Translations under genes and position numbers: made by a program | From: Clostridia bacterium | GTDB taxonomy: Bacteria > Bacillota > Clostridia > Christensenellales > CAG-138 | Assembly: GCA_017438865.1 (NCBI GenBank) | Contig: JAFRUN010000013.1 | Coordinates: forward strand, 1-56,065 | Length of the DNA stretch: 56,065 bases | Direction: 5' to 3' | The notes under the pieces: generated by a model | Databases searched by the model: none | The model's input: the letters and a program-made list of their open reading frames with translations, nothing else | What the model was told of the DNA's origin: nothing | Part shown: piece after piece, positions 1-56,065 of the stretch | Numbering within the stretch: the first letter of the stretch is position 1 | Layout of the letters: the number at the start of each line of letters is the position of its first letter

Positions 1-150
1 AGCACTGTTGCTCACTTTCTTTTTTTCGCTTGGTCGTGTTTCTTTCGCGTCCGTTTTTCCTGATCTTTCGATCTGAATTGACTTGGCTTGTTTGTTGATG
101 CACTATATAGTTTTCAAGGTGCTTTTCACTCCCCCGTTTTGCGGGACAGC
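1..150 (-). promoter_or_regulatory. Leader region of an rRNA operon (16S lies off the left edge)
   Basis: Read on the minus strand this stretch contains ACCTTGAAAACTATATAG, a phrase typical of the leader and spacer regions of Firmicutes rRNA operons, followed by A-rich sequence. It lies directly downstream of two strong tandem promoters on the same strand. No 16S sequence is seen, so the gene itself must lie left of position 1. The rRNA identity is inferred from the leader phrase and the tandem promoters. Confidence 0.6.
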
Positions 151-156
151 TTCGTT

Positions 157-185
157 AGTATATCTCACTTCGTTCGCTTTGTCAA
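157..185 (-). promoter_or_regulatory. rRNA operon promoter, proximal (P2)
   Basis: On the minus strand TTGACA (180-185) and TATACT (157-162) are separated by exactly 17 bp. This is the promoter closer to the rRNA leader and transcribes leftwards. Confidence 0.8.
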
Positions 186-255
186 CACCTATTTTCCACT
201 TTTTTCAAGTTTTTTTCGGCGCCTTCCTTCGCTCCCCGAAGCTCGAACGCCGCTT

Positions 256-284
256 ATATTACTCCTCTATCCTCCCGTTGTCAA
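256..284 (-). promoter_or_regulatory. rRNA operon promoter, distal (P1)
   Basis: On the minus strand TTGACA (279-284) is followed after 17 bp by TAATAT (256-261). It lies about 100 bp upstream of the proximal promoter, the usual tandem arrangement of rRNA operons. Confidence 0.7.
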
Positions 285-332
285 TAGTTTTTTTCATCTT
301 TTTCCATGTTTTTTGCGCGATTGACGCAGCAG

Positions 333-361
333 TTGAAAAATCGGCCGTGCTGTGCTATAAT
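333..361 (+). promoter_or_regulatory. Promoter of the dus-greA-lysS operon
   Basis: TTGAAA (333-338) and a perfect TATAAT (356-361) are separated by 17 bp. Transcription would start near 368, about 37 nt before the first gene at 405. It is divergent from the rRNA promoters. Confidence 0.85.
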
Positions 362-404
362 AGCTGTATCATTTCTATGATATGCACGGTACGGAGGTTC
401 GGTT

Positions 405-1061
405 ATGGCACAGATCCGAAAAGCATCGGAGATCCGCGCGGCGCGCAGGCAGCTTCGCGCGGTGACTGCCGTTCGCCGCTCCGTTTTCTATTTCATGCGG
501 GCGATATTGACCGTTCTCGTCATCGGCGCGCTGTGCATCCTTTCCTTCATCGCCGGTTCGCGCCTCAGCAATGCCTACATCCTTGTCAACGAAGGCATGA
601 CGATGCGCGCGGAGAACATGCTGAAAAACGTTCCCGACAACGAGCTTGCCGTGTATTTCACCGAAGCGTGCATTCAGAGCGACGCCGCGGAACGCGAAGC
701 GTGCGCCGCGCCGTATGCCGGCATCGCCGTTTCTTCCTATGAATACAGATTGAAAATCAAAGACCTGCATCTTCTGCCGTGGCATATCAGCACCTATGTG
801 GACGTCGTGGAGCAGATCAGAAGCGTGAAGGGCACCGTCCCTGCAGAGTCCGGCGCCGCGTCGATCCCCGAGTGGACGCCGCGCAAATACCGTCTGCATC
901 TCGGCAAGGTCGACGGACGCTGGCTGATCGAGTCCGTTGAGCTTCTGGAACTGAATCCGAAGCTCGACGTTCCGGCGACGCCCGATCCGAACGCGGAACC
1001 GCTCCCGATCGTGACGCCCTCGCCCGTTCCCACCGCCACGCCCGCGCCTGCAAATGAATAA
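405..1061 (+). CDS. Membrane-anchored protein of unknown function with a Thr/Pro-rich tail
   Basis: The protein has 218 residues. ATG at 405 is preceded by GGAGG with good spacing. A basic N-terminus of about 28 residues leads into one hydrophobic segment (about 32-52), so the rest is probably outside the cell as a type II single-pass protein. The middle region contains no motif I recognise. The last 30 residues are rich in Pro, Thr and Ala (TPSPVPTATPAPANE), which resembles a wall-spanning linker. The gene is first in its operon and overlaps dus by 8 bp. Similar small membrane proteins are found beside dus in other Clostridia, but I cannot assign a function. Confidence 0.75.
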   Translation: MAQIRKASEIRAARRQLRAVTAVRRSVFYFMRAILTVLVIGALCILSFIAGSRLSNAYILVNEGMTMRAENMLKNVPDNELAVYFTEACIQSDAAEREACAAPYAGIAVSSYEYRLKIKDLHLLPWHISTYVDVVEQIRSVKGTVPAESGAASIPEWTPRKYRLHLGKVDGRWLIESVELLELNPKLDVPATPDPNAEPLPIVTPSPVPTATPAPANE

Positions 1062-2016
1062 TCCATACCCCTGCGAACATCCCGTTCTGCTTGCGCCGAT
1101 GGCCGGTTACACCGACGCCGTGTTTCGTGCGCTTTGTACGTCCTTCGGCTGTGATCTGACCTTTACCGAAATGATCAGCGTCAAAGGACTGACCTTCGGC
1201 AACGCCAGAACCGGCGAGTATCTTTCGCTCGGCGAAGATGAAACGGCGGTCGGCGTGCAGCTGTTCGGGCACGAGCCGAAACTCATGGCGGACGCGGTGA
1301 AGATCGTTTCGGACCGGCTCGGTCCGCATCTTTTCTGCATCGATCTCAATATGGGCTGCCCTGCGCAGAAGATCGTATCGAACGGCGACGGCAGCGCGCT
1401 GATGCGCACGCCGCTGCTTGCCGGGCAGGTCACGGAGGCGGTGAAAAAGGTCTCCCCCGTCCCGGTGACCGTCAAGTTCCGCAGGGGCTGGGACGACGAC
1501 ACCTGCGTTTCGTTTGCAAAGATCCTGGAGGACAGCGGCGCGGACGCGCTCTGTCTGCACCCGCGCACGCGCATACAGCAGTACCGCGGAACGGCGGAGC
1601 GGGCGGCGATCGGCGCAGTCAAGGCGTCGGTGCGCATTCCCGTGATCGGCAACGGCGACATCACGGACGGCGAAAGCGCGCTTTCCATGCGGAAAGAAAC
1701 CGGCTGCGACGGCGTGATGATCGGACGCGCTGCGCTCGGACAACCGTGGATTTTCGGGGAAGTCAAAGCAGCGATCGAGGGCAAGCCGTATGCGGCGCCG
1801 ACACCGGCCGAGCGGCTCGCGATCGCGATCCGGCACGCCGAGCGCATTGAGGCGCAGAAAGGTCCGCACGGTCTCGTGGAACTGAGGAAGCATCTTCCCC
1901 GGTACCTGCACGGGATCCGCGGCGCTTCCGCGCTGCGGACGCGCCTGAACGAAGCAAAAAACGCTGCGGAAATCCGGGAGTTTTTGCTTGACAGTCTCAA
2001 AAACAGTACTATATAA
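1054..2016 (+). CDS. dus: tRNA-dihydrouridine synthase
   Basis: This 320-residue flavoprotein would reduce uridines in the D-loop of tRNA, using FMN and NADPH. Family motifs are in order: the N-terminal LAPMAGYTDAVFR, DLNMGCPAQKI with the catalytic Cys, VTVKFRRGWDD, LHPRTRIQQYRG and the phosphate-binding IGNGDI. The length matches DusB-type enzymes. The start overlaps the upstream membrane-protein gene by 8 bp, indicating translational coupling. Which uridine is modified cannot be told from sequence alone. Confidence 0.93.
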   Translation: MNNPYPCEHPVLLAPMAGYTDAVFRALCTSFGCDLTFTEMISVKGLTFGNARTGEYLSLGEDETAVGVQLFGHEPKLMADAVKIVSDRLGPHLFCIDLNMGCPAQKIVSNGDGSALMRTPLLAGQVTEAVKKVSPVPVTVKFRRGWDDDTCVSFAKILEDSGADALCLHPRTRIQQYRGTAERAAIGAVKASVRIPVIGNGDITDGESALSMRKETGCDGVMIGRAALGQPWIFGEVKAAIEGKPYAAPTPAERLAIAIRHAERIEAQKGPHGLVELRKHLPRYLHGIRGASALRTRLNEAKNAAEIREFLLDSLKNSTI

Positions 2017-2053
2017 TAATATAATTCCCAATATGGACCAAAGGAGAAGAACT

Positions 2054-2521
2054 ATGGCAGGACATCTGATGACTCGCGAAGATTATGAAAAACGCAAGGC
2101 ACATCTGGAGTATTTGAAATCGACCCGCACCCTTGAGATTGCGGAGATGCTGAAAATTGCCCGCGGTTTCGGCGACCTCTCCGAAAACGCAGAATACGAC
2201 GCCGCGAAGGACGAACAGTCCAAGAACGAGCATGACATCGCGCTGCTCGAGGAGGAGCTGCGTACCGCGCAGATCATCGAGCGCTCGGCAATGTCCGGCG
2301 ACAAGGTCGGCATCGGCTCCAAAGTAACCGTCAAGAACACGGCGACCGGCGCGGAGGTGCATCTGGAGATCGTCGGCTCGATGGCGGCGGATCCGGTTGC
2401 CGGCAAGATCAGCAACGAGTCCCCGATCGGCGGCGCACTGTTCGGTCACACGCTCGGCGACGTCGTTCCGGTCACCACCCCCGGCGGCATCATTCATCTC
2501 GAAATCATTTCCATCAACTGA
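2054..2521 (+). CDS. greA: Transcription elongation factor GreA
   Basis: GreA rescues backtracked RNA polymerase by stimulating transcript cleavage through the secondary channel. The 155-residue product matches the usual 155-160. It has the N-terminal antiparallel coiled coil with the acidic tip GDLSENAEYDAAKDEQ (about residues 42-57) and the C-terminal FKBP-like domain ending HTLGDVVPVTTPGGIIHLEI. An in-frame start further upstream exists, but ATG at 2054 follows AAAGGAGAAG and gives the canonical N-terminus. It lies between dus and lysS in the same operon. Confidence 0.95.
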   Translation: MAGHLMTREDYEKRKAHLEYLKSTRTLEIAEMLKIARGFGDLSENAEYDAAKDEQSKNEHDIALLEEELRTAQIIERSAMSGDKVGIGSKVTVKNTATGAEVHLEIVGSMAADPVAGKISNESPIGGALFGHTLGDVVPVTTPGGIIHLEIISIN

Positions 2522-2536
2522 ACCGGAGTATAATAT

Positions 2537-4543
2537 ATGGAAGAAACGATCATTCCGCAGGAGACGGCCGAGCTCAGCGAAGAACAGCTTTCCGAGCTTC
2601 TTCAGATTCGCAGGGACAAGCTGTCCGCACTGCGCGAGGCGGGCAAGGATCCGTTCGCGGTCATCACCTACCCGCAAACGCATCACAGCGCAGATATCGT
2701 GGCGCAGTACGACGCTTTGGAAGGAAAAGAAGTCAGCATTGCCGGACGCATGATGTCCAAACGCATTATGGGCAAGGCGAGCTTCGCGCACCTTCTGGAC
2801 GGCGCGGGCGATATCCAGTTTTATGTGAAGCGGGACGACGTCGGAGAAGAAGCGTACGCCGATTTCAAAGCGTATGACATCGGCGACATCGTCGGCGTCA
2901 GGGGCTTTGTGTTCAAGACGCGCACCGGCGAGATCTCCGTCCATGCGACCGGGATCACGCTTCTGTCGAAGTCGCTGCGTCCGCTGCCCGAGAAGTTCCA
3001 CGGGCTCAAGGACCCCGAGCTTCGCTACCGTCAGCGGTTCGTGGACCTGTTCATGAACGCAGGCGTGCGCGAAACGTTCAAAAAGCGCAGCGCGATCATT
3101 GCGGAGATCCGCCGTTACCTCAACGATGAGGGCTTTATGGAGGTCGAAACGCCCGTGCTGAACACGGTCGCCTCCGGCGCATCCGCCCGTCCGTTCGTCA
3201 CGCATCACAACACGCTTGACATCGACATGTATATGCGCATTGCGACCGAACTGCACCTTAAAATGTGCATCGTCGGCGGTCTGGAGCGCGTGTATGAGAT
3301 CGGCCGTCTGTTCCGCAACGAGGGCATGGACGCCACGCACAACCCGGAGTTTACCACGATCGAGGTCTATCAGGCATACACCGACCTGCGCGGCATGATG
3401 ACGCTCGCCGAGCAGATCTTTTCCCGCTGCTCGGAGCTTGTCAACGGCACGATGAAGATCACCTATCAGGGACAGGACGTCGATCTGACGCCGCCGTTCC
3501 GCCGTCTGACCATGAACGACGCAGTCAAAGAATATACCGGAAAGGATATTTATGCCTGCGCAAGCGACGAGGACGCCCGGGCGATCGCAAAGGAGCTCGG
3601 CGTCGAGCTTAAGGATCCCGAATCGACGAAGGGCAAGGTCCTTGCGGAGCTGTTCGACGCGTTTGTCGAGAGCAAGCTGATCCAGCCGACGTTCATCACC
3701 GACTACCCGATCGAAAACTCGCCGCTGACCAAGCTGAAGACAGGCAGCAGGGACATCGTGGACCGCTTTGAGCTGTTCGTCTGCGGACACGAATATGCCA
3801 ACGCCTATACCGAGCTGAACGATCCGATCGACCAGCGCGCGCGCTTTGTGCAGCAGGCGAAGGAACGTCAGAAGGGCGACGACGAAGCGATGCAGATCGA
3901 CGAGGACTTCATGCTCGCGATGGAATACGGCATGCCCCCCACGGGCGGCATCGGCATCGGCATCGACCGTCTGTGCATGCTGCTTACCGACGCGCCGACC
4001 ATCCGCGATATCCTGCTCTTCCCCACGATGAAGCCGATCGGACAGAAGAAGGAAAAGGCGCAGGAGACGCCCGCAGATTTTGAATGCGCCTGCTTTACCT
4101 GCCCCTCTCAGGAGGCATGCAAGGCAGCGCAGGAAGCGGAAAAAACGGCTCCCGCCGAAGCGACGATCGACTTTTCCAATGTGGAGATCGAACCGCTGTT
4201 CAAGGATTTTGTGGATTTTGAGACCTTCAGTAAGTCCGATTTCCGCGCGGTCAAGGTTCTTGCCTGCGAAGCAGTGCCGAAGTCCAAGAAGCTCCTGAAG
4301 TTCACGCTGGACGACGGTACGGAGACGCCGCGCACGATCCTGTCCGGCATTCACGCCTTCTACGAGCCGGAACAGCTGATCGGCAAGACCTGCGTGGCGA
4401 TCACGAATCTCCCGCCGCGTCCCATGATGGGCATCGAGTCCTGCGGGATGCTGCTCTCCGCGATCCACAAGGAAAACGGTGAAGAACGGCTGAACCTCCT
4501 GCAGCTCGATCCGCACATCCCGGCAGGCGCAAAGCTCTATTGA
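2537..4543 (+). CDS. lysS: Class II lysyl-tRNA synthetase fused to a C-terminal tRNA-binding domain
   Basis: The N-terminal part (about 1-505) is a complete class II LysRS: an OB-fold anticodon-binding domain (about 50-165), motif 1 (RSAIIAEIRRYLNDEGFMEVETP), motif 2 (VYEIGRLFRNEGMDATHNPEF) and motif 3 (MPPTGGIGIGIDRLCML). A linker with four cysteines (about 516-530) and Ala/Glu-rich sequence follows. Residues about 560-668 form a second OB-fold like the C-terminus of MetG/CsaA, with SGIHAFYEPEQLIGK and NLPPRPMMGIESCGML. Ordinary bacterial LysRS ends near 500 residues, so this protein is about 165 residues longer. The added domain probably raises tRNA affinity. The gene is last in its operon and is followed by a terminator. 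Confidence 0.93.
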   Translation: MEETIIPQETAELSEEQLSELLQIRRDKLSALREAGKDPFAVITYPQTHHSADIVAQYDALEGKEVSIAGRMMSKRIMGKASFAHLLDGAGDIQFYVKRDDVGEEAYADFKAYDIGDIVGVRGFVFKTRTGEISVHATGITLLSKSLRPLPEKFHGLKDPELRYRQRFVDLFMNAGVRETFKKRSAIIAEIRRYLNDEGFMEVETPVLNTVASGASARPFVTHHNTLDIDMYMRIATELHLKMCIVGGLERVYEIGRLFRNEGMDATHNPEFTTIEVYQAYTDLRGMMTLAEQIFSRCSELVNGTMKITYQGQDVDLTPPFRRLTMNDAVKEYTGKDIYACASDEDARAIAKELGVELKDPESTKGKVLAELFDAFVESKLIQPTFITDYPIENSPLTKLKTGSRDIVDRFELFVCGHEYANAYTELNDPIDQRARFVQQAKERQKGDDEAMQIDEDFMLAMEYGMPPTGGIGIGIDRLCMLLTDAPTIRDILLFPTMKPIGQKKEKAQETPADFECACFTCPSQEACKAAQEAEKTAPAEATIDFSNVEIEPLFKDFVDFETFSKSDFRAVKVLACEAVPKSKKLLKFTLDDGTETPRTILSGIHAFYEPEQLIGKTCVAITNLPPRPMMGIESCGMLLSAIHKENGEERLNLLQLDPHIPAGAKLY

Positions 4544-4555
4544 TCATCACAACAC

Positions 4556-4585
4556 AGCACCCCGGCTCCGTCCGGGGTGCTTTTT
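4556..4585 (+). terminator. Intrinsic terminator after lysS
   Basis: AGCACCCCGG (4556-4565) pairs with CCGGGGTGCT (4572-4581), followed by a short T-run. The stem is 10 bp and perfect, 12 nt after the lysS stop codon. Confidence 0.9.
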
Positions 4586-4728
4586 ATGCACGGGATCATC
4601 CTGCGCCTCTGTTGAATGCGGCGGCGCCGTTTCCTCGATCGTTGCTTCGCTGCGGTCCGATCGACGTCCGGCACATCTTTTCGCTGCACGGGCGTTCGCG
4701 CAAAAGTGCTGTGCCGCGACCTTTTTTC

Positions 4729-4757
4729 TTGCGTTCGGCGGGCGAATGATGTAAAAT
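4729..4757 (+). promoter_or_regulatory. Probable promoter of pyk
   Basis: TTGCGT (4729-4734), a 17-bp spacer and TAAAAT (4752-4757) lie about 32 bp before the pyk start. The rest of the interval 4586-4728 shows no gene or clear signal. Confidence 0.6.
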
Positions 4758-4788
4758 AAAATAGACAGAAAACGAAAGGATCACGGTT

Positions 4789-6204
4789 ATGAGAAAGACG
4801 AAGATCGTATGTACCATCGGACCGGCGAGCGACACGCCGGAGGTCTTCCGTGCGATGTGCCTTGCGGGGCTGAACGTCGCGCGGCTGAATTTCTCGCACG
4901 GTACGCACGAGGAGCACCAGAGAAGGATCGACATGATCAAAGCGGTGCGCGAGGAGCTGAACCTGCCGATCCCGATCATGCTGGACACCAAGGGACCGGA
5001 GTACCGGATCAGGACGTTTGAAAACAGAAAGATCACGCTGCACGACGGCGACACGTTCACCTTTACCACGCGCGAACTCGTCGGCAACGAGGAGATCGTT
5101 TCGGTCAGCTACGCGGGGCTCGTGGACGATCTGTCCGTGGGCGACCGCATCCTCGTCAACAACGGGCTGGTCATCTTTGAAGTCGAAGCGCTCGAGGGCG
5201 ACGAGGCACGGTGCCGCGTCATCACCGGCGGCGTACTGTCCGACCGCAAGAGCATGAGCTTCCCCGGCAAGGTCATGCGGCAGAAGTACCTCAGCGAGCA
5301 GGACAAGTCCGACCTGCTGTTCGGCATCAAAAACGGCGTGGAGTTCGTCGCGGCGTCGTTCGTATCCTGCAAGCAGGACCTCATCGATCTCAAGACCTTT
5401 TTGAAGGAGAACGGCGGCGAATACATCGATGTCATCGCAAAGATCGAGAACCGCCACGGCGTGGACAACATCGACGAGATCTGCTCCTGCTGCGAGGGCG
5501 TCATGGTCGCGCGCGGCGACCTCGGCGTGGAGGTCCCCTTCACCGAGCTGCCCGCGATCCAGAAGCATCTGATCACCAAGTGCCGCCTGCTCGGCAAGCG
5601 CGTCATCACCGCGACCGAGATGCTCGAAAGCATGATCTCGAACCCGCGCCCGACGCGCGCCGAGATCAGCGACGTTGCGAACGCGGTCTACGACGGAACG
5701 AGCGCGATCATGCTCTCCGGCGAGTCCGCGGCGGGCAGATATCCGGTCGAATCGGTCCGCACCATGGGCGAGATCGCCGAGGAGACCGAGCGCCACATCG
5801 ACTATAAGGGGCAGTTCGAGGCGCAGAGCTTCGCCATTCACAACCGTGTGGACGCGATCTCGCACGCCGCGTGCACGATGGCGATCGATTTGAACGCCAG
5901 CGCGATCGTCGTGACCTCGCTGAGCGGTCTCACGGTGCGCATGGTCTCCCGCTTCCGCGCGCCGATCACGATCCTCGGCCTTGCAACGAACAAGGTCGCA
6001 TGGTACAAGCTCGCCCTGTCGTGGGGTGTCGTGCCGGTGCTGACCGAGCAGTTCCCGAGCATGGAGGTTCTCTATTACTACGCGGCGCGCTGCGCAAAGG
6101 CGACGCTGAACCTTGCCCCCGGCACCACGGTGGTCATGACCGGCGGCGACACGACCGGTGCAAGCGGCAACACGAACGTGCTTCGCATCGAAACGATCGT
6201 CTGA
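4789..6204 (+). CDS. pyk: Pyruvate kinase
   Basis: The enzyme converts phosphoenolpyruvate and ADP to pyruvate and ATP, the last ATP-yielding step of glycolysis. Its 471 residues are typical. Motifs include KIVCTIGPAS at the N-terminus, NFSHGTHEEH, LDTKGPEYRI, the catalytic IAKIENRHG, MVARGDLGVEVP, and GTSAIMLSGESAAG. The usual ATQML motif reads ATEML here. The extra C-terminal PEP-utiliser domain of bacillus-type enzymes is absent. ATG at 4789 follows GAAAGGA. The gene is transcribed alone between its own promoter and terminator. Confidence 0.95.
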   Translation: MRKTKIVCTIGPASDTPEVFRAMCLAGLNVARLNFSHGTHEEHQRRIDMIKAVREELNLPIPIMLDTKGPEYRIRTFENRKITLHDGDTFTFTTRELVGNEEIVSVSYAGLVDDLSVGDRILVNNGLVIFEVEALEGDEARCRVITGGVLSDRKSMSFPGKVMRQKYLSEQDKSDLLFGIKNGVEFVAASFVSCKQDLIDLKTFLKENGGEYIDVIAKIENRHGVDNIDEICSCCEGVMVARGDLGVEVPFTELPAIQKHLITKCRLLGKRVITATEMLESMISNPRPTRAEISDVANAVYDGTSAIMLSGESAAGRYPVESVRTMGEIAEETERHIDYKGQFEAQSFAIHNRVDAISHAACTMAIDLNASAIVVTSLSGLTVRMVSRFRAPITILGLATNKVAWYKLALSWGVVPVLTEQFPSMEVLYYYAARCAKATLNLAPGTTVVMTGGDTTGASGNTNVLRIETIV

Positions 6205-6218
6205 TCCGAAAACCGCAA

Positions 6219-6249
6219 AAGCCCGCGGAACGCACCGCGGGCTTTTTTT
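6219..6249 (+). terminator. Terminator shared by pyk and the convergent acetyltransferase gene
   Basis: GCCCGCGG (6221-6228) pairs with CCGCGGGC (6235-6242), with seven T downstream and an A-run upstream, so it can work in both directions between two convergent genes. Confidence 0.9.
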
Positions 6250-6259
6250 GATACGGACC

Positions 6260-7123
6260 TTATCGTTTCCGATAAAACGTGTAGCGTCGGCATCTTTGAA
6301 AACCGAGCTTTTCATAAAACGGCTCGTCCGAGATCACATACGCCTTCTTTGCGCCGCGCGCTTTCACGCGATTCAGCGCTTCGTATACGACCGCCCGCCC
6401 CGCGCCTCTTCCGCGGTACGCCGGAATCGTGCAGACCGGTTCCGTGTAAGCGTAGTCGGTACGCTCATCGTGCCACAGGCAGCAGATGGCGACGGGTTCT
6501 CCGCTGCGGTTGACGGCCGCCACGCCGAGCTCCGGAAGAAAATGCCGGCGGATCTGCGGAACGATCCGCTCCGTCCTTTCGAATTCCGCTCTGTCCCCGC
6601 CGTGATCGAATCCCTGCCAGAATAACCATTGAATCGCATATGCGTCCTTGACCGGATCCGGCGATTCGGCATGCAGCCCTTCCGGAAACACGGACGCGAA
6701 ATCCCGCCCGAGATCCGTTTCCATCATCGTTTCCGACTGCTCCGTCGGCACGAATCCCTGCTTTCGCGCCGCTTCGATCTCCGCCGCGTTTTCGTCGCAG
6801 AGCGCAACCGCAAGCCCGTTTTCGTCCTTCAGCGCATCGTATGCGTATGCGAGGATTTCCGGAAAAAGGGACGCGTATTCCGGAAGCGCGGCGCAGAACG
6901 CCTCGCCGAAATACATATCGTAGATCGCCGCGCCGACGACGCGTTCGCCGTCCGTCCACAGACCGATGGCGGATTTTTCGCTTTTATCGAATTCCGGATG
7001 CTCGTACATCCATTCGAACCTCGCCCAGTTCCAGTTGATATGGCTGCGGTCCGGCTCGTTCAGCGCGATCAGAAAATCGCAGACCGCCTGATAATCTTCT
7101 TCCCGGAAGTGCCTGAATTCCAC
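6260..7123 (-). CDS. GNAT-family N-acetyltransferase
   Basis: The protein has 287 residues. The C-terminal half (about 150-287) is a GNAT fold: a sheet ending TEPVCTIPAYR, the acetyl-CoA pyrophosphate loop RGRGAGRAVV, and the terminal DEPFYEKLGFQ. The N-terminal half (FRHFREEDYQAVCDFL) resembles another, degenerate GNAT domain, a known two-domain layout in Firmicutes. The reading frame is open further upstream, but GTG at 7123 follows GGAAAGGA and lies downstream of a strong promoter. The substrate is unknown. Confidence 0.8.
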   Translation of the reverse strand: MEFRHFREEDYQAVCDFLIALNEPDRSHINWNWARFEWMYEHPEFDKSEKSAIGLWTDGERVVGAAIYDMYFGEAFCAALPEYASLFPEILAYAYDALKDENGLAVALCDENAAEIEAARKQGFVPTEQSETMMETDLGRDFASVFPEGLHAESPDPVKDAYAIQWLFWQGFDHGGDRAEFERTERIVPQIRRHFLPELGVAAVNRSGEPVAICCLWHDERTDYAYTEPVCTIPAYRGRGAGRAVVYEALNRVKARGAKKAYVISDEPFYEKLGFQRCRRYTFYRKR

Positions 7124-7150
7124 GTCGTTTTTCCTTTCCGCGTTTGTTTT

Positions 7151-7179
7151 ATTATAAAACCCGCCCGAATTTCCGTCAA
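7151..7179 (-). promoter_or_regulatory. Promoter of the acetyltransferase gene
   Basis: On the minus strand TTGACG (7174-7179), a 17-bp spacer and a perfect TATAAT (7151-7156). It is back to back with the plus-strand symporter promoter, 26 bp away. Confidence 0.85.
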
Positions 7180-7205
7180 GGGACCGGCGCCCGGGCAAGG
7201 GTTGA

Positions 7206-7234
7206 TTGACTTTTCACCGGCAAAACAATATAAT
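7206..7234 (+). promoter_or_regulatory. Promoter of the symporter-aminotransferase operon, placed for a leaderless transcript
   Basis: TTGACT (7206-7211), a 17-bp spacer and TATAAT (7229-7234). The start codon at 7242 begins 8 nt after the -10 box, where transcription itself should begin. Confidence 0.85.
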
Positions 7235-7241
7235 AAAATGT

Positions 7242-8456
7242 ATGGAAGAGAGAACGCCCGTAAAGAACCAATCGCATCTGCTGTCCTGGATCACGCTCGC
7301 CTGCTTCGCCGCAGGCGCTGCGCTCGGGCTTCTGTGGCCCGGACTGTTCACATACATCGGCTTTATCGGCACGATCTACATCAACCTTCTGAAGCTGATG
7401 GCGCTGCCGATCCTGTTCTGCACGGTCTTCAACGCGGCGGCGCGCGGCATAAAAAGCGCATCCCGAACGCTTCTCAAAACGATCCTGCTGTTCGTCGTTC
7501 TCTTTACGGCGTCGTTTCTGCTGTGCAGCGCGGTTTATTTGCCGCTTGCGCCCGGAAAGGACTTTGTCCTGACCTCCGGCGAGCCGTGGTCCGGCACAGT
7601 CGCCGACCTCTCGCTGAACGGATTCCTGGAATCGGTCTTTTCGCCGAACATCTTTGCTTCCCTGAGCGGCGGCGCAATGCTGCCGAGCATCCTGTTTGCG
7701 TTCTTCATGGGCGCGATCGCACAAAAGGTCGATGCGCAGAAGCTGTGCGGACTCATGGACGAGCTGGAGACCGTCTTTTCCCGGATGCTCTCCTGCATCC
7801 TTTGGCTGACGCCGCTCGGTGTATTTACGCTGATGGGCAAATGCACCGCCGATTTCGGCGCCGGCGCGCTCGGCGGGGCGCTGTCCTATGTGCTGTACGC
7901 CTGGGGCGGATGTATCCTTGTGTTCCTGCTCGTCATGGTCCTGCCGCTGTGGCTGTTCTGCCGGATCGATCCGATCACCTATTTCCGCAAGACCGGACGT
8001 GTGCTTCTGACCGCGCTGTCCACCTGCTCCTCCGCCGCCACGCTGCCGGAAACGCTGCGCACATGCCGTGAAGAGTTTAACGCCAAAGAAACCGTCACCG
8101 GCGTGGTCGCGCCGCTCGGCTGCACCGTGCATATGTGCGGCGGCGCGGTATCCTTCTGCCTGCTCGCGCTGTTCACCGCGCAGATGACCGGCCGCCCCGT
8201 TTCCGTCGGGCTGTTTCTGCTGATGCTGGCGCTTGCCGAAGCGCTGAACATGGCGGCGCCGGGCGTTCCGGGCGGCGGCATCGTACTCGGCGCGACCTAT
8301 CTGAGTCTATTGGGCATGCCGGATCTCGGACTGTTCCTCGGCATGTATGCGGGCGTCTACCGGCTTCTGGATATGGCATATACCTCTTTGAACGTGGCGG
8401 GCGACGTGACCGCCGTTCTGCTCATTGACCGGTGGGAGGCGCGAAAGAAAGCATGA
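7242..8456 (+). CDS. Dicarboxylate/amino acid:cation symporter (DAACS family)
   Basis: The protein has 404 residues and about eight hydrophobic helices plus re-entrant segments, as expected for the GltP/DctA family, which imports glutamate, aspartate or C4-dicarboxylates with Na+ or H+. Family features include LMALPILFCTVFNAA, a Ser-rich re-entrant loop (LSTCSSAATLPETL) and the C-terminal ALAEALNMAAPGVPGGG. No Shine-Dalgarno sequence precedes ATG 7242, and the -10 box ends only 8 nt upstream, suggesting leaderless translation. The stop codon overlaps the aminotransferase start (ATGA), so the two may act together on an amino or keto acid. The exact substrate is not determined. Confidence 0.88.
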   Translation: MEERTPVKNQSHLLSWITLACFAAGAALGLLWPGLFTYIGFIGTIYINLLKLMALPILFCTVFNAAARGIKSASRTLLKTILLFVVLFTASFLLCSAVYLPLAPGKDFVLTSGEPWSGTVADLSLNGFLESVFSPNIFASLSGGAMLPSILFAFFMGAIAQKVDAQKLCGLMDELETVFSRMLSCILWLTPLGVFTLMGKCTADFGAGALGGALSYVLYAWGGCILVFLLVMVLPLWLFCRIDPITYFRKTGRVLLTALSTCSSAATLPETLRTCREEFNAKETVTGVVAPLGCTVHMCGGAVSFCLLALFTAQMTGRPVSVGLFLLMLALAEALNMAAPGVPGGGIVLGATYLSLLGMPDLGLFLGMYAGVYRLLDMAYTSLNVAGDVTAVLLIDRWEARKKA

Positions 8457-9601
8457 AACCGTTGAGCCGTACCGTTTCCCCTTCGATCACCATGTCTCTG
8501 GACAGGGAGGCGCGCGCGCTGATCGCGTCCGGATGCGACGTCATCAATCTGACCGCCGGGCAGGTCGACCTTCCCATGCCGGAGCCCGGAAAAGAAGCGA
8601 TCCGCCGTGCTCTGTCGGAAAACCGCACCGGCTATATCGCTGCAACCGGCTCCGCCGACGTTAAGGACGCCGTGCGGCGCCGCACGGGACGGGCCGAAGG
8701 CGAAATCCTGCTCTCCGCAGGTGCAAAGCCGCTGCTGTCCGCCGCGGTTGCCTGTCTCTGCGGTCCCGGCGACGACGTGCTGCTGCCGACGCCGTGCTAT
8801 ACAAGCTACCCGGAGATGATCCGCCTTGCGGGCGCGAATCCGGTCTGCGTTTTCGGCGATCCCGAAAACCGGTTCACGGTCTCCCGCGCCGCGCTTGAAC
8901 GGGCGGCGACGGACCGCACAAAGGCGATCCTGTTCAACAATCCGGTCAACCCGACCGGAACCGTATACGCCAAGGACGAACTTGCGGAAATCGTCGGTTT
9001 CTGCAGGGCGCACGACCTTTATCTCATTGCGGACGAGGTGTACGGCGCGTTCGTCTACGATGTGCCGTTTGTAAGTCTTTATGATTTTCCCGACGCGCGC
9101 GAGCGGCTGATCCTGGTCGACAGCGCGTCGAAATCCTTTGCCATGGCGGGGCTGCGGCTCGGCTGGGCGGTCGCGCCGGAACCCGCCGCTTCGGCGATCG
9201 CGGGATATCTGAGCCACGCGGTCGGCTGTCCGTGTTCGCTGTCGGAGCGCGCGGCAAAAGCGGCGCTCGAGGACGACGAAGCGTTCTCCCTCCGCCTGCG
9301 CGAGGCGTTCCGCAAAAGGCGCGACCTGCTGTTCCCGCTGCTGAAGGATATCCCCGGCGTCCGCACGGAACGAAGCGACGGCGCGTTCTATCTCTGGGCT
9401 GACGTCCGCGGGATCGAGCCGGACGACGCCGCGTTCTGCCGCGCGCTGCTTTCCGAGGAAGGCGTTGCGCTGACGCCGGGCAGCGCGTTCCTTTGTCCCG
9501 GGTATGTTCGGATCGCGTACACGCATCCGGAGCCGGTTCTTGCGGAAGCCGCCGCGCGTTTGAAACGGTTTGCCGCGCAGTACGGCAAACATGCCGGTTG
9601 A
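8453..9601 (+). CDS. PLP-dependent class I/II aminotransferase
   Basis: This 382-residue fold-type I enzyme is in the aspartate/aromatic aminotransferase branch. Visible motifs are NNPVNPTGTVY (substrate and PLP ring binding), IADEVYGAFVYD with the PLP-nitrogen Asp, and SASKSFAMAGLRLGW, in which the Lys after SAS forms the Schiff base. ATG at 8453 overlaps the symporter stop, with GGGAGG upstream. A GTG at 8432 is an alternative. The donor and acceptor are unknown. Coupling to the DAACS transporter suggests glutamate or aspartate as amino donor, which is inference. Confidence 0.9.
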   Translation: MKPLSRTVSPSITMSLDREARALIASGCDVINLTAGQVDLPMPEPGKEAIRRALSENRTGYIAATGSADVKDAVRRRTGRAEGEILLSAGAKPLLSAAVACLCGPGDDVLLPTPCYTSYPEMIRLAGANPVCVFGDPENRFTVSRAALERAATDRTKAILFNNPVNPTGTVYAKDELAEIVGFCRAHDLYLIADEVYGAFVYDVPFVSLYDFPDARERLILVDSASKSFAMAGLRLGWAVAPEPAASAIAGYLSHAVGCPCSLSERAAKAALEDDEAFSLRLREAFRKRRDLLFPLLKDIPGVRTERSDGAFYLWADVRGIEPDDAAFCRALLSEEGVALTPGSAFLCPGYVRIAYTHPEPVLAEAAARLKRFAAQYGKHAG

Positions 9602-9645
9602 TCCGGTCGTATTTGCGTCTTTTCTGTTAAATTCAGACAAAACGA

Positions 9646-9674
9646 TTGACAAAAAAACAGGTTGTTGGTATAGT
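9646..9674 (+). promoter_or_regulatory. Promoter of the RiPP cassette
   Basis: A perfect TTGACA (9646-9651), a 17-bp spacer and TATAGT (9669-9674). The leader to the precursor gene is about 70 nt, with no extra hairpin of note. Confidence 0.88.
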
Positions 9675-9748
9675 ATATCAAGAAACAGTATCCGGTCCGT
9701 TTTTTTCGGATGGATTTGAACGGTCCCGTTATTGACGGAGGTAAAGAT

Positions 9749-9859
9749 ATGAAGGAATACGAAAAGCCCACGATGGAAGTCATCACGCTCCTCGGCGACG
9801 TGATCACCGCTTCCTGCCCCACGCAGACGGACGAAGAGTGCACCTGGGGCGACGACTGA
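9749..9859 (+). CDS. RiPP precursor peptide (36 aa)
   Basis: A 36-codon gene with an excellent ribosome-binding site (ACGGAGGTAAAGAT). The leader is MKEYEKPTMEVITLLGDVI and the probable core is ASCPTQTDEECTWGDD. The leader has Y4-x-x-P7 spacing and a later Thr (T20), as in leaders bound by PqqD-type recognition elements, and begins in the K-x-Y-x-x-P-x-M-E-V style common in Clostridial precursors. The core holds two cysteines (C23, C31), four acidic residues and one Trp, all candidates for radical-SAM cross-linking. It is first in a cassette with a radical SAM/SPASM enzyme, a PqqD protein and an S26-like peptidase. That it is a precursor is inferred from size, leader and context. Confidence 0.85.
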   Translation: MKEYEKPTMEVITLLGDVITASCPTQTDEECTWGDD

Positions 9860-9861
9860 TC

Positions 9862-9902
9862 GGAGATTGTATCATCCGGTCCGGTCAAAACGCCGAATCT
9901 CC
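9862..9902 (+). promoter_or_regulatory. Possible intercistronic stem between precursor and maturase genes
   Basis: GGAGATT (9862-9868) pairs with AATCTCC (9896-9902), right between the precursor stop and the maturase start. It has no T-run, so it would act as a partial attenuator or 3' stabiliser favouring precursor expression. The maturase gene lacks a clear Shine-Dalgarno sequence, which fits a lower yield. Confidence 0.35.
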
Positions 9903-9904
9903 CT

Positions 9905-11233
9905 ATGATCATGAATGAAATCTGCAAGCCGGATGCCGCGCTCGCTCGGTTGATTTTACCGCAAAAGCCGCATCCCGGCGTTTTTTATGTTCCGTCGCAG
10001 TTTGTTCTTCCCCTGACGCATCACGAAAAGCATTACGCGTTCCATCTGCTGACCAAGCAGCTCGTCGAGGCGGAGCTTCCCCGCGCCGCACGCGCCGGAG
10101 ATGGCTTCGATCCGCTGATCGAGGCGATGTTCCTCGTGCCCGAGGATCGGGACGAATGCGCCTATTACGGATCCGTTTCTAAGATGATGCGTCTGTTCGG
10201 GCAGAAAAACGGCGTCCCGAGTTACGTCATTCTGCCGACGCTCGCCTGCAACGCGCGCTGTGTCTACTGCTATGAAGAGGGTCGCAAACAGACGAAGATG
10301 ACGCCGGAAACCGTGGAACGGACGATCCGGTACATCCTGGAAACCCGCGCCGAAGGAACGATCACGCTCAAGTGGTTCGGCGGCGAACCGCTTTTGTGTC
10401 CGGATATCATCGATCGCGTCTCCGACGCGCTCCGCGAAGCGGGCGTGCCGTTCAGATCCTCCGTCATTTCAAACGGCAGTCTGATCACGCCTGCGATCAT
10501 TGAAAAGATGACGGCTTGCTGGAACGTCAGGCATGTGCAGATCTCCATGGACGGCGCGGAACCGGACTATATCGCGCGAAAGCATTACTATGCCGACGCC
10601 GACCAGTATCATTTCGTGATGGACGCGCTGAGCCGTCTGTCCGAGGCAGGCATTCACGTCTCCCTCCGCTGCAACGTCGACGACGGCAACTGGGACGGGA
10701 TCCCGAAGTTTATGGACGATCTCAAAGAGCACGTCGCGCACAAGGACAACGTCAGCGTTTATTTCAGCCCGCTGATGGACGTCCGGGCAAGCGACGGCGA
10801 TCTCGATTTCTGGAAGAAGGTCGTTGCGGCGCGACCGCTGATCGAAGCCGCCGGCTTCCGGTCGCAGCCCTTCGGCGCGCCGTCCCTGAAATTCAAGGCA
10901 AACCGCTGCATGGCGGACGGCGGCTGCAGCGTCATTGAGCCGGACGGCAGTCTGTATTCCTGCGAGCACTGCCCGCCGAACGGGCGGTTCGGAGACATCT
11001 TTCACGGGGTGACCGACGAAGCAAGAAAAGCGGAGTTCTGCCGTTCGGACCGTATCCGGGAAAAGTGCCGCAAGTGTCCGTTTTTGCCCGAATGCACCGG
11101 CTTCGCCTCCTGCCCCTGGACGGATGTGCATTGCAGAGAGTCACACGAATTGATCGCGCTGGACTTTTTGAAACGGCTGATCGATCAAAAAGCAAATGTC
11201 GAAGAACCGGACGGGGACGGCTCCGTCTGTTGA
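9905..11233 (+). CDS. Radical SAM/SPASM peptide maturase
   Basis: The protein has 442 residues. After an N-terminal region of about 110 residues, the radical SAM cluster motif C115-x3-C119-x2-C122 (LACNARCVYCYEEG) is followed by the GGEPLL motif and the usual TIM-barrel elements (ISMDGAEPDYI). The C-terminal SPASM domain is Cys-rich: CMADGGC, CEHC, then FCRSD, CRKCPFLPEC and CPWTDVHC, enough for two auxiliary [4Fe-4S] clusters. Relatives install thioether, C-C or C-O links in RiPPs or mature sulfatases. Position between a 36-aa peptide and a PqqD protein points to the former. The start at 9905 (or ATG at 9911) lacks a good ribosome-binding site. Confidence 0.9.
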   Translation: MIMNEICKPDAALARLILPQKPHPGVFYVPSQFVLPLTHHEKHYAFHLLTKQLVEAELPRAARAGDGFDPLIEAMFLVPEDRDECAYYGSVSKMMRLFGQKNGVPSYVILPTLACNARCVYCYEEGRKQTKMTPETVERTIRYILETRAEGTITLKWFGGEPLLCPDIIDRVSDALREAGVPFRSSVISNGSLITPAIIEKMTACWNVRHVQISMDGAEPDYIARKHYYADADQYHFVMDALSRLSEAGIHVSLRCNVDDGNWDGIPKFMDDLKEHVAHKDNVSVYFSPLMDVRASDGDLDFWKKVVAARPLIEAAGFRSQPFGAPSLKFKANRCMADGGCSVIEPDGSLYSCEHCPPNGRFGDIFHGVTDEARKAEFCRSDRIREKCRKCPFLPECTGFASCPWTDVHCRESHELIALDFLKRLIDQKANVEEPDGDGSVC

Positions 11234-11243
11234 GGAGGTAAAT

Positions 11244-11504
11244 ATGAAGCTGAAATCCGACTTTATCGTACAGGACGTTGAAGACGCCCAGTTTCTGGTC
11301 CCGCTGGGACATCAGGCGTTCAACGGCATCGTGAAAAGCAACAAGACCGCCGCGTTCATCGTGAACTGTCTCAGGGAGGGGACCACGGCGGAAGCGATCA
11401 CGGACGCCATGTGCCGCCGCTACGACGCGCCGCGCGAAACGATCGCCGCCGATGTCGAAGAGATCCTAAACACGCTGCGAAGCATCGGCGCGCTCGAGGA
11501 ATGA
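11244..11504 (+). CDS. PqqD-family RiPP recognition element
   Basis: This 86-residue protein has the PqqD winged-helix pattern: SDFIVQDVEDAQFLVPLG, FNGIVKSNKTAAFIVNCL and a C-terminal helix with DVEEILNTLRSIGALE. Stand-alone PqqD proteins bind the leader of the precursor peptide and present it to the radical SAM enzyme. ATG at 11244 follows TGAGGAGGTAAAT. An earlier in-frame start overlapping the maturase exists but lacks a site. The stop overlaps the next gene (ATGA). Confidence 0.85.
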   Translation: MKLKSDFIVQDVEDAQFLVPLGHQAFNGIVKSNKTAAFIVNCLREGTTAEAITDAMCRRYDAPRETIAADVEEILNTLRSIGALEE

Positions 11505-11962
11505 ACCGCTTTGAAGACCTGCTGGAAAAAGACGGCCGGCTTGTTTACAAAATCAAAGGCCGCAGCATGAAGCCCATGCTGCGCGAAAACCGGGACCTGG
11601 TGATCGTCGAGGTCCCTTCGGCGCGGCTTCAAAAAGATGACGTCGCGCTCTATAAACGCGGCGAACAGTATGTGCTGCACCGCGTGATCGCCGTCGGGGA
11701 CGGGTTTTACCGGATCCGCGGGGACAACACCTATTCGTTGGAACACGTCTCCGACGAACAGATCCTCGGCGTTCTGACCGGTTTTACCCGCAGGGGAAGG
11801 AACCATGCCGTGACGGAATCCGGATACCGGTTCTACGTCCGTTTCTGGAACTTCATCTATCCGCTGCGCTTCGTCTGGTTCCATATCAAAAGAGGTCTGA
11901 AAGCGGTCGCGGAAAAGCTCGGGATCGCGCCGTTTCTGAAAAAACTCCTCAGGCGCGGATAA
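11501..11962 (+). CDS. S24/S26-type (SipW/archaeal-like) signal peptidase, probably soluble; candidate leader peptidase
   Basis: The 153-residue product carries the S26 serine motif GRSMKPML (S22) and the second catalytic box YVLHRVIAV (H60), followed by RIRGDN. A His where bacterial type I peptidases have Lys marks the Ser-His subtype seen in SipW, archaeal and ER enzymes. Unlike those, the catalytic Ser is only 22 residues from the start and no transmembrane helix precedes it. The tail is basic and may touch the membrane. As last gene of the cassette, translationally coupled to pqqD, it could remove the leader from the modified peptide. This role is inference. Confidence 0.75.
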   Translation: MNRFEDLLEKDGRLVYKIKGRSMKPMLRENRDLVIVEVPSARLQKDDVALYKRGEQYVLHRVIAVGDGFYRIRGDNTYSLEHVSDEQILGVLTGFTRRGRNHAVTESGYRFYVRFWNFIYPLRFVWFHIKRGLKAVAEKLGIAPFLKKLLRRG

Positions 11963-11985
11963 GTCTTTTCAAAAGAACGCAGCCA

Positions 11986-12016
11986 AACGCTTCCGAAATG
12001 CCGGAGGCGTTTTTTT
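11986..12016 (+). terminator. Terminator of the RiPP cassette
   Basis: AACGCTTCCG (11986-11995) pairs with CGGAGGCGTT (12002-12011) through ten pairs including one G-U, followed by a run of T. Confidence 0.9.
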
Positions 12017-12052
12017 CGTGTGCGGAAGATGCGTTCGGGACGACTTTTCCTG

Positions 12053-12081
12053 TTTACAAACGGCGGGTTTTCTGTTAATCT
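12053..12081 (+). promoter_or_regulatory. Promoter of the rnf-nrfA-res operon
   Basis: TTTACA (12053-12058), a 17-bp spacer and an extended -10 (TG at 12073-12074, TAATCT at 12076-12081). No clear operator or riboswitch lies in the 78 bp up to rnfC. Confidence 0.65.
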
Positions 12082-12158
12082 AATAGTGTGTGTGCGTATG
12101 CGCCGAATCGACATCGGTCGGCGCAGAACGCAAATCGATTAAAGGAGGGGTTTCAATC

Positions 12159-13508
12159 GTGAGAGACACGTTCCGCGGCGGCGTGCATCCGAAAGAGCAC
12201 AAGGATCTCAGTCGGAAAGCGGCGCTGCGCGTCTTTGACGCAAAAGGAGAAATGGTCTTCCCGCTTGCACAGCACATCGGAAAACCGGCGAAGGCGATCG
12301 TCAAAAAAGGCGATCCGGTCCTGGTCGGACAGCGCATTGCGGAAGCGGACGGCTTCGTCTCCGCCAACGTCATCTGTTCCTGTTCCGGCACGGTGAAAGC
12401 GGTCGAAAAACGCCGCACGATCTCCGGCGCCATGCAGGAGTGCATCGTGGTGGACAACGACGGACAGTACACCGAAACCGGCACGTTCGGCACGCGCGAG
12501 GACATCGACGGCATCGCCAACGGGGAGATCCTGCGCCGCGTTGCGGATGCGGGCATCATCGGTCTCGGCGGCGCGGGCTTCCCGACGCATGTGAAACTTG
12601 CGCCGAAGGATCCGCTGGCGATCCGGTACCTGATCGCAAACGGCGCCGAGTGCGAGCCGTACATCACCTGCAACGATCAGCTCATGCGCGGCTATGCAAA
12701 GGACATCGTCGAGGGCATGGAGATCGTTCTCAAGCTGTTCCCGAATGCGCAGGGCGTGATCGCGATCGAAAACAACAAGCCCGAAGCGATCGCCGCCATG
12801 CAGAAGGCGGCCGCGGGACACAAGCGCATCCGCGTGCTCGGTCTTCGCACGAAGTACCCGCAGGGCGGCGAGCGCAGTCTCATTAAGGTGATCGCCGGCG
12901 TCGACTATCCGATCACCAAACTGCCCGCGGACGTGGGCTGCATCGTCGACAACATCGGCACGATCTTCGCAATCGGCCGCGCGGTCCTGCTTCGCGAGCC
13001 GCTGTTCCGCCATGTGATGACGGTCACCGGCGAAGCGGTCAAAGAACCCAGCAACTTCATCGCGCGCGACGGCACGAGCTTTGCTGAGCTCATCGAAGCC
13101 GCGGGCGGGATCAAAGAAGGCGTCGAAGCGAAGAAGATCATCTCGGGCGGTCCGATGATGGGCATCGCGGTCTCTTCGACCGAGGTCCCGATCACCAAGA
13201 CGACCAATGCGATCACCGTGCTGACGGAGGATCCCGTCGAAGCCGCCGAGAAGAAGATGACCGCCTGCCTGCATTGCGGACGCTGCACCACGGTCTGCCC
13301 GAACGGGCTGATGCCGCAGATGATGGCAGACGCCGTCGCGGCGGGCGACTTCGAGCGCTACGAGAAAAAGCTCTGCGGTCTGGACTGCATCTCCTGCGGC
13401 TCCTGCACCTATATCTGTCCGGCGAAGCGCCCGCTGACCCAGACGTTCAAGCAAACCAAGGCAGAGATCATGGCACGCAAGCGTGCGGCACAGGGAGGTA
13501 AGAAATGA
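12159..13508 (+). CDS. rnfC: Rnf complex subunit RnfC (NADH-interacting, Fe-S)
   Basis: RnfC is the peripheral subunit of the ferredoxin:NAD+ oxidoreductase that binds FMN and NAD(H). GTG at 12159 follows AAAGGAGGGG and gives 449 residues starting MRDTFRGGVHPKEHK, the family's normal beginning. The glycine-rich GLGGAGFPTHVKL (about 137-149) is the nucleotide/flavin site. Two [4Fe-4S] motifs lie near the C-terminus: CLHCGRCTTVCPNG and CISCGSCTYICPAK. It is first in the operon, and its stop overlaps the next start. Confidence 0.95.
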   Translation: MRDTFRGGVHPKEHKDLSRKAALRVFDAKGEMVFPLAQHIGKPAKAIVKKGDPVLVGQRIAEADGFVSANVICSCSGTVKAVEKRRTISGAMQECIVVDNDGQYTETGTFGTREDIDGIANGEILRRVADAGIIGLGGAGFPTHVKLAPKDPLAIRYLIANGAECEPYITCNDQLMRGYAKDIVEGMEIVLKLFPNAQGVIAIENNKPEAIAAMQKAAAGHKRIRVLGLRTKYPQGGERSLIKVIAGVDYPITKLPADVGCIVDNIGTIFAIGRAVLLREPLFRHVMTVTGEAVKEPSNFIARDGTSFAELIEAAGGIKEGVEAKKIISGGPMMGIAVSSTEVPITKTTNAITVLTEDPVEAAEKKMTACLHCGRCTTVCPNGLMPQMMADAVAAGDFERYEKKLCGLDCISCGSCTYICPAKRPLTQTFKQTKAEIMARKRAAQGGKK

Positions 13509-15067
13509 ATCAGAGACTGAATCTTTCCGCCGGCCCGCACGTACGCGACCGCTGGACGACGCCGTTCATCATGATGGTCGTTCTGATCTCGCTGATGCCC
13601 GCGGCGGTGATCGGCGTCATCGTGCACTGGGTGAGGTATCAGAGCTTGAACGCGCTTTGGATCATCCTTGCCTCGATCGGCTCCGCGATACTCACCGAGC
13701 TTCTGTTCTGCCTCGTCACACGACGCAAAATCACGATCTGGGACGGCAGCGCAGCCGTCACCGGCATGCTGCTTGCGCTGTGCCTGTCGCCGAACACGCC
13801 GGTCGCGCTTCCGATCATCGGTTCGGTATTTGCGATCCTCGTCGTCAAGTGCTGCTTCGGCGGTCTCGGCAGAAACTTCATCAACCCCGCGCTTGCGGCA
13901 CGCTGCTTCCTGCTCCTGTCATTTTCTAACGGCATGACCAACTACCCCGGCGTGGACGCACTTTCGAGCGCGACGCCCGTTGCGCTGATCAAAGCGGGCA
14001 GCATGGTCAACGTCACCGATATGTTCCTCGGCACCGCAGGCGGCGTCATCGGCAGCTCGATCGTTGCGCTGCTCGTCGGCGGTCTTGTGCTGTGGGGACT
14101 GGACATCATCCACGGCGAGATCTGCTTCTCGGTGCTCGGCGGCTTTACGCTCTGCCTCGCGCTGTTCGGCGGACACGGATTCGATCCGAAGTTCCTCGCC
14201 GCGCATCTGTGCAGCGGCGGCGTGGTGATGGGCGCGTTCTTCATGGCGACCGACTACACCACCTCTCCGGTGAGCCGTCTCGGACAGTTCGTTTACGGCT
14301 GCCTCATCGGCGTGCTCGGCGCGCTGTTCCGCATTCTCGGAAAGAGCGCCGACTCGTTCAGCTATTCGATCATCATCGCGAACCTGTTCACGCCGCTCAT
14401 CGATCTCTACATCATTCCGAAGCCCTATGCGTACCGCAAGTCCGCGATCCAGAAGGCGGAAGGCACGGTAAAGCCCCCGCTCTTCAAGCGCATTCCGAAG
14501 CCGGTCATCGCGCTGACGCTGATCGCGGCGCTCGCGGGCGTTGCGCTCTCCGGCGTATTCTCCATGACGAAGGATCCGATCGAAGCGAACGAGCTTGCAA
14601 AGAAGCGCGAATCGTACACGATCGTGTGTGAAGACGCGGCGGACTTTAAGGAGATCGCTTCCGCACAGGAAATGATCGAAGCGATGGCGGGCGGCACCTA
14701 CGGCGGCGGACAGTTCGGCACCACGACGGTCGACGAAGCGCTCGAGGCGGTGGATGCAAACGGCAATACCGTGGGCTATGTGTTCGCGATCACCAACCGC
14801 AACGCCTATAACCCGCCGATCAAGCTCGCGCTCGGCGTTCGTCCCGACGGATCGATCATCCGGATCGCGTTCATCGAGCTGAACGAAACGCCCGGCAAGG
14901 GCTCGAAGGCGGATGAACCTGCGTTCAAGGATCAGTTCATCGGTCAGACCGCAACGGACGGCGTCGACGTCATGTCCGGCGCGACCGTCACATCGAAGGC
15001 GGTTCTGAACGCGGTGAACGCGGGGCTCGACTTCTTCCAAAACGTGATCATGGAGGGAGGCAACTGA
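13505..15067 (+). CDS. rnfDG: Fused RnfD-RnfG, Rnf membrane subunit with both covalent-FMN sites
   Basis: One uninterrupted frame of 520 residues replaces the two genes normally found here. Residues about 1-325 are RnfD, a polytopic membrane protein whose flavin-attachment site is TDYTTSP (about 249-255). A cytoplasmic linker with two IPKP phrases leads to a new transmembrane helix (about 337-355), then the RnfG domain with S491-G-A-T-V-T, the motif that binds FMN through phosphoester-threonine. Fusion would fix the electron path from the RnfD flavin to the RnfG flavin in one chain. ATG at 13505 overlaps the rnfC stop. I see no stop or frame change at the junction. Confidence 0.92.
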   Translation: MNQRLNLSAGPHVRDRWTTPFIMMVVLISLMPAAVIGVIVHWVRYQSLNALWIILASIGSAILTELLFCLVTRRKITIWDGSAAVTGMLLALCLSPNTPVALPIIGSVFAILVVKCCFGGLGRNFINPALAARCFLLLSFSNGMTNYPGVDALSSATPVALIKAGSMVNVTDMFLGTAGGVIGSSIVALLVGGLVLWGLDIIHGEICFSVLGGFTLCLALFGGHGFDPKFLAAHLCSGGVVMGAFFMATDYTTSPVSRLGQFVYGCLIGVLGALFRILGKSADSFSYSIIIANLFTPLIDLYIIPKPYAYRKSAIQKAEGTVKPPLFKRIPKPVIALTLIAALAGVALSGVFSMTKDPIEANELAKKRESYTIVCEDAADFKEIASAQEMIEAMAGGTYGGGQFGTTTVDEALEAVDANGNTVGYVFAITNRNAYNPPIKLALGVRPDGSIIRIAFIELNETPGKGSKADEPAFKDQFIGQTATDGVDVMSGATVTSKAVLNAVNAGLDFFQNVIMEGGN

Positions 15068-15068
15068 T

Positions 15069-15752
15069 ATGAAGAATAAATACGTCGAACGGCTGTATAA
15101 CGGCCTCATCAAGGAGAACCCGACGCTCGTCCTGATGCTCGGCATGTGCCCGACGCTGGCGGTCTCGACCGCGGCGATCAACGGCGTCAGCATGGGCCTC
15201 TCGACGCTGGCGGTTCTGATCCTGTCCAACTTCCTGATCTCCGTGATGCGCAACGTCATCCCCGACGAGGTCCGGCTTCCCGCCTACATCGTCATCGTCG
15301 CTTCGCTCGTTACGGTCGTCAAGCTGCTGATCAAGGCGTACCTACCCTCCGTCGACGAGGCGCTCGGCACCTACATCGACCTGATCGTCGTGAACTGCAT
15401 CATTCTGGGCCGCGCCGAAGCGTACGCGAACAAGCATACGCCCGGGCTGTCCGTCATGGACGGCATCGGCATGGGCCTCGGCTTCACCGTCGCCCTGACG
15501 CTCGCGGGCTTTGTGCGTGAGCTTTTGGGCACCGGCACGGTGTTCGGTCTCACGGTCTTCCCGCAGGAATACGCGGTCGGCATCATGATCCAGCCGCCGG
15601 GTGCGTTCCTCGTCATCGCGCTGTTCATTATCATCATGAACGCGATCGGCATCAAGACGCGCCAACGCCAGCTCGTCGAATCGGACGGCTGCGACGGCTG
15701 CTGTGCAACCTGCGCCATGCGCTGTGAAGAAGGAAAGGAGGAAACGAAATGA
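15069..15752 (+). CDS. rnfE: Rnf complex subunit RnfE
   Basis: This 227-residue integral membrane subunit has six predicted helices. MKNKYVERLYNGLIKENPTL is the usual RnfE N-terminus, and LGMCPTLAVST contains a conserved Cys that helps hold the intramembrane iron site. An unusual tail, GCDGCCATCAMRCEE, carries five cysteines in a short stretch. Metal binding there is possible but unproven. The gene starts 1 nt after rnfDG ends. Confidence 0.93.
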   Translation: MKNKYVERLYNGLIKENPTLVLMLGMCPTLAVSTAAINGVSMGLSTLAVLILSNFLISVMRNVIPDEVRLPAYIVIVASLVTVVKLLIKAYLPSVDEALGTYIDLIVVNCIILGRAEAYANKHTPGLSVMDGIGMGLGFTVALTLAGFVRELLGTGTVFGLTVFPQEYAVGIMIQPPGAFLVIALFIIIMNAIGIKTRQRQLVESDGCDGCCATCAMRCEEGKEETK

Positions 15753-16363
15753 TCCGCTTGATCCTGATCGTCATTCTGAACGCGCTGATTTCGAACGTCG
15801 TTCTCAATCAGTTCCTCGGAATCTGCTCGTTCCTCGGCGTTTCCCAGAGAATCAAGGCGTCAGCTTCGCTGGGCGCGGCGGTCATCTTCGTCATGACCAT
15901 CGCCTCCGCGGTCGCAAGCGCGCTTTACAGTCTGGTCCTGCATCCGCTCGGTCTCGACTTCATGAAGATGATCATCTTCATCCTGGTCATCGCGGCGCTC
16001 GTGCAGATCGTGGAGATGTTCCTCAAAAAGAAGTCTCCCTCCGTCTATAAAGCGCTCGGCATCTATCTGCCGCTGATCACCACCAACTGCGCGGTACTCG
16101 GTATCGCGATCGACAACATCGACAAGTTCGGTTACAACTTCATCGAAAGCGTATTCTCCGGCTTCGGCACGGCGGTCGGCTACACGATCGCGATCGTGCT
16201 TCTCGCGGGCATCCGTTCGCGCGTGGTCGAAGAGGACATCCCGCGTCCCGTGCGCGGCGCACCGATCGTCATGCTCGCCGCGGCGCTGATGTCCATCGCG
16301 TTTATGGGCTTCTCGGAGCTTCAGCCGGTGATCGAAACCGCTTTGAAGGGGGTCGGACAATGA
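15749..16363 (+). CDS. rnfA: Rnf complex subunit RnfA
   Basis: This 204-residue membrane subunit, homologous to RnfE, has six hydrophobic helices. NQFLGICSFLGVS in the first helix pair and LITTNCAVLG in the middle carry the conserved cysteines that, with those of RnfE, hold the intramembrane cluster. It overlaps rnfE by 4 nt (ATGA) and rnfB by 4 nt, so the subunits are translated together. Confidence 0.95.
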   Translation: MIRLILIVILNALISNVVLNQFLGICSFLGVSQRIKASASLGAAVIFVMTIASAVASALYSLVLHPLGLDFMKMIIFILVIAALVQIVEMFLKKKSPSVYKALGIYLPLITTNCAVLGIAIDNIDKFGYNFIESVFSGFGTAVGYTIAIVLLAGIRSRVVEEDIPRPVRGAPIVMLAAALMSIAFMGFSELQPVIETALKGVGQ

Positions 16364-17181
16364 GCGCGCCTATGATTATCCTGATCACCACGCTTGTGAT
16401 CACCGCCATCGGCATCGTCGTCGGCGCGGGGCTCGTGTTTACGGGCAAAAAGTTCCATGTCCCGGTCGATGATCGTGAAGCGGAAGTCCGCGAATGTCTG
16501 CCCGGCAACAACTGCGGCGCGTGCGGCTTTGCGGGCTGCGACGCAGCGGCCGCGGCGATCGTCGCGGGCGACGCGCCGGTCAACGTCTGTCCCGTGGGCG
16601 GCGGTCCGGTCGCCGAAAAGATCGGCGGCATCATGGGCACCGACGCGGAGATCCTCGAACGCCAGGTCGCGTTCGTCCGCTGCAAGGGCACCTGCGAAGC
16701 GTCCGGCCTGCAGGGCAACTACGTCGGCATCAACGACTGCCGTTCGGCCGTGCTCGGCGGCGTCAACCTGAAGAACTGCGATTACGGCTGTCTGGGTCTC
16801 GGCTCGTGCGTGAGCGTCTGCCCGCAGGGCGCGATCAAGCTCGTCGACGGCGTCGCGGTCGTCAACCGCAAGCTGTGCGTCGCGTGCGGACTGTGCGTCA
16901 AGACCTGCCCGAAGGGACTCATCGAGCTCGTGCCGGAAAGCAAGTTCGTCGCGGTACAGTGCATGAACCGCGACAAGGGACCGCAGGTCAAAAAGGTCTG
17001 CTCCGCGGGCTGCATCGGCTGTACGCTGTGCACGCGGCAGTGCGCGTTCGACGCGATCCATATGGACGGCAACCTTGCGCGCGTCACCTATGAAAACTGC
17101 ACCCAGTGCGGCAAGTGCGCGGAGAAATGTCCGGTCGGCGTCATCACGCCGCCCTGCCCCGCCGCACGGAAGGAGGCATAA
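16360..17181 (+). CDS. rnfB: Rnf complex subunit RnfB (ferredoxin-accepting Fe-S subunit)
   Basis: RnfB takes electrons from reduced ferredoxin. The 273 residues comprise an N-terminal membrane helix (about 5-27), a four-Cys domain (CLPGNNCGACGFAGC plus a later Cys), the CKGTCEASG and CDYGCLGLGSC region, and further ferredoxin-like clusters (CVACGLCVKTCPKG, CIGCTLCTRQC, CTQCGKCAEKCPVG). It is the last rnf gene and is followed after 3 nt by nrfA, so the nitrite reductase is part of the same transcript. Confidence 0.95.
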   Translation: MSAPMIILITTLVITAIGIVVGAGLVFTGKKFHVPVDDREAEVRECLPGNNCGACGFAGCDAAAAAIVAGDAPVNVCPVGGGPVAEKIGGIMGTDAEILERQVAFVRCKGTCEASGLQGNYVGINDCRSAVLGGVNLKNCDYGCLGLGSCVSVCPQGAIKLVDGVAVVNRKLCVACGLCVKTCPKGLIELVPESKFVAVQCMNRDKGPQVKKVCSAGCIGCTLCTRQCAFDAIHMDGNLARVTYENCTQCGKCAEKCPVGVITPPCPAARKEA

Positions 17182-17184
17182 GCT

Positions 17185-18504
17185 ATGGAAAAACGCAATC
17201 AAGCCGCGAAACTCATCATCGGAGCGGTCGTCGTCATCGTCGCCGTTCTGTTCCTCGTCGGCATTGTCGGCGGACACGACGTGAAGTACAAGTCCGCGCC
17301 GCTTTCGCGCGAGGATATCGCGTACAAGCAGGTCGAAGCGCCGAATGCCACGTCGGCGGACGGCACGATCCGTGCGAACGACTGGAAAGCGATCTATCCC
17401 GACATCGTCGTTTCGATGGGCAAAAACGCCGAAAACAGCGACGTCGTCGATTATCTGGAGCTGGATCCGTACCTTGTGGAGATCTACGAGGGTTACGGCT
17501 TCGCAAAGGACTACGGCAGCGCGCGCGGACATTCCTACACGCTTGAGGACGTCGCGAAGACCAAGCGCCCGCACGGCATGGCGAACTGCCTGACCTGCAA
17601 GACGCCGAACTTCACCAAGCTCGTGAACGACAACAGCGACGAGGTCTACTCCCGCCCGTTCGACGAGGTCTATGCCGCGATCACCGGCAGCAACGGCGAA
17701 ACGGTCAGCTGCTACACCTGCCACGGCAATAACCCCGGCAACGGCACGCAGCCCAAGGAAAACCTGACGGTCACGCACGGCTACATTGATCTTGCGCTCA
17801 CCGGCGAAAACAAGACCGCGATCGATCCCGGCGTCCTTGCCTGCGGTCAGTGCCACATCGAGTACTACTTCGATCCGGAGACCAAGGCAACGCGTATGCC
17901 GCACTCCTCGATCGAAACCATGACGCCGGAGGCGACCTACGATTACTACACCGAAATCGGCTTTTCCGACTGGACGCAGGAAAGCACCGGCGCGAAGATG
18001 CTGAAGGTGCAGCATCCCGAAATGGAGACCGTTCTCCTCGGCAAGCACGCAGGCATGCTGAACTGTGCCGACTGCCATATGCCGGTCGAACAGAACCCGG
18101 CTACGCAGAACGTCTACCACAGCCACACGCTTGTGAGCCCGCTGGAAAGCAAAACGCTGCTTGAGACCTGCCTCGTCTGCCACAAGAGCTTCGGCGTGAA
18201 CAGCGTTGAAGAGATGATCCGATTCATCAAAAACATTCAGGCGCGCATCACTTCGGAGGAGACGCGCGTGGGCAACCTGCTCATGGAGTTCAAGAAGACG
18301 CTTGCCGCCGCGAATCAGGACGAAAAGATGTCCGAGGACGAGCTCAACAAGGTCCGCGAGCTCTACCGGAAGGCGCAGTGGTTCTTCGATTATTGCTACG
18401 TTGAGAACTCCGAGGGCGCGCACAACTCCGCGCTTTCGGCACACTGTCTCGAAACGGCGGAGCAGCTCATCAGCGAGGGCATGGCGATTCTGAACGCCGA
18501 ATAA
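17185..18504 (+). CDS. nrfA: Cytochrome c nitrite reductase NrfA (pentahaem, ammonia-forming)
   Basis: NrfA reduces nitrite to ammonium with six electrons outside the cytoplasmic membrane. Five haem motifs are present: the diagnostic catalytic C135-x-x-C-K, then four C-x-x-C-H at about 176, 220, 294 and 329. CGQCHIEYYF and the NCADCHMP / YHSHTLVSP region match family positions for the active-site Tyr and His. An N-terminal helix (about 9-28) can anchor it to the membrane. At 439 residues its length is typical. The usual quinol-oxidising partner NrfH is absent from this window. Instead the gene follows rnfB by 3 nt and precedes haem-attachment genes. Confidence 0.95.
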   Translation: MEKRNQAAKLIIGAVVVIVAVLFLVGIVGGHDVKYKSAPLSREDIAYKQVEAPNATSADGTIRANDWKAIYPDIVVSMGKNAENSDVVDYLELDPYLVEIYEGYGFAKDYGSARGHSYTLEDVAKTKRPHGMANCLTCKTPNFTKLVNDNSDEVYSRPFDEVYAAITGSNGETVSCYTCHGNNPGNGTQPKENLTVTHGYIDLALTGENKTAIDPGVLACGQCHIEYYFDPETKATRMPHSSIETMTPEATYDYYTEIGFSDWTQESTGAKMLKVQHPEMETVLLGKHAGMLNCADCHMPVEQNPATQNVYHSHTLVSPLESKTLLETCLVCHKSFGVNSVEEMIRFIKNIQARITSEETRVGNLLMEFKKTLAAANQDEKMSEDELNKVRELYRKAQWFFDYCYVENSEGAHNSALSAHCLETAEQLISEGMAILNAE

Positions 18505-18520
18505 CGACCTACAGGACCTG

Positions 18521-18560
18521 CGGCAAAGGGTTCGCCCGACAAGGCGCACGCCCTTTGCCG
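18521..18560 (+). promoter_or_regulatory. Strong intercistronic hairpin between nrfA and resB
   Basis: CGGCAAAGGG (18521-18530) pairs perfectly with CCCTTTGCCG (18551-18560), and CGCC/GGCG inside extends the structure. It lacks a T-run, so it probably protects the upstream message or tunes expression of the downstream genes. The resB start is 13 nt beyond it and has no clear Shine-Dalgarno sequence. Confidence 0.7.
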
Positions 18561-18573
18561 TTCTCTTATCACC

Positions 18574-19827
18574 ATGGAGATCCTCAGAAAAATCTACAAG
18601 TTTATCGCGTCGATGCGGTTCGCGATCATCCTGCTGATCGCGGTCGCCGCCGTATGCGTGATCGGAAGTCTGGTTCCGCAGGGCGAACAGTTTGCGCAGT
18701 ACCGCGATTCGTATTCCGAGCGGACGGCGGCGTTCATCCTCGCCTTCCGACTCGACGACGTGTTCCACAGCTGGTGGTTCATCGTACTCGTCGCGCTGCT
18801 CTGTCTCTCCGTTCTGCTCTGCAATCTTTCTCGCGTCCGTGTACTGATCCGGCAGACGAAAAGCGCCGCCGTGCCCGAACAGGCGATCGCCCTTCCGCCG
18901 GACGTGACCGCGGCGCAGATCGACGATCCCGAACCGGTATTCAGGCGCCTGCGCTTTTTCCGCCCGGTGAAAACGACCGCCGACGGCAAAGAAGTCGTAT
19001 TCGCGTACCGCAACCGTCCCGGCTTCTGGGGCGCGTGGATCTGCCACATCGGGATCGTGCTGATCGTGCTCGGCTACGCGCTCGGACAGAGGACGCTGTT
19101 CTCTGCGACCGTATACGGCACGCCCGGGCAGACGAAGCCGATCGAGGGCACGCCCTGCGAGGTGACGATCGACGATTTCCGCATCGAGCGAAACGAGACC
19201 GGCTTTGTCGAGCAGTACGTTACGACGCTGACGGTCGGAAACGCCGAAACCGGCAAATCGCAGAGCGGCACGTCGAGCGTCAACCATCCCGCGGTTCTGT
19301 GCGGATACAAGCTCTATCAGACCGCATGCGGCGACGCGGTGCGCGTAACGATCGCGGAAGACGGCGTTCCGTTCGAAAGCGCCGACCTCTGCGTCGGCGA
19401 GGAGCTGACGATCTCGTTTTTGCCGGGGCTGTCGCTCTATCTCAACGCATACGAGCCGGATCACAACGGTCAGCCCGCGTATCAGATCCTGTTCTTCTAT
19501 CAGGGACAGCACATGGACGTCGGCAAAAACTACTTCGCCCCCGGCGGCGTCATCGACCTGAATCCGTACACGATCACGCTGTCCGAGCCGCTATCCTACA
19601 CCCTGCTGCGCGTGAAAAAGGACTCCTTCGCGTGGCTCGTGCTCGTCGGCGCGGTCCTTACCGCACTCGGGCTGTTCCTTGCGCTGTATGCGGTCCCGGA
19701 GACCGTCTGGGCGGTGCGCGAAGACGACGGCAGGTGGACGCTGAACGGCAGGAGCAAAAAGCTCGCGCCGCTGTTCAAAGAGCAATTTGACCGCGCCGTT
19801 TCCGGCGGAAAGGAGGCGGCAAAATGA
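18574..19827 (+). CDS. resB: Cytochrome c biogenesis protein ResB (CcsB-type)
   Basis: ResB works with ResC in system II haem export and attachment to apocytochromes outside the membrane. The 417-residue protein has the expected plan: two N-terminal helices around IGSLVPQGEQF, which is the ResB signature, a third helix before a large extracytoplasmic domain (about 165-345), and a final helix (about 350-370). GAWICHIGIVLIVLGYALGQ matches the conserved helix. It is adjacent to nrfA, its likely client, and overlaps resC by 4 nt. Confidence 0.9.
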   Translation: MEILRKIYKFIASMRFAIILLIAVAAVCVIGSLVPQGEQFAQYRDSYSERTAAFILAFRLDDVFHSWWFIVLVALLCLSVLLCNLSRVRVLIRQTKSAAVPEQAIALPPDVTAAQIDDPEPVFRRLRFFRPVKTTADGKEVVFAYRNRPGFWGAWICHIGIVLIVLGYALGQRTLFSATVYGTPGQTKPIEGTPCEVTIDDFRIERNETGFVEQYVTTLTVGNAETGKSQSGTSSVNHPAVLCGYKLYQTACGDAVRVTIAEDGVPFESADLCVGEELTISFLPGLSLYLNAYEPDHNGQPAYQILFFYQGQHMDVGKNYFAPGGVIDLNPYTITLSEPLSYTLLRVKKDSFAWLVLVGAVLTALGLFLALYAVPETVWAVREDDGRWTLNGRSKKLAPLFKEQFDRAVSGGKEAAK

Positions 19828-20675
19828 TGCAGGCGGAAAGCATTCTGTTCGTCGTGACGCTCGCGCTGTACTTTGTCGCGATGCTTCTTTACTTCCTCTA
19901 TGCCGCGGTCAAAAAGCCGGCCCTGAGCTCGATTGCCGTCCGCGTGCAGCTTTTTGCCTTGCTTGTCCATACGGCTTCGATCGTGCTGCGCGGGATCCTC
20001 ATGGGACGTCTGCCGATGGCAAACCAGTACGAATTCTCCACCGCGTTCAGCTGGGCGCTCGCACTCGTCAGCTTGATTTTCATCCGGAAGTTCCGCTTCC
20101 CCGTGCTCGGCGCGTTCGCTTCGCCGGTCACGCTGCTGCTCGCGGTGTACGCCGGCGTGCAGAAGCTCAACGAGCTTAAGGTGATCGCGGCGAGCGGCGT
20201 CGACAGCATCCGCAATCTGATGCCCGCGCTTCGCAGCAGCTGGCTCGGCATCCACGTTTCCACCGTCATCGTCGCATACGGCGCGTTCGGCGTATCGTTC
20301 GTGCTGTCGATCATCTTTCTGCTGCGCGACCGCATGAAGGAAAACGGCTTCTGGGATCAGCATATCCCGAAAAAGGAAAAGCTCGATACGATCAGCTACC
20401 GCTGCGTGTCGCTCGGCATGATGTTTCTGACGGTCACGATCGGCATCGGCGGGATCTGGGCGGAAAACGCCTGGGGAAGCTACTGGAGCTGGGATCCAAA
20501 GGAGACGTGGGCGCTCGTCACATGGATCATTTACCTCGTGTATCTGCATCTGCGTATCCGCCGCGGCTGGAACGGCAAAGCCGCCGCAATCTTCGGCGTT
20601 TTCGGCTTTGTCTGCGTGCTGTTCACCTATATCGGCGTAAACACGCTTCTGCCCGGTCTGCACAGTTATAAATAA
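19824..20675 (+). CDS. resC: Cytochrome c biogenesis protein ResC (CcsA-type haem handling)
   Basis: This 283-residue polytopic protein has the tryptophan-rich haem-binding WWD motif WGSYWSWDPKETWAL (about 218-232) and conserved flanking histidines. It presents haem to CXXCH/CXXCK sites together with ResB. No CcdA or ResA thiol-reduction genes are in the window, so they must lie elsewhere. The start overlaps resB. The TAA at 20675 ends the energy operon, although no strong terminator follows within the next 40 nt. Confidence 0.93.
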   Translation: MMQAESILFVVTLALYFVAMLLYFLYAAVKKPALSSIAVRVQLFALLVHTASIVLRGILMGRLPMANQYEFSTAFSWALALVSLIFIRKFRFPVLGAFASPVTLLLAVYAGVQKLNELKVIAASGVDSIRNLMPALRSSWLGIHVSTVIVAYGAFGVSFVLSIIFLLRDRMKENGFWDQHIPKKEKLDTISYRCVSLGMMFLTVTIGIGGIWAENAWGSYWSWDPKETWALVTWIIYLVYLHLRIRRGWNGKAAAIFGVFGFVCVLFTYIGVNTLLPGLHSYK

Positions 20676-20717
20676 CAGATTCTTCGTATGAATATGCGCG
20701 TTTTCACGGCTGCGGCA

Positions 20718-20746
20718 TTGACACCCGCGGCCGTTTTTGATATGAT
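20718..20746 (+). promoter_or_regulatory. Promoter of the phosphoribosyltransferase gene
   Basis: A perfect TTGACA (20718-20723), a 17-bp spacer and TATGAT (20741-20746), about 34 bp before the start codon. Confidence 0.8.
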
Positions 20747-20779
20747 ATAATTTGACAAATAAGAGGAGGGACTTATCGG

Positions 20780-21424
20780 ATGTCGATTCAAATGCGCGAA
20801 TACAGAAATCCCAACAACAACAATCTTCCGCTGCGGGTGGCGAAGGGGCATTTCGCAACGAGTCACAGCCACATCAACTATTACGTGGACCTGACCATGA
20901 CGAAATACTGTCTGCCCGAAGCGCGCGAAGCCGCGATCCATCTGGCAAACCGCTTCAAGTCGACCACGATCGTCGATACGATCCTCTGCCTGGACGGCAC
21001 CGAGGTCATCGGCGCATGCATGGCGAGCGAGCTATCTAAGCAGAGCTTCACGAGCATGAACGCCAGCCGCCCGATCTGCGTCGTTACGCCCGAGCACACG
21101 ACCGGCAGCCAGCTTCTGTTCCGCGACAACACCGCGCCCATGATCCGTAATAAGCACGTCCTGATCCTTGCGGCGTCCGTTTCCACGGGCTACACCGCGC
21201 TCGGCGCGATCGAAGCGATCCGCTACTACGGCGGCGAAACGGTCGGCATCTGCTCGATCCTTGCGAACATCAAGGAATGCGCGGGCTACCCCGTCATCGC
21301 GATCTGCGACACGAACCACATCTGGGAGGATTACGAGAGCTTCCCCGCCCACGAGTGCCCGCAGTGCAAGCGCGGCGTCAAGCTGGACGCCATGGTCAAC
21401 ACCTACGGCTTCTCGAGCTTCTGA
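20780..21424 (+). CDS. PyrE-like phosphoribosyltransferase family protein
   Basis: The protein has 214 residues. The PRPP-binding loop region reads HVLILAASVSTGYTALGAIEA. The TGYTALGA part fits the type I phosphoribosyltransferase loop, but the preceding acidic pair (usually DD) is replaced by AA, so classical catalysis is uncertain. A C-terminal CPQCKRG pair of cysteines may bind zinc. Orotate phosphoribosyltransferase annotations are common for such Clostridial proteins. With no other pyr genes here, the real role is open. ATG follows AGAGGAGGGAC. Confidence 0.7.
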   Translation: MSIQMREYRNPNNNNLPLRVAKGHFATSHSHINYYVDLTMTKYCLPEAREAAIHLANRFKSTTIVDTILCLDGTEVIGACMASELSKQSFTSMNASRPICVVTPEHTTGSQLLFRDNTAPMIRNKHVLILAASVSTGYTALGAIEAIRYYGGETVGICSILANIKECAGYPVIAICDTNHIWEDYESFPAHECPQCKRGVKLDAMVNTYGFSSF

Positions 21425-21427
21425 GCT

Positions 21428-21553
21428 TCGGTCTGTTGAAATGATTTCAACAGAACGTTTTTTCAGTTCCCGCCTGAAATGCAGCCCATTTCCGGGCGGC
21501 GGAAACTGCAAGGAGTCAAATGCACCGCACCTGTCGCTGCATTTGACGGATCG
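21428..21553 (+). repeat. Structured intergenic element, copy 1 (terminator plus two conserved hairpins)
   Basis: Directly after the phosphoribosyltransferase stop come a terminator hairpin (CTGTTGAAA/TTTCAACAG, T-run 21458-21463), a long hairpin closed by GTTCCCGCC (21466-21474) and GGCGGAAAC (21498-21506), the phrase CTGCAAGG, and a third hairpin GTCAAATGCA/TGCATTTGAC (21515-21547) with a 13-nt loop. The same order, spacing and conserved phrases recur on the minus strand at 26990-27122, with stem changes that keep pairing. It may be an RNA or a DNA-level repeat. Confidence 0.75.
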
Positions 21554-21686
21554 ATACCCCATTCATTCTCCGAAACACGCGTGCACGCGTCAACAACGCG
21601 CCTATGTTGCCCGCTGTATCATGATGCACGTTTAAACGCCGCAACCTTAATGCCTTATCATACAATCAAACAAGGAGGAAATCAAA

Positions 21687-22061
21687 ATGGAAATGAAGTT
21701 CTATCGCTGCGAGACCTGCGGTCAGATCATCGCGATCGTCAAAAAGACGCCCGTCCCCGTCATGTGCTGCGGAAAACCGATGAAGGAGATCGTTCCCGGC
21801 ACGACCGATGCGTCGCTTGAAAAGCACGTTCCGGTCGTCGAAGTCAACAACGGCTGCGTCAAAGTAAAGATCGGCGCCGTCGCGCACCCGATGCTCCCCG
21901 AGCATTACATCGAATGGGTATCCCTGCAAACGAAATACGGCAATCAGAGAAAGGCGCTCGCGCCGAACGACGCGCCCGAGGTCTGCTTCAAGATCTGCGA
22001 GGGCGACGAGGTCGAAGCGGTCTATGCCTACTGCAACCTGCACGGGCTGTGGAAAGCGTAA
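21687..22061 (+). CDS. dfx: Desulfoferrodoxin (superoxide reductase)
   Basis: This 124-residue protein reduces superoxide to hydrogen peroxide without making oxygen. The N-terminal desulforedoxin-like domain has a rubredoxin-type site (CETCG and the CC pair in PVMCCGKPM). The C-terminal domain has the Fe(His)4Cys catalytic site: EKHVP, HPMLPEHYIEW and CNLHGLWK. ATG follows AAGGAGGAAATC. It is in an operon with rubrerythrin 9 nt downstream, the classic anaerobe pairing that removes first superoxide and then peroxide. Confidence 0.95.
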   Translation: MEMKFYRCETCGQIIAIVKKTPVPVMCCGKPMKEIVPGTTDASLEKHVPVVEVNNGCVKVKIGAVAHPMLPEHYIEWVSLQTKYGNQRKALAPNDAPEVCFKICEGDEVEAVYAYCNLHGLWKA

Positions 22062-22070
22062 GGAGGCAGT

Positions 22071-22607
22071 ATGAGCAAGTATACCGGAACGAAAACCGAA
22101 CAGAACCTGCTTCAAGCATTCGCGGGCGAATCGCAGGCGCGCAACAAGTATACCTACTTTGCCTCCCGCGCGAAGAAGGACGGCTTTGAGCAGATCGCCG
22201 CGCTGTTTCTGAAGACCGCGGACAACGAAAAGGAACACGCGAAGCTCTGGTTCAAGGAGCTCGAGGGCATCGGCACCACCGCGGAAAACCTGAAAGCCGC
22301 CGCGGACGGCGAAAACTACGAGTGGACGGACATGTACGAGGGCTTTGCAAAGACCGCCGAGGAGGAGGGCTTTTCGGAGCTTGCCGAGAAATTCCGCCTG
22401 GTCGCCGCGATCGAAAAGCACCACGAGGAACGCTACCGCGCGCTTCTGAAGAATGTCGAGACCGCGCAGGTCTTTGCAAAATGTGAAGTCAAGGTCTGGG
22501 AATGCCGCAACTGCGGGCACATCGTGATCGGCGAAAAAGCGCCGGACATCTGCCCCACCTGCGCGCACCCGCAATCCTACTTCGAGGTCAACGCAGAAAA
22601 TTACTGA
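22071..22607 (+). CDS. rbr: Rubrerythrin
   Basis: This NADH-peroxidase component removes hydrogen peroxide produced by superoxide reductase. The 178-residue protein has the four-helix di-iron domain ([21 protein letters not shown], then [13 protein letters not shown]) and a C-terminal rubredoxin-like domain with WECRNCGH and CPTCAHP. The start follows AAGGAGGCAGT. It is last in the two-gene oxidative-stress operon. Confidence 0.95.
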
Positions 22608-22618
22608 TCACCGGCATC

Positions 22619-22650
22619 AAAAAGGGACTGTTTTTCACAGTCCCTTTTTT
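22619..22650 (+). terminator. Terminator after rubrerythrin
   Basis: AAAGGGACTGT (22621-22631) pairs with ACAGTCCCTTT (22637-22647), followed by more T. It has flanking A and T runs, so it can work both ways. Confidence 0.92.
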
Positions 22651-22660
22651 GATGTGCTTT

Positions 22661-22699
22661 TTACGGCAGCGGGAGTTTGATGACGGCGATTGGCTGCGG
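22661..22699 (-). pseudogene. Possible decayed 3' end of a paralogue of the anti-sigma-like gene at 24949
   Basis: On the minus strand this encodes QPIAVIKLPLP followed by a stop. The last codons of the gene ending at 24949 encode QPIGVYELPLP and a stop. At the DNA level most positions agree over about 39 bp. Nothing upstream continues the similarity, because a hairpin and another gene follow. It may be the remnant of a lost paralogue. Confidence 0.4.
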
Positions 22700-22709
22700 C
22701 GCTTTTCAT

Positions 22710-22743
22710 AAGAACTGTCCGCATCCGGCGGACAGTTCTTTTT
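22710..22743. terminator. Hairpin at the 3' end of the coiled-coil gene
   Basis: AAGAACTGTCCGC (22710-22722) pairs with GCGGACAGTTCTT (22728-22740). The T-run is on the plus strand. On the minus strand it directly follows the stop codon of the gene ending at 22742. Confidence 0.7.
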
Positions 22744-23203
22744 ATGCGTGTATGATGCGGTCGATCGCCGCGCGGATCTCGTTTTCCGGGAGTTTCAGGA
22801 TCACTTCGATCTGCGCCCGCTCCGCCTCCGTCAGCGCGATTTTGTCCCGTTCGAGGCAGCGGATCATCCCGTCGTCCGTCTGAAACTTCGCCGCGTGCGC
22901 AAGCACCGTACAAAGCGTCGCGGGTTCCTCCGTCTTCGGTGCTCTTGCGGACGGTTTATCCTGCAGCTTCGTCGCTTTCGCGGGCGGTTCTTCCGGCGCT
23001 TTCCATTCGGGTACGACGCCGTCCAAACGTGCATTCAGATGCTCGATCTCGGTTCTGAGCTTCGCAACCTCCGCTTTCAGCGCATTGATCTCCCGATGCA
23101 TCCTGCCGTTTTGGCGCGACAGCTCCACGTCTCTTTTCGCGGTAGATTCTTCCAGTTTCTCGAACCGTCTTCTCGTAACCAGTTGAAAAGTAGAAAAAAC
23201 CAT
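22742..23203 (-). CDS. Coiled-coil protein of unknown function
   Basis: The protein has 153 residues with no signal peptide or membrane helix. Residues about 10-62 have heptad character (SRQNGRMHREINALKAEVAK, LRTEIEHLNARL) and should form a coiled coil. A Pro/Ala/Lys/Glu-rich linker (about 65-92) leads to a C-terminal helical part ending in PENEIRAAIDRIIHA. No domain is recognised. It has its own near-consensus promoter and an AGGGGG ribosome-binding site, and is divergent from the macrodomain gene. Confidence 0.7.
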   Translation of the reverse strand: MVFSTFQLVTRRRFEKLEESTAKRDVELSRQNGRMHREINALKAEVAKLRTEIEHLNARLDGVVPEWKAPEEPPAKATKLQDKPSARAPKTEEPATLCTVLAHAAKFQTDDGMIRCLERDKIALTEAERAQIEVILKLPENEIRAAIDRIIHA

Positions 23204-23230
23204 TGCCGTACCCCCTCATCCCGTTCTGTC

Positions 23231-23259
23231 AGTATAGCAAACCGCACCCGCGTTGTCAA
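23231..23259 (-). promoter_or_regulatory. Promoter of the coiled-coil gene
   Basis: On the minus strand TTGACA (23254-23259), a 17-bp spacer and TATACT (23231-23236). Confidence 0.85.
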
Positions 23260-23267
23260 ATTCTATC

Positions 23268-23297
23268 TTTACAATGCAAATCGCCGCGTGATATACT
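23268..23297 (+). promoter_or_regulatory. Promoter of the macrodomain-SirTM operon, placed for a leaderless transcript
   Basis: TTTACA (23268-23273), an 18-bp spacer and TATACT (23292-23297). The ATG at 23304 begins 7 nt after the -10 box, at the expected transcription start. Confidence 0.7.
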
Positions 23298-23303
23298 TTT
23301 TTC

Positions 23304-24071
23304 ATGACACAGCAGGAACGAAGAATCCGGCTCATTCGGGCGTTGCTTGATGAGCGGCAAAACGATACCGTTGCGATCCCGCAGGATGAAACCGAACAGA
23401 AACGACTGCTGCGCGGTCTTATGAACGTGCGTCCGCCGATGCCGATCGGCAGGGATTTTCTGGACGTGCAGGACGCGTATTTACAGGAAGTGACGCGCGA
23501 AAAGGGCGTGACGCAACTTTGCGATCTGACGCCCGTGCGTCCGCACCGCTATCTGTGGCGCGGCGACATCACGACGCTCGAAGTTGACGCGATCGTCAAC
23601 GCCGCGAATTCGCATCTGCTCGGCTGTTTTTCGCCCAATCACGGCTGCATCGACAACGCGATCCATACCTACGCAGGACTGCAGCTGCGCGACATCTGCA
23701 ACACGATCATGCGCACACAGGGACACGAGGAACGCACAGGTACGGCGAAGCTGACGCCGGCGTTCAATCTGCCCGCAACGTATGTGGTGCATACGGTCGG
23801 ACCGATCGTGTACGGACCGCTGCGCGAGCATCATGAAAAGCTGCTCGCTTCGTGTTACCGGAGCTGTCTCGGCACCGCCGAGGCAAACGGCTGCAAAAGC
23901 ATCGCGTTTTGCTGCATCTCGACCGGCGTATTTCATTTTCCGAACCGTCGCGCCGCCGAGATCGCGATCGATACCGTCGACAAATACACCGCCGAAACCG
24001 GCAGTGAAATCGACGTGATCTTCAATGTATGGAAGGAGCAGGATTATGCAATTTACAGAAGTCTCCTCTGA
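23304..24071 (+). CDS. Zinc-dependent macrodomain ADP-ribosyl hydrolase (Zn-Macro)
   Basis: The protein has 255 residues. After a helical N-terminal extension, the macrodomain begins at LWRGDITTLEVDAIVNAANS. The segment LGCFSPNHGCIDNAIHTYAG carries the Cys/His zinc site typical of the Zn-Macro class found with SirTM in staphylococci and streptococci, and HTVGPIVYG, CISTGVFHFPNRRAA complete the ADP-ribose pocket. Such proteins remove ADP-ribose added by SirTM to a lipoylated carrier. The gene overlaps the SirTM gene by 26 nt. No Shine-Dalgarno site precedes the start. Confidence 0.92.
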   Translation: MTQQERRIRLIRALLDERQNDTVAIPQDETEQKRLLRGLMNVRPPMPIGRDFLDVQDAYLQEVTREKGVTQLCDLTPVRPHRYLWRGDITTLEVDAIVNAANSHLLGCFSPNHGCIDNAIHTYAGLQLRDICNTIMRTQGHEERTGTAKLTPAFNLPATYVVHTVGPIVYGPLREHHEKLLASCYRSCLGTAEANGCKSIAFCCISTGVFHFPNRRAAEIAIDTVDKYTAETGSEIDVIFNVWKEQDYAIYRSLL

Positions 24072-24897
24072 ACTGATCTCCCTGCTCAAAGAAAAGCTTG
24101 CGGACGCCGACGCCGTGCTGATCGGCGCGGGCGCGGGGCTTTCGACCGCCGCGGGCTTCGATTATTCGGGCGAACGGTTTTCGAAGGTCTTTCCGGACTT
24201 TATCGCAAAGTATCACTTCCGCGATATGTATTCGGGCGGATTCTACCCGTTCCGCACGCCTGAGGAAAAATGGGCATACTGGAGCCGCTACATCCTTATC
24301 AACCGATATCAGGATCCGCCCAGGCCCGTCTACGAACAGGTTCTGAAGCTCGTCGAGGGCAAGGAGTTCTTTGTGCTGACGACCAACGTCGACCACTGCT
24401 TTCAAAAGGCGGGCATCGACAAGTCGCGGTTTTTCTACACGCAGGGCGATTACGGACTCTGGCAGTGCTCCGTGCCGTGTCACAGGCGCACGTATGACAA
24501 CGAAGAGACCGTACGCAAGATGATCGAAAAACAGACGGATATGCGTGTCCCCTCCGATCTCGTGCCGCTCTGTCCCAAGTGCGGTGCGCCGATGGCGATG
24601 AACCTTCGAAGCGACGACACGTTCGTCGAGGACTACGGCTGGCATGAGGCGGCGGCGCGCTACACCGATTTTGTCAACGCGCACAAGGACGGCAAACTGC
24701 TGCTGTTGGAGCTCGGTGTCGGTTCCAATACGCCCGGCATCATCAAGTACCCGTTCTGGCGGCTGACCTATCAGAACCCGAATGCGACCTATGTGTGCAT
24801 CAACTTCGGCGAAGCGGACTGTCCAGAGCAGATCGAGGATCGCTCGATCATCGTCAACGCGGACATTGCCGACGTTCTGAACGCCGTCCTGCAGTAA
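24046..24897 (+). CDS. Class M sirtuin (SirTM), protein ADP-ribosyltransferase
   Basis: The product has 283 residues. Sirtuin motifs are GAGAGLSTAAGFDYSG (NAD binding), TTNVDHCFQKAG, and QGDYGLWQC, where the catalytic His of deacetylating sirtuins is replaced by Gln, the hallmark of the ADP-ribosylating M class. A zinc ribbon pair (C-x3-C-style VPCHRR region and CPKCGAP) and a final VGSNTPGIIKYPFW follow. In known systems the target is a GcvH-like carrier encoded next door, but none is present here. The start follows AAGGAGCAGG inside the macrodomain gene. Confidence 0.92.
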   Translation: MQFTEVSSELISLLKEKLADADAVLIGAGAGLSTAAGFDYSGERFSKVFPDFIAKYHFRDMYSGGFYPFRTPEEKWAYWSRYILINRYQDPPRPVYEQVLKLVEGKEFFVLTTNVDHCFQKAGIDKSRFFYTQGDYGLWQCSVPCHRRTYDNEETVRKMIEKQTDMRVPSDLVPLCPKCGAPMAMNLRSDDTFVEDYGWHEAAARYTDFVNAHKDGKLLLLELGVGSNTPGIIKYPFWRLTYQNPNATYVCINFGEADCPEQIEDRSIIVNADIADVLNAVLQ

Positions 24898-24909
24898 GCA
24901 TATCATAAC

Positions 24910-24937
24910 AAAAAGCGCCTGCATGCAGGCGCTTTTT
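24910..24937. terminator. Bidirectional terminator between SirTM and the anti-sigma-like gene
   Basis: AAAAAGCGCCTGC and its perfect reverse complement form a 26-nt-class palindrome with A and T runs on both sides, serving two convergent genes. Confidence 0.92.
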
Positions 24938-24948
24938 GCGTACTTTTC

Positions 24949-26349
24949 TTACGGCAGCGGGAGTTCGTAAACGCCGATCGGCTGCAGCGTCGTGGTGAAA
25001 TCCCATTCATCCGCGCCGTCCGGGAGCACGAAGTGCCAGTCCTCGCCGACCGGCTGACCGTTGAACGAACCGATGCAGCGGAAGCCGACGCGAAGCTCAT
25101 AGCCCGTCTTTTTGATCTGCTCGTAGTCCGAGGGGAAGATCGGCAGAATGAACGTATACTCGCCCGGCGGCGTCATACTCGGCTTGCCCGGAATGATCAC
25201 CTCGTTCTCGTCCGTGCTGCCCTTCGGCGCGCACGAAACGAAGAATCCCGGCAAGCTCCCCGAATCGCTGCTCGGAGAGAGAAGCGCGTTCGTCTCCTTC
25301 TGCGTCCAGCCCTCCGGCGCGGACTTGACCTTGTAGGTCACATAGACGCCCGTGCTCCGGTAGCTGACCGTTTCCTCAAGCACCACGCCGTCCAGCGAAA
25401 CGCGCCTGTTGTATTCGCGTGCATCAGCGTCGAACGCCGTAAGGACGATCGAGCCGGACAGCGGCCGCTCGGTAACGATCGGCTGCGCGACGTCCGCGCC
25501 TGCGGAGGCGTCGAACTCGAAGGTGTATGTGATCTTTGCCAGCAGACCGATGCTGCCCATATCGTCCACCCGCGCGTCGCGGACGCCGATCTCCATCGTG
25601 ATGCGGACGATGCTGTCGGTCGGGAACGGTTCGTCGAGGTCGCACTCGGTGTTCAGCGTCGCGCCGGTTTCCGAAACGGAGCCCGGATTGATGCCGGTTC
25701 CGGGGCTCAGCTCGCCGATGCTTCCGGTATCGAGAACGGTGTAATACGCCGCGTCGCAGAGCGCGTCAAGCTGCTGTCCGTCATGGGACCGATCATAGGA
25801 AAAGCTCATGCCGTGGTCGGTGTTCAGCCGGACGTTGAACGACAGCGACGCGCCGTCGACCAGCACTTCCTCGATTTCGGGACGGATCTCGCGGATCCAG
25901 CCAAAATCCTCCTCGGAATAGACCGGCTGGCCCATCTTCTGCCGCCACTCGTTCAGCTCGTCGGCGTTCTCCATTTCGGGCAGCATTACGATGCTGTAAT
26001 TGCCGTCCGCGGGCTTTGCGGACGCGATCGCGTTTTCCACGTCGGGGATCGTCTGTCCGCTCTGTTCGCGCTCGTCTTTGCCGTGCATCATGTACCCGGA
26101 CGGCGAATAGTAGTTGTGCCGGATGATCGCGACGGCAACCGCCGCCGTGGTGGTTACGAGCAGAAGCGCCGCAACGGCGATCGCGATCCACGCCTTCTTG
26201 TTGAAGCGGATCGGTCGGCGCTCAATGCTTCTGATCGTCTTTCTGCTCCGTTCGGCGCGCACGGACTTCAGCGTTTCCTCCGTCCGGCGGTCGAACGACG
26301 CAGGCATTTCGGGGATCGCGTCGGAGACGCGGATACTCTTTTTATCCAT
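24949..26349 (-). CDS. Membrane protein paired with ECF sigma factor, putative anti-sigma factor
   Basis: The protein has 466 residues. A cytoplasmic N-terminus of about 50 basic residues (KSVRAERSRKTIRSIERRP), one membrane helix (about 53-76) and a large outer part of about 390 residues rich in beta-type sequence make up the protein. The layout and the 8-nt overlap with the sigma gene fit a DUF4179-like anti-sigma factor that would bind the sigma factor inside and sense a signal outside. No zinc-binding anti-sigma motif (HxxxCxxC) is visible. The sensed signal is unknown. Confidence 0.7.
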   Translation of the reverse strand: MDKKSIRVSDAIPEMPASFDRRTEETLKSVRAERSRKTIRSIERRPIRFNKKAWIAIAVAALLLVTTTAAVAVAIIRHNYYSPSGYMMHGKDEREQSGQTIPDVENAIASAKPADGNYSIVMLPEMENADELNEWRQKMGQPVYSEEDFGWIREIRPEIEEVLVDGASLSFNVRLNTDHGMSFSYDRSHDGQQLDALCDAAYYTVLDTGSIGELSPGTGINPGSVSETGATLNTECDLDEPFPTDSIVRITMEIGVRDARVDDMGSIGLLAKITYTFEFDASAGADVAQPIVTERPLSGSIVLTAFDADAREYNRRVSLDGVVLEETVSYRSTGVYVTYKVKSAPEGWTQKETNALLSPSSDSGSLPGFFVSCAPKGSTDENEVIIPGKPSMTPPGEYTFILPIFPSDYEQIKKTGYELRVGFRCIGSFNGQPVGEDWHFVLPDGADEWDFTTTLQPIGVYELPLP

Positions 26350-26827
26350 TGTCAGTTTCCTCCAGAATCCTGCGCAGAGCTTCCTTTGCGCGAAAGATGC
26401 GCGATTTGACCGTGCCGACGGGAATGTTCATTGTGACTGCGATCTCTTCCGCCGTATAGCCCTCCTGCTTCAGATACAGCGCGTTGCGCTGATCCTCCGA
26501 AATCTGCATCAGCGCATCGTACAGATCGAGGTTCTGCGCCGTATCGGGGAACGGCGCGGGCTGTTCGGAGATCTCGTCCGTCTCAAAGACTTTGCGGCGC
26601 TCGCGCAGAACGGTGTACGCTTCGTTGCGCAGAATGCGCAGAAACCATGCGCGAAAGCTGTCCCGCTTTTGCAATTTGCCGCGATGCTCGTACGCCTTTA
26701 CGATCGCCGCACTCATCGCGTCCTCGCAGTCGTACGTGTTTTTCAGGATCAGATACGCCACACCGAACGCGGTCTTTTTGACGTTCCGGATCTCCTCGAC
26801 AAACACGTCGTCATGTATCACTGCCAT
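26342..26827 (-). CDS. ECF-type RNA polymerase sigma factor
   Basis: The protein has 161 residues. Region 2 runs from about 8 to 75, with DCEDAMSAAIVKAYEH and SFRAWFLRILRNEAYTVLR. Region 4 (about 105-158) ends with the helix-turn-helix YTAEEIAVTMNIPVGTVKSR. The frame is open 18 codons upstream, but ATG at 26827 follows TGGAGGAACC. An ECF-type promoter upstream suggests autoregulation, and the downstream gene is its probable inhibitor. Confidence 0.9.
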   Translation of the reverse strand: MAVIHDDVFVEEIRNVKKTAFGVAYLILKNTYDCEDAMSAAIVKAYEHRGKLQKRDSFRAWFLRILRNEAYTVLRERRKVFETDEISEQPAPFPDTAQNLDLYDALMQISEDQRNALYLKQEGYTAEEIAVTMNIPVGTVKSRIFRAKEALRRILEETDNG

Positions 26828-26881
26828 CGGGTTCCTCCATGTTCCGTTTTCGTTGTCCGAATGATCATTCTCATAACGCAA

Positions 26882-26907
26882 GACGCGCGAACGCGATAAA
26901 AAGTTCC
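26882..26907 (-). promoter_or_regulatory. ECF-type promoter upstream of the sigma factor gene
   Basis: On the minus strand GGAAC (26903-26907), a 17-nt spacer and CGTC (26882-26885) fit the consensus of SigW-like ECF promoters. It lies about 55 nt before the sigma start, implying that the sigma factor transcribes its own operon. Confidence 0.65.
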
Positions 26908-26925
26908 CGGAAAGTGAAAAAACAT

Positions 26926-26946
26926 AAGGACCTGATCACGGTCCTT
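26926..26946 (-). terminator. Short hairpin closing the secA 3' region
   Basis: AAGGACC (26926-26932) pairs with GGTCCTT (26940-26946). On the minus strand it is followed, after three bases, by six T. It separates the structured element from the sigma-factor promoter. Confidence 0.6.
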
Positions 26947-26989
26947 TTCTGAGAATGGAAGTAAGAACGCTGCAAAGGAAAAACGGGAA

Positions 26990-27122
26990 ACAGATCCGTC
27001 AAATCCGGCGACATGCGCAGCGGATTTGACACCTTGCAGTTCCCGCCGCTCGCATCATCCGAAGGATGATAGGCGGGAACCGAAAAAACCGGTCTGATGA
27101 AAACACGGTTTTCATCAGACCG
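26990..27122 (-). repeat. Structured intergenic element, copy 2 (after secA)
   Basis: On the minus strand, right after the secA stop, come a terminator hairpin (stem arms 27108-27122 and 27090-27104, T-run on minus), a hairpin closed by GTTCCCGCC (27072-27080 read on minus) and GGCGGGAAC with inner ATCATCC/GGATGAT, then CTGCAAGG and GTCAAATCCG/CGGATTTGAC with a 13-nt loop. Copy 1 at 21428 has the same plan. Both copies lie 3' of an unrelated gene in the same orientation as that gene. Confidence 0.75.
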
Positions 27123-27127
27123 AATTG

Positions 27128-29872
<2,745 letters not shown>

Positions 29873-29900
29873 AGAATTCTCCTGATGCGATATTAGAATG

Positions 29901-29928
29901 ATTATATCACAAAATGCCCCCGCTGCAA
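29901..29928 (-). promoter_or_regulatory. Promoter of secA
   Basis: On the minus strand TTGCAG (29923-29928), a 16-bp spacer and TATAAT (29901-29906). The -35 box lies inside the loop of the upstream terminator. Confidence 0.7.
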
Positions 29929-29935
29929 AGGGGGC
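29911..29935 (-). terminator. Terminator of the small gene upstream of secA
   Basis: On the minus strand GCCCCC (29930-29935 read on minus) and GGGGGC (29916-29921) close an 8-nt loop and are followed by ATTTT. It overlaps the secA promoter. Confidence 0.7.
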
Positions 29936-29972
29936 GATTGTGAACGCTTCGCAACGATTTTGCGTTTTTCCG

Positions 29973-30185
29973 TCAGATCGGCTCGTTCAGCCGCCGGATG
30001 ATCTCGCGCATGCGCGCCTTTTGGCTTTCGGAGAGCATCGGACTGAGCATGCGATAGATCTCCTCCATCTTCGATTCGCTCATCTCGCCGGTCTGCTTCT
30101 GTTCGGCGGTCAGTTTCAGCAGCGTTTCCATCAGCTCGTCGCTCGTCTGATTGCGGTATGTCTCGTATTGTTTGTTCAGATCCAT
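29973..30185 (-). CDS. Small conserved hypothetical protein
   Basis: The protein has 70 residues and starts [20 protein letters not shown]. It is soluble, charged and helical, with the ending [20 protein letters not shown]. Similar short proteins occur widely in Clostridia, but their function is not known to me. The frame is open further upstream, but ATG at 30185 follows GAGAGGTGATC. It is divergent from the proline-rich gene. Confidence 0.7.
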
Positions 30186-30264
30186 TTCGATCACCTCTCT
30201 GCATCCTATGCGCCGCGCACCGAAATCGTGCATACGGCATACCATGTGGCAAGGAGGATTTGCC

Positions 30265-30570
30265 ATGAACGCACAACCGCAACGAAACGGACCGTCGCCA
30301 TTGAGCTGCGCCGTCCTTCTGGGCGAAGCCGTGCGCGACGAACACGGACGCGCCGGTGTCGAAGCGTATGTGAAAGCGCTTGCGCCGCTTCTGCCGCCGC
30401 AGCTTACGGACCAGCTTGCCTACCGGCTGAACGTGCCGGTTCCCGCGCCGCCCTGTCCTCCGCCGCCTCCGCCTCCCCCGCCGCCGCAAAAGCAGCCGGA
30501 CATGGAAAAACTCCTGCAGATGATGCGGCTTTTCGAGCAGTTCCGTCCGAAGCCCCCGTGCGGACAATAA
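30265..30570 (+). CDS. Small polyproline protein of unknown function
   Basis: The protein has 101 residues, with a good site (CAAGGAGGATTTGCC) before ATG at 30265. The first 60 residues are Ala/Leu-rich and mildly helical (LSCAVLLGEAVRDEHGRAGV, ALAPLLPPQLTDQLAYRL). Then comes PAPPCPP followed by an unbroken run of ten prolines, and a last helix MEKLLQMMRLFEQF. The proline run should need EF-P for translation. Low-complexity sequence makes the function unguessable, but the ribosome-binding site and the divergent partner argue that it is real. Confidence 0.6.
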   Translation: MNAQPQRNGPSPLSCAVLLGEAVRDEHGRAGVEAYVKALAPLLPPQLTDQLAYRLNVPVPAPPCPPPPPPPPPPQKQPDMEKLLQMMRLFEQFRPKPPCGQ

Positions 30571-30586
30571 GGACGGACAAAGAAGC

Positions 30587-30773
30587 TGCGATATACTGCT
30601 TTCGCAGCACGATATATTTGCCGGTGCAAATACGATATACGGCTCACGCCGCACGATATGATATCAATCCACGCGCCCGTCGGGCATATCGTATCGAAGA
30701 GATATCGCACTCCGAAGGAGTATATCGCAGATCCCGAAAGGGATTTATATCGCAGAAGGCGCTTCACGCCTTC
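30587..30773. repeat. Array of seven small hairpins joined by inverted CGATATA/TATATCG linkers
   Basis: Hairpins are CTGC/GCAG (30596-30607), TTTGC/GCAAA (30617-30630), CGGC/GCCG (30640-30651), GCCC/GGGC (30675-30685), ACTCC/GGAGT (30709-30721), ATCCC/GGGAT (30731-30744) and GAAGGCG/CGCCTTC (30755-30773). The linkers are CGATATA-like to the left of the middle hairpin and TATATCG-like to the right, so the whole is one large dyad carrying side hairpins. No reading frame fits it. Similar arrays are known as intergenic repeats in Clostridia. Confidence 0.75.
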
Positions 30774-30806
30774 ATCCCGACGAAAACCCTGTTTTGGGCG
30801 ACATGA

Positions 30807-30836
30807 AATCACGCGCCGAGGGGGCGGCGCGTGATT
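30807..30836. repeat. Isolated perfect 11-bp inverted repeat
   Basis: AATCACGCGCC and GGCGCGTGATT flank a short G-rich loop. No T-run follows. The rest of 30774-31060 is AT-rich with no gene that I can support. Confidence 0.55.
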
Positions 30837-31058
30837 CCGGGGGAGAGTATATCAAGAATGATCTTGACACAAAGGCGCTTTCACCTTTGCACATACAGTA
30901 TACCCCGCGCATGCGTCGAAAACGCGTTATTTCTGTGACCGAAATGCAACATTTTTACGGAATCCTTTGCCGGATATGCGCGGAAACACAAAGAAAATGG
31001 ATTTTTATAAAAATTTTGGAGTTTTTTTGAAAAAAATACGCCAATTCCGGTAAAAGTA

Positions 31059-31067
31059 TGGTAAAAT
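31059..31067 (+). promoter_or_regulatory. Possible extended -10 promoter of hpf
   Basis: TG at 31059-31060 and TAAAAT at 31062-31067 form an extended -10 element. The -35 region is poor. It lies 47 bp before the hpf start. Confidence 0.4.
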
Positions 31068-31113
31068 ATAGGTGACACGAAGAACAATACCCGTGTCAGA
31101 AGGAGTGGAACAT

Positions 31114-31632
31114 ATGCGTATTTCTATTTCCGGGAAGAATTTGGAGATTTCCGACTACATGCGCGACGTCGCAGAAAAGAAGCTCTCCAAGTTGGATCGG
31201 TACTTCCCGCAGGACACCGAAGCACAGGTCACTCTCTCCGTCGAAAAGAACCGCCACATCGCCGAGGTAACGATCCCGCATGAGGGACGCATCATTCGCG
31301 GTGAGGAGGTCTCGAGCGATATGTATGCATCGCTCGACAACATCGTCGAAAAGCTCGAAAAGCAGATCGTGCACAACCGCACGCGTCTTGCCAAGGGACT
31401 TCGTCAGGATGCGTTCCGCGATCTCCCCGAGTACGAGGACGACGAAGAGGAAGGGCCGCGGATCGTCCGCGTGAAGCAGTTTTCCGTCAAGCCGATGAGC
31501 GAGGAGGAGGCCATGCTGCAGATCGAACTGCTCGGGCACGCCTTCTACGTATTCCGCAACGTGGACACGAACGAAATCAACGTTCTTTATAAGCGTAAAG
31601 ACGGCAATTTCGGCCTGATCGAGCCGTTATAA
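31114..31632 (+). CDS. hpf: Ribosome hibernation-promoting factor, long form
   Basis: Long HPF binds the 30S decoding centre and pairs 70S ribosomes into inactive 100S dimers. The 172-residue protein has the N-terminal RaiA fold (MRISISGKNLEISDYMRDV, KLSKLDRYF), an acidic linker (about 105-115) and the C-terminal dimerisation domain (KPMSEEEAMLQIELLGHAFY, NVLYKRKDGNFGLI). An open frame extends upstream, but ATG at 31114 follows AGAAGGAGTGG and gives the standard start. Confidence 0.95.
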   Translation: MRISISGKNLEISDYMRDVAEKKLSKLDRYFPQDTEAQVTLSVEKNRHIAEVTIPHEGRIIRGEEVSSDMYASLDNIVEKLEKQIVHNRTRLAKGLRQDAFRDLPEYEDDEEEGPRIVRVKQFSVKPMSEEEAMLQIELLGHAFYVFRNVDTNEINVLYKRKDGNFGLIEPL

Positions 31633-31643
31633 GTTTCACCCGA

Positions 31644-31677
31644 AAAAAGAGAGCATCCGCATGGATGCTCTCTTTTT
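31644..31677 (+). terminator. Terminator after hpf
   Basis: AAAGAGAGCATCC and GGATGCTCTCTTT close the loop GCAT, with A and T runs on either side. It is usable by hpf and by the convergent membrane-protein gene. Confidence 0.93.
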
Positions 31678-31720
31678 ATATCCGAAACATGATTCAATCG
31701 CGACGCGCAATTATTGTTAA

Positions 31721-32410
31721 TCAAGATTCTTTTATATTCTTCAAAACCGCAAGGATATCCTGTGCCATTTCCACTTTTTCACGGTACTCACTGCTGGACG
31801 GTGAAGTAGAAGATTCTAAAAGTGGCAATGATAGTCTTGGTTTATAACTGTTTGCCAAAATGATTTCTATCGTAAGATCCGTGCATATTTCCTCTGATGA
31901 TGCTGCTTTTGCAGCCCCCGCAAGCGCTCCGACAACACCAAAAGCCAATCCGCCCATAATAACCGAACCGGTATTTCCCCTTGGTACCATTGTCCCATTT
32001 TTATATAAGGAATAATCAAGCAATTGATTCTTTTCAAATACAAATGGTATCATTGTAGTTGTATTGATTACTCCGAATTTGGTATACGAGCCATTATAAG
32101 CAAAAACAAAACGACTTGCGTTCTCAATCTTTCGAGGACCAATCCCAAATTTCTTTCCCTTGCTTCTAATCTCCGATTCACTTGGAATCATTCTTAAGTC
32201 TTTTATTCCTTCCTTAATAAAGCAATCTTTTAAACGTGATAAACTTGAATCAAATTCCTTCTCCATCAGTGCGTTTGTTTCTGCTTGTTTTTCCATATAT
32301 TCCGTTTCTTTTTTTGTTGCTTTTCTCCACGGGCACATCCACCAAATCAGCCAACCAAAAAAGCCAACAACAAAGAGTAAAATAACAATCATCCACCCAG
32401 TATCGCCCAT
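31721..32410 (-). CDS. AT-rich single-pass membrane protein of unknown function
   Basis: The protein has 229 residues. An N-terminal helix (about 5-24, ILLFVVGFFGWLIWW) is followed by a charged region and a C-terminal domain with a glycine-rich hydrophobic stretch VIMGGLAFGVVGALAGAAKA. ATG at 32410 follows AAAGGGGAAAC. An ATG six codons earlier is possible. Base composition and codon use are clearly more AT-rich than in the genes on either side, which suggests acquisition from elsewhere. The gene is divergent from the ribbon-helix-helix regulator. I recognise no family. Confidence 0.65.
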   Translation of the reverse strand: MGDTGWMIVILLFVVGFFGWLIWWMCPWRKATKKETEYMEKQAETNALMEKEFDSSLSRLKDCFIKEGIKDLRMIPSESEIRSKGKKFGIGPRKIENASRFVFAYNGSYTKFGVINTTTMIPFVFEKNQLLDYSLYKNGTMVPRGNTGSVIMGGLAFGVVGALAGAAKAASSEEICTDLTIEIILANSYKPRLSLPLLESSTSPSSSEYREKVEMAQDILAVLKNIKES

Positions 32411-32497
32411 TCCAGTTTCCCCTTTCATTTTTGTTCAATTCCAAATCAATCAGAAACACTATAACCTATAAATATATAGTCGATTATCTACTATATT

Positions 32498-32527
32498 ATT
32501 TTAACATACCTTTTCATTACATGTCAA
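32498..32527 (-). promoter_or_regulatory. Promoter of the AT-rich membrane-protein gene
   Basis: On the minus strand TTGACA (32522-32527), an 18-bp spacer and TAAAAT (32498-32503) preceded by TG. It lies within the intergenic region shared with the ribbon-helix-helix gene. Confidence 0.7.
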
Positions 32528-32528
32528 C

Positions 32529-32558
32529 ATAGAATACTATTGAACGGAGGTATTCTAT
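32529..32558 (+). promoter_or_regulatory. Perfect inverted repeat around the ribosome-binding site of the RHH gene
   Basis: ATAGAATAC (32529-32537) and GTATTCTAT (32550-32558) are perfect reverse complements, with the Shine-Dalgarno GGAGG between them and the start codon next to the right arm. It could be an operator for the encoded regulator or an RNA hairpin presenting the ribosome-binding site in its loop. Confidence 0.6.
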
Positions 32559-32759
32559 ATGAGTGAAGAACTGATCAAAATAACACGAAAAACGCGCAAA
32601 AAAGGTGATGACGGATATAAGATTATTTCCGTACGAATGAAAGACGAACTGATTGCAAGTTTGGATGAACTGTCTTCCGAAACCAATCGATCCCGAAACG
32701 ACTTAATAAATCAATTATTGACGTCAGCAGTTAAGATTGTAAAAATCGAAGAACAATAA
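32559..32759 (+). CDS. Ribbon-helix-helix (CopG/Arc-type) regulator
   Basis: The protein has 66 residues. The core DGYKIISVRMKDELIASLDE is the DNA-contacting strand and first helix, and TNRSRNDLINQLLTSAV is the turn and second helix of a ribbon-helix-helix dimer. ATG follows ACGGAGGTATTCTAT. It is AT-rich like its divergent neighbour. The inverted repeat over its own translation start suggests autoregulation, as is usual for small RHH proteins. No toxin gene follows, so it is not obviously an antitoxin. Confidence 0.8.
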   Translation: MSEELIKITRKTRKKGDDGYKIISVRMKDELIASLDELSSETNRSRNDLINQLLTSAVKIVKIEEQ

Positions 32760-32811
32760 TCTATTATTTAACCAATGGTTTTGCAAGGTGTCAATCTATC
32801 CTTTATTAGTC

Positions 32812-32842
32812 AAGGAGCTTCCCATGCGGGAAGCTCCTTTTT
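32812..32842. terminator. Terminator between the RHH gene and the convergent small membrane-protein gene
   Basis: AAGGAGCTTCCC (32812-32823) pairs with GGGAAGCTCCTT (32828-32839) around the loop ATGC, with a T-run on the plus strand. Confidence 0.9.
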
Positions 32843-32879
32843 ATACAATCGATATCCAACCGATCCGCCGGATTCCGCC

Positions 32880-33209
32880 TCACGCAAACGCCGAGGCCGC
32901 CCATACGATCAGCCAGAAATACGCCGTTGCACAGAGCGTCAAAAGACTCAATACGATGCCGATCACGGCAAAGGCGATCCCCTTCCCGGTGCGCGGCCGT
33001 ACCCGAAGACTCTTAACAAGACCGACGATCCCGAGCACGATCCCCGCAATCGATGCAACGAGCGGCAGGAGCATCATGATCGCAAGGACATACGGGATCT
33101 CCTGTACGCTGTTCAGCCACAGCAGTGCAATCCATACCAGCGCCGTGCAGATGCCGATGAGCATAGCCGCAAGGGAAATATGTTCTGCACGTTTCGTTTT
33201 ACTGTCCAT
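32880..33209 (-). CDS. Small membrane protein (DUF4190-like)
   Basis: The protein has 109 residues with three hydrophobic helices (about 12-34, 40-65 and 77-105). The middle segment SIAGIVLGIVGLVKSLRVR and the following GKGIAFAVIGIVLSLL resemble the DUF4190 pattern of paired G-x-x-x-G helices. ATG follows AACAGGAGGTTATT. It lies downstream of prfB on the same strand, 77 nt away. The function is unknown. Confidence 0.7.
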   Translation of the reverse strand: MDSKTKRAEHISLAAMLIGICTALVWIALLWLNSVQEIPYVLAIMMLLPLVASIAGIVLGIVGLVKSLRVRPRTGKGIAFAVIGIVLSLLTLCATAYFWLIVWAASAFA

Positions 33210-33285
33210 AATAACCTCCTGTTTTGTCTGCCTCGACGCGTTTGCATCCCCGATCCGGAGCCGTTCCCGAAGGAACGCCCGCGTG

Positions 33286-34386
33286 TTACGACATGGTCAG
33301 ATATGCCGAAATGAACAGGTCCAGATCGCCGTCCATGACCGCCTGGATGTTGCCGTTTTCGGCGCCGGTGCGGTGATCCTTGACCAGCGTGTACGGCTGG
33401 AAGACGTAGGAGCGGATCTGGCTGCCCCATTCGATCTTCTTCATCTCGCCCTTGATCTCCTGCATCTGCTGTTCGCGCTCGCGCTCCTGCAATTCGAGCA
33501 GTTTACCTTTCAGAATGCGCATCGCCATTTCTTTGTTCTGAAGCTGGCTTCGCTCGTTCTGGCACTGCACGACGATGCCGGTCGCAAGATGCGTGATACG
33601 GATCGCGGAGCTGACCTTGTTGACGTTCTGTCCGCCCGCGCCGCCGGAACGGTAGGTGTCCACGCGGATCTCGTCCGGCTCGATCTTGATGCTCGTGTCG
33701 TCGTCCTCAAAGATCGGCGTGACGTCGAGCGACGAGAACGACGTATGCCGCCGCGCCGAAGCGTCGAACGGCGAAATGCGCACGAGACGGTGTACGCCCT
33801 TTTCGGCTTTCAGATAACCGTAGGCGTTTTCACCCTCGACCTCGAACGTGACGGACTTGATGCCCGCTTCGTCGCCGTCCAGAAGATCGAGCTCCCTGAC
33901 GGTCCAGCCGCGCTTTTCGCAGTAGCGCGTATACATGCGATAAAGCATCTCCGTCCAGTCCTGCGCTTCCGTGCCGCCCGCGCCCGCGTGCAGCGACAGA
34001 ATGGCATTGGAGCTGTCGTACGGGCCTTTTAAGAGCATTTCGAGCCGCAGGGCGGTCATCTTATCATCGAAGGACTTCAGCTCCGTTTTGAGCTCCTCAA
34101 CGAGCGTCGCGTCGTCCTCTTCCTCCGCCATCTCGATCAGCGTTTCAATATCCTCGCTCTGTCCGTCGAGTTTTTTCAGGCGCTCGAGCTTGCTCTTGAT
34201 CGCCTTGACACGCGCCGTGACCTTGTTCGCGTTTTCGACGTCGTTCCAGAAATCGGTCTCGCCCATCTGCGCCTCGAGCGTTTTCAATTCCTCCGAAAGC
34301 GCGTCGGCGTTCATCTGCTTATGTGCAAGAGCGAGCGTTTCGTTCAACGCGCCGAGCTGCATTTTGTATTCGTCCAGTACCAGCAT
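33286..34386 (-). CDS. prfB: Peptide chain release factor 2
   Basis: RF2 ends translation at UGA and UAA. The 366 residues include the codon-recognising SPF tripeptide (RISPFDASARRHTSF), the catalytic GGQ (YRSGGAGGQNVNKVSSAI) and the usual N-terminal helical domain (LDEYKMQLGAL to ETDFWND). The frame is continuous from the start, so the programmed +1 frameshift at an in-frame UGA, used by many bacteria to autoregulate RF2, is absent. ATG follows ACCGGAGGAACC. It is 13 nt downstream of the cyclophilin gene, in one operon. Confidence 0.96.
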   Translation of the reverse strand: MLVLDEYKMQLGALNETLALAHKQMNADALSEELKTLEAQMGETDFWNDVENANKVTARVKAIKSKLERLKKLDGQSEDIETLIEMAEEEDDATLVEELKTELKSFDDKMTALRLEMLLKGPYDSSNAILSLHAGAGGTEAQDWTEMLYRMYTRYCEKRGWTVRELDLLDGDEAGIKSVTFEVEGENAYGYLKAEKGVHRLVRISPFDASARRHTSFSSLDVTPIFEDDDTSIKIEPDEIRVDTYRSGGAGGQNVNKVSSAIRITHLATGIVVQCQNERSQLQNKEMAMRILKGKLLELQEREREQQMQEIKGEMKKIEWGSQIRSYVFQPYTLVKDHRTGAENGNIQAVMDGDLDLFISAYLTMS

Positions 34387-34399
34387 GGTTCCTCCGGTA

Positions 34400-35131
34400 T
34401 TATTTGATCTTCTCGGGCTCGCCGTAGTCCACGCCGAAGGTATCGACGCGGATCGTGTCGATCACGACGGGCGTAAGCGGCGCGTCGTTGCGGTTCGTCT
34501 GCACCGTTGCGATCGCGTCCAGCACGTCAAACCCTTCGAGCAGCATGCCGAATGCCGCGTATTCCCCATCCAGATACGGATAATCCGCATGCATGATAAA
34601 GAACTGGCTGCCCGCGGAATCCGGGATCATCGTACGCGCCATGGAGATTACACCGCGCTTGTGCTTCAGATCGTTTTTGAAGCCGTTGCTTGTAAACTCG
34701 CCCTTGATCGAGTAGCCGGGACCGCCGGAGCCCGTTCCGTTCGGATCGCCGCCCTGGATCATAAATCCCGCGATAATGCGGTGGAAAGTCAGTCCGTCAT
34801 AGAAGCCGGCGTTCGCGAGCGAAATAAAGTTTTTGACCGTGTTCGGCGCAACGTCCGGATAAAGTTCGAGCTTCATGACGCCGCCGTCTTTCATGGTAAT
34901 GGTTGCAACGGGATTCTGCATGGTTGAATTCTCCTCCGTTTTATTTGTTTCATCTGTCTTGGACTCGGCTGCGGACGGGACGTTTTCCTGTGCGTCGGTC
35001 GAGGACGTCATGGTCGTATCCGTTTCGGCTGCGGATCCGGCGGGTGCCATGGTATTTGCATAGGTCTTCGCGCAGCCGACCGCCGCAAGCAGCAGCAGTG
35101 CCGCCGTTAAAATCGTGATGATGCGTTTCAT
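34400..35131 (-). CDS. Cyclophilin-type peptidyl-prolyl isomerase, lipoprotein
   Basis: The protein has 243 residues. The signal peptide ends in the lipobox LAAVGC (Cys about residue 20), so it should be tethered to the outer face of the membrane. A Ser/Thr/Glu-rich linker (about 22-70) precedes a complete cyclophilin domain: TVKNFISLANAGFYDGLTFH, RIIAGFMIQGGDP, SQFFIMHADYPYLDGEYAAF. It probably assists folding of secreted proteins. The gene lies 1 nt after the LysR gene and before prfB. Confidence 0.93.
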   Translation of the reverse strand: MKRIITILTAALLLLAAVGCAKTYANTMAPAGSAAETDTTMTSSTDAQENVPSAAESKTDETNKTEENSTMQNPVATITMKDGGVMKLELYPDVAPNTVKNFISLANAGFYDGLTFHRIIAGFMIQGGDPNGTGSGGPGYSIKGEFTSNGFKNDLKHKRGVISMARTMIPDSAGSQFFIMHADYPYLDGEYAAFGMLLEGFDVLDAIATVQTNRNDAPLTPVVIDTIRVDTFGVDYGEPEKIK

Positions 35132-35132
35132 G

Positions 35133-36065
35133 CTATTCTCCTTTTTCGCGATCCGGTTCGTCTGCCGGTTCGCGGTATGTTATTCCGAATTGCCCGGAAA
35201 GCAGGTCTAAAAAGTTGTTGACGATGTGCGAACGGTATTTCCGCTTCTGCGTGATAATCGTCATCGCCGGAACGAGCAGATCGTTGTCCGCCACGGGTTT
35301 CGTCGCGAGATCGGTAAAGCCGAGCTCCTCCGTGGCGCTTTTCGGCACCAGCGCGACAGCCTTGCCCGCTCGCGCCCAGTTCAGCGCCAGCTGCATGCGC
35401 GTGCTGACGTACTTCGGCGAAAGCGAAAGACCATTCTCCCGGAACGCGCTCTCAAACGCCGGAAGACTGCGCTCCAGCATCGAAAGCGGCAATGCGGCAA
35501 GCTGCCCGAACGTGGTTTCCCCGCTCTCCTCGTCTGTAAAGAACGCGCCGGGTTTGTACGCCGCGACCAGCGTGTCCGGATGCGTATACAGCACCTCGAG
35601 ATTCTCGACGTCGCTTTTGATCGGTCGGACGAAGATCGCTTCGACCTTGCCGTTCTGAAGCTTTTGGAGCAGATCCGGAAACTCCGCCTCGAAAACCCGG
35701 ATCTCGGCCTCAGGGCACCGGTCGGAAAACGCCTGCAGCGCGGAAAACAGCCGTTCGTTTTCAAACGAGGACGTGATGCCGATTTTGAGCGTCCCCTTCG
35801 TGCCGACAAAACCGGACGCGATCTCGTTGCGCGCTTCCGTTTCGACCCCGATCATCCATTTGGCTTTCTCGTAAAGGATCCGTCCCGCGTCGGTCAGCTC
35901 CAGCCGCCGCGCCCCGCGGAAAAACAGCCGCGCGCCGTATTCCGTTTCAAGCGCCTTGATCTGATTGCTCAGCGCCGGCTGCGCAATGCGAAGCTTCCGG
36001 GACGCCGCCGTCAGGCTGCCTTCCTCCACGATGGTCACATAATTCGAATAATATGCGAGGTTCAT
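35133..36065 (-). CDS. LysR-family transcriptional regulator
   Basis: The protein has 310 residues. The N-terminal winged helix-turn-helix is typical (EEGSLTAASRKLRIAQPALS, NQIKALETEYGARLF). Residues about 90-300 form the two-lobed effector-binding domain (GTLKIGITSSFENERLFSAL). LysR regulators usually control a divergent gene. The divergent position here belongs to the next minus-strand unit, so no neighbour target is obvious. The effector is unknown. It is the first gene of the lysR-cyclophilin-prfB unit. Confidence 0.9.
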   Translation of the reverse strand: MNLAYYSNYVTIVEEGSLTAASRKLRIAQPALSNQIKALETEYGARLFFRGARRLELTDAGRILYEKAKWMIGVETEARNEIASGFVGTKGTLKIGITSSFENERLFSALQAFSDRCPEAEIRVFEAEFPDLLQKLQNGKVEAIFVRPIKSDVENLEVLYTHPDTLVAAYKPGAFFTDEESGETTFGQLAALPLSMLERSLPAFESAFRENGLSLSPKYVSTRMQLALNWARAGKAVALVPKSATEELGFTDLATKPVADNDLLVPAMTIITQKRKYRSHIVNNFLDLLSGQFGITYREPADEPDREKGE

Positions 36066-36097
36066 GGCATTGTTCTCATCCGTTCACCGTATTTATC

Positions 36098-36126
36098 AGT
36101 ATAACAAAATGACACGGGATTATCAA
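36098..36126 (-). promoter_or_regulatory. Promoter of the lysR-cyclophilin-prfB unit
   Basis: On the minus strand TTGATA (36121-36126), a 17-bp spacer and TATACT (36098-36103). The -35 box touches the 3' end of the upstream ribU gene. Confidence 0.8.
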
Positions 36127-36127
36127 G

Positions 36128-36733
36128 TCATTCCTGCGTTTCTTTGCGTTCCGCAGGCATCAAAAGATCCTTGCTCAGCACCGTTCTGGATAGCGGCTTA
36201 TAGACAAGCGCCGTTACCAGAACCGTTGCGCTGCCCTTGATCAGGTTGAACAGCGCAACCCAGCCGAGCAGCGGCGCCATCGCTTCCCGCGCCGCCGCAT
36301 AGGTCGGCACGCCGAAGAACAGCACGAAGTTCAGACTTCCGACAAAGTAGTTCATCGGGATCATGATCAGAACCTGCGCGAGCAGGAACAGTCCGAGCGA
36401 GAAATAGGCGCGCACGCGCGTCTTTTTCATCTTGTAGAACAGCGCGGCGATCACCGTCGGGATCCCCGAGGAAACGATATTCATGATCAGCCCGATATAG
36501 TTTGTGTCGCCGGTGAACAGCGCATTCAAAAGCGCTTTCAATACGGCGATCGCCAGCCCGAACACGGGACCCAGCGAAAAGCCCCCGAGCAGTACCGGGA
36601 TATCGGAGAACTCGAATTTCATCCAACTCACCGCCGGAAAGATCGGGAATTTCGGCCAGATCGAGAGGATCACCGCGAGCGCGGTCAACAGCGACGCCTG
36701 TACCATGCGGCGGATCGCATCGTGTGTTTTCAT
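36128..36733 (-). CDS. ribU: ECF transporter substrate-binding subunit, RibU-like (riboflavin)
   Basis: The protein has 201 residues and six hydrophobic helices. MKFEFSDIPVLLGGFSLGP in the first half is the signature region of RibU/FmnP, the riboflavin-specific S component that works with the shared EcfAAT energy module. ATG at 36733 follows AGAAGGAAGG. Riboflavin supply would suit the flavin-rich Rnf complex in this genome. No FMN riboswitch precedes it, because the leader is too short. Substrate specificity is by family resemblance only. Confidence 0.8.
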   Translation of the reverse strand: MKTHDAIRRMVQASLLTALAVILSIWPKFPIFPAVSWMKFEFSDIPVLLGGFSLGPVFGLAIAVLKALLNALFTGDTNYIGLIMNIVSSGIPTVIAALFYKMKKTRVRAYFSLGLFLLAQVLIMIPMNYFVGSLNFVLFFGVPTYAAAREAMAPLLGWVALFNLIKGSATVLVTALVYKPLSRTVLSKDLLMPAERKETQE

Positions 36734-36764
36734 AGGGGATTCCTTCCTTCTGTGTGATACGCTG

Positions 36765-36794
36765 ATTCTAACACAGGCGCGCAAAATATGTCAA
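36765..36794 (-). promoter_or_regulatory. Promoter of ribU
   Basis: On the minus strand TTGACA (36789-36794), an 18-bp spacer and an extended -10 (TG then TAGAAT, 36765-36770). Just upstream is an AT-rich dyad GATATA/TATATC (36808-36821), which could be an operator. Confidence 0.75.
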
Positions 36795-36840
36795 TAACTT
36801 TATATTTGATATAAGTATATCATTATAGTTATATGCAAAC

Positions 36841-36866
36841 AAAAAGGGGCGGTCGCCCGCCCCTTT
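36841..36866 (-). terminator. Terminator of the M3 peptidase gene
   Basis: On the minus strand GGGGCGG and CCGCCCC close a four-base loop and are followed by TTTTT. It lies just beyond the stop codon at 36875. Confidence 0.9.
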
Positions 36867-36874
36867 CGATCCGC

Positions 36875-38551
36875 TTACAAAAGCCTTTCGATCGCTTCCG
36901 AGATGTCCTTCACGGTGTTTTCCGCAAACGGGTTGCGGAGGTTGCCGATCTTCAGAAGATCGAAGTAGCCGACCGTGCCGCCCGCCTTGCAGAGGTTCAG
37001 ATAGTCGTTCCACGCCCGACCGCGGTCCTCGCGCATACGGAGGAAGAAGTCGAACGCGCCCATCTGCGCCAGCGCGTAGTCGATGTAGTAGAACGGATAC
37101 AGGAAGATGTGCTGCTTCTGCATCCAGAACCCGCCTTTAGTAAGGAACGGATCGCCGTCATAGTCACGCCACGGGAGATAGACGGCCTCAAGCTCATGCC
37201 ACACGGCATAGCGCTCGTCGCGCGTCATTTCCGGCTTTGCGTAAACGCGGTGCTGGAATTCGTCGACCATCGTGAGGTACGGGATCGTTTCAAGCGCGGC
37301 GGAAAGGTGCGCTTCGCGGTAGCGCGGCGCGTCGTCGCCGAAGAACTTGTCCATCCACGGATAGGTGAAATGCTCCATGGACATCGAGTGTACCTCGCAG
37401 ATCTCGATCGGCGCCTGACGGACCTCATTGAGCCGGATCGAATGCGCCGCGACGTATGCCTGGAACGCGTGACCGGCTTCGTGCGTCAGCACGTCGACGT
37501 CGGCGGACGTGCCGTTGAAGTTCGAGAAGATGAACGGCGCTTTCAGATCGGGAAGCCCGGTGCAGTAGCCGCCCATGTGCTTGCCGGGACGCGATGTGAG
37601 ATCGAAGAGCTGATGCTCGACCATGAAATCGAAGAACTCGCCGGTTTCGGGACTCAGCTCGCGGTACATCTCCTGCGCGGCTTTGACCATCTCCTCCTCG
37701 GTGCCGTGCGGTGTCGGGTTGCCCTCCGGATAGCAGAAGGACTCGTCGTAATAGCGCAGCTTGTCGACGCCGATGCGCTTCGCCTGCCGCTCGTGGATGC
37801 GGGCGACGGCGGGCACGATGTACTTTTTGACGCCCTCACGGAAGCGTTCCACGTCGTCCTTCGTGTAGTCGTAGCGCCCGCGGGACAGATATGCGAACGG
37901 AATGTAGTTCTCATAGCCGATCAGTTTCGCCATATCGGTGCGAACCTTTACCATCTTGTCGTAGATGTCGTCCAGCTCGTCCGCGATGCCCGCATACATC
38001 TCCGCCCACTTGCGGAACGCGCCCTCGCGCACACTGCGGTCCGGGTTCTGCATGAACTTCAGAAGACCGTAGAAATTGCAGGTCTCGCTCATGTATTCGG
38101 TCGTGCAGCCCGCGGTGAGCTTTGCGTACCGGCTTTTCAGCATCTGTTCCTCGGTCATGCCCGGGATCAGGCGCTCGTCGGCGAGCTTCACCTGCGCGTC
38201 CGCCTCCGTGAAGATGATCTTTCCGAGCGCGGCTTCAAGCTCCTTGCGGAACGGATGATTGACCATGACGTTGAGCTGACGCACGTTCAGCACCATCGTC
38301 TTGCTCATGTTCTGATCGTAATAGGTCTGCTCCGCGTCATAGAACGGATCCTTCGTGTTCACGTCGTGGCGGATATGCGAGATCGTGAACATCGTCGCGA
38401 CCTTCTGCATCGCCTCGTCCATCGCGTAATACGCCGCGATCGCTTCCTCCGCCGTCTTTGCGTGTTCAAACGCGTCGATCCGCTGTAATCCGTCCGCGAT
38501 AAAGGCGTCGACGTCCACGCGCGTATACGGCAGTTCCGAGAATTTCCACAT
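36875..38551 (-). CDS. M3-family oligoendopeptidase (PepF/Pz-peptidase-like)
   Basis: This 558-residue soluble zinc endopeptidase trims oligopeptides of roughly 5-15 residues in the cytoplasm. The zinc motif HEAGHAFQAY (about residues 372-381) and the third-ligand helix APIEICEVHSMSMEHF fit the M3B group, and the N-terminal half is all-helical. ATG follows CAGGAGGGCAAATGT. With the opp transporter and pepT elsewhere in the window it fits a peptide-feeding lifestyle. It has its own promoter and terminator. Confidence 0.92.
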   Translation of the reverse strand: MWKFSELPYTRVDVDAFIADGLQRIDAFEHAKTAEEAIAAYYAMDEAMQKVATMFTISHIRHDVNTKDPFYDAEQTYYDQNMSKTMVLNVRQLNVMVNHPFRKELEAALGKIIFTEADAQVKLADERLIPGMTEEQMLKSRYAKLTAGCTTEYMSETCNFYGLLKFMQNPDRSVREGAFRKWAEMYAGIADELDDIYDKMVKVRTDMAKLIGYENYIPFAYLSRGRYDYTKDDVERFREGVKKYIVPAVARIHERQAKRIGVDKLRYYDESFCYPEGNPTPHGTEEEMVKAAQEMYRELSPETGEFFDFMVEHQLFDLTSRPGKHMGGYCTGLPDLKAPFIFSNFNGTSADVDVLTHEAGHAFQAYVAAHSIRLNEVRQAPIEICEVHSMSMEHFTYPWMDKFFGDDAPRYREAHLSAALETIPYLTMVDEFQHRVYAKPEMTRDERYAVWHELEAVYLPWRDYDGDPFLTKGGFWMQKQHIFLYPFYYIDYALAQMGAFDFFLRMREDRGRAWNDYLNLCKAGGTVGYFDLLKIGNLRNPFAENTVKDISEAIERLL

Positions 38552-38580
38552 ACATTTGCCCTCCTGTTGATTTCGGTTTC

Positions 38581-38610
38581 AGTATAGCATATCCGTGCAG
38601 ATATGCGCAA
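38581..38610 (-). promoter_or_regulatory. Promoter of the M3 peptidase gene
   Basis: On the minus strand TTGCGC (38605-38610), an 18-bp spacer and TATACT (38581-38586). Confidence 0.65.
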
Positions 38611-38614
38611 CAGA

Positions 38615-38641
38615 AAAGAGACCGCGTTTTGCGGTCTCTTT
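38615..38641 (-). terminator. Terminator of the lipoprotein metallopeptidase gene
   Basis: AAAGAGACCGC (38615-38625) pairs with GCGGTCTCTTT (38631-38641). It is nearly identical, one base different in the loop, to the terminator at 40322-40348 on the other side of the same gene. Confidence 0.9.
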
Positions 38642-38650
38642 CGTTCTGCT

Positions 38651-40225
38651 TTAATCTTCTGCCATGATCTCGCGCTGTTTGTCCGTCAGCGGCGGCAGCC
38701 AGTCCATCCAGTCCTCCACGATTTCGTCGACCGTCTTTCCGAACAGGATCTCCGCCTGCGTCGGATCGACCATGCAGTCGATGAACGCCTGCTCGCCGTA
38801 CGTCTCAATGAAATAGCCGCCGAAGGATTCCTTGTTTCCGCCGAGCGGTTTCTTTAGGTCGTACCGCAGCGCGTTTCTCCCCTCCGTGTCCAGGATCCAT
38901 CTCGCGCATATATTGCAGTACGTTACGTAATCCTCCGGCGTATCGAATGCCTCGCCGAGAAACTCCGCCCATACCGCTGTGGAGTAAGGGCTTTGCTGTG
39001 CATACAGATACTGTATCTCAAACATATCGATGCGTCCGTACCAGTAGGCAAGCGCTTCATTGCACCACAGAAGATCATCCTCTTCCCAGCCCCCGCTGGA
39101 ACGGTAGTACATATAGTGAACGTATTCATGGCGAAGAATGAAGTACATCCTCGCAATGATCATCGGCTGATTTCCGACGATTGAAAACCACCCGCCGGTT
39201 TCGCCGCCGTCGTCATAGGAATCCGTCATTCGGACCGGAAGATACTCGCCCTTTTCCACCCGGAACAGCCTGCACAGCTCCTTCGACTGCGCGTCGAGCA
39301 CGTCAAAAAACCGGATCATCGTGTCGGCGGCGAACAGCGGATCGAAATGCAGATCCGGATAACCCGGGAGCGTATACTCCGGATAATCGGGCGTCAGAAA
39401 GATCTCCATATCGTATGTCTGCGCCCGGACGGGGCACGTCTTGCTGTTATACGCATATCGGACCGTCGTGGGAACAAAGTCCGCGCCGATCTCCCCGGCA
39501 TACGTATCCCGTTCCTTCAGAAACGCTTCCTCGCCCGCATACGGATCGTCCATCCCGTTCAGAAGGCGGAGTGACAGCGCCTGACACGCGGTAAGCGCTT
39601 CCCCGTCGACATACGGGTCCGTAAAGCAGGGCGAAACGAGGTTCAAAAGCTCCGGTCTCTGCAGAAATGCATTCGCGTCCGGCGAAGCGTCGGCGTCCGT
39701 TCCGCAGATCTTTTGCGAAAGCGCATAAAGATATCCCGCGTTCGTGTAATCGCCGAGGATCGCGCCGAGCGTCACGCGGATCGCTTCGGGTGTGCCGACG
39801 GTTTCGGCGTTGAGATGCACGGCCCTTGCCGCCGAATCCGAATAATCGGACCCGTTCGGAAAGATATAGACCAGCAACCCCGACGTGTCGTACCCTGCCG
39901 CGTCCAGCAATTCACACTGCGCCGCATACTGTTTCAGAAGCGCTTCCGCGTCCGCCTGCTTCTTTGAAAACCAGTACGTGACGCCCTGATACTCCGTCGT
40001 CAGCGCATACGTATCGACCAGCCGTCCGAACGCTTCCGGTTCCGAAAGCATCAGATACGCTTCCGTAAACGGGATCGCCTCCGGCGTCGGTTCCGGCGTC
40101 GGCGCAGCGGTCGGCTCTTCGGTCGGCGCCGCGGTGATCGGCGGAACTTCCGTCAGTTCCGGTTTTCCGCACGCCGTGCAGATGCAAAGGATGCATAGAA
40201 GCAGCAGGATCAGTCGTTTTTTCAT
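38651..40225 (-). CDS. Lipoprotein with HEYVH zinc-protease motif, unknown specificity
   Basis: The protein has 524 residues. The signal peptide ends CICTAC with the lipidation Cys near residue 19, followed by a Thr/Pro/Glu linker (PTEEPTAAPTPEPTPEA). The body is unfamiliar until RHEYVHYMYYRSSGGWEE (about 372-389) and NEALAYWYG about 17 residues later: HExxH plus a downstream Glu is the gluzincin zinc-site pattern. It is therefore a likely membrane-anchored outer-face metallopeptidase. The family is not one I can name. It has its own strong promoter and is bracketed by two near-identical terminators. Confidence 0.75.
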   Translation of the reverse strand: MKKRLILLLLCILCICTACGKPELTEVPPITAAPTEEPTAAPTPEPTPEAIPFTEAYLMLSEPEAFGRLVDTYALTTEYQGVTYWFSKKQADAEALLKQYAAQCELLDAAGYDTSGLLVYIFPNGSDYSDSAARAVHLNAETVGTPEAIRVTLGAILGDYTNAGYLYALSQKICGTDADASPDANAFLQRPELLNLVSPCFTDPYVDGEALTACQALSLRLLNGMDDPYAGEEAFLKERDTYAGEIGADFVPTTVRYAYNSKTCPVRAQTYDMEIFLTPDYPEYTLPGYPDLHFDPLFAADTMIRFFDVLDAQSKELCRLFRVEKGEYLPVRMTDSYDDGGETGGWFSIVGNQPMIIARMYFILRHEYVHYMYYRSSGGWEEDDLLWCNEALAYWYGRIDMFEIQYLYAQQSPYSTAVWAEFLGEAFDTPEDYVTYCNICARWILDTEGRNALRYDLKKPLGGNKESFGGYFIETYGEQAFIDCMVDPTQAEILFGKTVDEIVEDWMDWLPPLTDKQREIMAED

Positions 40226-40276
40226 GATGCGCCCTCTCGCAATAACGGTATTGTGTTCAATCTCTCCGATAATCGT

Positions 40277-40305
40277 ATTGTATCGGGTACGGAAAAGGCT
40301 GTCAA
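40277..40305 (-). promoter_or_regulatory. Promoter of the lipoprotein metallopeptidase gene
   Basis: On the minus strand TTGACA (40300-40305), a 17-bp spacer and TACAAT (40277-40282). Confidence 0.85.
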
Positions 40306-40321
40306 TATGCCGGACAGCAAA

Positions 40322-40348
40322 AAAGAGACCGCATTTTGCGGTCTCTTT
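40322..40348 (-). terminator. Terminator of the rpmG-secE-nusG-rplK-rplA operon
   Basis: AAAGAGACCGC (40322-40332) pairs with GCGGTCTCTTT (40338-40348), about 12 nt after the rplA stop. Confidence 0.9.
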
Positions 40349-40359
40349 CGTGGTTATGC

Positions 40360-41049
40360 TCAGAACTTCAGGCTGTTGAACTTGACGCCCGGGCCCATCG
40401 TGGAGGAAACCACGACGCTCTTCAGGTAGGTTCCCTTTGCCGCTGCCGGCTTCGCCTTGATGATCGCGTCCATCAGGGTGTTGAGGTTCTCTTCGAGCTT
40501 GTCGACGCCGAAGGACTTCTTGCCGATCGGGCAGTGGATAATGTTGGTCTTGTCGACACGATACTCGACCTTACCGGCTTTGATGTCGTGGACCGCCTTG
40601 GTGACGTCCATGGTGACCGTACCGCTCTTGGGGTTCGGCATCAAGCCCTTCGGGCCGAGCACGCGGCCGATGCGGCCGACGATACCCATCATGTCCGGGG
40701 TAGCGACGCAGACGTCGAATCCGAACCAGTTCTCGGTCTGGATCTTCTTGACCATATCCTCGTCGCCGACGAAATCAGCGCCTGCCTCCTGTGCTTCGCG
40801 CGCCTTGTCGGCCTTTGCGAAGACGAGAACGCGGACGGTCTTGCCCGTGCCGTGCGGCAGAACGATCGCGCCGCGGACCTGCTGGTCTGCGTGACGGGAG
40901 TCGACGCCCAGACGGACGGAAACCTCGATGGTTTCGTCAAACTTGCACTTTGCGCTTTCGAGCACCGCTTCGAGGCCCTCGCGGACGTCGTACTGCTTGG
41001 TGCTGTCGATCAGCTTCTTGCTTTCGAGATAATTCTTACCGTGCTTCAT
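40360..41049 (-). CDS. rplA: Ribosomal protein L1
   Basis: This 229-residue protein has the typical length. [16 protein letters not shown] start, [13 protein letters not shown], and the signature [20 protein letters not shown] are all present. L1 binds the L1 stalk of 23S rRNA and usually represses its own operon by binding an rRNA-like site in the rplK leader. The start at 41049 follows TGAGGAGGAACG. A terminator follows, so rplJ-rplL, which normally continue this cluster, are not next to it. Confidence 0.97.
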
Positions 41050-41062
41050 CGTTCGTTCCTCC

Positions 41063-41488
41063 TCAGTCCTCGACGACAACACCCATCGAACGGGCGGTGC
41101 CTGCGACCATACGCATGGCCGCTTCCACGGAAGCCGCGTTCAGGTCGGGCATCTTGAGCTCCGCGATCTCGCGGACCTGCGCCTTCGTGATCTTCGCGAC
41201 CTTCGTCTTGTTGGGAACGCCGGACGCCTTTTCAAGGTTGCAGGCCTTCTTGATGAGGACCGCCGCCGGAGGCGTCTTGGTGATGAACGAGAAGCTGTGA
41301 TCCGCGTAAACCGTGATCACGACGGGGATAATGAGCCCCGCCTGCTTGTTCGTGCGCTCGTTGAACTCTTTGCAGAAGCCCATGATGTTCACGCCGTGCT
41401 GGCCCAGTGCGGGACCTACGGGCGGCGCCGGCGTTGCCTTACCGGCGGGGATCTGCAGCTTCACATAACCTGTGATCTTTTTTGCCAT
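41063..41488 (-). CDS. rplK: Ribosomal protein L11
   Basis: This 141-residue protein is complete: [40 protein letters not shown], and the C-terminal rRNA-binding domain with [21 protein letters not shown]11 forms the GTPase-associated centre with 23S rRNA. It is preceded by a 79-nt leader with a probable L1-binding structure and followed 13 nt later by rplA. Confidence 0.97.
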
Positions 41489-41514
41489 TGCTGTTTCTCC
41501 TATTCTTGATCAGT

Positions 41515-41549
41515 ATAGTTGTGGTATGGGGTGCCTCCCCTCCCACTAT
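41515..41549 (-). promoter_or_regulatory. Probable L1-binding autoregulatory leader of rplK-rplA
   Basis: On the minus strand ATAGTGG and CCACAACTAT enclose GGGAGGGGAGG...CCCC. The GUGGGAG-type strand opposite a CCAC-type strand resembles the L1-binding site of 23S rRNA that is copied in rplK leaders of other bacteria. It lies between nusG and rplK. Confidence 0.55.
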
Positions 41550-41566
41550 CTAAAGCGCTTTGCGCC

Positions 41567-42151
41567 TTAAATCTTCTGGACCTGAATGAAATCCAGCTCG
41601 ACGGGGGTTTCCCTGCCGAACATGGACACGGACAGTTTTACCTTCTGCCGTTCCGGATCGATCTTGTCGACACGGCCGAGGAAGTTCTCCAAAGGACCGG
41701 AGACCACGCGCACCGTTTCGCCGACTTCGATGTTCAGCACGATCGGGATGCGCTCCACGCCCATTGCGACGACCTCTTCGTCCTTCAGGGGAACCGGCTT
41801 GCTTCCCGGGCCCACAAAGCCCGTGACGCCGCGGGTGTTGCGGATGACGTACCATGCGCGCGGATTCATGACCAGCTCGCGCGATACGCCGCCGCCCATC
41901 TCGGCGGGACGCTCCTTCTCGACGACGTCGACGACCATCTTGACCATGACGTAGCCGGGATAGACCTTACGGGTGACGGATTTGCGCTTTCCGGTCGGCA
42001 GGATTTCGATGGTTTCTTCGGTCGGATACATGACTTCCAGAATCGTGTCCGAAAGTCCCGCGTTGTCGACGGCCTTAATGAGGTCTTCCTTGACCTTGTT
42101 TTCATACCCGGAATAGGTATGAACCACATACCATTTCGTTTCCTGACTCAT
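41567..42151 (-). CDS. nusG: Transcription termination/antitermination factor NusG
   Basis: This 194-residue protein has an NGN domain (KWYVVHTYSGYENKVKEDL, YPGYVMVKMVVD, WYVIRNTRGVTGFVG) and a C-terminal KOW domain (VGETVRVVSGPLENFLGRVD). It binds the RNA polymerase clamp and links polymerase to ribosome or Rho. It follows secE by 5 nt, as in nearly all bacteria. Confidence 0.97.
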   Translation of the reverse strand: MSQETKWYVVHTYSGYENKVKEDLIKAVDNAGLSDTILEVMYPTEETIEILPTGKRKSVTRKVYPGYVMVKMVVDVVEKERPAEMGGGVSRELVMNPRAWYVIRNTRGVTGFVGPGSKPVPLKDEEVVAMGVERIPIVLNIEVGETVRVVSGPLENFLGRVDKIDPERQKVKLSVSMFGRETPVELDFIQVQKI

Positions 42152-42156
42152 GAGCG

Positions 42157-42852
42157 TTAACCGATAATAATCTCCGCGCCGTTTCCGGTGAGTTCGCTGT
42201 CTGCGGGCTGTGCCTGCTCCTGCGCCGCAGGCGTGTCGCTGCCCTTGAGAAGCAGACTGACCGGCGTGTAGAAGATGAGGTCAAGCACATAGATGAGCAG
42301 CGCGAACGCAAGAACGAACACCAGAACGACTGCCGTCGCCTTGACGAGCTCCTTCATGGTGAGCCATGTGAGCTTCTTGACTTCGCCGGTCATCTCCTTG
42401 ATGTAGACCTGCCAGCGCGACTTCATCGCAAGGATCGCCAGCACGATGATCGCCAGAGCGAGTACCGCATAGACCAGCGCAAACAGGTGCGCGCCGATGC
42501 TGACCGCAAAGAAGATCAGCGGGAACAGCGAGAAGATGATCGCTGCGATGCAGGTGCCCTGGAACGTGCGGTAGCTGTTCTTCACGAAGTACATGATCGT
42601 GCCGATGACCAGCAGAATGCCCGCCGTGATCAGCATGACGTACGCAACGGTCTGACCGCCGTGGCTCGGATCGATCGCCGTCTCGGTCGCTTCGGCTGCG
42701 TTTGCGTCGAACAGCTTCAAGAGCGAAGAACCGCTCGCCATGTCATAGACCGACGCCGCAAGGGCGAGGATCCCGACAACCAGCAGCAGGATCGCGAAAA
42801 GACGAAGCGTCTTGACCGTCTTGTCTGCCTTCATTTCCTGTGTATTAGCCAT
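42157..42852 (-). CDS. secE: SecE with an N-terminal four-helix membrane extension
   Basis: The protein has 231 residues, against 60-125 for ordinary SecE. The C-terminal third (about 143-205) is SecE: an amphipathic helix KSRWQVYIKEMTGEVKKLTW then LTMKELVKATAVVLVFVLAF and the final helix. Before it lie about 140 residues with four hydrophobic helices (about 16-38, 67-87, 97-120 and 122-141), with no counterpart in standard SecE. The frame is open throughout, and position between rpmG and nusG confirms identity. The role of the extension is unknown. Confidence 0.9.
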   Translation of the reverse strand: MANTQEMKADKTVKTLRLFAILLLVVGILALAASVYDMASGSSLLKLFDANAAEATETAIDPSHGGQTVAYVMLITAGILLVIGTIMYFVKNSYRTFQGTCIAAIIFSLFPLIFFAVSIGAHLFALVYAVLALAIIVLAILAMKSRWQVYIKEMTGEVKKLTWLTMKELVKATAVVLVFVLAFALLIYVLDLIFYTPVSLLLKGSDTPAAQEQAQPADSELTGNGAEIIIG

Positions 42853-42864
42853 AGTGTTCTCCCG

Positions 42865-43014
42865 TTATTTGGACTCTCTGTGCAGCGTGTGCTTGCGGCA
42901 GAAACGGCAGTACTTGTTGAACTCAAGACGATCAGGATCGTTCTTCTTGTTCTTGAACGTATTGTAATTTCTCTGCTTGCATTCGGTGCAGGCCAAAGTG
43001 ATCTTAACGCGCAT
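42865..43014 (-). CDS. rpmG: Ribosomal protein L33
   Basis: The 49-residue product is [20 protein letters not shown] followed by [19 protein letters not shown] and [10 protein letters not shown]. Both C-x-x-C pairs are kept, so this is the zinc-binding (C+) form. ATG at 43014 follows TAGGAGGAGCATC. It is first in the rpmG-secE-nusG-rplK-rplA operon, the standard place for it in Firmicutes. Confidence 0.97.
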
Positions 43015-43051
43015 GATGATGCTCCTCCTAAAAATGTTCCATCAAAAACGA

Positions 43052-43104
43052 GCCCCCAACGGGGGCACCTTTGATACGTTACCACAACGCTCGCGGTTTG
43101 TCAA
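43052..43104 (-). promoter_or_regulatory. Promoter plus 5' terminator-like hairpin ahead of rpmG
   Basis: On the minus strand TTGACA (43099-43104), a 17-bp spacer and TAACGT (43076-43081) form a promoter. Almost at the predicted transcript start, GCCCCC/GGGGGC (43052-43066) folds into a hairpin followed by TCGTTTTT, a terminator shape upstream of the first gene. It may be the end signal of the opp operon or a control of the ribosomal operon. Confidence 0.6.
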
Positions 43105-43157
43105 CGAAAAAGTTTGATTTCCGCAAAAGATTTTTTGAAAAAAGTCCGACGCCGTGC

Positions 43158-43184
43158 GGTTTTCGGGGTTAAAACCGCATTGCG
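43158..43184 (-). terminator. Hairpin downstream of the opp operon
   Basis: On the minus strand GCGGTTTT and AAAACCGC close a seven-base loop, with a run of six T a little further on. It may end the opp-DUF3899 transcript. Apart from this and the next promoter, the interval 43015-43252 holds no gene. Confidence 0.5.
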
Positions 43185-43252
43185 CCGGATCCCCTGCGAT
43201 AAGTATGCACCATGCACGCCGGTCTGCCCGGTTTTGCACCGGAGGCGTTCCG

Positions 43253-43675
43253 TTACGGGTACTTGACTTGGAACACGATCAGCAGGACGAGCCCCGCTGT
43301 CAGAAACGCCGCGCCCGTGAAAAAGATGAAGCTGTAACCCTTGACCTTCTTTTCCCTTCGCTTCTGAATGTAGTCGCGGTACTTGACGTACTTGTGCGGC
43401 AGAAACGGCAGGATGATCTCGACGCCGACGCGCAGTCCGTAAATCAGACCGTCGAACGCGCCGGCGTTCGAGGCGAAAATCAGTCCGGACGTCAGCACCA
43501 GCAGAATGCCCGGAAGCGAGAATGCGTCGCACATCACGCGCAGCTTGTCCTGCGGCTCCGTCAGGTTCCAATACCCGTTCAGAAACAGGATAAGAAAGAG
43601 CAGCGCCGTCGCAATGACGGCGCTTACGCCATATCGAATCAATACTGATTTGATGTTGACCTCTTTGTTGTTCAA
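43253..43675 (-). CDS. DUF3899-like membrane protein
   Basis: The protein has 140 residues with three helices (about 12-33, 49-70 and 112-137) and a basic cytoplasmic loop (KYVKYRDYIQKRREKKVKG). The pattern matches the DUF3899 family of small Firmicutes membrane proteins of unknown function. Its start overlaps the oppF stop (ATGA), so it belongs to the oligopeptide transporter operon. It may assist the transporter, which is inference from position. Confidence 0.75.
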   Translation of the reverse strand: MNNKEVNIKSVLIRYGVSAVIATALLFLILFLNGYWNLTEPQDKLRVMCDAFSLPGILLVLTSGLIFASNAGAFDGLIYGLRVGVEIILPFLPHKYVKYRDYIQKRREKKVKGYSFIFFTGAAFLTAGLVLLIVFQVKYP

Positions 43676-44859
43676 ATTCCGAACTCCTTTTTGTACTTTT
43701 CTTCTTCTGCGTCGTTGCAGCGAACGAAATGTCCGGGAAGGATCTCGCGGAGCGTCGGCTTGTCAACGGAATAGTCGTGCGACGCGAGCGGATTATAGAT
43801 GATACGGACACGCTTCTTTTCCGAACGCGGGTCGGGCAGCGGGATCGCGGAAAGCAGGGAGCGCGTGTACGGATGCATCGGATGATCGAACAGTTCATCC
43901 GTCTCCGCAAGCTCGACCATGTTGCCGTAGTACATAACGCCGATGCGGTCGGAGAAGTACTTGACGACGGACAGGTCGTGCGCGATGAACAGGATCGTCA
44001 GACCGAGACGCTCGCGCAGCTCGTTCAGAAGGTTGATGACCTGCGCCTGAATGGAAACGTCCAGTGCGGAGATCGGTTCGTCCGCGATCAGCAGCTCCGG
44101 CTCCATGATGATGGCGCGCGCGATGCCGATACGCTGACGCTGACCGCCCGAGAATTCGTGCGGATAACGTCCCGCATGCTCGCGGACCAGACCGACCAGC
44201 TCGAGCATCTCAAAGACCTTGTTGTCGATGTATTCCTTGTCCTTGATGCCTCTGATCGCAAGACCTTCGGAAATGATCTCGCGGACCGTCATACGCGGAT
44301 CGAGTGATGCGATCGGATCCTGGAAGATCATCTGGATCTTGGTGATCAGCTTGGTCTTCTTGGCAACGCGGATCGCGTCCTTATACTCCTTCGCCAGCTT
44401 TTCGGCTTCCTCCGGAGACATGGCGTGCTTCTGACGCTCCTGATACTTCTCGTGCGTTTCCTTCACAAGGCGCTGCGCATATTCGCGGTCCGAATACTTG
44501 TGATCGAACTTTGCCTTGCGGATCTCGGCGTAGTTATCCGAGATAATCTTGTTCAGCTCTTCGATCCGCTTTTCGTCCTTGCAGGTCGCCTTTTCCTTGC
44601 GGGCCGCCTTGATGGCTTCCTTATAGGAACGGTTGCCCGCGCAGATGCGCTGACCTTTGAAGTAGATGTTGCCCGAGGTGATGTTGTAGATCTTGATGAT
44701 CGAACGACCGGTCGTCGTTTTGCCGCAGCCGGATTCGCCGACCAGACCGAAGACCTCGCCCTTCTTGATGTCGAAGGAAACGTGGTCGACCGCTTTCGTC
44801 GGTCCGAAATACTGGCAGAGATCTTCAACGCGAAGCAATACTTCTTTCTGATCCGTCAT
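43672..44859 (-). CDS. oppF: Oligopeptide ABC transporter ATPase OppF with inserted coiled coil
   Basis: The protein has 395 residues. ABC motifs: Walker [16 protein letters not shown]-loop [12 protein letters not shown], signature [14 protein letters not shown], Walker [14 protein letters not shown]-loop HDL, then the Opp C-terminal extension [16 protein letters not shown]. Between Walker A and the Q-loop, residues about 75-175 form an inserted charged helical stretch ([20 protein letters not shown] and onwards) absent in standard OppF of about 310-330 residues. It pairs with OppD, which has a larger insert. Confidence 0.93.
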
Positions 44860-47012
44860 TGTTCTGCACCTCCCTCAAGTCTTTCGGTCATGCGGCGGAT
44901 ACGGTCGGTGATCGCCTTCGGGACCTCCACTTTCGGCGCGTCCGGATGGAGCAGCCAGGTGGCGGCATAGTGCGTATCCGTCACGCGGAAGAACGGCGGA
45001 TGCTCCTCATAGTCGATCTGCATCGCGTACTTGTTGCGCGCGGCGAACGCGTCGCCGGCCGGCGGATAGATCATGTTCGGAGGCGTGCCCGGGATCGCGT
45101 CGAGCTTTTCCTTCGTGTCGAGGTCCGGCATGGAGGACAGCAGCGCCCAGGTGTACGGATGACGCGGATCATAGAAGATCTCGTCCGCGGAGCCGTATTC
45201 GACGATCTTTCCGGCGTACATGACCGCGATGTCGTCCGCCATGTTCGCAACGACGCCGAGGTCGTGCGTAATGAAGATGATGGACAGTCCGCGCTCTGCC
45301 TTCAGCTTGTTGATCAGCTCCAGGATCTGGGACTGGATGGTAACGTCCAGCGCCGTGGTCGGCTCGTCGCAGATCAGGATATCCGGGTTTGCCGCAAGCG
45401 CGATCGCGATGACGATACGCTGGCGCATACCGCCGGAGAACTCGAACGGATACTGGTTGTAGCGCAGACGCGGCTCGTGGATACCGACCTCGTCCATCAG
45501 CTTGATCGCCTTTTCCTTCGCCATGCTCTTCGTGACGCGGTAGACGATCTGGGACGCCGTCTTCTTGAGGTGGTCGGTCAGGTCGTTGGTGCGCTTAGTG
45601 AAGTCGACCTGATCCGCCTGCTTGACGATGCCCTCATAATGCTCGGACATACGGTCGATGATCAGCAGGATGTTGCCGCTCAGCTCTTCCTTGGAGTAGA
45701 CCGCCTTCGGAATGACCTTCCAGGTGACAGTCTTGCCGCGCGCGATCAGCCGCGCGCGTCTTGCCGTCTGCCGTGCGAACCGCGCTTCCTCTTTCGGGTT
45801 GCGTTTCAGGCAGAAGAAGTAGCGGTCGATCGCGTTGTTCAGCGCGGAACGGAACGTATAGGCACGGCTGTCCTTGATGTACTCGAGCTCATCGATGGAC
45901 TCGTCGATCTCTTCGCAGATCGCCTTGGAAACTTTCTTCGCTTCGGGCTTCGTGAAGTCCTTGGAGAAGAACTCTCTCGCGTCCTTGAGCTTTTCAAGCA
46001 CGTCCTTCTTTTCGACCAGCGCACGCTCGAACGAATATTTGACGCCGTCCTCCTCGTATTTGGTGAACTGCGGCAGGAAGTGCTCGTTGATGAACGCCTC
46101 TGCTTTCGCGTTCAGCGTTTCGACGGGCTGATCCAGATTCGCGCTCGGATCGTAGAGCTTGTAGTAGCCGATGCTGAAGAAGTCCGGTCGCGTCTGCTCG
46201 GTGATCTCCTTCAGAAGACCTTCGAGCTTCTTGACCTCCGCGACGGATTCCTCGATGTTGTTGTCCTTCTTGCGATAGCCGGACGCCGCGCGGCCGAGGT
46301 CGTCGGAAGCGGCTTCCATTCTCGCCTTGTATTCTCTGACGAGGAAGCGGTCCTTGATCGTCTTGAGCCGTTTTCTGAAGTCCGCGAGATTCTTCTTGAC
46401 GTCGATGTGCTGATTCTTCTCCGCGAGGAAGAGGAAGTTCTCGACGAGAGCGAGCAGGTCCAGCGCGTTGGAGTGCGAGATGTTGTACGCATTTTCAAGG
46501 TGGTTGCTCTCGAGGCAGAAGCGCTCGAACGTCTTCATCAGAGAGTCGATCTCGTCCTTGTGACCGGAACCGGCCGCCGCGTACATGTTCTTTTTCAGCG
46601 CGCCGAGGAGCTTGTTGTACTCCACCTTGGCGACTCTGCGGTTGGTGGAGCTCTTCAGAAGCATCGCCTCGGTGATCTGTCTGCCGATCTTGACGATCGG
46701 GTCCAGCGAGGACAGCGGATCCTGGAAGATCATGGAGATCTTGTCGCCGCGGATGTTGTGGAAGTCCTCTTCGGAGATCTTCAGAAGATCCTTGCCGTCG
46801 TACAGGATCTCGCCGCCTTCAATGATCGTGTTGCCGGCCAGGATTCCGAGGATCGCTTTCGCGGTAACGGATTTGCCGGAACCGGACTCGCCGACGATCG
46901 CCAGCGTCTTGCCGCGCTTCAGATCGAGCGTAATGTCGCGGACCGCCTTCAGCGTACCTGCCTGTGTGCGGAACGAGACTTTCAGGTTTTTTACTTCAAG
47001 AATGTTATCCAT
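44856..47012 (-). CDS. oppD: Oligopeptide ABC transporter ATPase OppD with a ~370-residue insertion
   Basis: The protein has 718 residues, about double the normal 330-350. Walker A is at about 41-49 (GESGSGKSV) and the Q-loop at about 94-99 (MIFQDP). After about residue 121 comes a long lysine/glutamate-rich, mostly helical insert to about 490, and only then the signature FSGGMRQRIVIA, Walker B ILICDEPTTALDV, H-loop THDLGVVANMADD and the Opp C-terminus HPYTWALLSSMPDLD. The insert sits in the helical subdomain that faces the membrane subunits. It overlaps oppF by 4 nt. Confidence 0.93.
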   Translation of the reverse strand: MDNILEVKNLKVSFRTQAGTLKAVRDITLDLKRGKTLAIVGESGSGKSVTAKAILGILAGNTIIEGGEILYDGKDLLKISEEDFHNIRGDKISMIFQDPLSSLDPIVKIGRQITEAMLLKSSTNRRVAKVEYNKLLGALKKNMYAAAGSGHKDEIDSLMKTFERFCLESNHLENAYNISHSNALDLLALVENFLFLAEKNQHIDVKKNLADFRKRLKTIKDRFLVREYKARMEAASDDLGRAASGYRKKDNNIEESVAEVKKLEGLLKEITEQTRPDFFSIGYYKLYDPSANLDQPVETLNAKAEAFINEHFLPQFTKYEEDGVKYSFERALVEKKDVLEKLKDAREFFSKDFTKPEAKKVSKAICEEIDESIDELEYIKDSRAYTFRSALNNAIDRYFFCLKRNPKEEARFARQTARRARLIARGKTVTWKVIPKAVYSKEELSGNILLIIDRMSEHYEGIVKQADQVDFTKRTNDLTDHLKKTASQIVYRVTKSMAKEKAIKLMDEVGIHEPRLRYNQYPFEFSGGMRQRIVIAIALAANPDILICDEPTTALDVTIQSQILELINKLKAERGLSIIFITHDLGVVANMADDIAVMYAGKIVEYGSADEIFYDPRHPYTWALLSSMPDLDTKEKLDAIPGTPPNMIYPPAGDAFAARNKYAMQIDYEEHPPFFRVTDTHYAATWLLHPDAPKVEVPKAITDRIRRMTERLEGGAEQ

Positions 47013-47015
47013 AGA

Positions 47016-48587
47016 TCAATCCTCCACATTGCGCAGCGACGGGTTGAACGCATCTCTCAAGCCGTTGCCGAACAGGTTGAACGAGATCATGAGGAGCGAA
47101 ATGAACAGCGCCGGCAGGATCATCAGGTGCGGATAGTTCGTCCAGATCGCACTTGCGTCGGCCAGCAACGTACCGAGGGAGGTGGTCGTCGCGGAACCGA
47201 GCTTGACGATGCCGAGGTAGCTCAGCATGGATTCGCTGAAGATGACGCTCGGGATGATCAGCGCCGTCGACGTAACGATCGTGCCCAGCGAGTTCGGGAA
47301 GATGTGCTTCCAGATCAGGCGCATATCGCGCGCGCCGAGCGTCTTTGCCGCAAGCACGAATTCCTGCTTCTTGAAGCGGTAGAACTGCGTTCTGACGCGG
47401 TACGCGATGCCGATCCAGCCGTTCAGAATGTACGCGAACAGCAGACACGGAACTGCGCCGACCTTCGTTGCCAGATGGATCTGGAACAGCGTCGCCACAA
47501 TGATGAACGGAACGCCCTGGAGGATATCGGAGACACGCTCCATGAACAGGTCGATCCAGCCGCCGTAGAAGCCCTCGATCGAGCCGTAGAACGCGCCGAG
47601 GATGAAGTTGATCACGGATACGCAGACCGCGAGCAGCAAGCTCAGGCGGAGACCGCCGGCAAGACGCAGCATCAGGTCGTATCCCTGGCTGTCGGTGCCG
47701 AACAGGTACTGCGGCTCAAAGTTGTTCTTATAGATGAAGTAGTTGCGGTACAGAACGCGGACCTTGATGTGTGCAGTATCGAAAGAACCGCCGCCGGTGT
47801 ACTCCCACTTGATCGCGTTGCCCTCGGCGTCGCGCTTGTAGTTGTCCTCAAGCACCATGCCGGGCGCGTATTCGACGTTCTTCGCCTTGCCCTTTTCGTT
47901 GATGTAGATCGGCTGATACTTCTTGCACTTGAACCAGTAGTTCGCGTCGGACTTGTCGGGCGTGTAGTTGTTGTCCTCGATCAGCGGATACAGAAGATGC
48001 AGTCCGGTTTCTTTCTCCCACTCCTGCATGCGCTTGAACTCTTCCTGCTCCACGCTCTTGTAGATGAAGCCGACCTCGGCGTACGCGTTGATCTGACCGT
48101 GATAATATTTCTTTTCCTTCTTGGTCGCGTCGATCTGGATATAGGGATCGCTGATGCTGATCATCGGCTGATGCTCGCTCGCCATGCCCTCTTCCAGCGT
48201 GACCTTGCCGGTGCCTTCCCAGTCCTCGGCGCCCATGCCGATCGCAACCTTTGCGATCAGACCGATCTCGGAGAAGTCGCGGTTGACGGCGCCGTTCGCA
48301 ATGCCGTGCTCGCGCAGACCGTTGATGTACGGTCCCTTCTTTGCATAGTAGGTGTCCATGAACGTCGCCGGGTTTTTGGTGAACAGCGGCGCGGTGATCG
48401 AGAACAGGAAAATCAGAATGATGATGCCGGTTGCGACGACCGCCGCTTTGCTCTTGCGGAAGCGAATCCATGCATCCTTGAAATAACCGATCGGTTTGTC
48501 GTCGAACTTCACGTCGGTGAGACGCGTGTTCATGTTGACAAACTCAAATTTTTCGGGGCTCAGGGCCTTTACTTTCGTATCTGCCAT
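47016..48587 (-). CDS. oppC: Oligopeptide ABC transporter permease OppC with a large extracellular insert
   Basis: The protein has 523 residues against a usual 300. The first helix (about 50-72, AAVVATGIIILIFLFSIT) is followed by about 215 residues of soluble sequence (about 75-290) before GTDSQGYDLMLRLAGGLRLS, where the normal permease resumes with five more helices. The coupling motif LAAKTLGARDMRLIWKHIFP is intact. Topology puts the insert outside the cell, facing the binding protein. It starts 1 nt after oppB and ends 3 nt before oppD. Confidence 0.92.
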   Translation of the reverse strand: MADTKVKALSPEKFEFVNMNTRLTDVKFDDKPIGYFKDAWIRFRKSKAAVVATGIIILIFLFSITAPLFTKNPATFMDTYYAKKGPYINGLREHGIANGAVNRDFSEIGLIAKVAIGMGAEDWEGTGKVTLEEGMASEHQPMISISDPYIQIDATKKEKKYYHGQINAYAEVGFIYKSVEQEEFKRMQEWEKETGLHLLYPLIEDNNYTPDKSDANYWFKCKKYQPIYINEKGKAKNVEYAPGMVLEDNYKRDAEGNAIKWEYTGGGSFDTAHIKVRVLYRNYFIYKNNFEPQYLFGTDSQGYDLMLRLAGGLRLSLLLAVCVSVINFILGAFYGSIEGFYGGWIDLFMERVSDILQGVPFIIVATLFQIHLATKVGAVPCLLFAYILNGWIGIAYRVRTQFYRFKKQEFVLAAKTLGARDMRLIWKHIFPNSLGTIVTSTALIIPSVIFSESMLSYLGIVKLGSATTTSLGTLLADASAIWTNYPHLMILPALFISLLMISFNLFGNGLRDAFNPSLRNVED

Positions 48588-48588
48588 A

Positions 48589-49548
48589 TTATCTCTCCCC
48601 CATTCTGATACGCGGATCGATGAAGCCGTAGCTCAGATCCAGCACGATGCCGGCGAGAAGACCGATGAACGTATAGAATACGCAGTCGATCATGAACACG
48701 TCGTAGTCAAACAGGTTCAGGGACTTGATGTAGAGCTGACCGACGCCCGGGATGGAGAAGATCTGCTCAATGATCAGAGAGCCGGACAGCAGACCGATGA
48801 ACTCGGACAGGATGCTCGGCAGAACCGGGACCATTGCGTTCTTCAGCGCGTGACGGGCGGTCGCCTGCGCGCGCGTCAGGCCCTTCGTTCTTGCAAGCAG
48901 CATGTACTCGCTCGTCAGGGACTCCGTCAGCTCCGCGCGGACGAAACGCGTATAGTGCGCGATCGAACCAAACGAAAGCGCCAGAACCGGAGGAATCATA
49001 CTGGTGAACATTTTCCAGGTGAAATACGATCCGCCGGCGTCCGCCAACGAGTACATCTGCAGCGGCAGCCATCCGAGTTTAAAGTACAGGAAATACTGGA
49101 CAAGGAAGGCGTAAACATAGGACGGGACGGAAATGAATACCATGACCAGCGTACTGATCAATGAGTCGTCCCATTTGTTTTTACGGATTGCGGCGTACAC
49201 GCCGAGCGCAATGCCGACCGGAACTGCCAGGATCATCGAATACAGGTTGACCAGCAGCGTCGGAAGAAAACCGTTTTCCAGAACTTCCCATGCGCCCTTG
49301 CGCGGGGCAATGTACCAGGACGTACCGAAGTCCCATTTGGTGAAAATGTTCTTCAGGTAGATCCAGAACTGTGTCAAGACCGGCTTGTTGTATCCAAGCG
49401 CCTCCCAACGTTGTTGAATGACCGCCTGCAGATTCTTCTCAAGCGGCATCTCTCTCGGCAGCATATGCACCAAGATGAATGTCATCATGATAATGATGAA
49501 TAACGTAAACAACATCAGAACGAGTCTTTTGATTACGTATTTCAGCAC
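48589..49548 (-). CDS. oppB: Oligopeptide ABC transporter permease OppB
   Basis: This 319-residue inner-membrane permease with six helices has the standard size, unlike the other subunits. It keeps the N-terminal MLKYVIKRLVLMLFTLFIII and the EAA coupling loop (LLARTKGLTRAQATARHALK). The start is GTG at 49548, preceded by AAGGAGCGATTTG. The 194-nt gap to oppA contains strong hairpins. Confidence 0.93.
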   Translation of the reverse strand: MLKYVIKRLVLMLFTLFIIIMMTFILVHMLPREMPLEKNLQAVIQQRWEALGYNKPVLTQFWIYLKNIFTKWDFGTSWYIAPRKGAWEVLENGFLPTLLVNLYSMILAVPVGIALGVYAAIRKNKWDDSLISTLVMVFISVPSYVYAFLVQYFLYFKLGWLPLQMYSLADAGGSYFTWKMFTSMIPPVLALSFGSIAHYTRFVRAELTESLTSEYMLLARTKGLTRAQATARHALKNAMVPVLPSILSEFIGLLSGSLIIEQIFSIPGVGQLYIKSLNLFDYDVFMIDCVFYTFIGLLAGIVLDLSYGFIDPRIRMGER

Positions 49549-49588
49549 TGTTCAAATCGCTCCTTCCCCAGATTTTCTTGTCCCTCTC

Positions 49589-49701
49589 GGAACACCTTTT
49601 CCCGAACCCATCGATCCCGATCGCCGGACGGTGCGTTCGGAAAAGGGTGTTCCGTTTTTCCCTTAATGATACTTTCGCAGGGGGAGGAACCCTCCCCCTG
49701 C
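49589..49701 (-). promoter_or_regulatory. Two strong hairpins between oppA and oppB
   Basis: GCAGGGGGAGG/CCTCCCCCTGC (49677-49701) forms an 11-bp perfect stem with a 3-nt loop, and GGAACACC...GGTGTTCC arms (49589-49607 and 49635-49653) form a longer one with two bulges. Such structures commonly protect the oppA message and lower expression of the membrane genes. Confidence 0.7.
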
Positions 49702-49742
49702 TGAAAGCAACACACTATGCCGTCGTCAGAGACGACTGTTTT

Positions 49743-52310
49743 TTATTCGTAGTTGAGCTGGCCGTTCTGGCTTGCAACGAACTCTGCCCACTCGGTGTCA
49801 TTGTAGTTGTACTTCATCAGCTCGAGGCCGCCCCAGCCGTATGCCAGGTTGTAATCCGGGGTGATGTAGTTCGCCTTGAACGCGAGCAGCGAGCAAGTGG
49901 TGGACGTTGCGAGCGGGATGCGGTAGTACTTCTCAAGGTACAGTTTCTCCATGCTGGAGAGGATGTTCAGCTTGGTGTCGAAGTCTGCGCCCGCGAACTG
50001 GCCTGCGCCGATCATGCAGCGGGACCAATCCTGCCAGGTCATGGTGACTTCTTCGCCGTTGACCGTGAGCGTCAGCGTTTCGGTTGCCGGATCCCAGCAG
50101 CCAGCTTCATGGATGCTGTACTGGTCGGTGTCGCAGTAGACCTGCAGGTTGCGGAACGGATACAGAGCCGCGCCGCCCCATGCGCCGTAACCGATCGCGA
50201 ACTCGCCCTTCGCGGTGTCGCCGTAACGGTCGTTGATGTTGCCGATCGCTTCGAGGGTGATCTTGCCGAAGCCGGAACCCTCAGCCGCCGCGTTGATGTA
50301 CTTGTTCATCAGCTCGACCTGCTTCTGGTCGGAGGAATCAAGCGCGCCCTTCTTGTAGCCGATACGGATCTTGATCTCTTCGCCTGCGGTGTAGAGACCG
50401 TCTGCAACGAGCTCGTCGCATGCTTCCTTCATGAGCTGCTTCGCCTCGGTCAGGTTGTAACCGGTGATGGACTTATAAGCATCCTTCAGGGTTGCATACG
50501 GGGTGCCCTCGCCGTACTGTACGCCGTACAGATCGCAGATCGCCTGCATTGCCTGGTCGGACGAACGATAGGACGATTCCGGATCATTATAGAAATCGTA
50601 GTAGTACAGGTTGTTGAGGAGGCCGAAGCTCGGGGTGAAGCCCGCGGTTGCGGTGACCCACTCTGCTCTGTCGATGCCGAGGGAGAACGCCTTGCGGAAC
50701 TTCACGTTCGACATAACGACGGAGTTGATGTTGCCCTTGGAGTTGTCCATTTCCTTCAGCAGGTCAAGACCGGTGCAGAAGAAGAAGGACATCGTGTAGG
50801 TTTCGTCTGCCTTGTAGAGCTGCTCGGAAGCCGCATAGGTCGGGAGCTCTTCGGCGGACGGCGCCCACTCGATCAGTTCGCCCTTGAGGAACGCCTGCTT
50901 CGCAGCGTCGTCCGTCATGACGTCGATGACGATCTTGGTGGTCTGGTAACGCTGTACGTGCTCGCCGTTTACGAGGTACGGAGTGACGGAGTACAGATAA
51001 CCGTTCTCATCCTTCTCCCAGCCGTACCAGTTCTCGTTCTGCGTGAAGACGATCTGCTTGCCGTCCTGCAGGGACTCGAGTTTGTACGGACCGTAGGACA
51101 TGGAGGTCTCAACGGACGTGCCGTAGTTGGTGGTAACGAGCTCACCGCTGGTGTCCTTGCCCGCCTCATACAGCGGCATGTAGACCAGCCAGGTGGAGGT
51201 GAACGAGGTCAGCGCGTAGTAGTAGTCGATCTTGTTTTCCATGACATAGCGGATGGTGTAGTCATCCACCTTGTACATGCCGACGGTGCTGTCATAATCG
51301 CAGACAGGATATTCCTGCTTATAGACCATGTAAGCATAGAGATCGTCTTCGCTCTCGCCCCACGCAGCAACGCTGGTGGTAACAGGAGCAAACAGAGCAT
51401 AGGTCTCATCGGTGAGCGGTACGAGGCCGTCCTCATCCATGAGCGCAACGAGCTGATCCCAGGTCTCGGTGCCGAAGTATGCGCCGCCGTAAGCGTCGAC
51501 ATAGTCCTTCAGCGTGTTGCCGCTGAGCCAGTTTGCCAGCGGATAGTTGACCGCCCAGTAAACCGGGTAGCCTTCCGCGGAACGGTACTGACCGTCTTCA
51601 CCTGCGGTGAGGTCAGCCATCTTGTAGTTGTTGCCGTTCGCGTTCTCGATCTTCGCAACGCTGCCCTGATAGTAGTACGATGCGCCGCCGGCGACTGCGG
51701 ACTCACCTGCATAGGTCAGGTTCGCACGATAGTTCTTCATCGCCGGGTCGAGCATCGCCTTCATGGATTCGATGTAAGAATCCGCGTTGATCGGCGTGCC
51801 GTCCTGCCACTTCGCATTCGGGTTCAGCTTGAGCTCGAAGACAAAGCCCTCGGTGATCGTTGCGGGATCCGCATCGCCGAGCTTGACCGGGTACTTGGTC
51901 AGGTCGTCCTGATGCTCCGCGGTGACGTCCGTGATCTCGGTCGCCATCTCGTAAACCCACTGATAGATGCCGTCTTCGGTGTTCTCTGCCTGCATCGTTA
52001 CGAACGGCATGGAGAGGTAGCTGAGGATCGAGTCGTCAGCGTTGGTTTCCCAAGTGTGCGGGTTCCAGTTGTTGCCGAGAGAGGTGCTGTACGTGTTGTA
52101 CGTAAAGTCACCGGTCACAACTTCAACTTCGGGCTCGGGCTCGGGCTGGGGCTCATCCGGATTTTCGGGCTGGTCCGGAGTCGGCTGATCCGGGTTTGCG
52201 GGAGCTGCAGTCGGTTCGGCGGGTTCGGGCGTCGGCGTCTTGCAGGCGACGAGCGCGAGGACCATGAGCAGAACCAGCAGACCGGCAAGGATCTTCTTCA
52301 TGTTGTGCAT
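49743..52310 (-). CDS. oppA: Oligopeptide-binding lipoprotein OppA, enlarged
   Basis: The protein has 855 residues against a usual 540-600. The signal peptide MHNMKKILAGLLVLLMVLAL ends in the lipobox LVAC, followed by a Pro/Asp/Glu linker. SBP family 5 features include the N-terminal strand NPHTWETNADDS, KWQDGTPINADSYIES, and the C-terminal DWSRCMIGAGQF region. ATG at 52310 follows TCAAGGAGGAACA. It is first in the opp operon. The extra 250 or more residues may contact the extracellular insert of OppC. Confidence 0.92.
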   Translation of the reverse strand: MHNMKKILAGLLVLLMVLALVACKTPTPEPAEPTAAPANPDQPTPDQPENPDEPQPEPEPEVEVVTGDFTYNTYSTSLGNNWNPHTWETNADDSILSYLSMPFVTMQAENTEDGIYQWVYEMATEITDVTAEHQDDLTKYPVKLGDADPATITEGFVFELKLNPNAKWQDGTPINADSYIESMKAMLDPAMKNYRANLTYAGESAVAGGASYYYQGSVAKIENANGNNYKMADLTAGEDGQYRSAEGYPVYWAVNYPLANWLSGNTLKDYVDAYGGAYFGTETWDQLVALMDEDGLVPLTDETYALFAPVTTSVAAWGESEDDLYAYMVYKQEYPVCDYDSTVGMYKVDDYTIRYVMENKIDYYYALTSFTSTWLVYMPLYEAGKDTSGELVTTNYGTSVETSMSYGPYKLESLQDGKQIVFTQNENWYGWEKDENGYLYSVTPYLVNGEHVQRYQTTKIVIDVMTDDAAKQAFLKGELIEWAPSAEELPTYAASEQLYKADETYTMSFFFCTGLDLLKEMDNSKGNINSVVMSNVKFRKAFSLGIDRAEWVTATAGFTPSFGLLNNLYYYDFYNDPESSYRSSDQAMQAICDLYGVQYGEGTPYATLKDAYKSITGYNLTEAKQLMKEACDELVADGLYTAGEEIKIRIGYKKGALDSSDQKQVELMNKYINAAAEGSGFGKITLEAIGNINDRYGDTAKGEFAIGYGAWGGAALYPFRNLQVYCDTDQYSIHEAGCWDPATETLTLTVNGEEVTMTWQDWSRCMIGAGQFAGADFDTKLNILSSMEKLYLEKYYRIPLATSTTCSLLAFKANYITPDYNLAYGWGGLELMKYNYNDTEWAEFVASQNGQLNYE

Positions 52311-52355
52311 TGATTGTTCCTCCTTGATTAATTGTGCATATGGAAACACGGTTGC

Positions 52356-52384
52356 ATTATACGGCATCAAACGAAAGTTGTCAA
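52356..52384 (-). promoter_or_regulatory. Promoter of the opp operon
   Basis: On the minus strand a perfect TTGACA (52379-52384), a 17-bp spacer and a perfect TATAAT (52356-52361), the strongest promoter of the window by consensus. Confidence 0.92.
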
Positions 52385-52875
52385 TCTTTTATGACACAAC
52401 TTTCCAATTTTCCCGCACAACTCCGTGGGTTTCCCGATATTTCCGCATGCGCGGTCCGTTTCTTCGCATGCATTGTTCCGATGAAAGCGGCTGTGCGTCC
52501 GGACGATCCGTACATTTTGATTATACGGCTGCGCCGGAACGGTTATGCTGTCCGCGGATCACGGTACACCATCCCTAACATATCCGACTTTACATCTGCT
52601 TCATATTTTACCGCAACAGCGCATAAATTTCAACTGTTTTTGCTTATTTTTTTTGTTTTATACGATATTTGGCATCGGCATGGTGCATATTCGGGATACC
52701 GTGAATCCTGTTTTTTCCGATACAATCCCGATATCCCGTTTCCGACCTGTTTACGGCTTTTTTTATGGTATTATTCCGCAATATTATATACAATTTCGCA
52801 AAAAGAAGGACCGCCTGCCGGACGATGCGGACGCGCTTTTCTTTTCCGATATTTATGCATTTGCGGCGGGCGCAA
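52385..52875. other. Gene-free AT-rich interval
   Basis: This stretch between the opp promoter and the msrA terminator has many T-runs and no reading frame with a ribosome-binding site or plausible composition. I see no tRNA, riboswitch or repeat in it. Confidence 0.5.
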
Positions 52876-52877
52876 AC

Positions 52878-52903
52878 AAAGCCGCCCGCTTTCGGACGGC
52901 TTT
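52878..52903 (-). terminator. Terminator after msrA
   Basis: On the minus strand AAAGCCGTCCG pairs with CGGGCGGCTTT (one G-U pair) and TTTG follows. Confidence 0.75.
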
Positions 52904-52920
52904 TCATGACCGGAACAGTC

Positions 52921-53418
52921 TTATTCCTTTTTTTCTTCGAGATGAAAGTACCGCGACGGAATATGACAGTAACCGCCGGGGTTTTTGTCGAGGTACTTCT
53001 GGTGATACAGCTCCGCGGGAAAGAAGTTCTCAAGCGGCATGACCTCGACCGCCAGCGGCGCGCCGACCTTTCGCTCGACCTCTTTGCACACCGTTTCGAT
53101 CGCGGGAAGCTGGTCCGCGTCCGTATAATAGATGCCGGTGCGGTACTGGATCCCGGCATCCATGCCCTGCCGGTTTTTTGACGTCGGATCGATGACCGTG
53201 AAATAGAAGCGCAGCAGTTCCGGAAGTGAAAGCACCGCTTCGTCGTACTCGACGCGCACCGTCTCCGCGTGACCGGAATTGTCGCAGACCTCGCGGTAGG
53301 TCGGCGCGGTATCGGGGCCGTTCGCGTACCCGACCTCGGTGAACGTCACGCCCCCGAACTGGTCCAGAAACTTCTGCATGCCCCAGAAACATCCGCCCGC
53401 CAGAAAGATCGTTTTCAT
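52921..53418 (-). CDS. msrA: Peptide-methionine (S)-S-oxide reductase
   Basis: This 165-residue enzyme repairs oxidised methionine. The catalytic GCFWG is near the N-terminus (MKTIFLAGGCFWGMQKFLDQ), with EVGYANG, YYTDADQ and the final YHQKYLDKNPGGYCHIP, which includes a resolving-Cys candidate. The open frame continues upstream, but ATG at 53418 gives the canonical start and follows AATGGAGGAGAAATAG. It is 2 nt after pepT, in the same operon. Confidence 0.96.
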   Translation of the reverse strand: MKTIFLAGGCFWGMQKFLDQFGGVTFTEVGYANGPDTAPTYREVCDNSGHAETVRVEYDEAVLSLPELLRFYFTVIDPTSKNRQGMDAGIQYRTGIYYTDADQLPAIETVCKEVERKVGAPLAVEVMPLENFFPAELYHQKYLDKNPGGYCHIPSRYFHLEEKKE

Positions 53419-53420
53419 TT

Positions 53421-54683
53421 CTATTTCTCCTCCATTTCGCCGAAGAGCGCGCAAAGATGCAGCAGGATCTCGACGTTCTTTTCCATCGACGGGATCGGCA
53501 CATACTCGAACCGCCCGTGCGCGTTTTCGTAGCCCGCCGAAAGGTTCGGGCACGGCAGTCCGCGCCAGCTCAGCGCCGAACCGTCCGTGCCGCCGCGGAA
53601 CGGCTCCGTCTTCGGTTCGAGCCCCGCCGCGCGGATCGCTTTGACGAGGTTTTCGATCAGATACGGATGCCGGTCGACGACCTCCTTCATGTTGCGGTAG
53701 GTCTGCTCGATCGAAAGCGTCACGCGCTCCGCGCCGTATGCGGCTTTGAGCGCGTCGGCGCATGTGCGGAGATATGCCTCCCGCTGCTCGAACTGCGTCC
53801 GGTCGTGGTCACGGACGATCAGCGTGACCTCCGCGCGCTCGCAGCTTGACCGGATCGACAGCACATGGAAGAACCCCTCGCGCCCCGCGGTGTACTGCGG
53901 CTTCTCGAACCGCGGGAGCATCGCGCAGAATTCCGCCGCGACGTCCGAAGCGTTGATCATGACGCCCTTCGCCGTGCCGGTGTGCACGCTGCGCCCCGAA
54001 ACCGTCAGCGTCGCGAACGATGCGTGGAAGGTCTCGTCCATATAGACGCCGAGGTGATCGCCGTCGAGCGTATACGCGACCTTGGCGCCGAAGCGGTCGA
54101 GATCCAGGTCCTTCGCAAGCCCGCCGACCTCCTCGTCGGGCGTGAATGCCAGCGAGACCGGACCGTGCGGGATCTTCGGATGCTTTAAAACATGCTCCGC
54201 GAACGTCATCACCGCCGCGATCGCCGCCTTGTCGTCGCCGCCCAGAAGCGTCGTGCCGTCGGTCACGATCAGGTCCTGTCCGACATACATACGAAGATTC
54301 GGGAAGTCCTCCGGCGACATCGAAATCCCCTGCGCCCCGTTCAGCACGATCCTCCCGCCGTCGTATCCCTCGATCACCTGCGGTCTGACATTCGTGCCGG
54401 ACGCGTCGGGCGCGGTGTCCATGTGCGTGACGAATCCGACCGGCCGGCCGCCGCCCGAAGGCATGGTCGACGGCAGCTTGGCATAGACCACGCACGCGGC
54501 TTCGTCGAGATATACTTCGTCTGCGCCGATCGCTTTGAGCTCGTCGAAAAGTATTTTCGCAAGATCGAACTGCTTCTGCGTCGTCGGCGTCGCCGCGCCG
54601 TTCAGCTCGGACTGCGTGTCGACCTTCGCATAGCGGATCAGGCGCTCTTTGACCTGTTCGTAAAACTCCGTTCTCGGATACAT
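53421..54683 (-). CDS. pepT: Peptidase T (aminotripeptidase)
   Basis: This 420-residue dizinc aminopeptidase releases the N-terminal residue of tripeptides. M20 motifs are present: THMDTAPDASG with the His and Asp ligands, GGDDKAAIAAVMTFAEH, FTPDEEVGG with the catalytic Glu, LDGDHLGVY, and FRGGTDGSALSWRGLPCPNL. ATG at 54683 follows TACGGAGGAAACGG. It fits downstream processing of peptides brought in by Opp. Confidence 0.95.
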   Translation of the reverse strand: MYPRTEFYEQVKERLIRYAKVDTQSELNGAATPTTQKQFDLAKILFDELKAIGADEVYLDEAACVVYAKLPSTMPSGGGRPVGFVTHMDTAPDASGTNVRPQVIEGYDGGRIVLNGAQGISMSPEDFPNLRMYVGQDLIVTDGTTLLGGDDKAAIAAVMTFAEHVLKHPKIPHGPVSLAFTPDEEVGGLAKDLDLDRFGAKVAYTLDGDHLGVYMDETFHASFATLTVSGRSVHTGTAKGVMINASDVAAEFCAMLPRFEKPQYTAGREGFFHVLSIRSSCERAEVTLIVRDHDRTQFEQREAYLRTCADALKAAYGAERVTLSIEQTYRNMKEVVDRHPYLIENLVKAIRAAGLEPKTEPFRGGTDGSALSWRGLPCPNLSAGYENAHGRFEYVPIPSMEKNVEILLHLCALFGEMEEK

Positions 54684-54715
54684 GCCGTTTCCTCCGTATT
54701 CTCCTGTTAGAATAT

Positions 54716-54744
54716 AGTATACCACACCCGGCCGCGTCTGACAA
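54716..54744 (-). promoter_or_regulatory. Promoter of pepT-msrA
   Basis: On the minus strand TTGTCA (54739-54744), a 17-bp spacer and TATACT (54716-54721). Confidence 0.75.
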
Positions 54745-54792
54745 TCGCGAATCGCGCGGGGCGGAAGGGCGACGCGTTTCAACACCTCATCA

Positions 54793-54822
54793 CCGCCTTC
54801 GGCGGAGCTTCCCCTTAAGGGG
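54793..54822. repeat. Two short hairpins
   Basis: CCGCC/GGCGG (54793-54805) and the palindrome CCCCTTAAGGGG (54811-54822) stand at the left border of the structured-repeat region. Confidence 0.5.
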
Positions 54823-54854
54823 AATCCTTCCGCCGCGCCGCAGGCGCAATACCC

Positions 54855-55013
54855 GCAAAAGGTTGGCAGCGGCTGTGCGCCGTCGCGAGCGCGCTTGCAA
54901 GCGAACAGGCGAACCGAGCGTGACCTTTTGCGGAAAGGAGCCGCGACGGAGCGGGTGAGCGGTGACGCTTTTGGGGAAGCCGTGTGCTTTCCCAAAAACA
55001 AAAGCGTCGCCGC
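54855..55013 (+). repeat. Structured repeat unit A
   Basis: The outer stem is GCAAAAGGT (54855-54863) with ACCTTTTGC (54923-54931), followed by a conserved GGAAAGGAGCCGCGACGGAG phrase and a second stem GCGGTGACGCTTTTG (54959-54973) with CAAAAGCGTCGCCGC (54999-55013). Units B and C share the conserved core but carry other stem sequences. No protein-coding frame explains it. Confidence 0.7.
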
Positions 55014-55153
55014 AGACGATTGGCAGCGCAGCGAAGGCGCTGCGAGGGCGTTTACAACCGAGCAGCCGAAGCAAGCGAGATCGCCTGCGGAAAGGAGCCG
55101 CAGCTGAGCGGGCGAACGGCGGCTTTTTCATGCACCGCGTAAAAAAAGCCGCC
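55012..55153 (+). repeat. Structured repeat unit B
   Basis: The outer stem is GCAGACGAT (55012-55020) with ATCGCCTGC (55080-55088), one mismatch. The core includes TTGGCAGCGCAGCG and GGAAAGGAGCCGCAGCTGAG. The second stem is GGCGGCTTTTT (55118-55128) with AAAAAGCCGCC (55143-55153). It begins within the last bases of unit A. Confidence 0.7.
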
Positions 55154-55162
55154 GCAAGCGAT

Positions 55163-55199
55163 GCGCTGCTTCGGATCTTTAGGACAAGGAAGCAGCGCC
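55163..55199. repeat. Hairpin between repeat units B and C
   Basis: GCGCTGCTTC pairs with GAAGCAGCGC around a 16-nt loop. It is unrelated to the units on either side. Confidence 0.6.
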
Positions 55200-55265
55200 G
55201 AGCACGCGGCTTTGCCGCCTATGTGAACTACGTTCGAATCAGCAATCGCGCCGCAGGCGCGCACC

Positions 55266-55425
55266 GCAAGCGATTGGCAGCGCAGCGGAGGCGTTGCGAG
55301 GGCGTTTACAACTGAGCAGGCGCAGCAAGCGTGATCGCTTGCGGAGAAGAGCCGCGACGGAGCGGGTGAGCGGTGACATTTCTTACAAACAGGATGTTTA
55401 CGCAAGACAACAAAAATGTCGCCGC
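55266..55425 (+). repeat. Structured repeat unit C
   Basis: The outer stem is GCAAGCGAT (55266-55274) with ATCGCTTGC (55334-55342), a perfect match. The core TTGGCAGCGCAGCGGAGGCG and GAGCCGCGACGGAGCGGGTG follow, with a second stem GCGGTGACATTT (55370-55381) and AAATGTCGCCGC (55414-55425). It is the most regular of the three. Confidence 0.7.
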
Positions 55426-55450
55426 GAACGATGTGACGTCCGCGGCGACG

Positions 55451-55468
55451 TGGCGTGCCCGACACGAT
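55451..55468. repeat. 18-bp copy of the tRNA 3'-end sequence
   Basis: TGGCGTGCCCGACACGAT here is identical to 55614-55631, where it forms the 3' end of the tRNA fragment. The similarity stops there. Confidence 0.75.
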
Positions 55469-55470
55469 AC

Positions 55471-55535
55471 GGCGTCTTTTCTGATTGCATAATCAGAAGA
55501 AAAGACGCCGGCGACACAGCCCTGCGGGCTGTGTA
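55471..55535. repeat. Two strong hairpins inside the repeat region
   Basis: GGCGTCTTTT-CTGATT pairs with AATCAG-AAG-AAAAGACGCC (55471-55509, one bulge), and ACACAGCCC pairs with GGGCTGTGT (55515-55535). Confidence 0.6.
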
Positions 55536-55574
55536 AATGCACTGCGTTCAAATTCTGCACGCAGAGCGTGCAAT

Positions 55575-55612
55575 AAAAGATCTGCCCCGCCCGATGGCGG
55601 AGCAGATCTTTT
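55575..55612. terminator. Bidirectional terminator next to the tRNA fragment
   Basis: AAAAGATCTGC (55575-55585) pairs with GCAGATCTTTT (55602-55612), with an inner GC stem. On the minus strand it lies just after the tRNA 3' end, as expected for a tRNA terminator. Confidence 0.8.
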
Positions 55613-55613
55613 G

Positions 55614-55658
55614 TGGCGTGCCCGACACGATTTGAACGTGCGGCCTTCAGAGTCGGAG
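55614..55658 (-). pseudogene. 3' half of a tRNA gene (probably tRNA-Arg), candidate integration site
   Basis: On the minus strand the sequence from CTCCGACTCTGAAGG to CGGGCACGCCA gives an anticodon loop CTCCGAC (CCG, Arg), a variable region, a T-arm GCACG-TTCAAAT-CGTGT, a 3' acceptor strand CGGGCAC, a discriminator and CCA. The bases beyond the anticodon loop do not form the expected anticodon stem, D-arm or 5' acceptor strand. This is what remains at one end of an element integrated into a tRNA 3' end. The assignment to Arg is tentative. Confidence 0.6.
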
Positions 55659-55869
55659 TGGCGGACCAATATGTCTGAAAACCTCAGTAAATTAGGCAAA
55701 AATGCCGAAATTCAGGGCTTTTCCTCGCAACTTGAAATGTTCAATACATGTCAGTCAGTGCAGGTTCCGGCTGCAATAACAATCTAATGTGTAGTCGAAT
55801 TGTAGTCAAGTGAACGCTTTCGAATCGAGGAACGATTAGAGGGGGCATTCTGTGTCTGCCGGCCTTATT
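55659..55869. mobile_element. Probable edge of an integrated element
   Basis: Beyond the tRNA fragment the sequence becomes clearly more AT-rich, holds no gene up to 55869, and contains two direct repeats TGTAGTC (55790-55796 and 55801-55807) spaced 11 bp apart, the pattern of integrase arm sites. The element would continue past the right edge. No integrase gene is visible in the window. Confidence 0.45.
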
Positions 55870-56065
55870 TCATTCCCACGCAAAATTATCTTTTCCTGCT
55901 CCAAGCTCAAAATGGTATTTCACAAGGCCGGTATCCACCCCGGTAAAGATTCCATTATCACAGGAAATGGAAACCTTGCTTTCTTTTCCGCTTATAGTAA
56001 ATGCCTGCTTTGCCAACGCCGTAGGTGCCAGAAGTGCTGCATCCACACCATTCTTAAACCACTCG
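55870..56065 (-). CDS. Nitroreductase-like protein, C-terminal 64 residues (5' end off the window)
   Basis: The minus strand encodes EWFKNGVDAALLAPTALAKQ then AFTISGKESKVSI and TGVDTGLVKYHFELGAG before a stop at 55870. The phrase on LAPTA and the closing DTGLVKYHFELGAG are typical of the C-terminus of small nitroreductase-family flavoproteins of Clostridia. The start and FMN-binding half lie beyond 56065. Codon use is less GC-rich than in the chromosome to the left. Confidence 0.65.
   Translation of the reverse strand, partial: EWFKNGVDAALLAPTALAKQAFTISGKESKVSISCDNGIFTGVDTGLVKYHFELGAGKDNFAWE

Follow-up and report, generated by a model that had tools for sequence, protein, structure and literature searches.

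The window analyzed here, a 56,065-nt stretch of DNA from a Clostridia bacterium genome that is 79.5% complete, contains an operon in which the genes of an Rnf complex run directly into nrfA, and we consider it likely that this operon encodes a quinone-free nitrite-respiring chain in which NrfA would serve as terminal reductase on the exoplasmic side and receive its electrons from the exposed flavin of RnfG. The sequence-only reading had described rnfC, rnfDG, rnfE, rnfA, rnfB, and nrfA as overlapping or lying within 3 nt of each other, with cytochrome c maturation genes next, and the coordinates and profile matches confirm this arrangement, with resB and ccsB following (Table 1). All six Rnf subunits, RnfA-E and RnfG, are present, with D and G forming a single chain. 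The junctions in order from rnfC to ccsB measure -4, +1, -4, -4, +3, +69, and -4 nt, and the rnfC frame is open from position 12090, with a probable start codon near 12150-12159.

Table 1. Genes of the rnf-nrfA operon, in coordinates of the window, with the profile matches on which the calls are based.
Gene	Position	Strand	Product	Profile match
rnfC	12159..13508	+	NADH/FMN and 4Fe-4S subunit	TIGR01945, 494 bits
rnfDG	13505..15067	+	rnfD-rnfG fusion, 520 aa	TIGR01946; TIGR01947 (under cut-off); PF04205
rnfE	15069..15752	+	membrane subunit	TIGR01948, 230 bits
rnfA	15749..16363	+	membrane subunit	TIGR01943, 236 bits
rnfB	16360..17181	+	ferredoxin-type electron entry subunit	TIGR01944, 98 bits, over cut-off
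nrfA	17185..18504	+	predicted pentahaem ammonia-forming nitrite reductase	PF02335
resB	18574..19827	+	cytochrome c maturation system II	PF05140, 182 bits
ccsB (resC)	19824..20675	+	cytochrome c maturation system II	TIGR03144, 248 bits

Relatives of the operon were found with peptides of the window's NrfA, so conservation is measured here within NrfA's own clade. The 86 distinct loci used are the closest relatives, 79 of them named loci from the best 80 of 271 relatives; L015-L020 were left out of the counts since they lie on the same contigs as L033, L041, L045, L043, L047, and L062. According to the record titles, many of the relatives come from rumen and gut. A complete rnfCDGEAB cluster is found upstream of nrfA in 60 of the 62 loci with at least 6.5 kb of upstream sequence (59 by script plus L100), an identical order that goes beyond chance and rules out an adjacency peculiar to one genome, the outcome that would have spoken against the initial proposal. 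Where at least 0.9 kb is available upstream, rnfB precedes nrfA in 81/84 loci (80 plus L100). In L042, L048, L065, and L100, where the open frames overlap, rnf also stands directly upstream of nrfA; L093 is cut off. Downstream, resB follows nrfA in 81/83 loci and is missing in L045 and L047.

The rnfB stop codon of the window lies 3 nt ahead of nrfA in the same reading frame, and 44 of the 76 rnfB-nrfA junctions have the two genes in one frame. Read-through of this stop was rejected as an explanation, on the basis of GGAGG-like ribosome sites before nrfA in many of the 45 junctions listed and of the mixed use of stop codons across the 76 (TAA 49, TGA 26, TAG 1).

The NrfA of the window has an N-terminal hydrophobic helix of its own and scores 246 bits against PF02335 (Pfam cut-off 24.1), while remaining under the NCBIfam cut-offs of the proteobacterial NrfA models (NF008339, 207 versus 595; TIGR03152, 171 versus 692.5). 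Its haem motifs, 4 CxxCH and 1 CxxCK, recur in 86/86 loci. The active-site Arg, Tyr, and His and the calcium ligands were matched by alignment to PDB 1gu6 and 2j7a, with residue roles in E. coli numbering as given in PMC4683180. R114, K139, Y227, H277, the calcium-site residues E226, K274, and Q276, and the haem His are invariant throughout the alignment, and all twelve catalytic, calcium-site, and haem residues are without variation in the 86 loci, which rules out a decayed NrfA.

This invariance also bears on the idea that NrfA is a conduit carrying Rnf electrons to other acceptors such as hydroxylamine, NO, sulfite, metals, or humics. There is a precedent in MmcA of Methanosarcina acetivorans, a multihaem c-type cytochrome of the rnf operon that takes Rnf electrons outside (PMC11024163), and the window's operon likewise encodes a multihaem cytochrome together with Rnf. 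MmcA, however, belongs to the OTR-related clade and is described in that work as a heptahaem relative of tetrathionate reductase that passes electrons to methanophenazine or extracellular acceptors (PMC11024163), whereas the NrfA here is a bacterial PF02335 member with five haem motifs and is itself predicted to be the terminal nitrite reductase. A conduit would also fit the presence, in three loci, of FMN_bind-FAD reductases with other substrates in the slot behind rnfB, but a mere conduit would not need invariant catalytic residues and a CxxCK haem, and we consider this role quite improbable.

On the Rnf side, the RnfD part of the rnfDG product scores 211 bits against TIGR01946, over the cut-off, while the RnfG part scores 75 bits against TIGR01947 (cut-off 102) and 59 bits against FMN_bind, over the Pfam cut-off. 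The two genes are fused in all 76 loci that have rnfD, and the FMN-attachment residue is kept in 76/76, as S or T in RnfG and as T in RnfD. An ApbE flavin transferase was found in 12 of the 13 NrfA-bearing genomes searched, including that of the window, and gave no match in G104 (88% complete). The FMN of RnfG is described as extracellular, exposed, and mobile (PMC9588780, PMC12174285), and by its sequence features the RnfG part of rnfDG should carry such an exposed exoplasmic FMN. Exactly one rnfC scores over the cut-off in each of the 13 genomes, ruling out a second, dedicated Rnf copy; it is the nrfA-linked copy in 12 genomes and lies on another contig in G264. An extra partial rnfC match in G061 (213 bits) is under the cut-off.

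NrfA normally receives its electrons from a dedicated partner, and an nrfH gene elsewhere in the genome would have spoken against a direct role for Rnf. Because the window's genome is 79.5% complete, the search for NrfH (PF03264) was widened to relatives, and no match was found in any of the 13 NrfA-bearing genomes (the window's and 12 relatives), nor in any of the 11 that are at least 90% complete. A scan of the window's genome for CxxCH gave 54 matches, and besides the 4 of nrfA no other frame holds several within 1 kb. Contig 7 has two further matches on one strand, 931 nt apart in different frames, which were not counted as a cluster. On the basis of the PF03264 search and the CxxCH scan, we reject NrfH or another multihaem donor encoded elsewhere in the window's genome, as far as its 79.5% completeness allows.

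Menaquinone synthesis needs a UbiA-family prenyltransferase. This enzyme is missing in 12 of the 13 genomes, including the window's and 10 of the 11 that are at least 90% complete, while the search control was recovered in 14/14; G254 is the one genome with a UbiA-family gene. That relative is what could be cited for a quinol-fed NrfA, which would require a quinol dehydrogenase that went unrecognized as well as a non-canonical route to quinones, but with no UbiA match in the other 12 genomes and no NrfH in any of the 13, we give this explanation hardly any weight.

For comparison, we sampled NrfA loci in other parts of the phylum, 60 in all, with about 5 kb on each side and less at some contig ends. 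None of these has an rnf cluster within the stretch covered, and 40 have an adjoining small ORF with 3-4 CxxCH motifs; all seven of the small ORFs tested match PF03264. The remaining 20 adjoin neither an NrfH-like ORF nor rnf, and the same is true of 4 of the 5 NrfA genes examined from four classmates, so the lack of a neighboring NrfH is seen outside rnf operons as well. A search for rnfC in one of these classmates, G1031 (77% complete), found none. In the NrfA tree, five genes were entered twice (L197-L201 are L210-L214), and the rnf group is represented by every second row (37/73).

These loci can be read as favoring shared regulation only, in which Rnf and NrfA are co-transcribed for the same anaerobic conditions while NrfA is reduced otherwise, by free flavins, thiols, or another membrane oxidoreductase, and detoxifies nitrite or NO. 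The 20 phylum genes without either neighbor are compatible with this, as are three loci of the clade (L089, L102, and L104) in which nrfA has no adjoining rnf. Each of these three genomes nevertheless keeps one rnfC elsewhere, rnfB stands upstream of nrfA in nearly all of the clade, and the lack of a UbiA enzyme in 12 of the 13 genomes and, in the window's genome, of any other multi-CxxCH gene weighs against the alternative as well.

Gene fusions argue further against shared regulation alone. Pfam matches show that five genomes, all from one family (f4, L022-L026), encode NrfA joined to FMN_bind domains. Three FMN_bind stretches and NrfA form one protein in L023 and L024, four in L025, and one in L022, where the contig is cut, while in L026 FMN_bind, a FAD (flavocytochrome-c) domain, and NrfA form a single protein, encoded downstream of a distinct one that has 4 FMN_bind. 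The fusion domains match the window's RnfG in L023-L025 only; those of L022 and of the L026 NrfA protein match the Pfam FMN_bind family. In L100, RnfB itself is fused to NrfA. Long inserts between rnfB and nrfA, with gaps reaching 3.5 kb, occur in six loci, and hold genes for FMN_bind-FAD proteins in L075, L090, and L091 and unrelated ORFs in L057, L088, and L103. The window's own operon has NrfA without an additional FMN_bind protein. Taking these points together, we regard shared regulation alone as unlikely.

Transfer of electrons from Rnf to NrfA without NrfH, as originally suggested for this operon, is supported by comparative genomics, through the absence of NrfH, the conserved linkage, the lack of UbiA in 12 of 13 genomes, the lack of other multi-CxxCH genes in the window's genome, and the fusions of NrfA to FMN_bind domains and RnfB. 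In the proposed route, Rnf would be reduced by reduced ferredoxin via RnfB or by NADH via RnfC, and electrons would reach the RnfG flavin, mobile and exposed on the outside. NrfA, presumably held in the membrane by its N-terminal helix and with its haems attached by ResB and CcsB, would take electrons from this flavin and reduce nitrite, its likely substrate in the cell, to ammonium with 6 electrons. Ions may be pumped during this half-route through Rnf. When nitrite is not available, the same Rnf would return electrons via RnfD and RnfC to NAD+.

The predicted chain shares with NrfHA systems the CxxCK haem, the same catalytic residues in NrfA, and cytochrome c maturation system II, the latter for NrfHA according to PMC12285233. 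It differs in having no NrfH, in the absence of the UbiA enzyme from nearly all genomes, and in an NrfA with its own anchor helix, with rnf genes in the usual place of nrfH. With enterobacterial NrfABCD it shares an ammonia-forming NrfA and the calcium-site residues, but the window's genome has no NrfB-like multihaem gene, and the donor would be Rnf, not the quinol pool.

Méheust et al. 2021 described a related arrangement in Christensenellales, where an RNF cluster encodes a multi-flavinylated RnfG that also has a multi-haem domain, and proposed a branched electron route (PMC8238504). In L023-L025, though not in the window, one protein likewise combines multiple FMN_bind domains with a multihaem domain, and the fused proteins of family f4 are probably of the same kind. 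In its main text, that paper does not contain the term nrfA and names nitrite reductase only for NapH/NirS systems, nor were the unfused rnf-nrfA operon, which is the commoner form, or the lack of NrfH and quinones found there (PMC8238504). A literature search on Rnf with NrfA in Clostridia gave nothing. The same paper describes flavinylated extracytosolic fumarate-reductase-like enzymes, in which FMN_bind domains connect an electron source in the membrane with a reductase on the exoplasmic side (PMC8238504); such proteins are those found in the rnfB-nrfA slot of three loci and fused to NrfA in L026, whereas the window has NrfA only.

A recent review lists three electron partners for NrfA, all of them quinol-fed (PMC12285233), and an Rnf-fed NrfA, if true, would be a fourth, quinone-free donor route. 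The site of ion transfer in Rnf is disputed, being placed at RnfAE in the A. woodii model and at RnfD in the C. tetanomorphum model (PMC12174285). A drain from RnfG to nitrite would use the RnfAE site and by-pass that of RnfD, and would therefore provide a natural test of the pump-site question. More tentatively, and with somewhat less than even confidence, Rnf may be a respiratory hub beyond its role as a ferredoxin:NAD+ pump, its outward flavin feeding interchangeable exoplasmic reductases encoded behind rnfB (NrfA, flavocytochrome-c-type enzymes, and chimeras of these); ferredoxin-driven nitrite respiration could then run through the RnfB-RnfAE-RnfG half alone, still pumping, and yield membrane energy without quinones. 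In the rumen and gut, nitrite reduction and methane formation compete for reducing power. The gene content and organization described here suggest that uncultured gut and rumen Clostridia with the rnf-nrfA operon may respire nitrite straight from Rnf.

The open reading frames of the operon agree with those that the sequence-only reading had listed, and profile searches gave the families named there. From rnfC to nrfA, successive genes overlap by 4 nt or are separated by 1 or 3 nt; resB begins 69 nt after nrfA, and resB and ccsB overlap by 4 nt. Two details can be added: RnfD and RnfG form a single protein, and NrfA has a hydrophobic helix at its N-terminus, by which, judging from its sequence, it should be anchored in the membrane. 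The window's NrfA can be aligned to the solved nitrite reductases 1gu6 and 2j7a, and it scores above the Pfam cut-off and under the NCBIfam cut-offs of two proteobacterial-type NrfA models. Of the neighboring genes, the group directly upstream of the operon makes up a peptide-modification (RiPP-type) cassette; the desulfoferrodoxin scores 124 bits, under the equivalog cut-off of 147, with its domain model above cut-off; and the transporter proteins are unusually long (ATPase 718 aa, permease 523 aa) and seem to carry insertions.

Features of the window outside the Rnf-NrfA operon
Feature	Position	Location	Basis
Radical-SAM protein, PqqD-like protein and signal-peptidase-like ORF	9905-11962	directly upstream of rnfC	first two by family search, third by reading
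Desulfoferrodoxin and rubrerythrin genes (oxygen-stress proteins)	21687-22607	just downstream of operon	
Oligopeptide-type ABC transporter genes	44856-48587		by reading

The adjacency of rnf and nrfA extends beyond this one genome. An NrfA of the window's type occurs in 13 of 297 genomes of the order, the window's included, and rnf lies upstream of nrfA in all 12 whose contig extends upstream; in G264, the thirteenth, the contig breaks off within nrfA. Scanning named genomes added 79 loci from the best 80 of 271 relatives; most are Clostridia MAGs, many with rumen or gut titles. After removal of duplicates the order genomes and these relatives formed a combined set of 86 loci. Where at least 6.5 kb of upstream sequence is present (62 loci of this combined set), complete rnfCDGEAB precedes nrfA in 60, namely 59 counted by script and L100. 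In the set, rnfB precedes nrfA in 81/84 loci (80 plus L100), resB follows it in 81/83, and nrfA starts between 20 nt before and 25 nt after the rnfB stop at 58 of 76 junctions. Hydropathy places an N-terminal helix on NrfA in 80 of the 86 loci. Of the other six, five are the fusions, for which only the region flanking the NrfA core was examined, and one is L093, which is cut off. RnfD and RnfG are fused in all 76 loci of the set with rnfD and also in two unlinked rnf clusters (L216, L217); they are separate in three classmates with NrfA elsewhere (L218-L220). The operon appears on two MAG contigs titled Spirochaetales (L084, L097), through mis-binning or transfer.

In the phylum sample, the NrfA family PF02335 matched in 87 of 398 genomes, 81 of them above cut-off. 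The control drawn from these took a single NrfA region per genome for 60 of the matching genomes; it leaves out three strong matches (G472, G323, G519), all genomes that matched only weakly, and second copies, and represents G379 and G645 by a lower-scoring copy. Setting aside lone RnfB- or RnfC-like ferredoxin matches, none of these 60 loci has an rnf cluster beside NrfA, and 40 have a small ORF with at least three CxxCH motifs there; all seven small multi-CxxCH ORFs tested belong to the NrfH family, PF03264. In the class sample NrfA was found in only 5/391 genomes, the window's included, and among the five NrfA genes of the four others none is linked to rnf and one lies beside a small 3-CxxCH ORF. 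A tree of 120 rows, made by a quick method that gave a long-branch warning and including 37 of the 73 rnf-labelled rows, placed all 37 in one 50-row clade with a long stem (SH-aLRT 100). Other arrangements were also seen: nrfA-resB-ccsB is followed by a ferredoxin-type gene, without nrfH alongside, at L211:1839-2672, whose protein has sirohaem-reductase and PCP_red domains (Pfam), and at L181:8491-9297, and an unlinked NrfA has close to it an ORF of roughly 460 aa that contains 20 CxxCH motifs, at L155:858-2240 and again at L175:8297-9673.

The best argument against a strict need for adjacency comes from L089, L102, and L104, loci that have nrfA-resB-ccsB without rnf alongside and that group together within the rnf-linked clade. 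NrfH was not found in their genomes, for which completeness is not given; each has one rnfC elsewhere, and a complete rnf cluster apart from nrfA was seen at L216. Relocation would account for these loci most simply, Rnf then acting from elsewhere in the genome.

The sequence-only reading had seen no nrfH near the operon, and none was found elsewhere in the assembly. The window's own assembly (1.92 Mb, one NrfA) has no match to PF03264, and because it is 79.5% complete, 12 NrfA-bearing relatives were added to the search; NrfH was found in 0/13 genomes, and in 0/11 of those at least 90% complete. The CxxCH DNA pattern gave 54 matches in the window's assembly versus 75 for the reversed control, and nrfA is the only site with several canonical motifs in one frame within 1 kb (two matches on contig 7, separated by 931 nt, do not share a frame). 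A UbiA-family prenyltransferase is required by both menaquinone pathways. It was found in one of the 13 genomes (G254), with the control positive in 14/14 reference genomes. Together, the missing NrfH and the near absence of UbiA indicate that the known quinol-fed routes are unavailable in most genomes tested.

Some loci join flavin domains to the reductase itself. In G284, G097, and G254 (genus g74), FMN_bind domains, the family of RnfG, and NrfA occur in a single protein, with three Pfam FMN_bind stretches in L023 and L024 and four in L025; by eye, L023 has five flavin-attachment-like motifs. L022, on the cut contig of G264, has one such stretch and two attachment motifs ahead of NrfA. G179 encodes a separate four-FMN_bind protein followed by a single open frame (L026:8767-11718) of FMN_bind, flavocytochrome-c FAD domain (NF005064, above cut-off) and NrfA, which combines two terminal reductases in one chain. 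The five fusion proteins form one clade (SH-aLRT 98) in the same quick tree with its long-branch warning. They match what would be expected if electrons leave Rnf via exported flavins to an exoplasmic reductase. RnfB and NrfA are joined in frame at L100, a single MAG contig where assembly or sequencing error is possible. Long inserts separate rnfB from nrfA in six loci of the combined set (best 80 of 271 relatives included): those of L090, L091, and L075 contain an FMN_bind-FAD protein, above the flavocytochrome c cut-off in L090 and a more distant relative in L075, and those of L057, L088, and L103 hold unrelated ORFs. At L060:8983-11433, two NrfA stretches lie within one open frame downstream of rnfB.

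In Christensenellales, Méheust et al. 2021 (PMC8238504) described RnfG proteins that are multi-flavinylated and carry a multi-heme cytochrome domain, and proposed a branched electron route for them; the NrfA fusions are probably proteins of the same kind. The main text of that paper, as available, does not contain "nrfA" and uses "nitrite" only for NapH-like/NirS systems; the available text of its follow-up (PMC10979944) does not mention nitrite. The sole electron partners named in the available sections of an NrfA review are NrfH, CymA, and NrfB (PMC12285233), and rumen nrfA expression has been attributed to Selenomonas and Wolinella (PMC6776011). In the available parts of the respective papers, NrfA is paired with NrfH and Rnf is separate in Sporomusa (PMC12780646, PMC9253864) and Melioribacter (PMC3534657), and Methanoperedens has the NrfA-NrfH pair and no Rnf (PMC4683180). 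The nearest functional precedent is MmcA of Methanosarcina, which according to its authors is absent from bacteria using Rnf between ferredoxin and NAD (PMC11024163).

The FMN of RnfG lies outside, exposed, and moves between RnfAE and RnfD (PMC9588780; PMC12174285). The flavin-attachment residues are kept in 76/76 loci of the combined set (S or T in RnfG, T in RnfD), and in all 13 genomes examined rnfC occurs once above cut-off, so the ordinary NAD+ branch should still work. RnfG would be the branch point: with nitrite present, electrons would pass from RnfG to NrfA, and with nitrite absent, from RnfG through RnfD and RnfC to NAD+. Whether the half-route from RnfG to NrfA would pump ions depends on which of two published pump models holds.

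The genome comparisons bear out the operon of Rnf, NrfA and cytochrome c maturation genes without NrfH, and show it to be wider than was visible from the window. Electron transfer from Rnf to NrfA through the RnfG flavin, as first proposed from the contig, is the best available reading of these genomes. The open-licence literature, as far as its text was available, yielded no description of an Rnf-linked NrfA; the combination, a known enzyme that may be plugged into a known pump, appears to be new, and its support is genomic.
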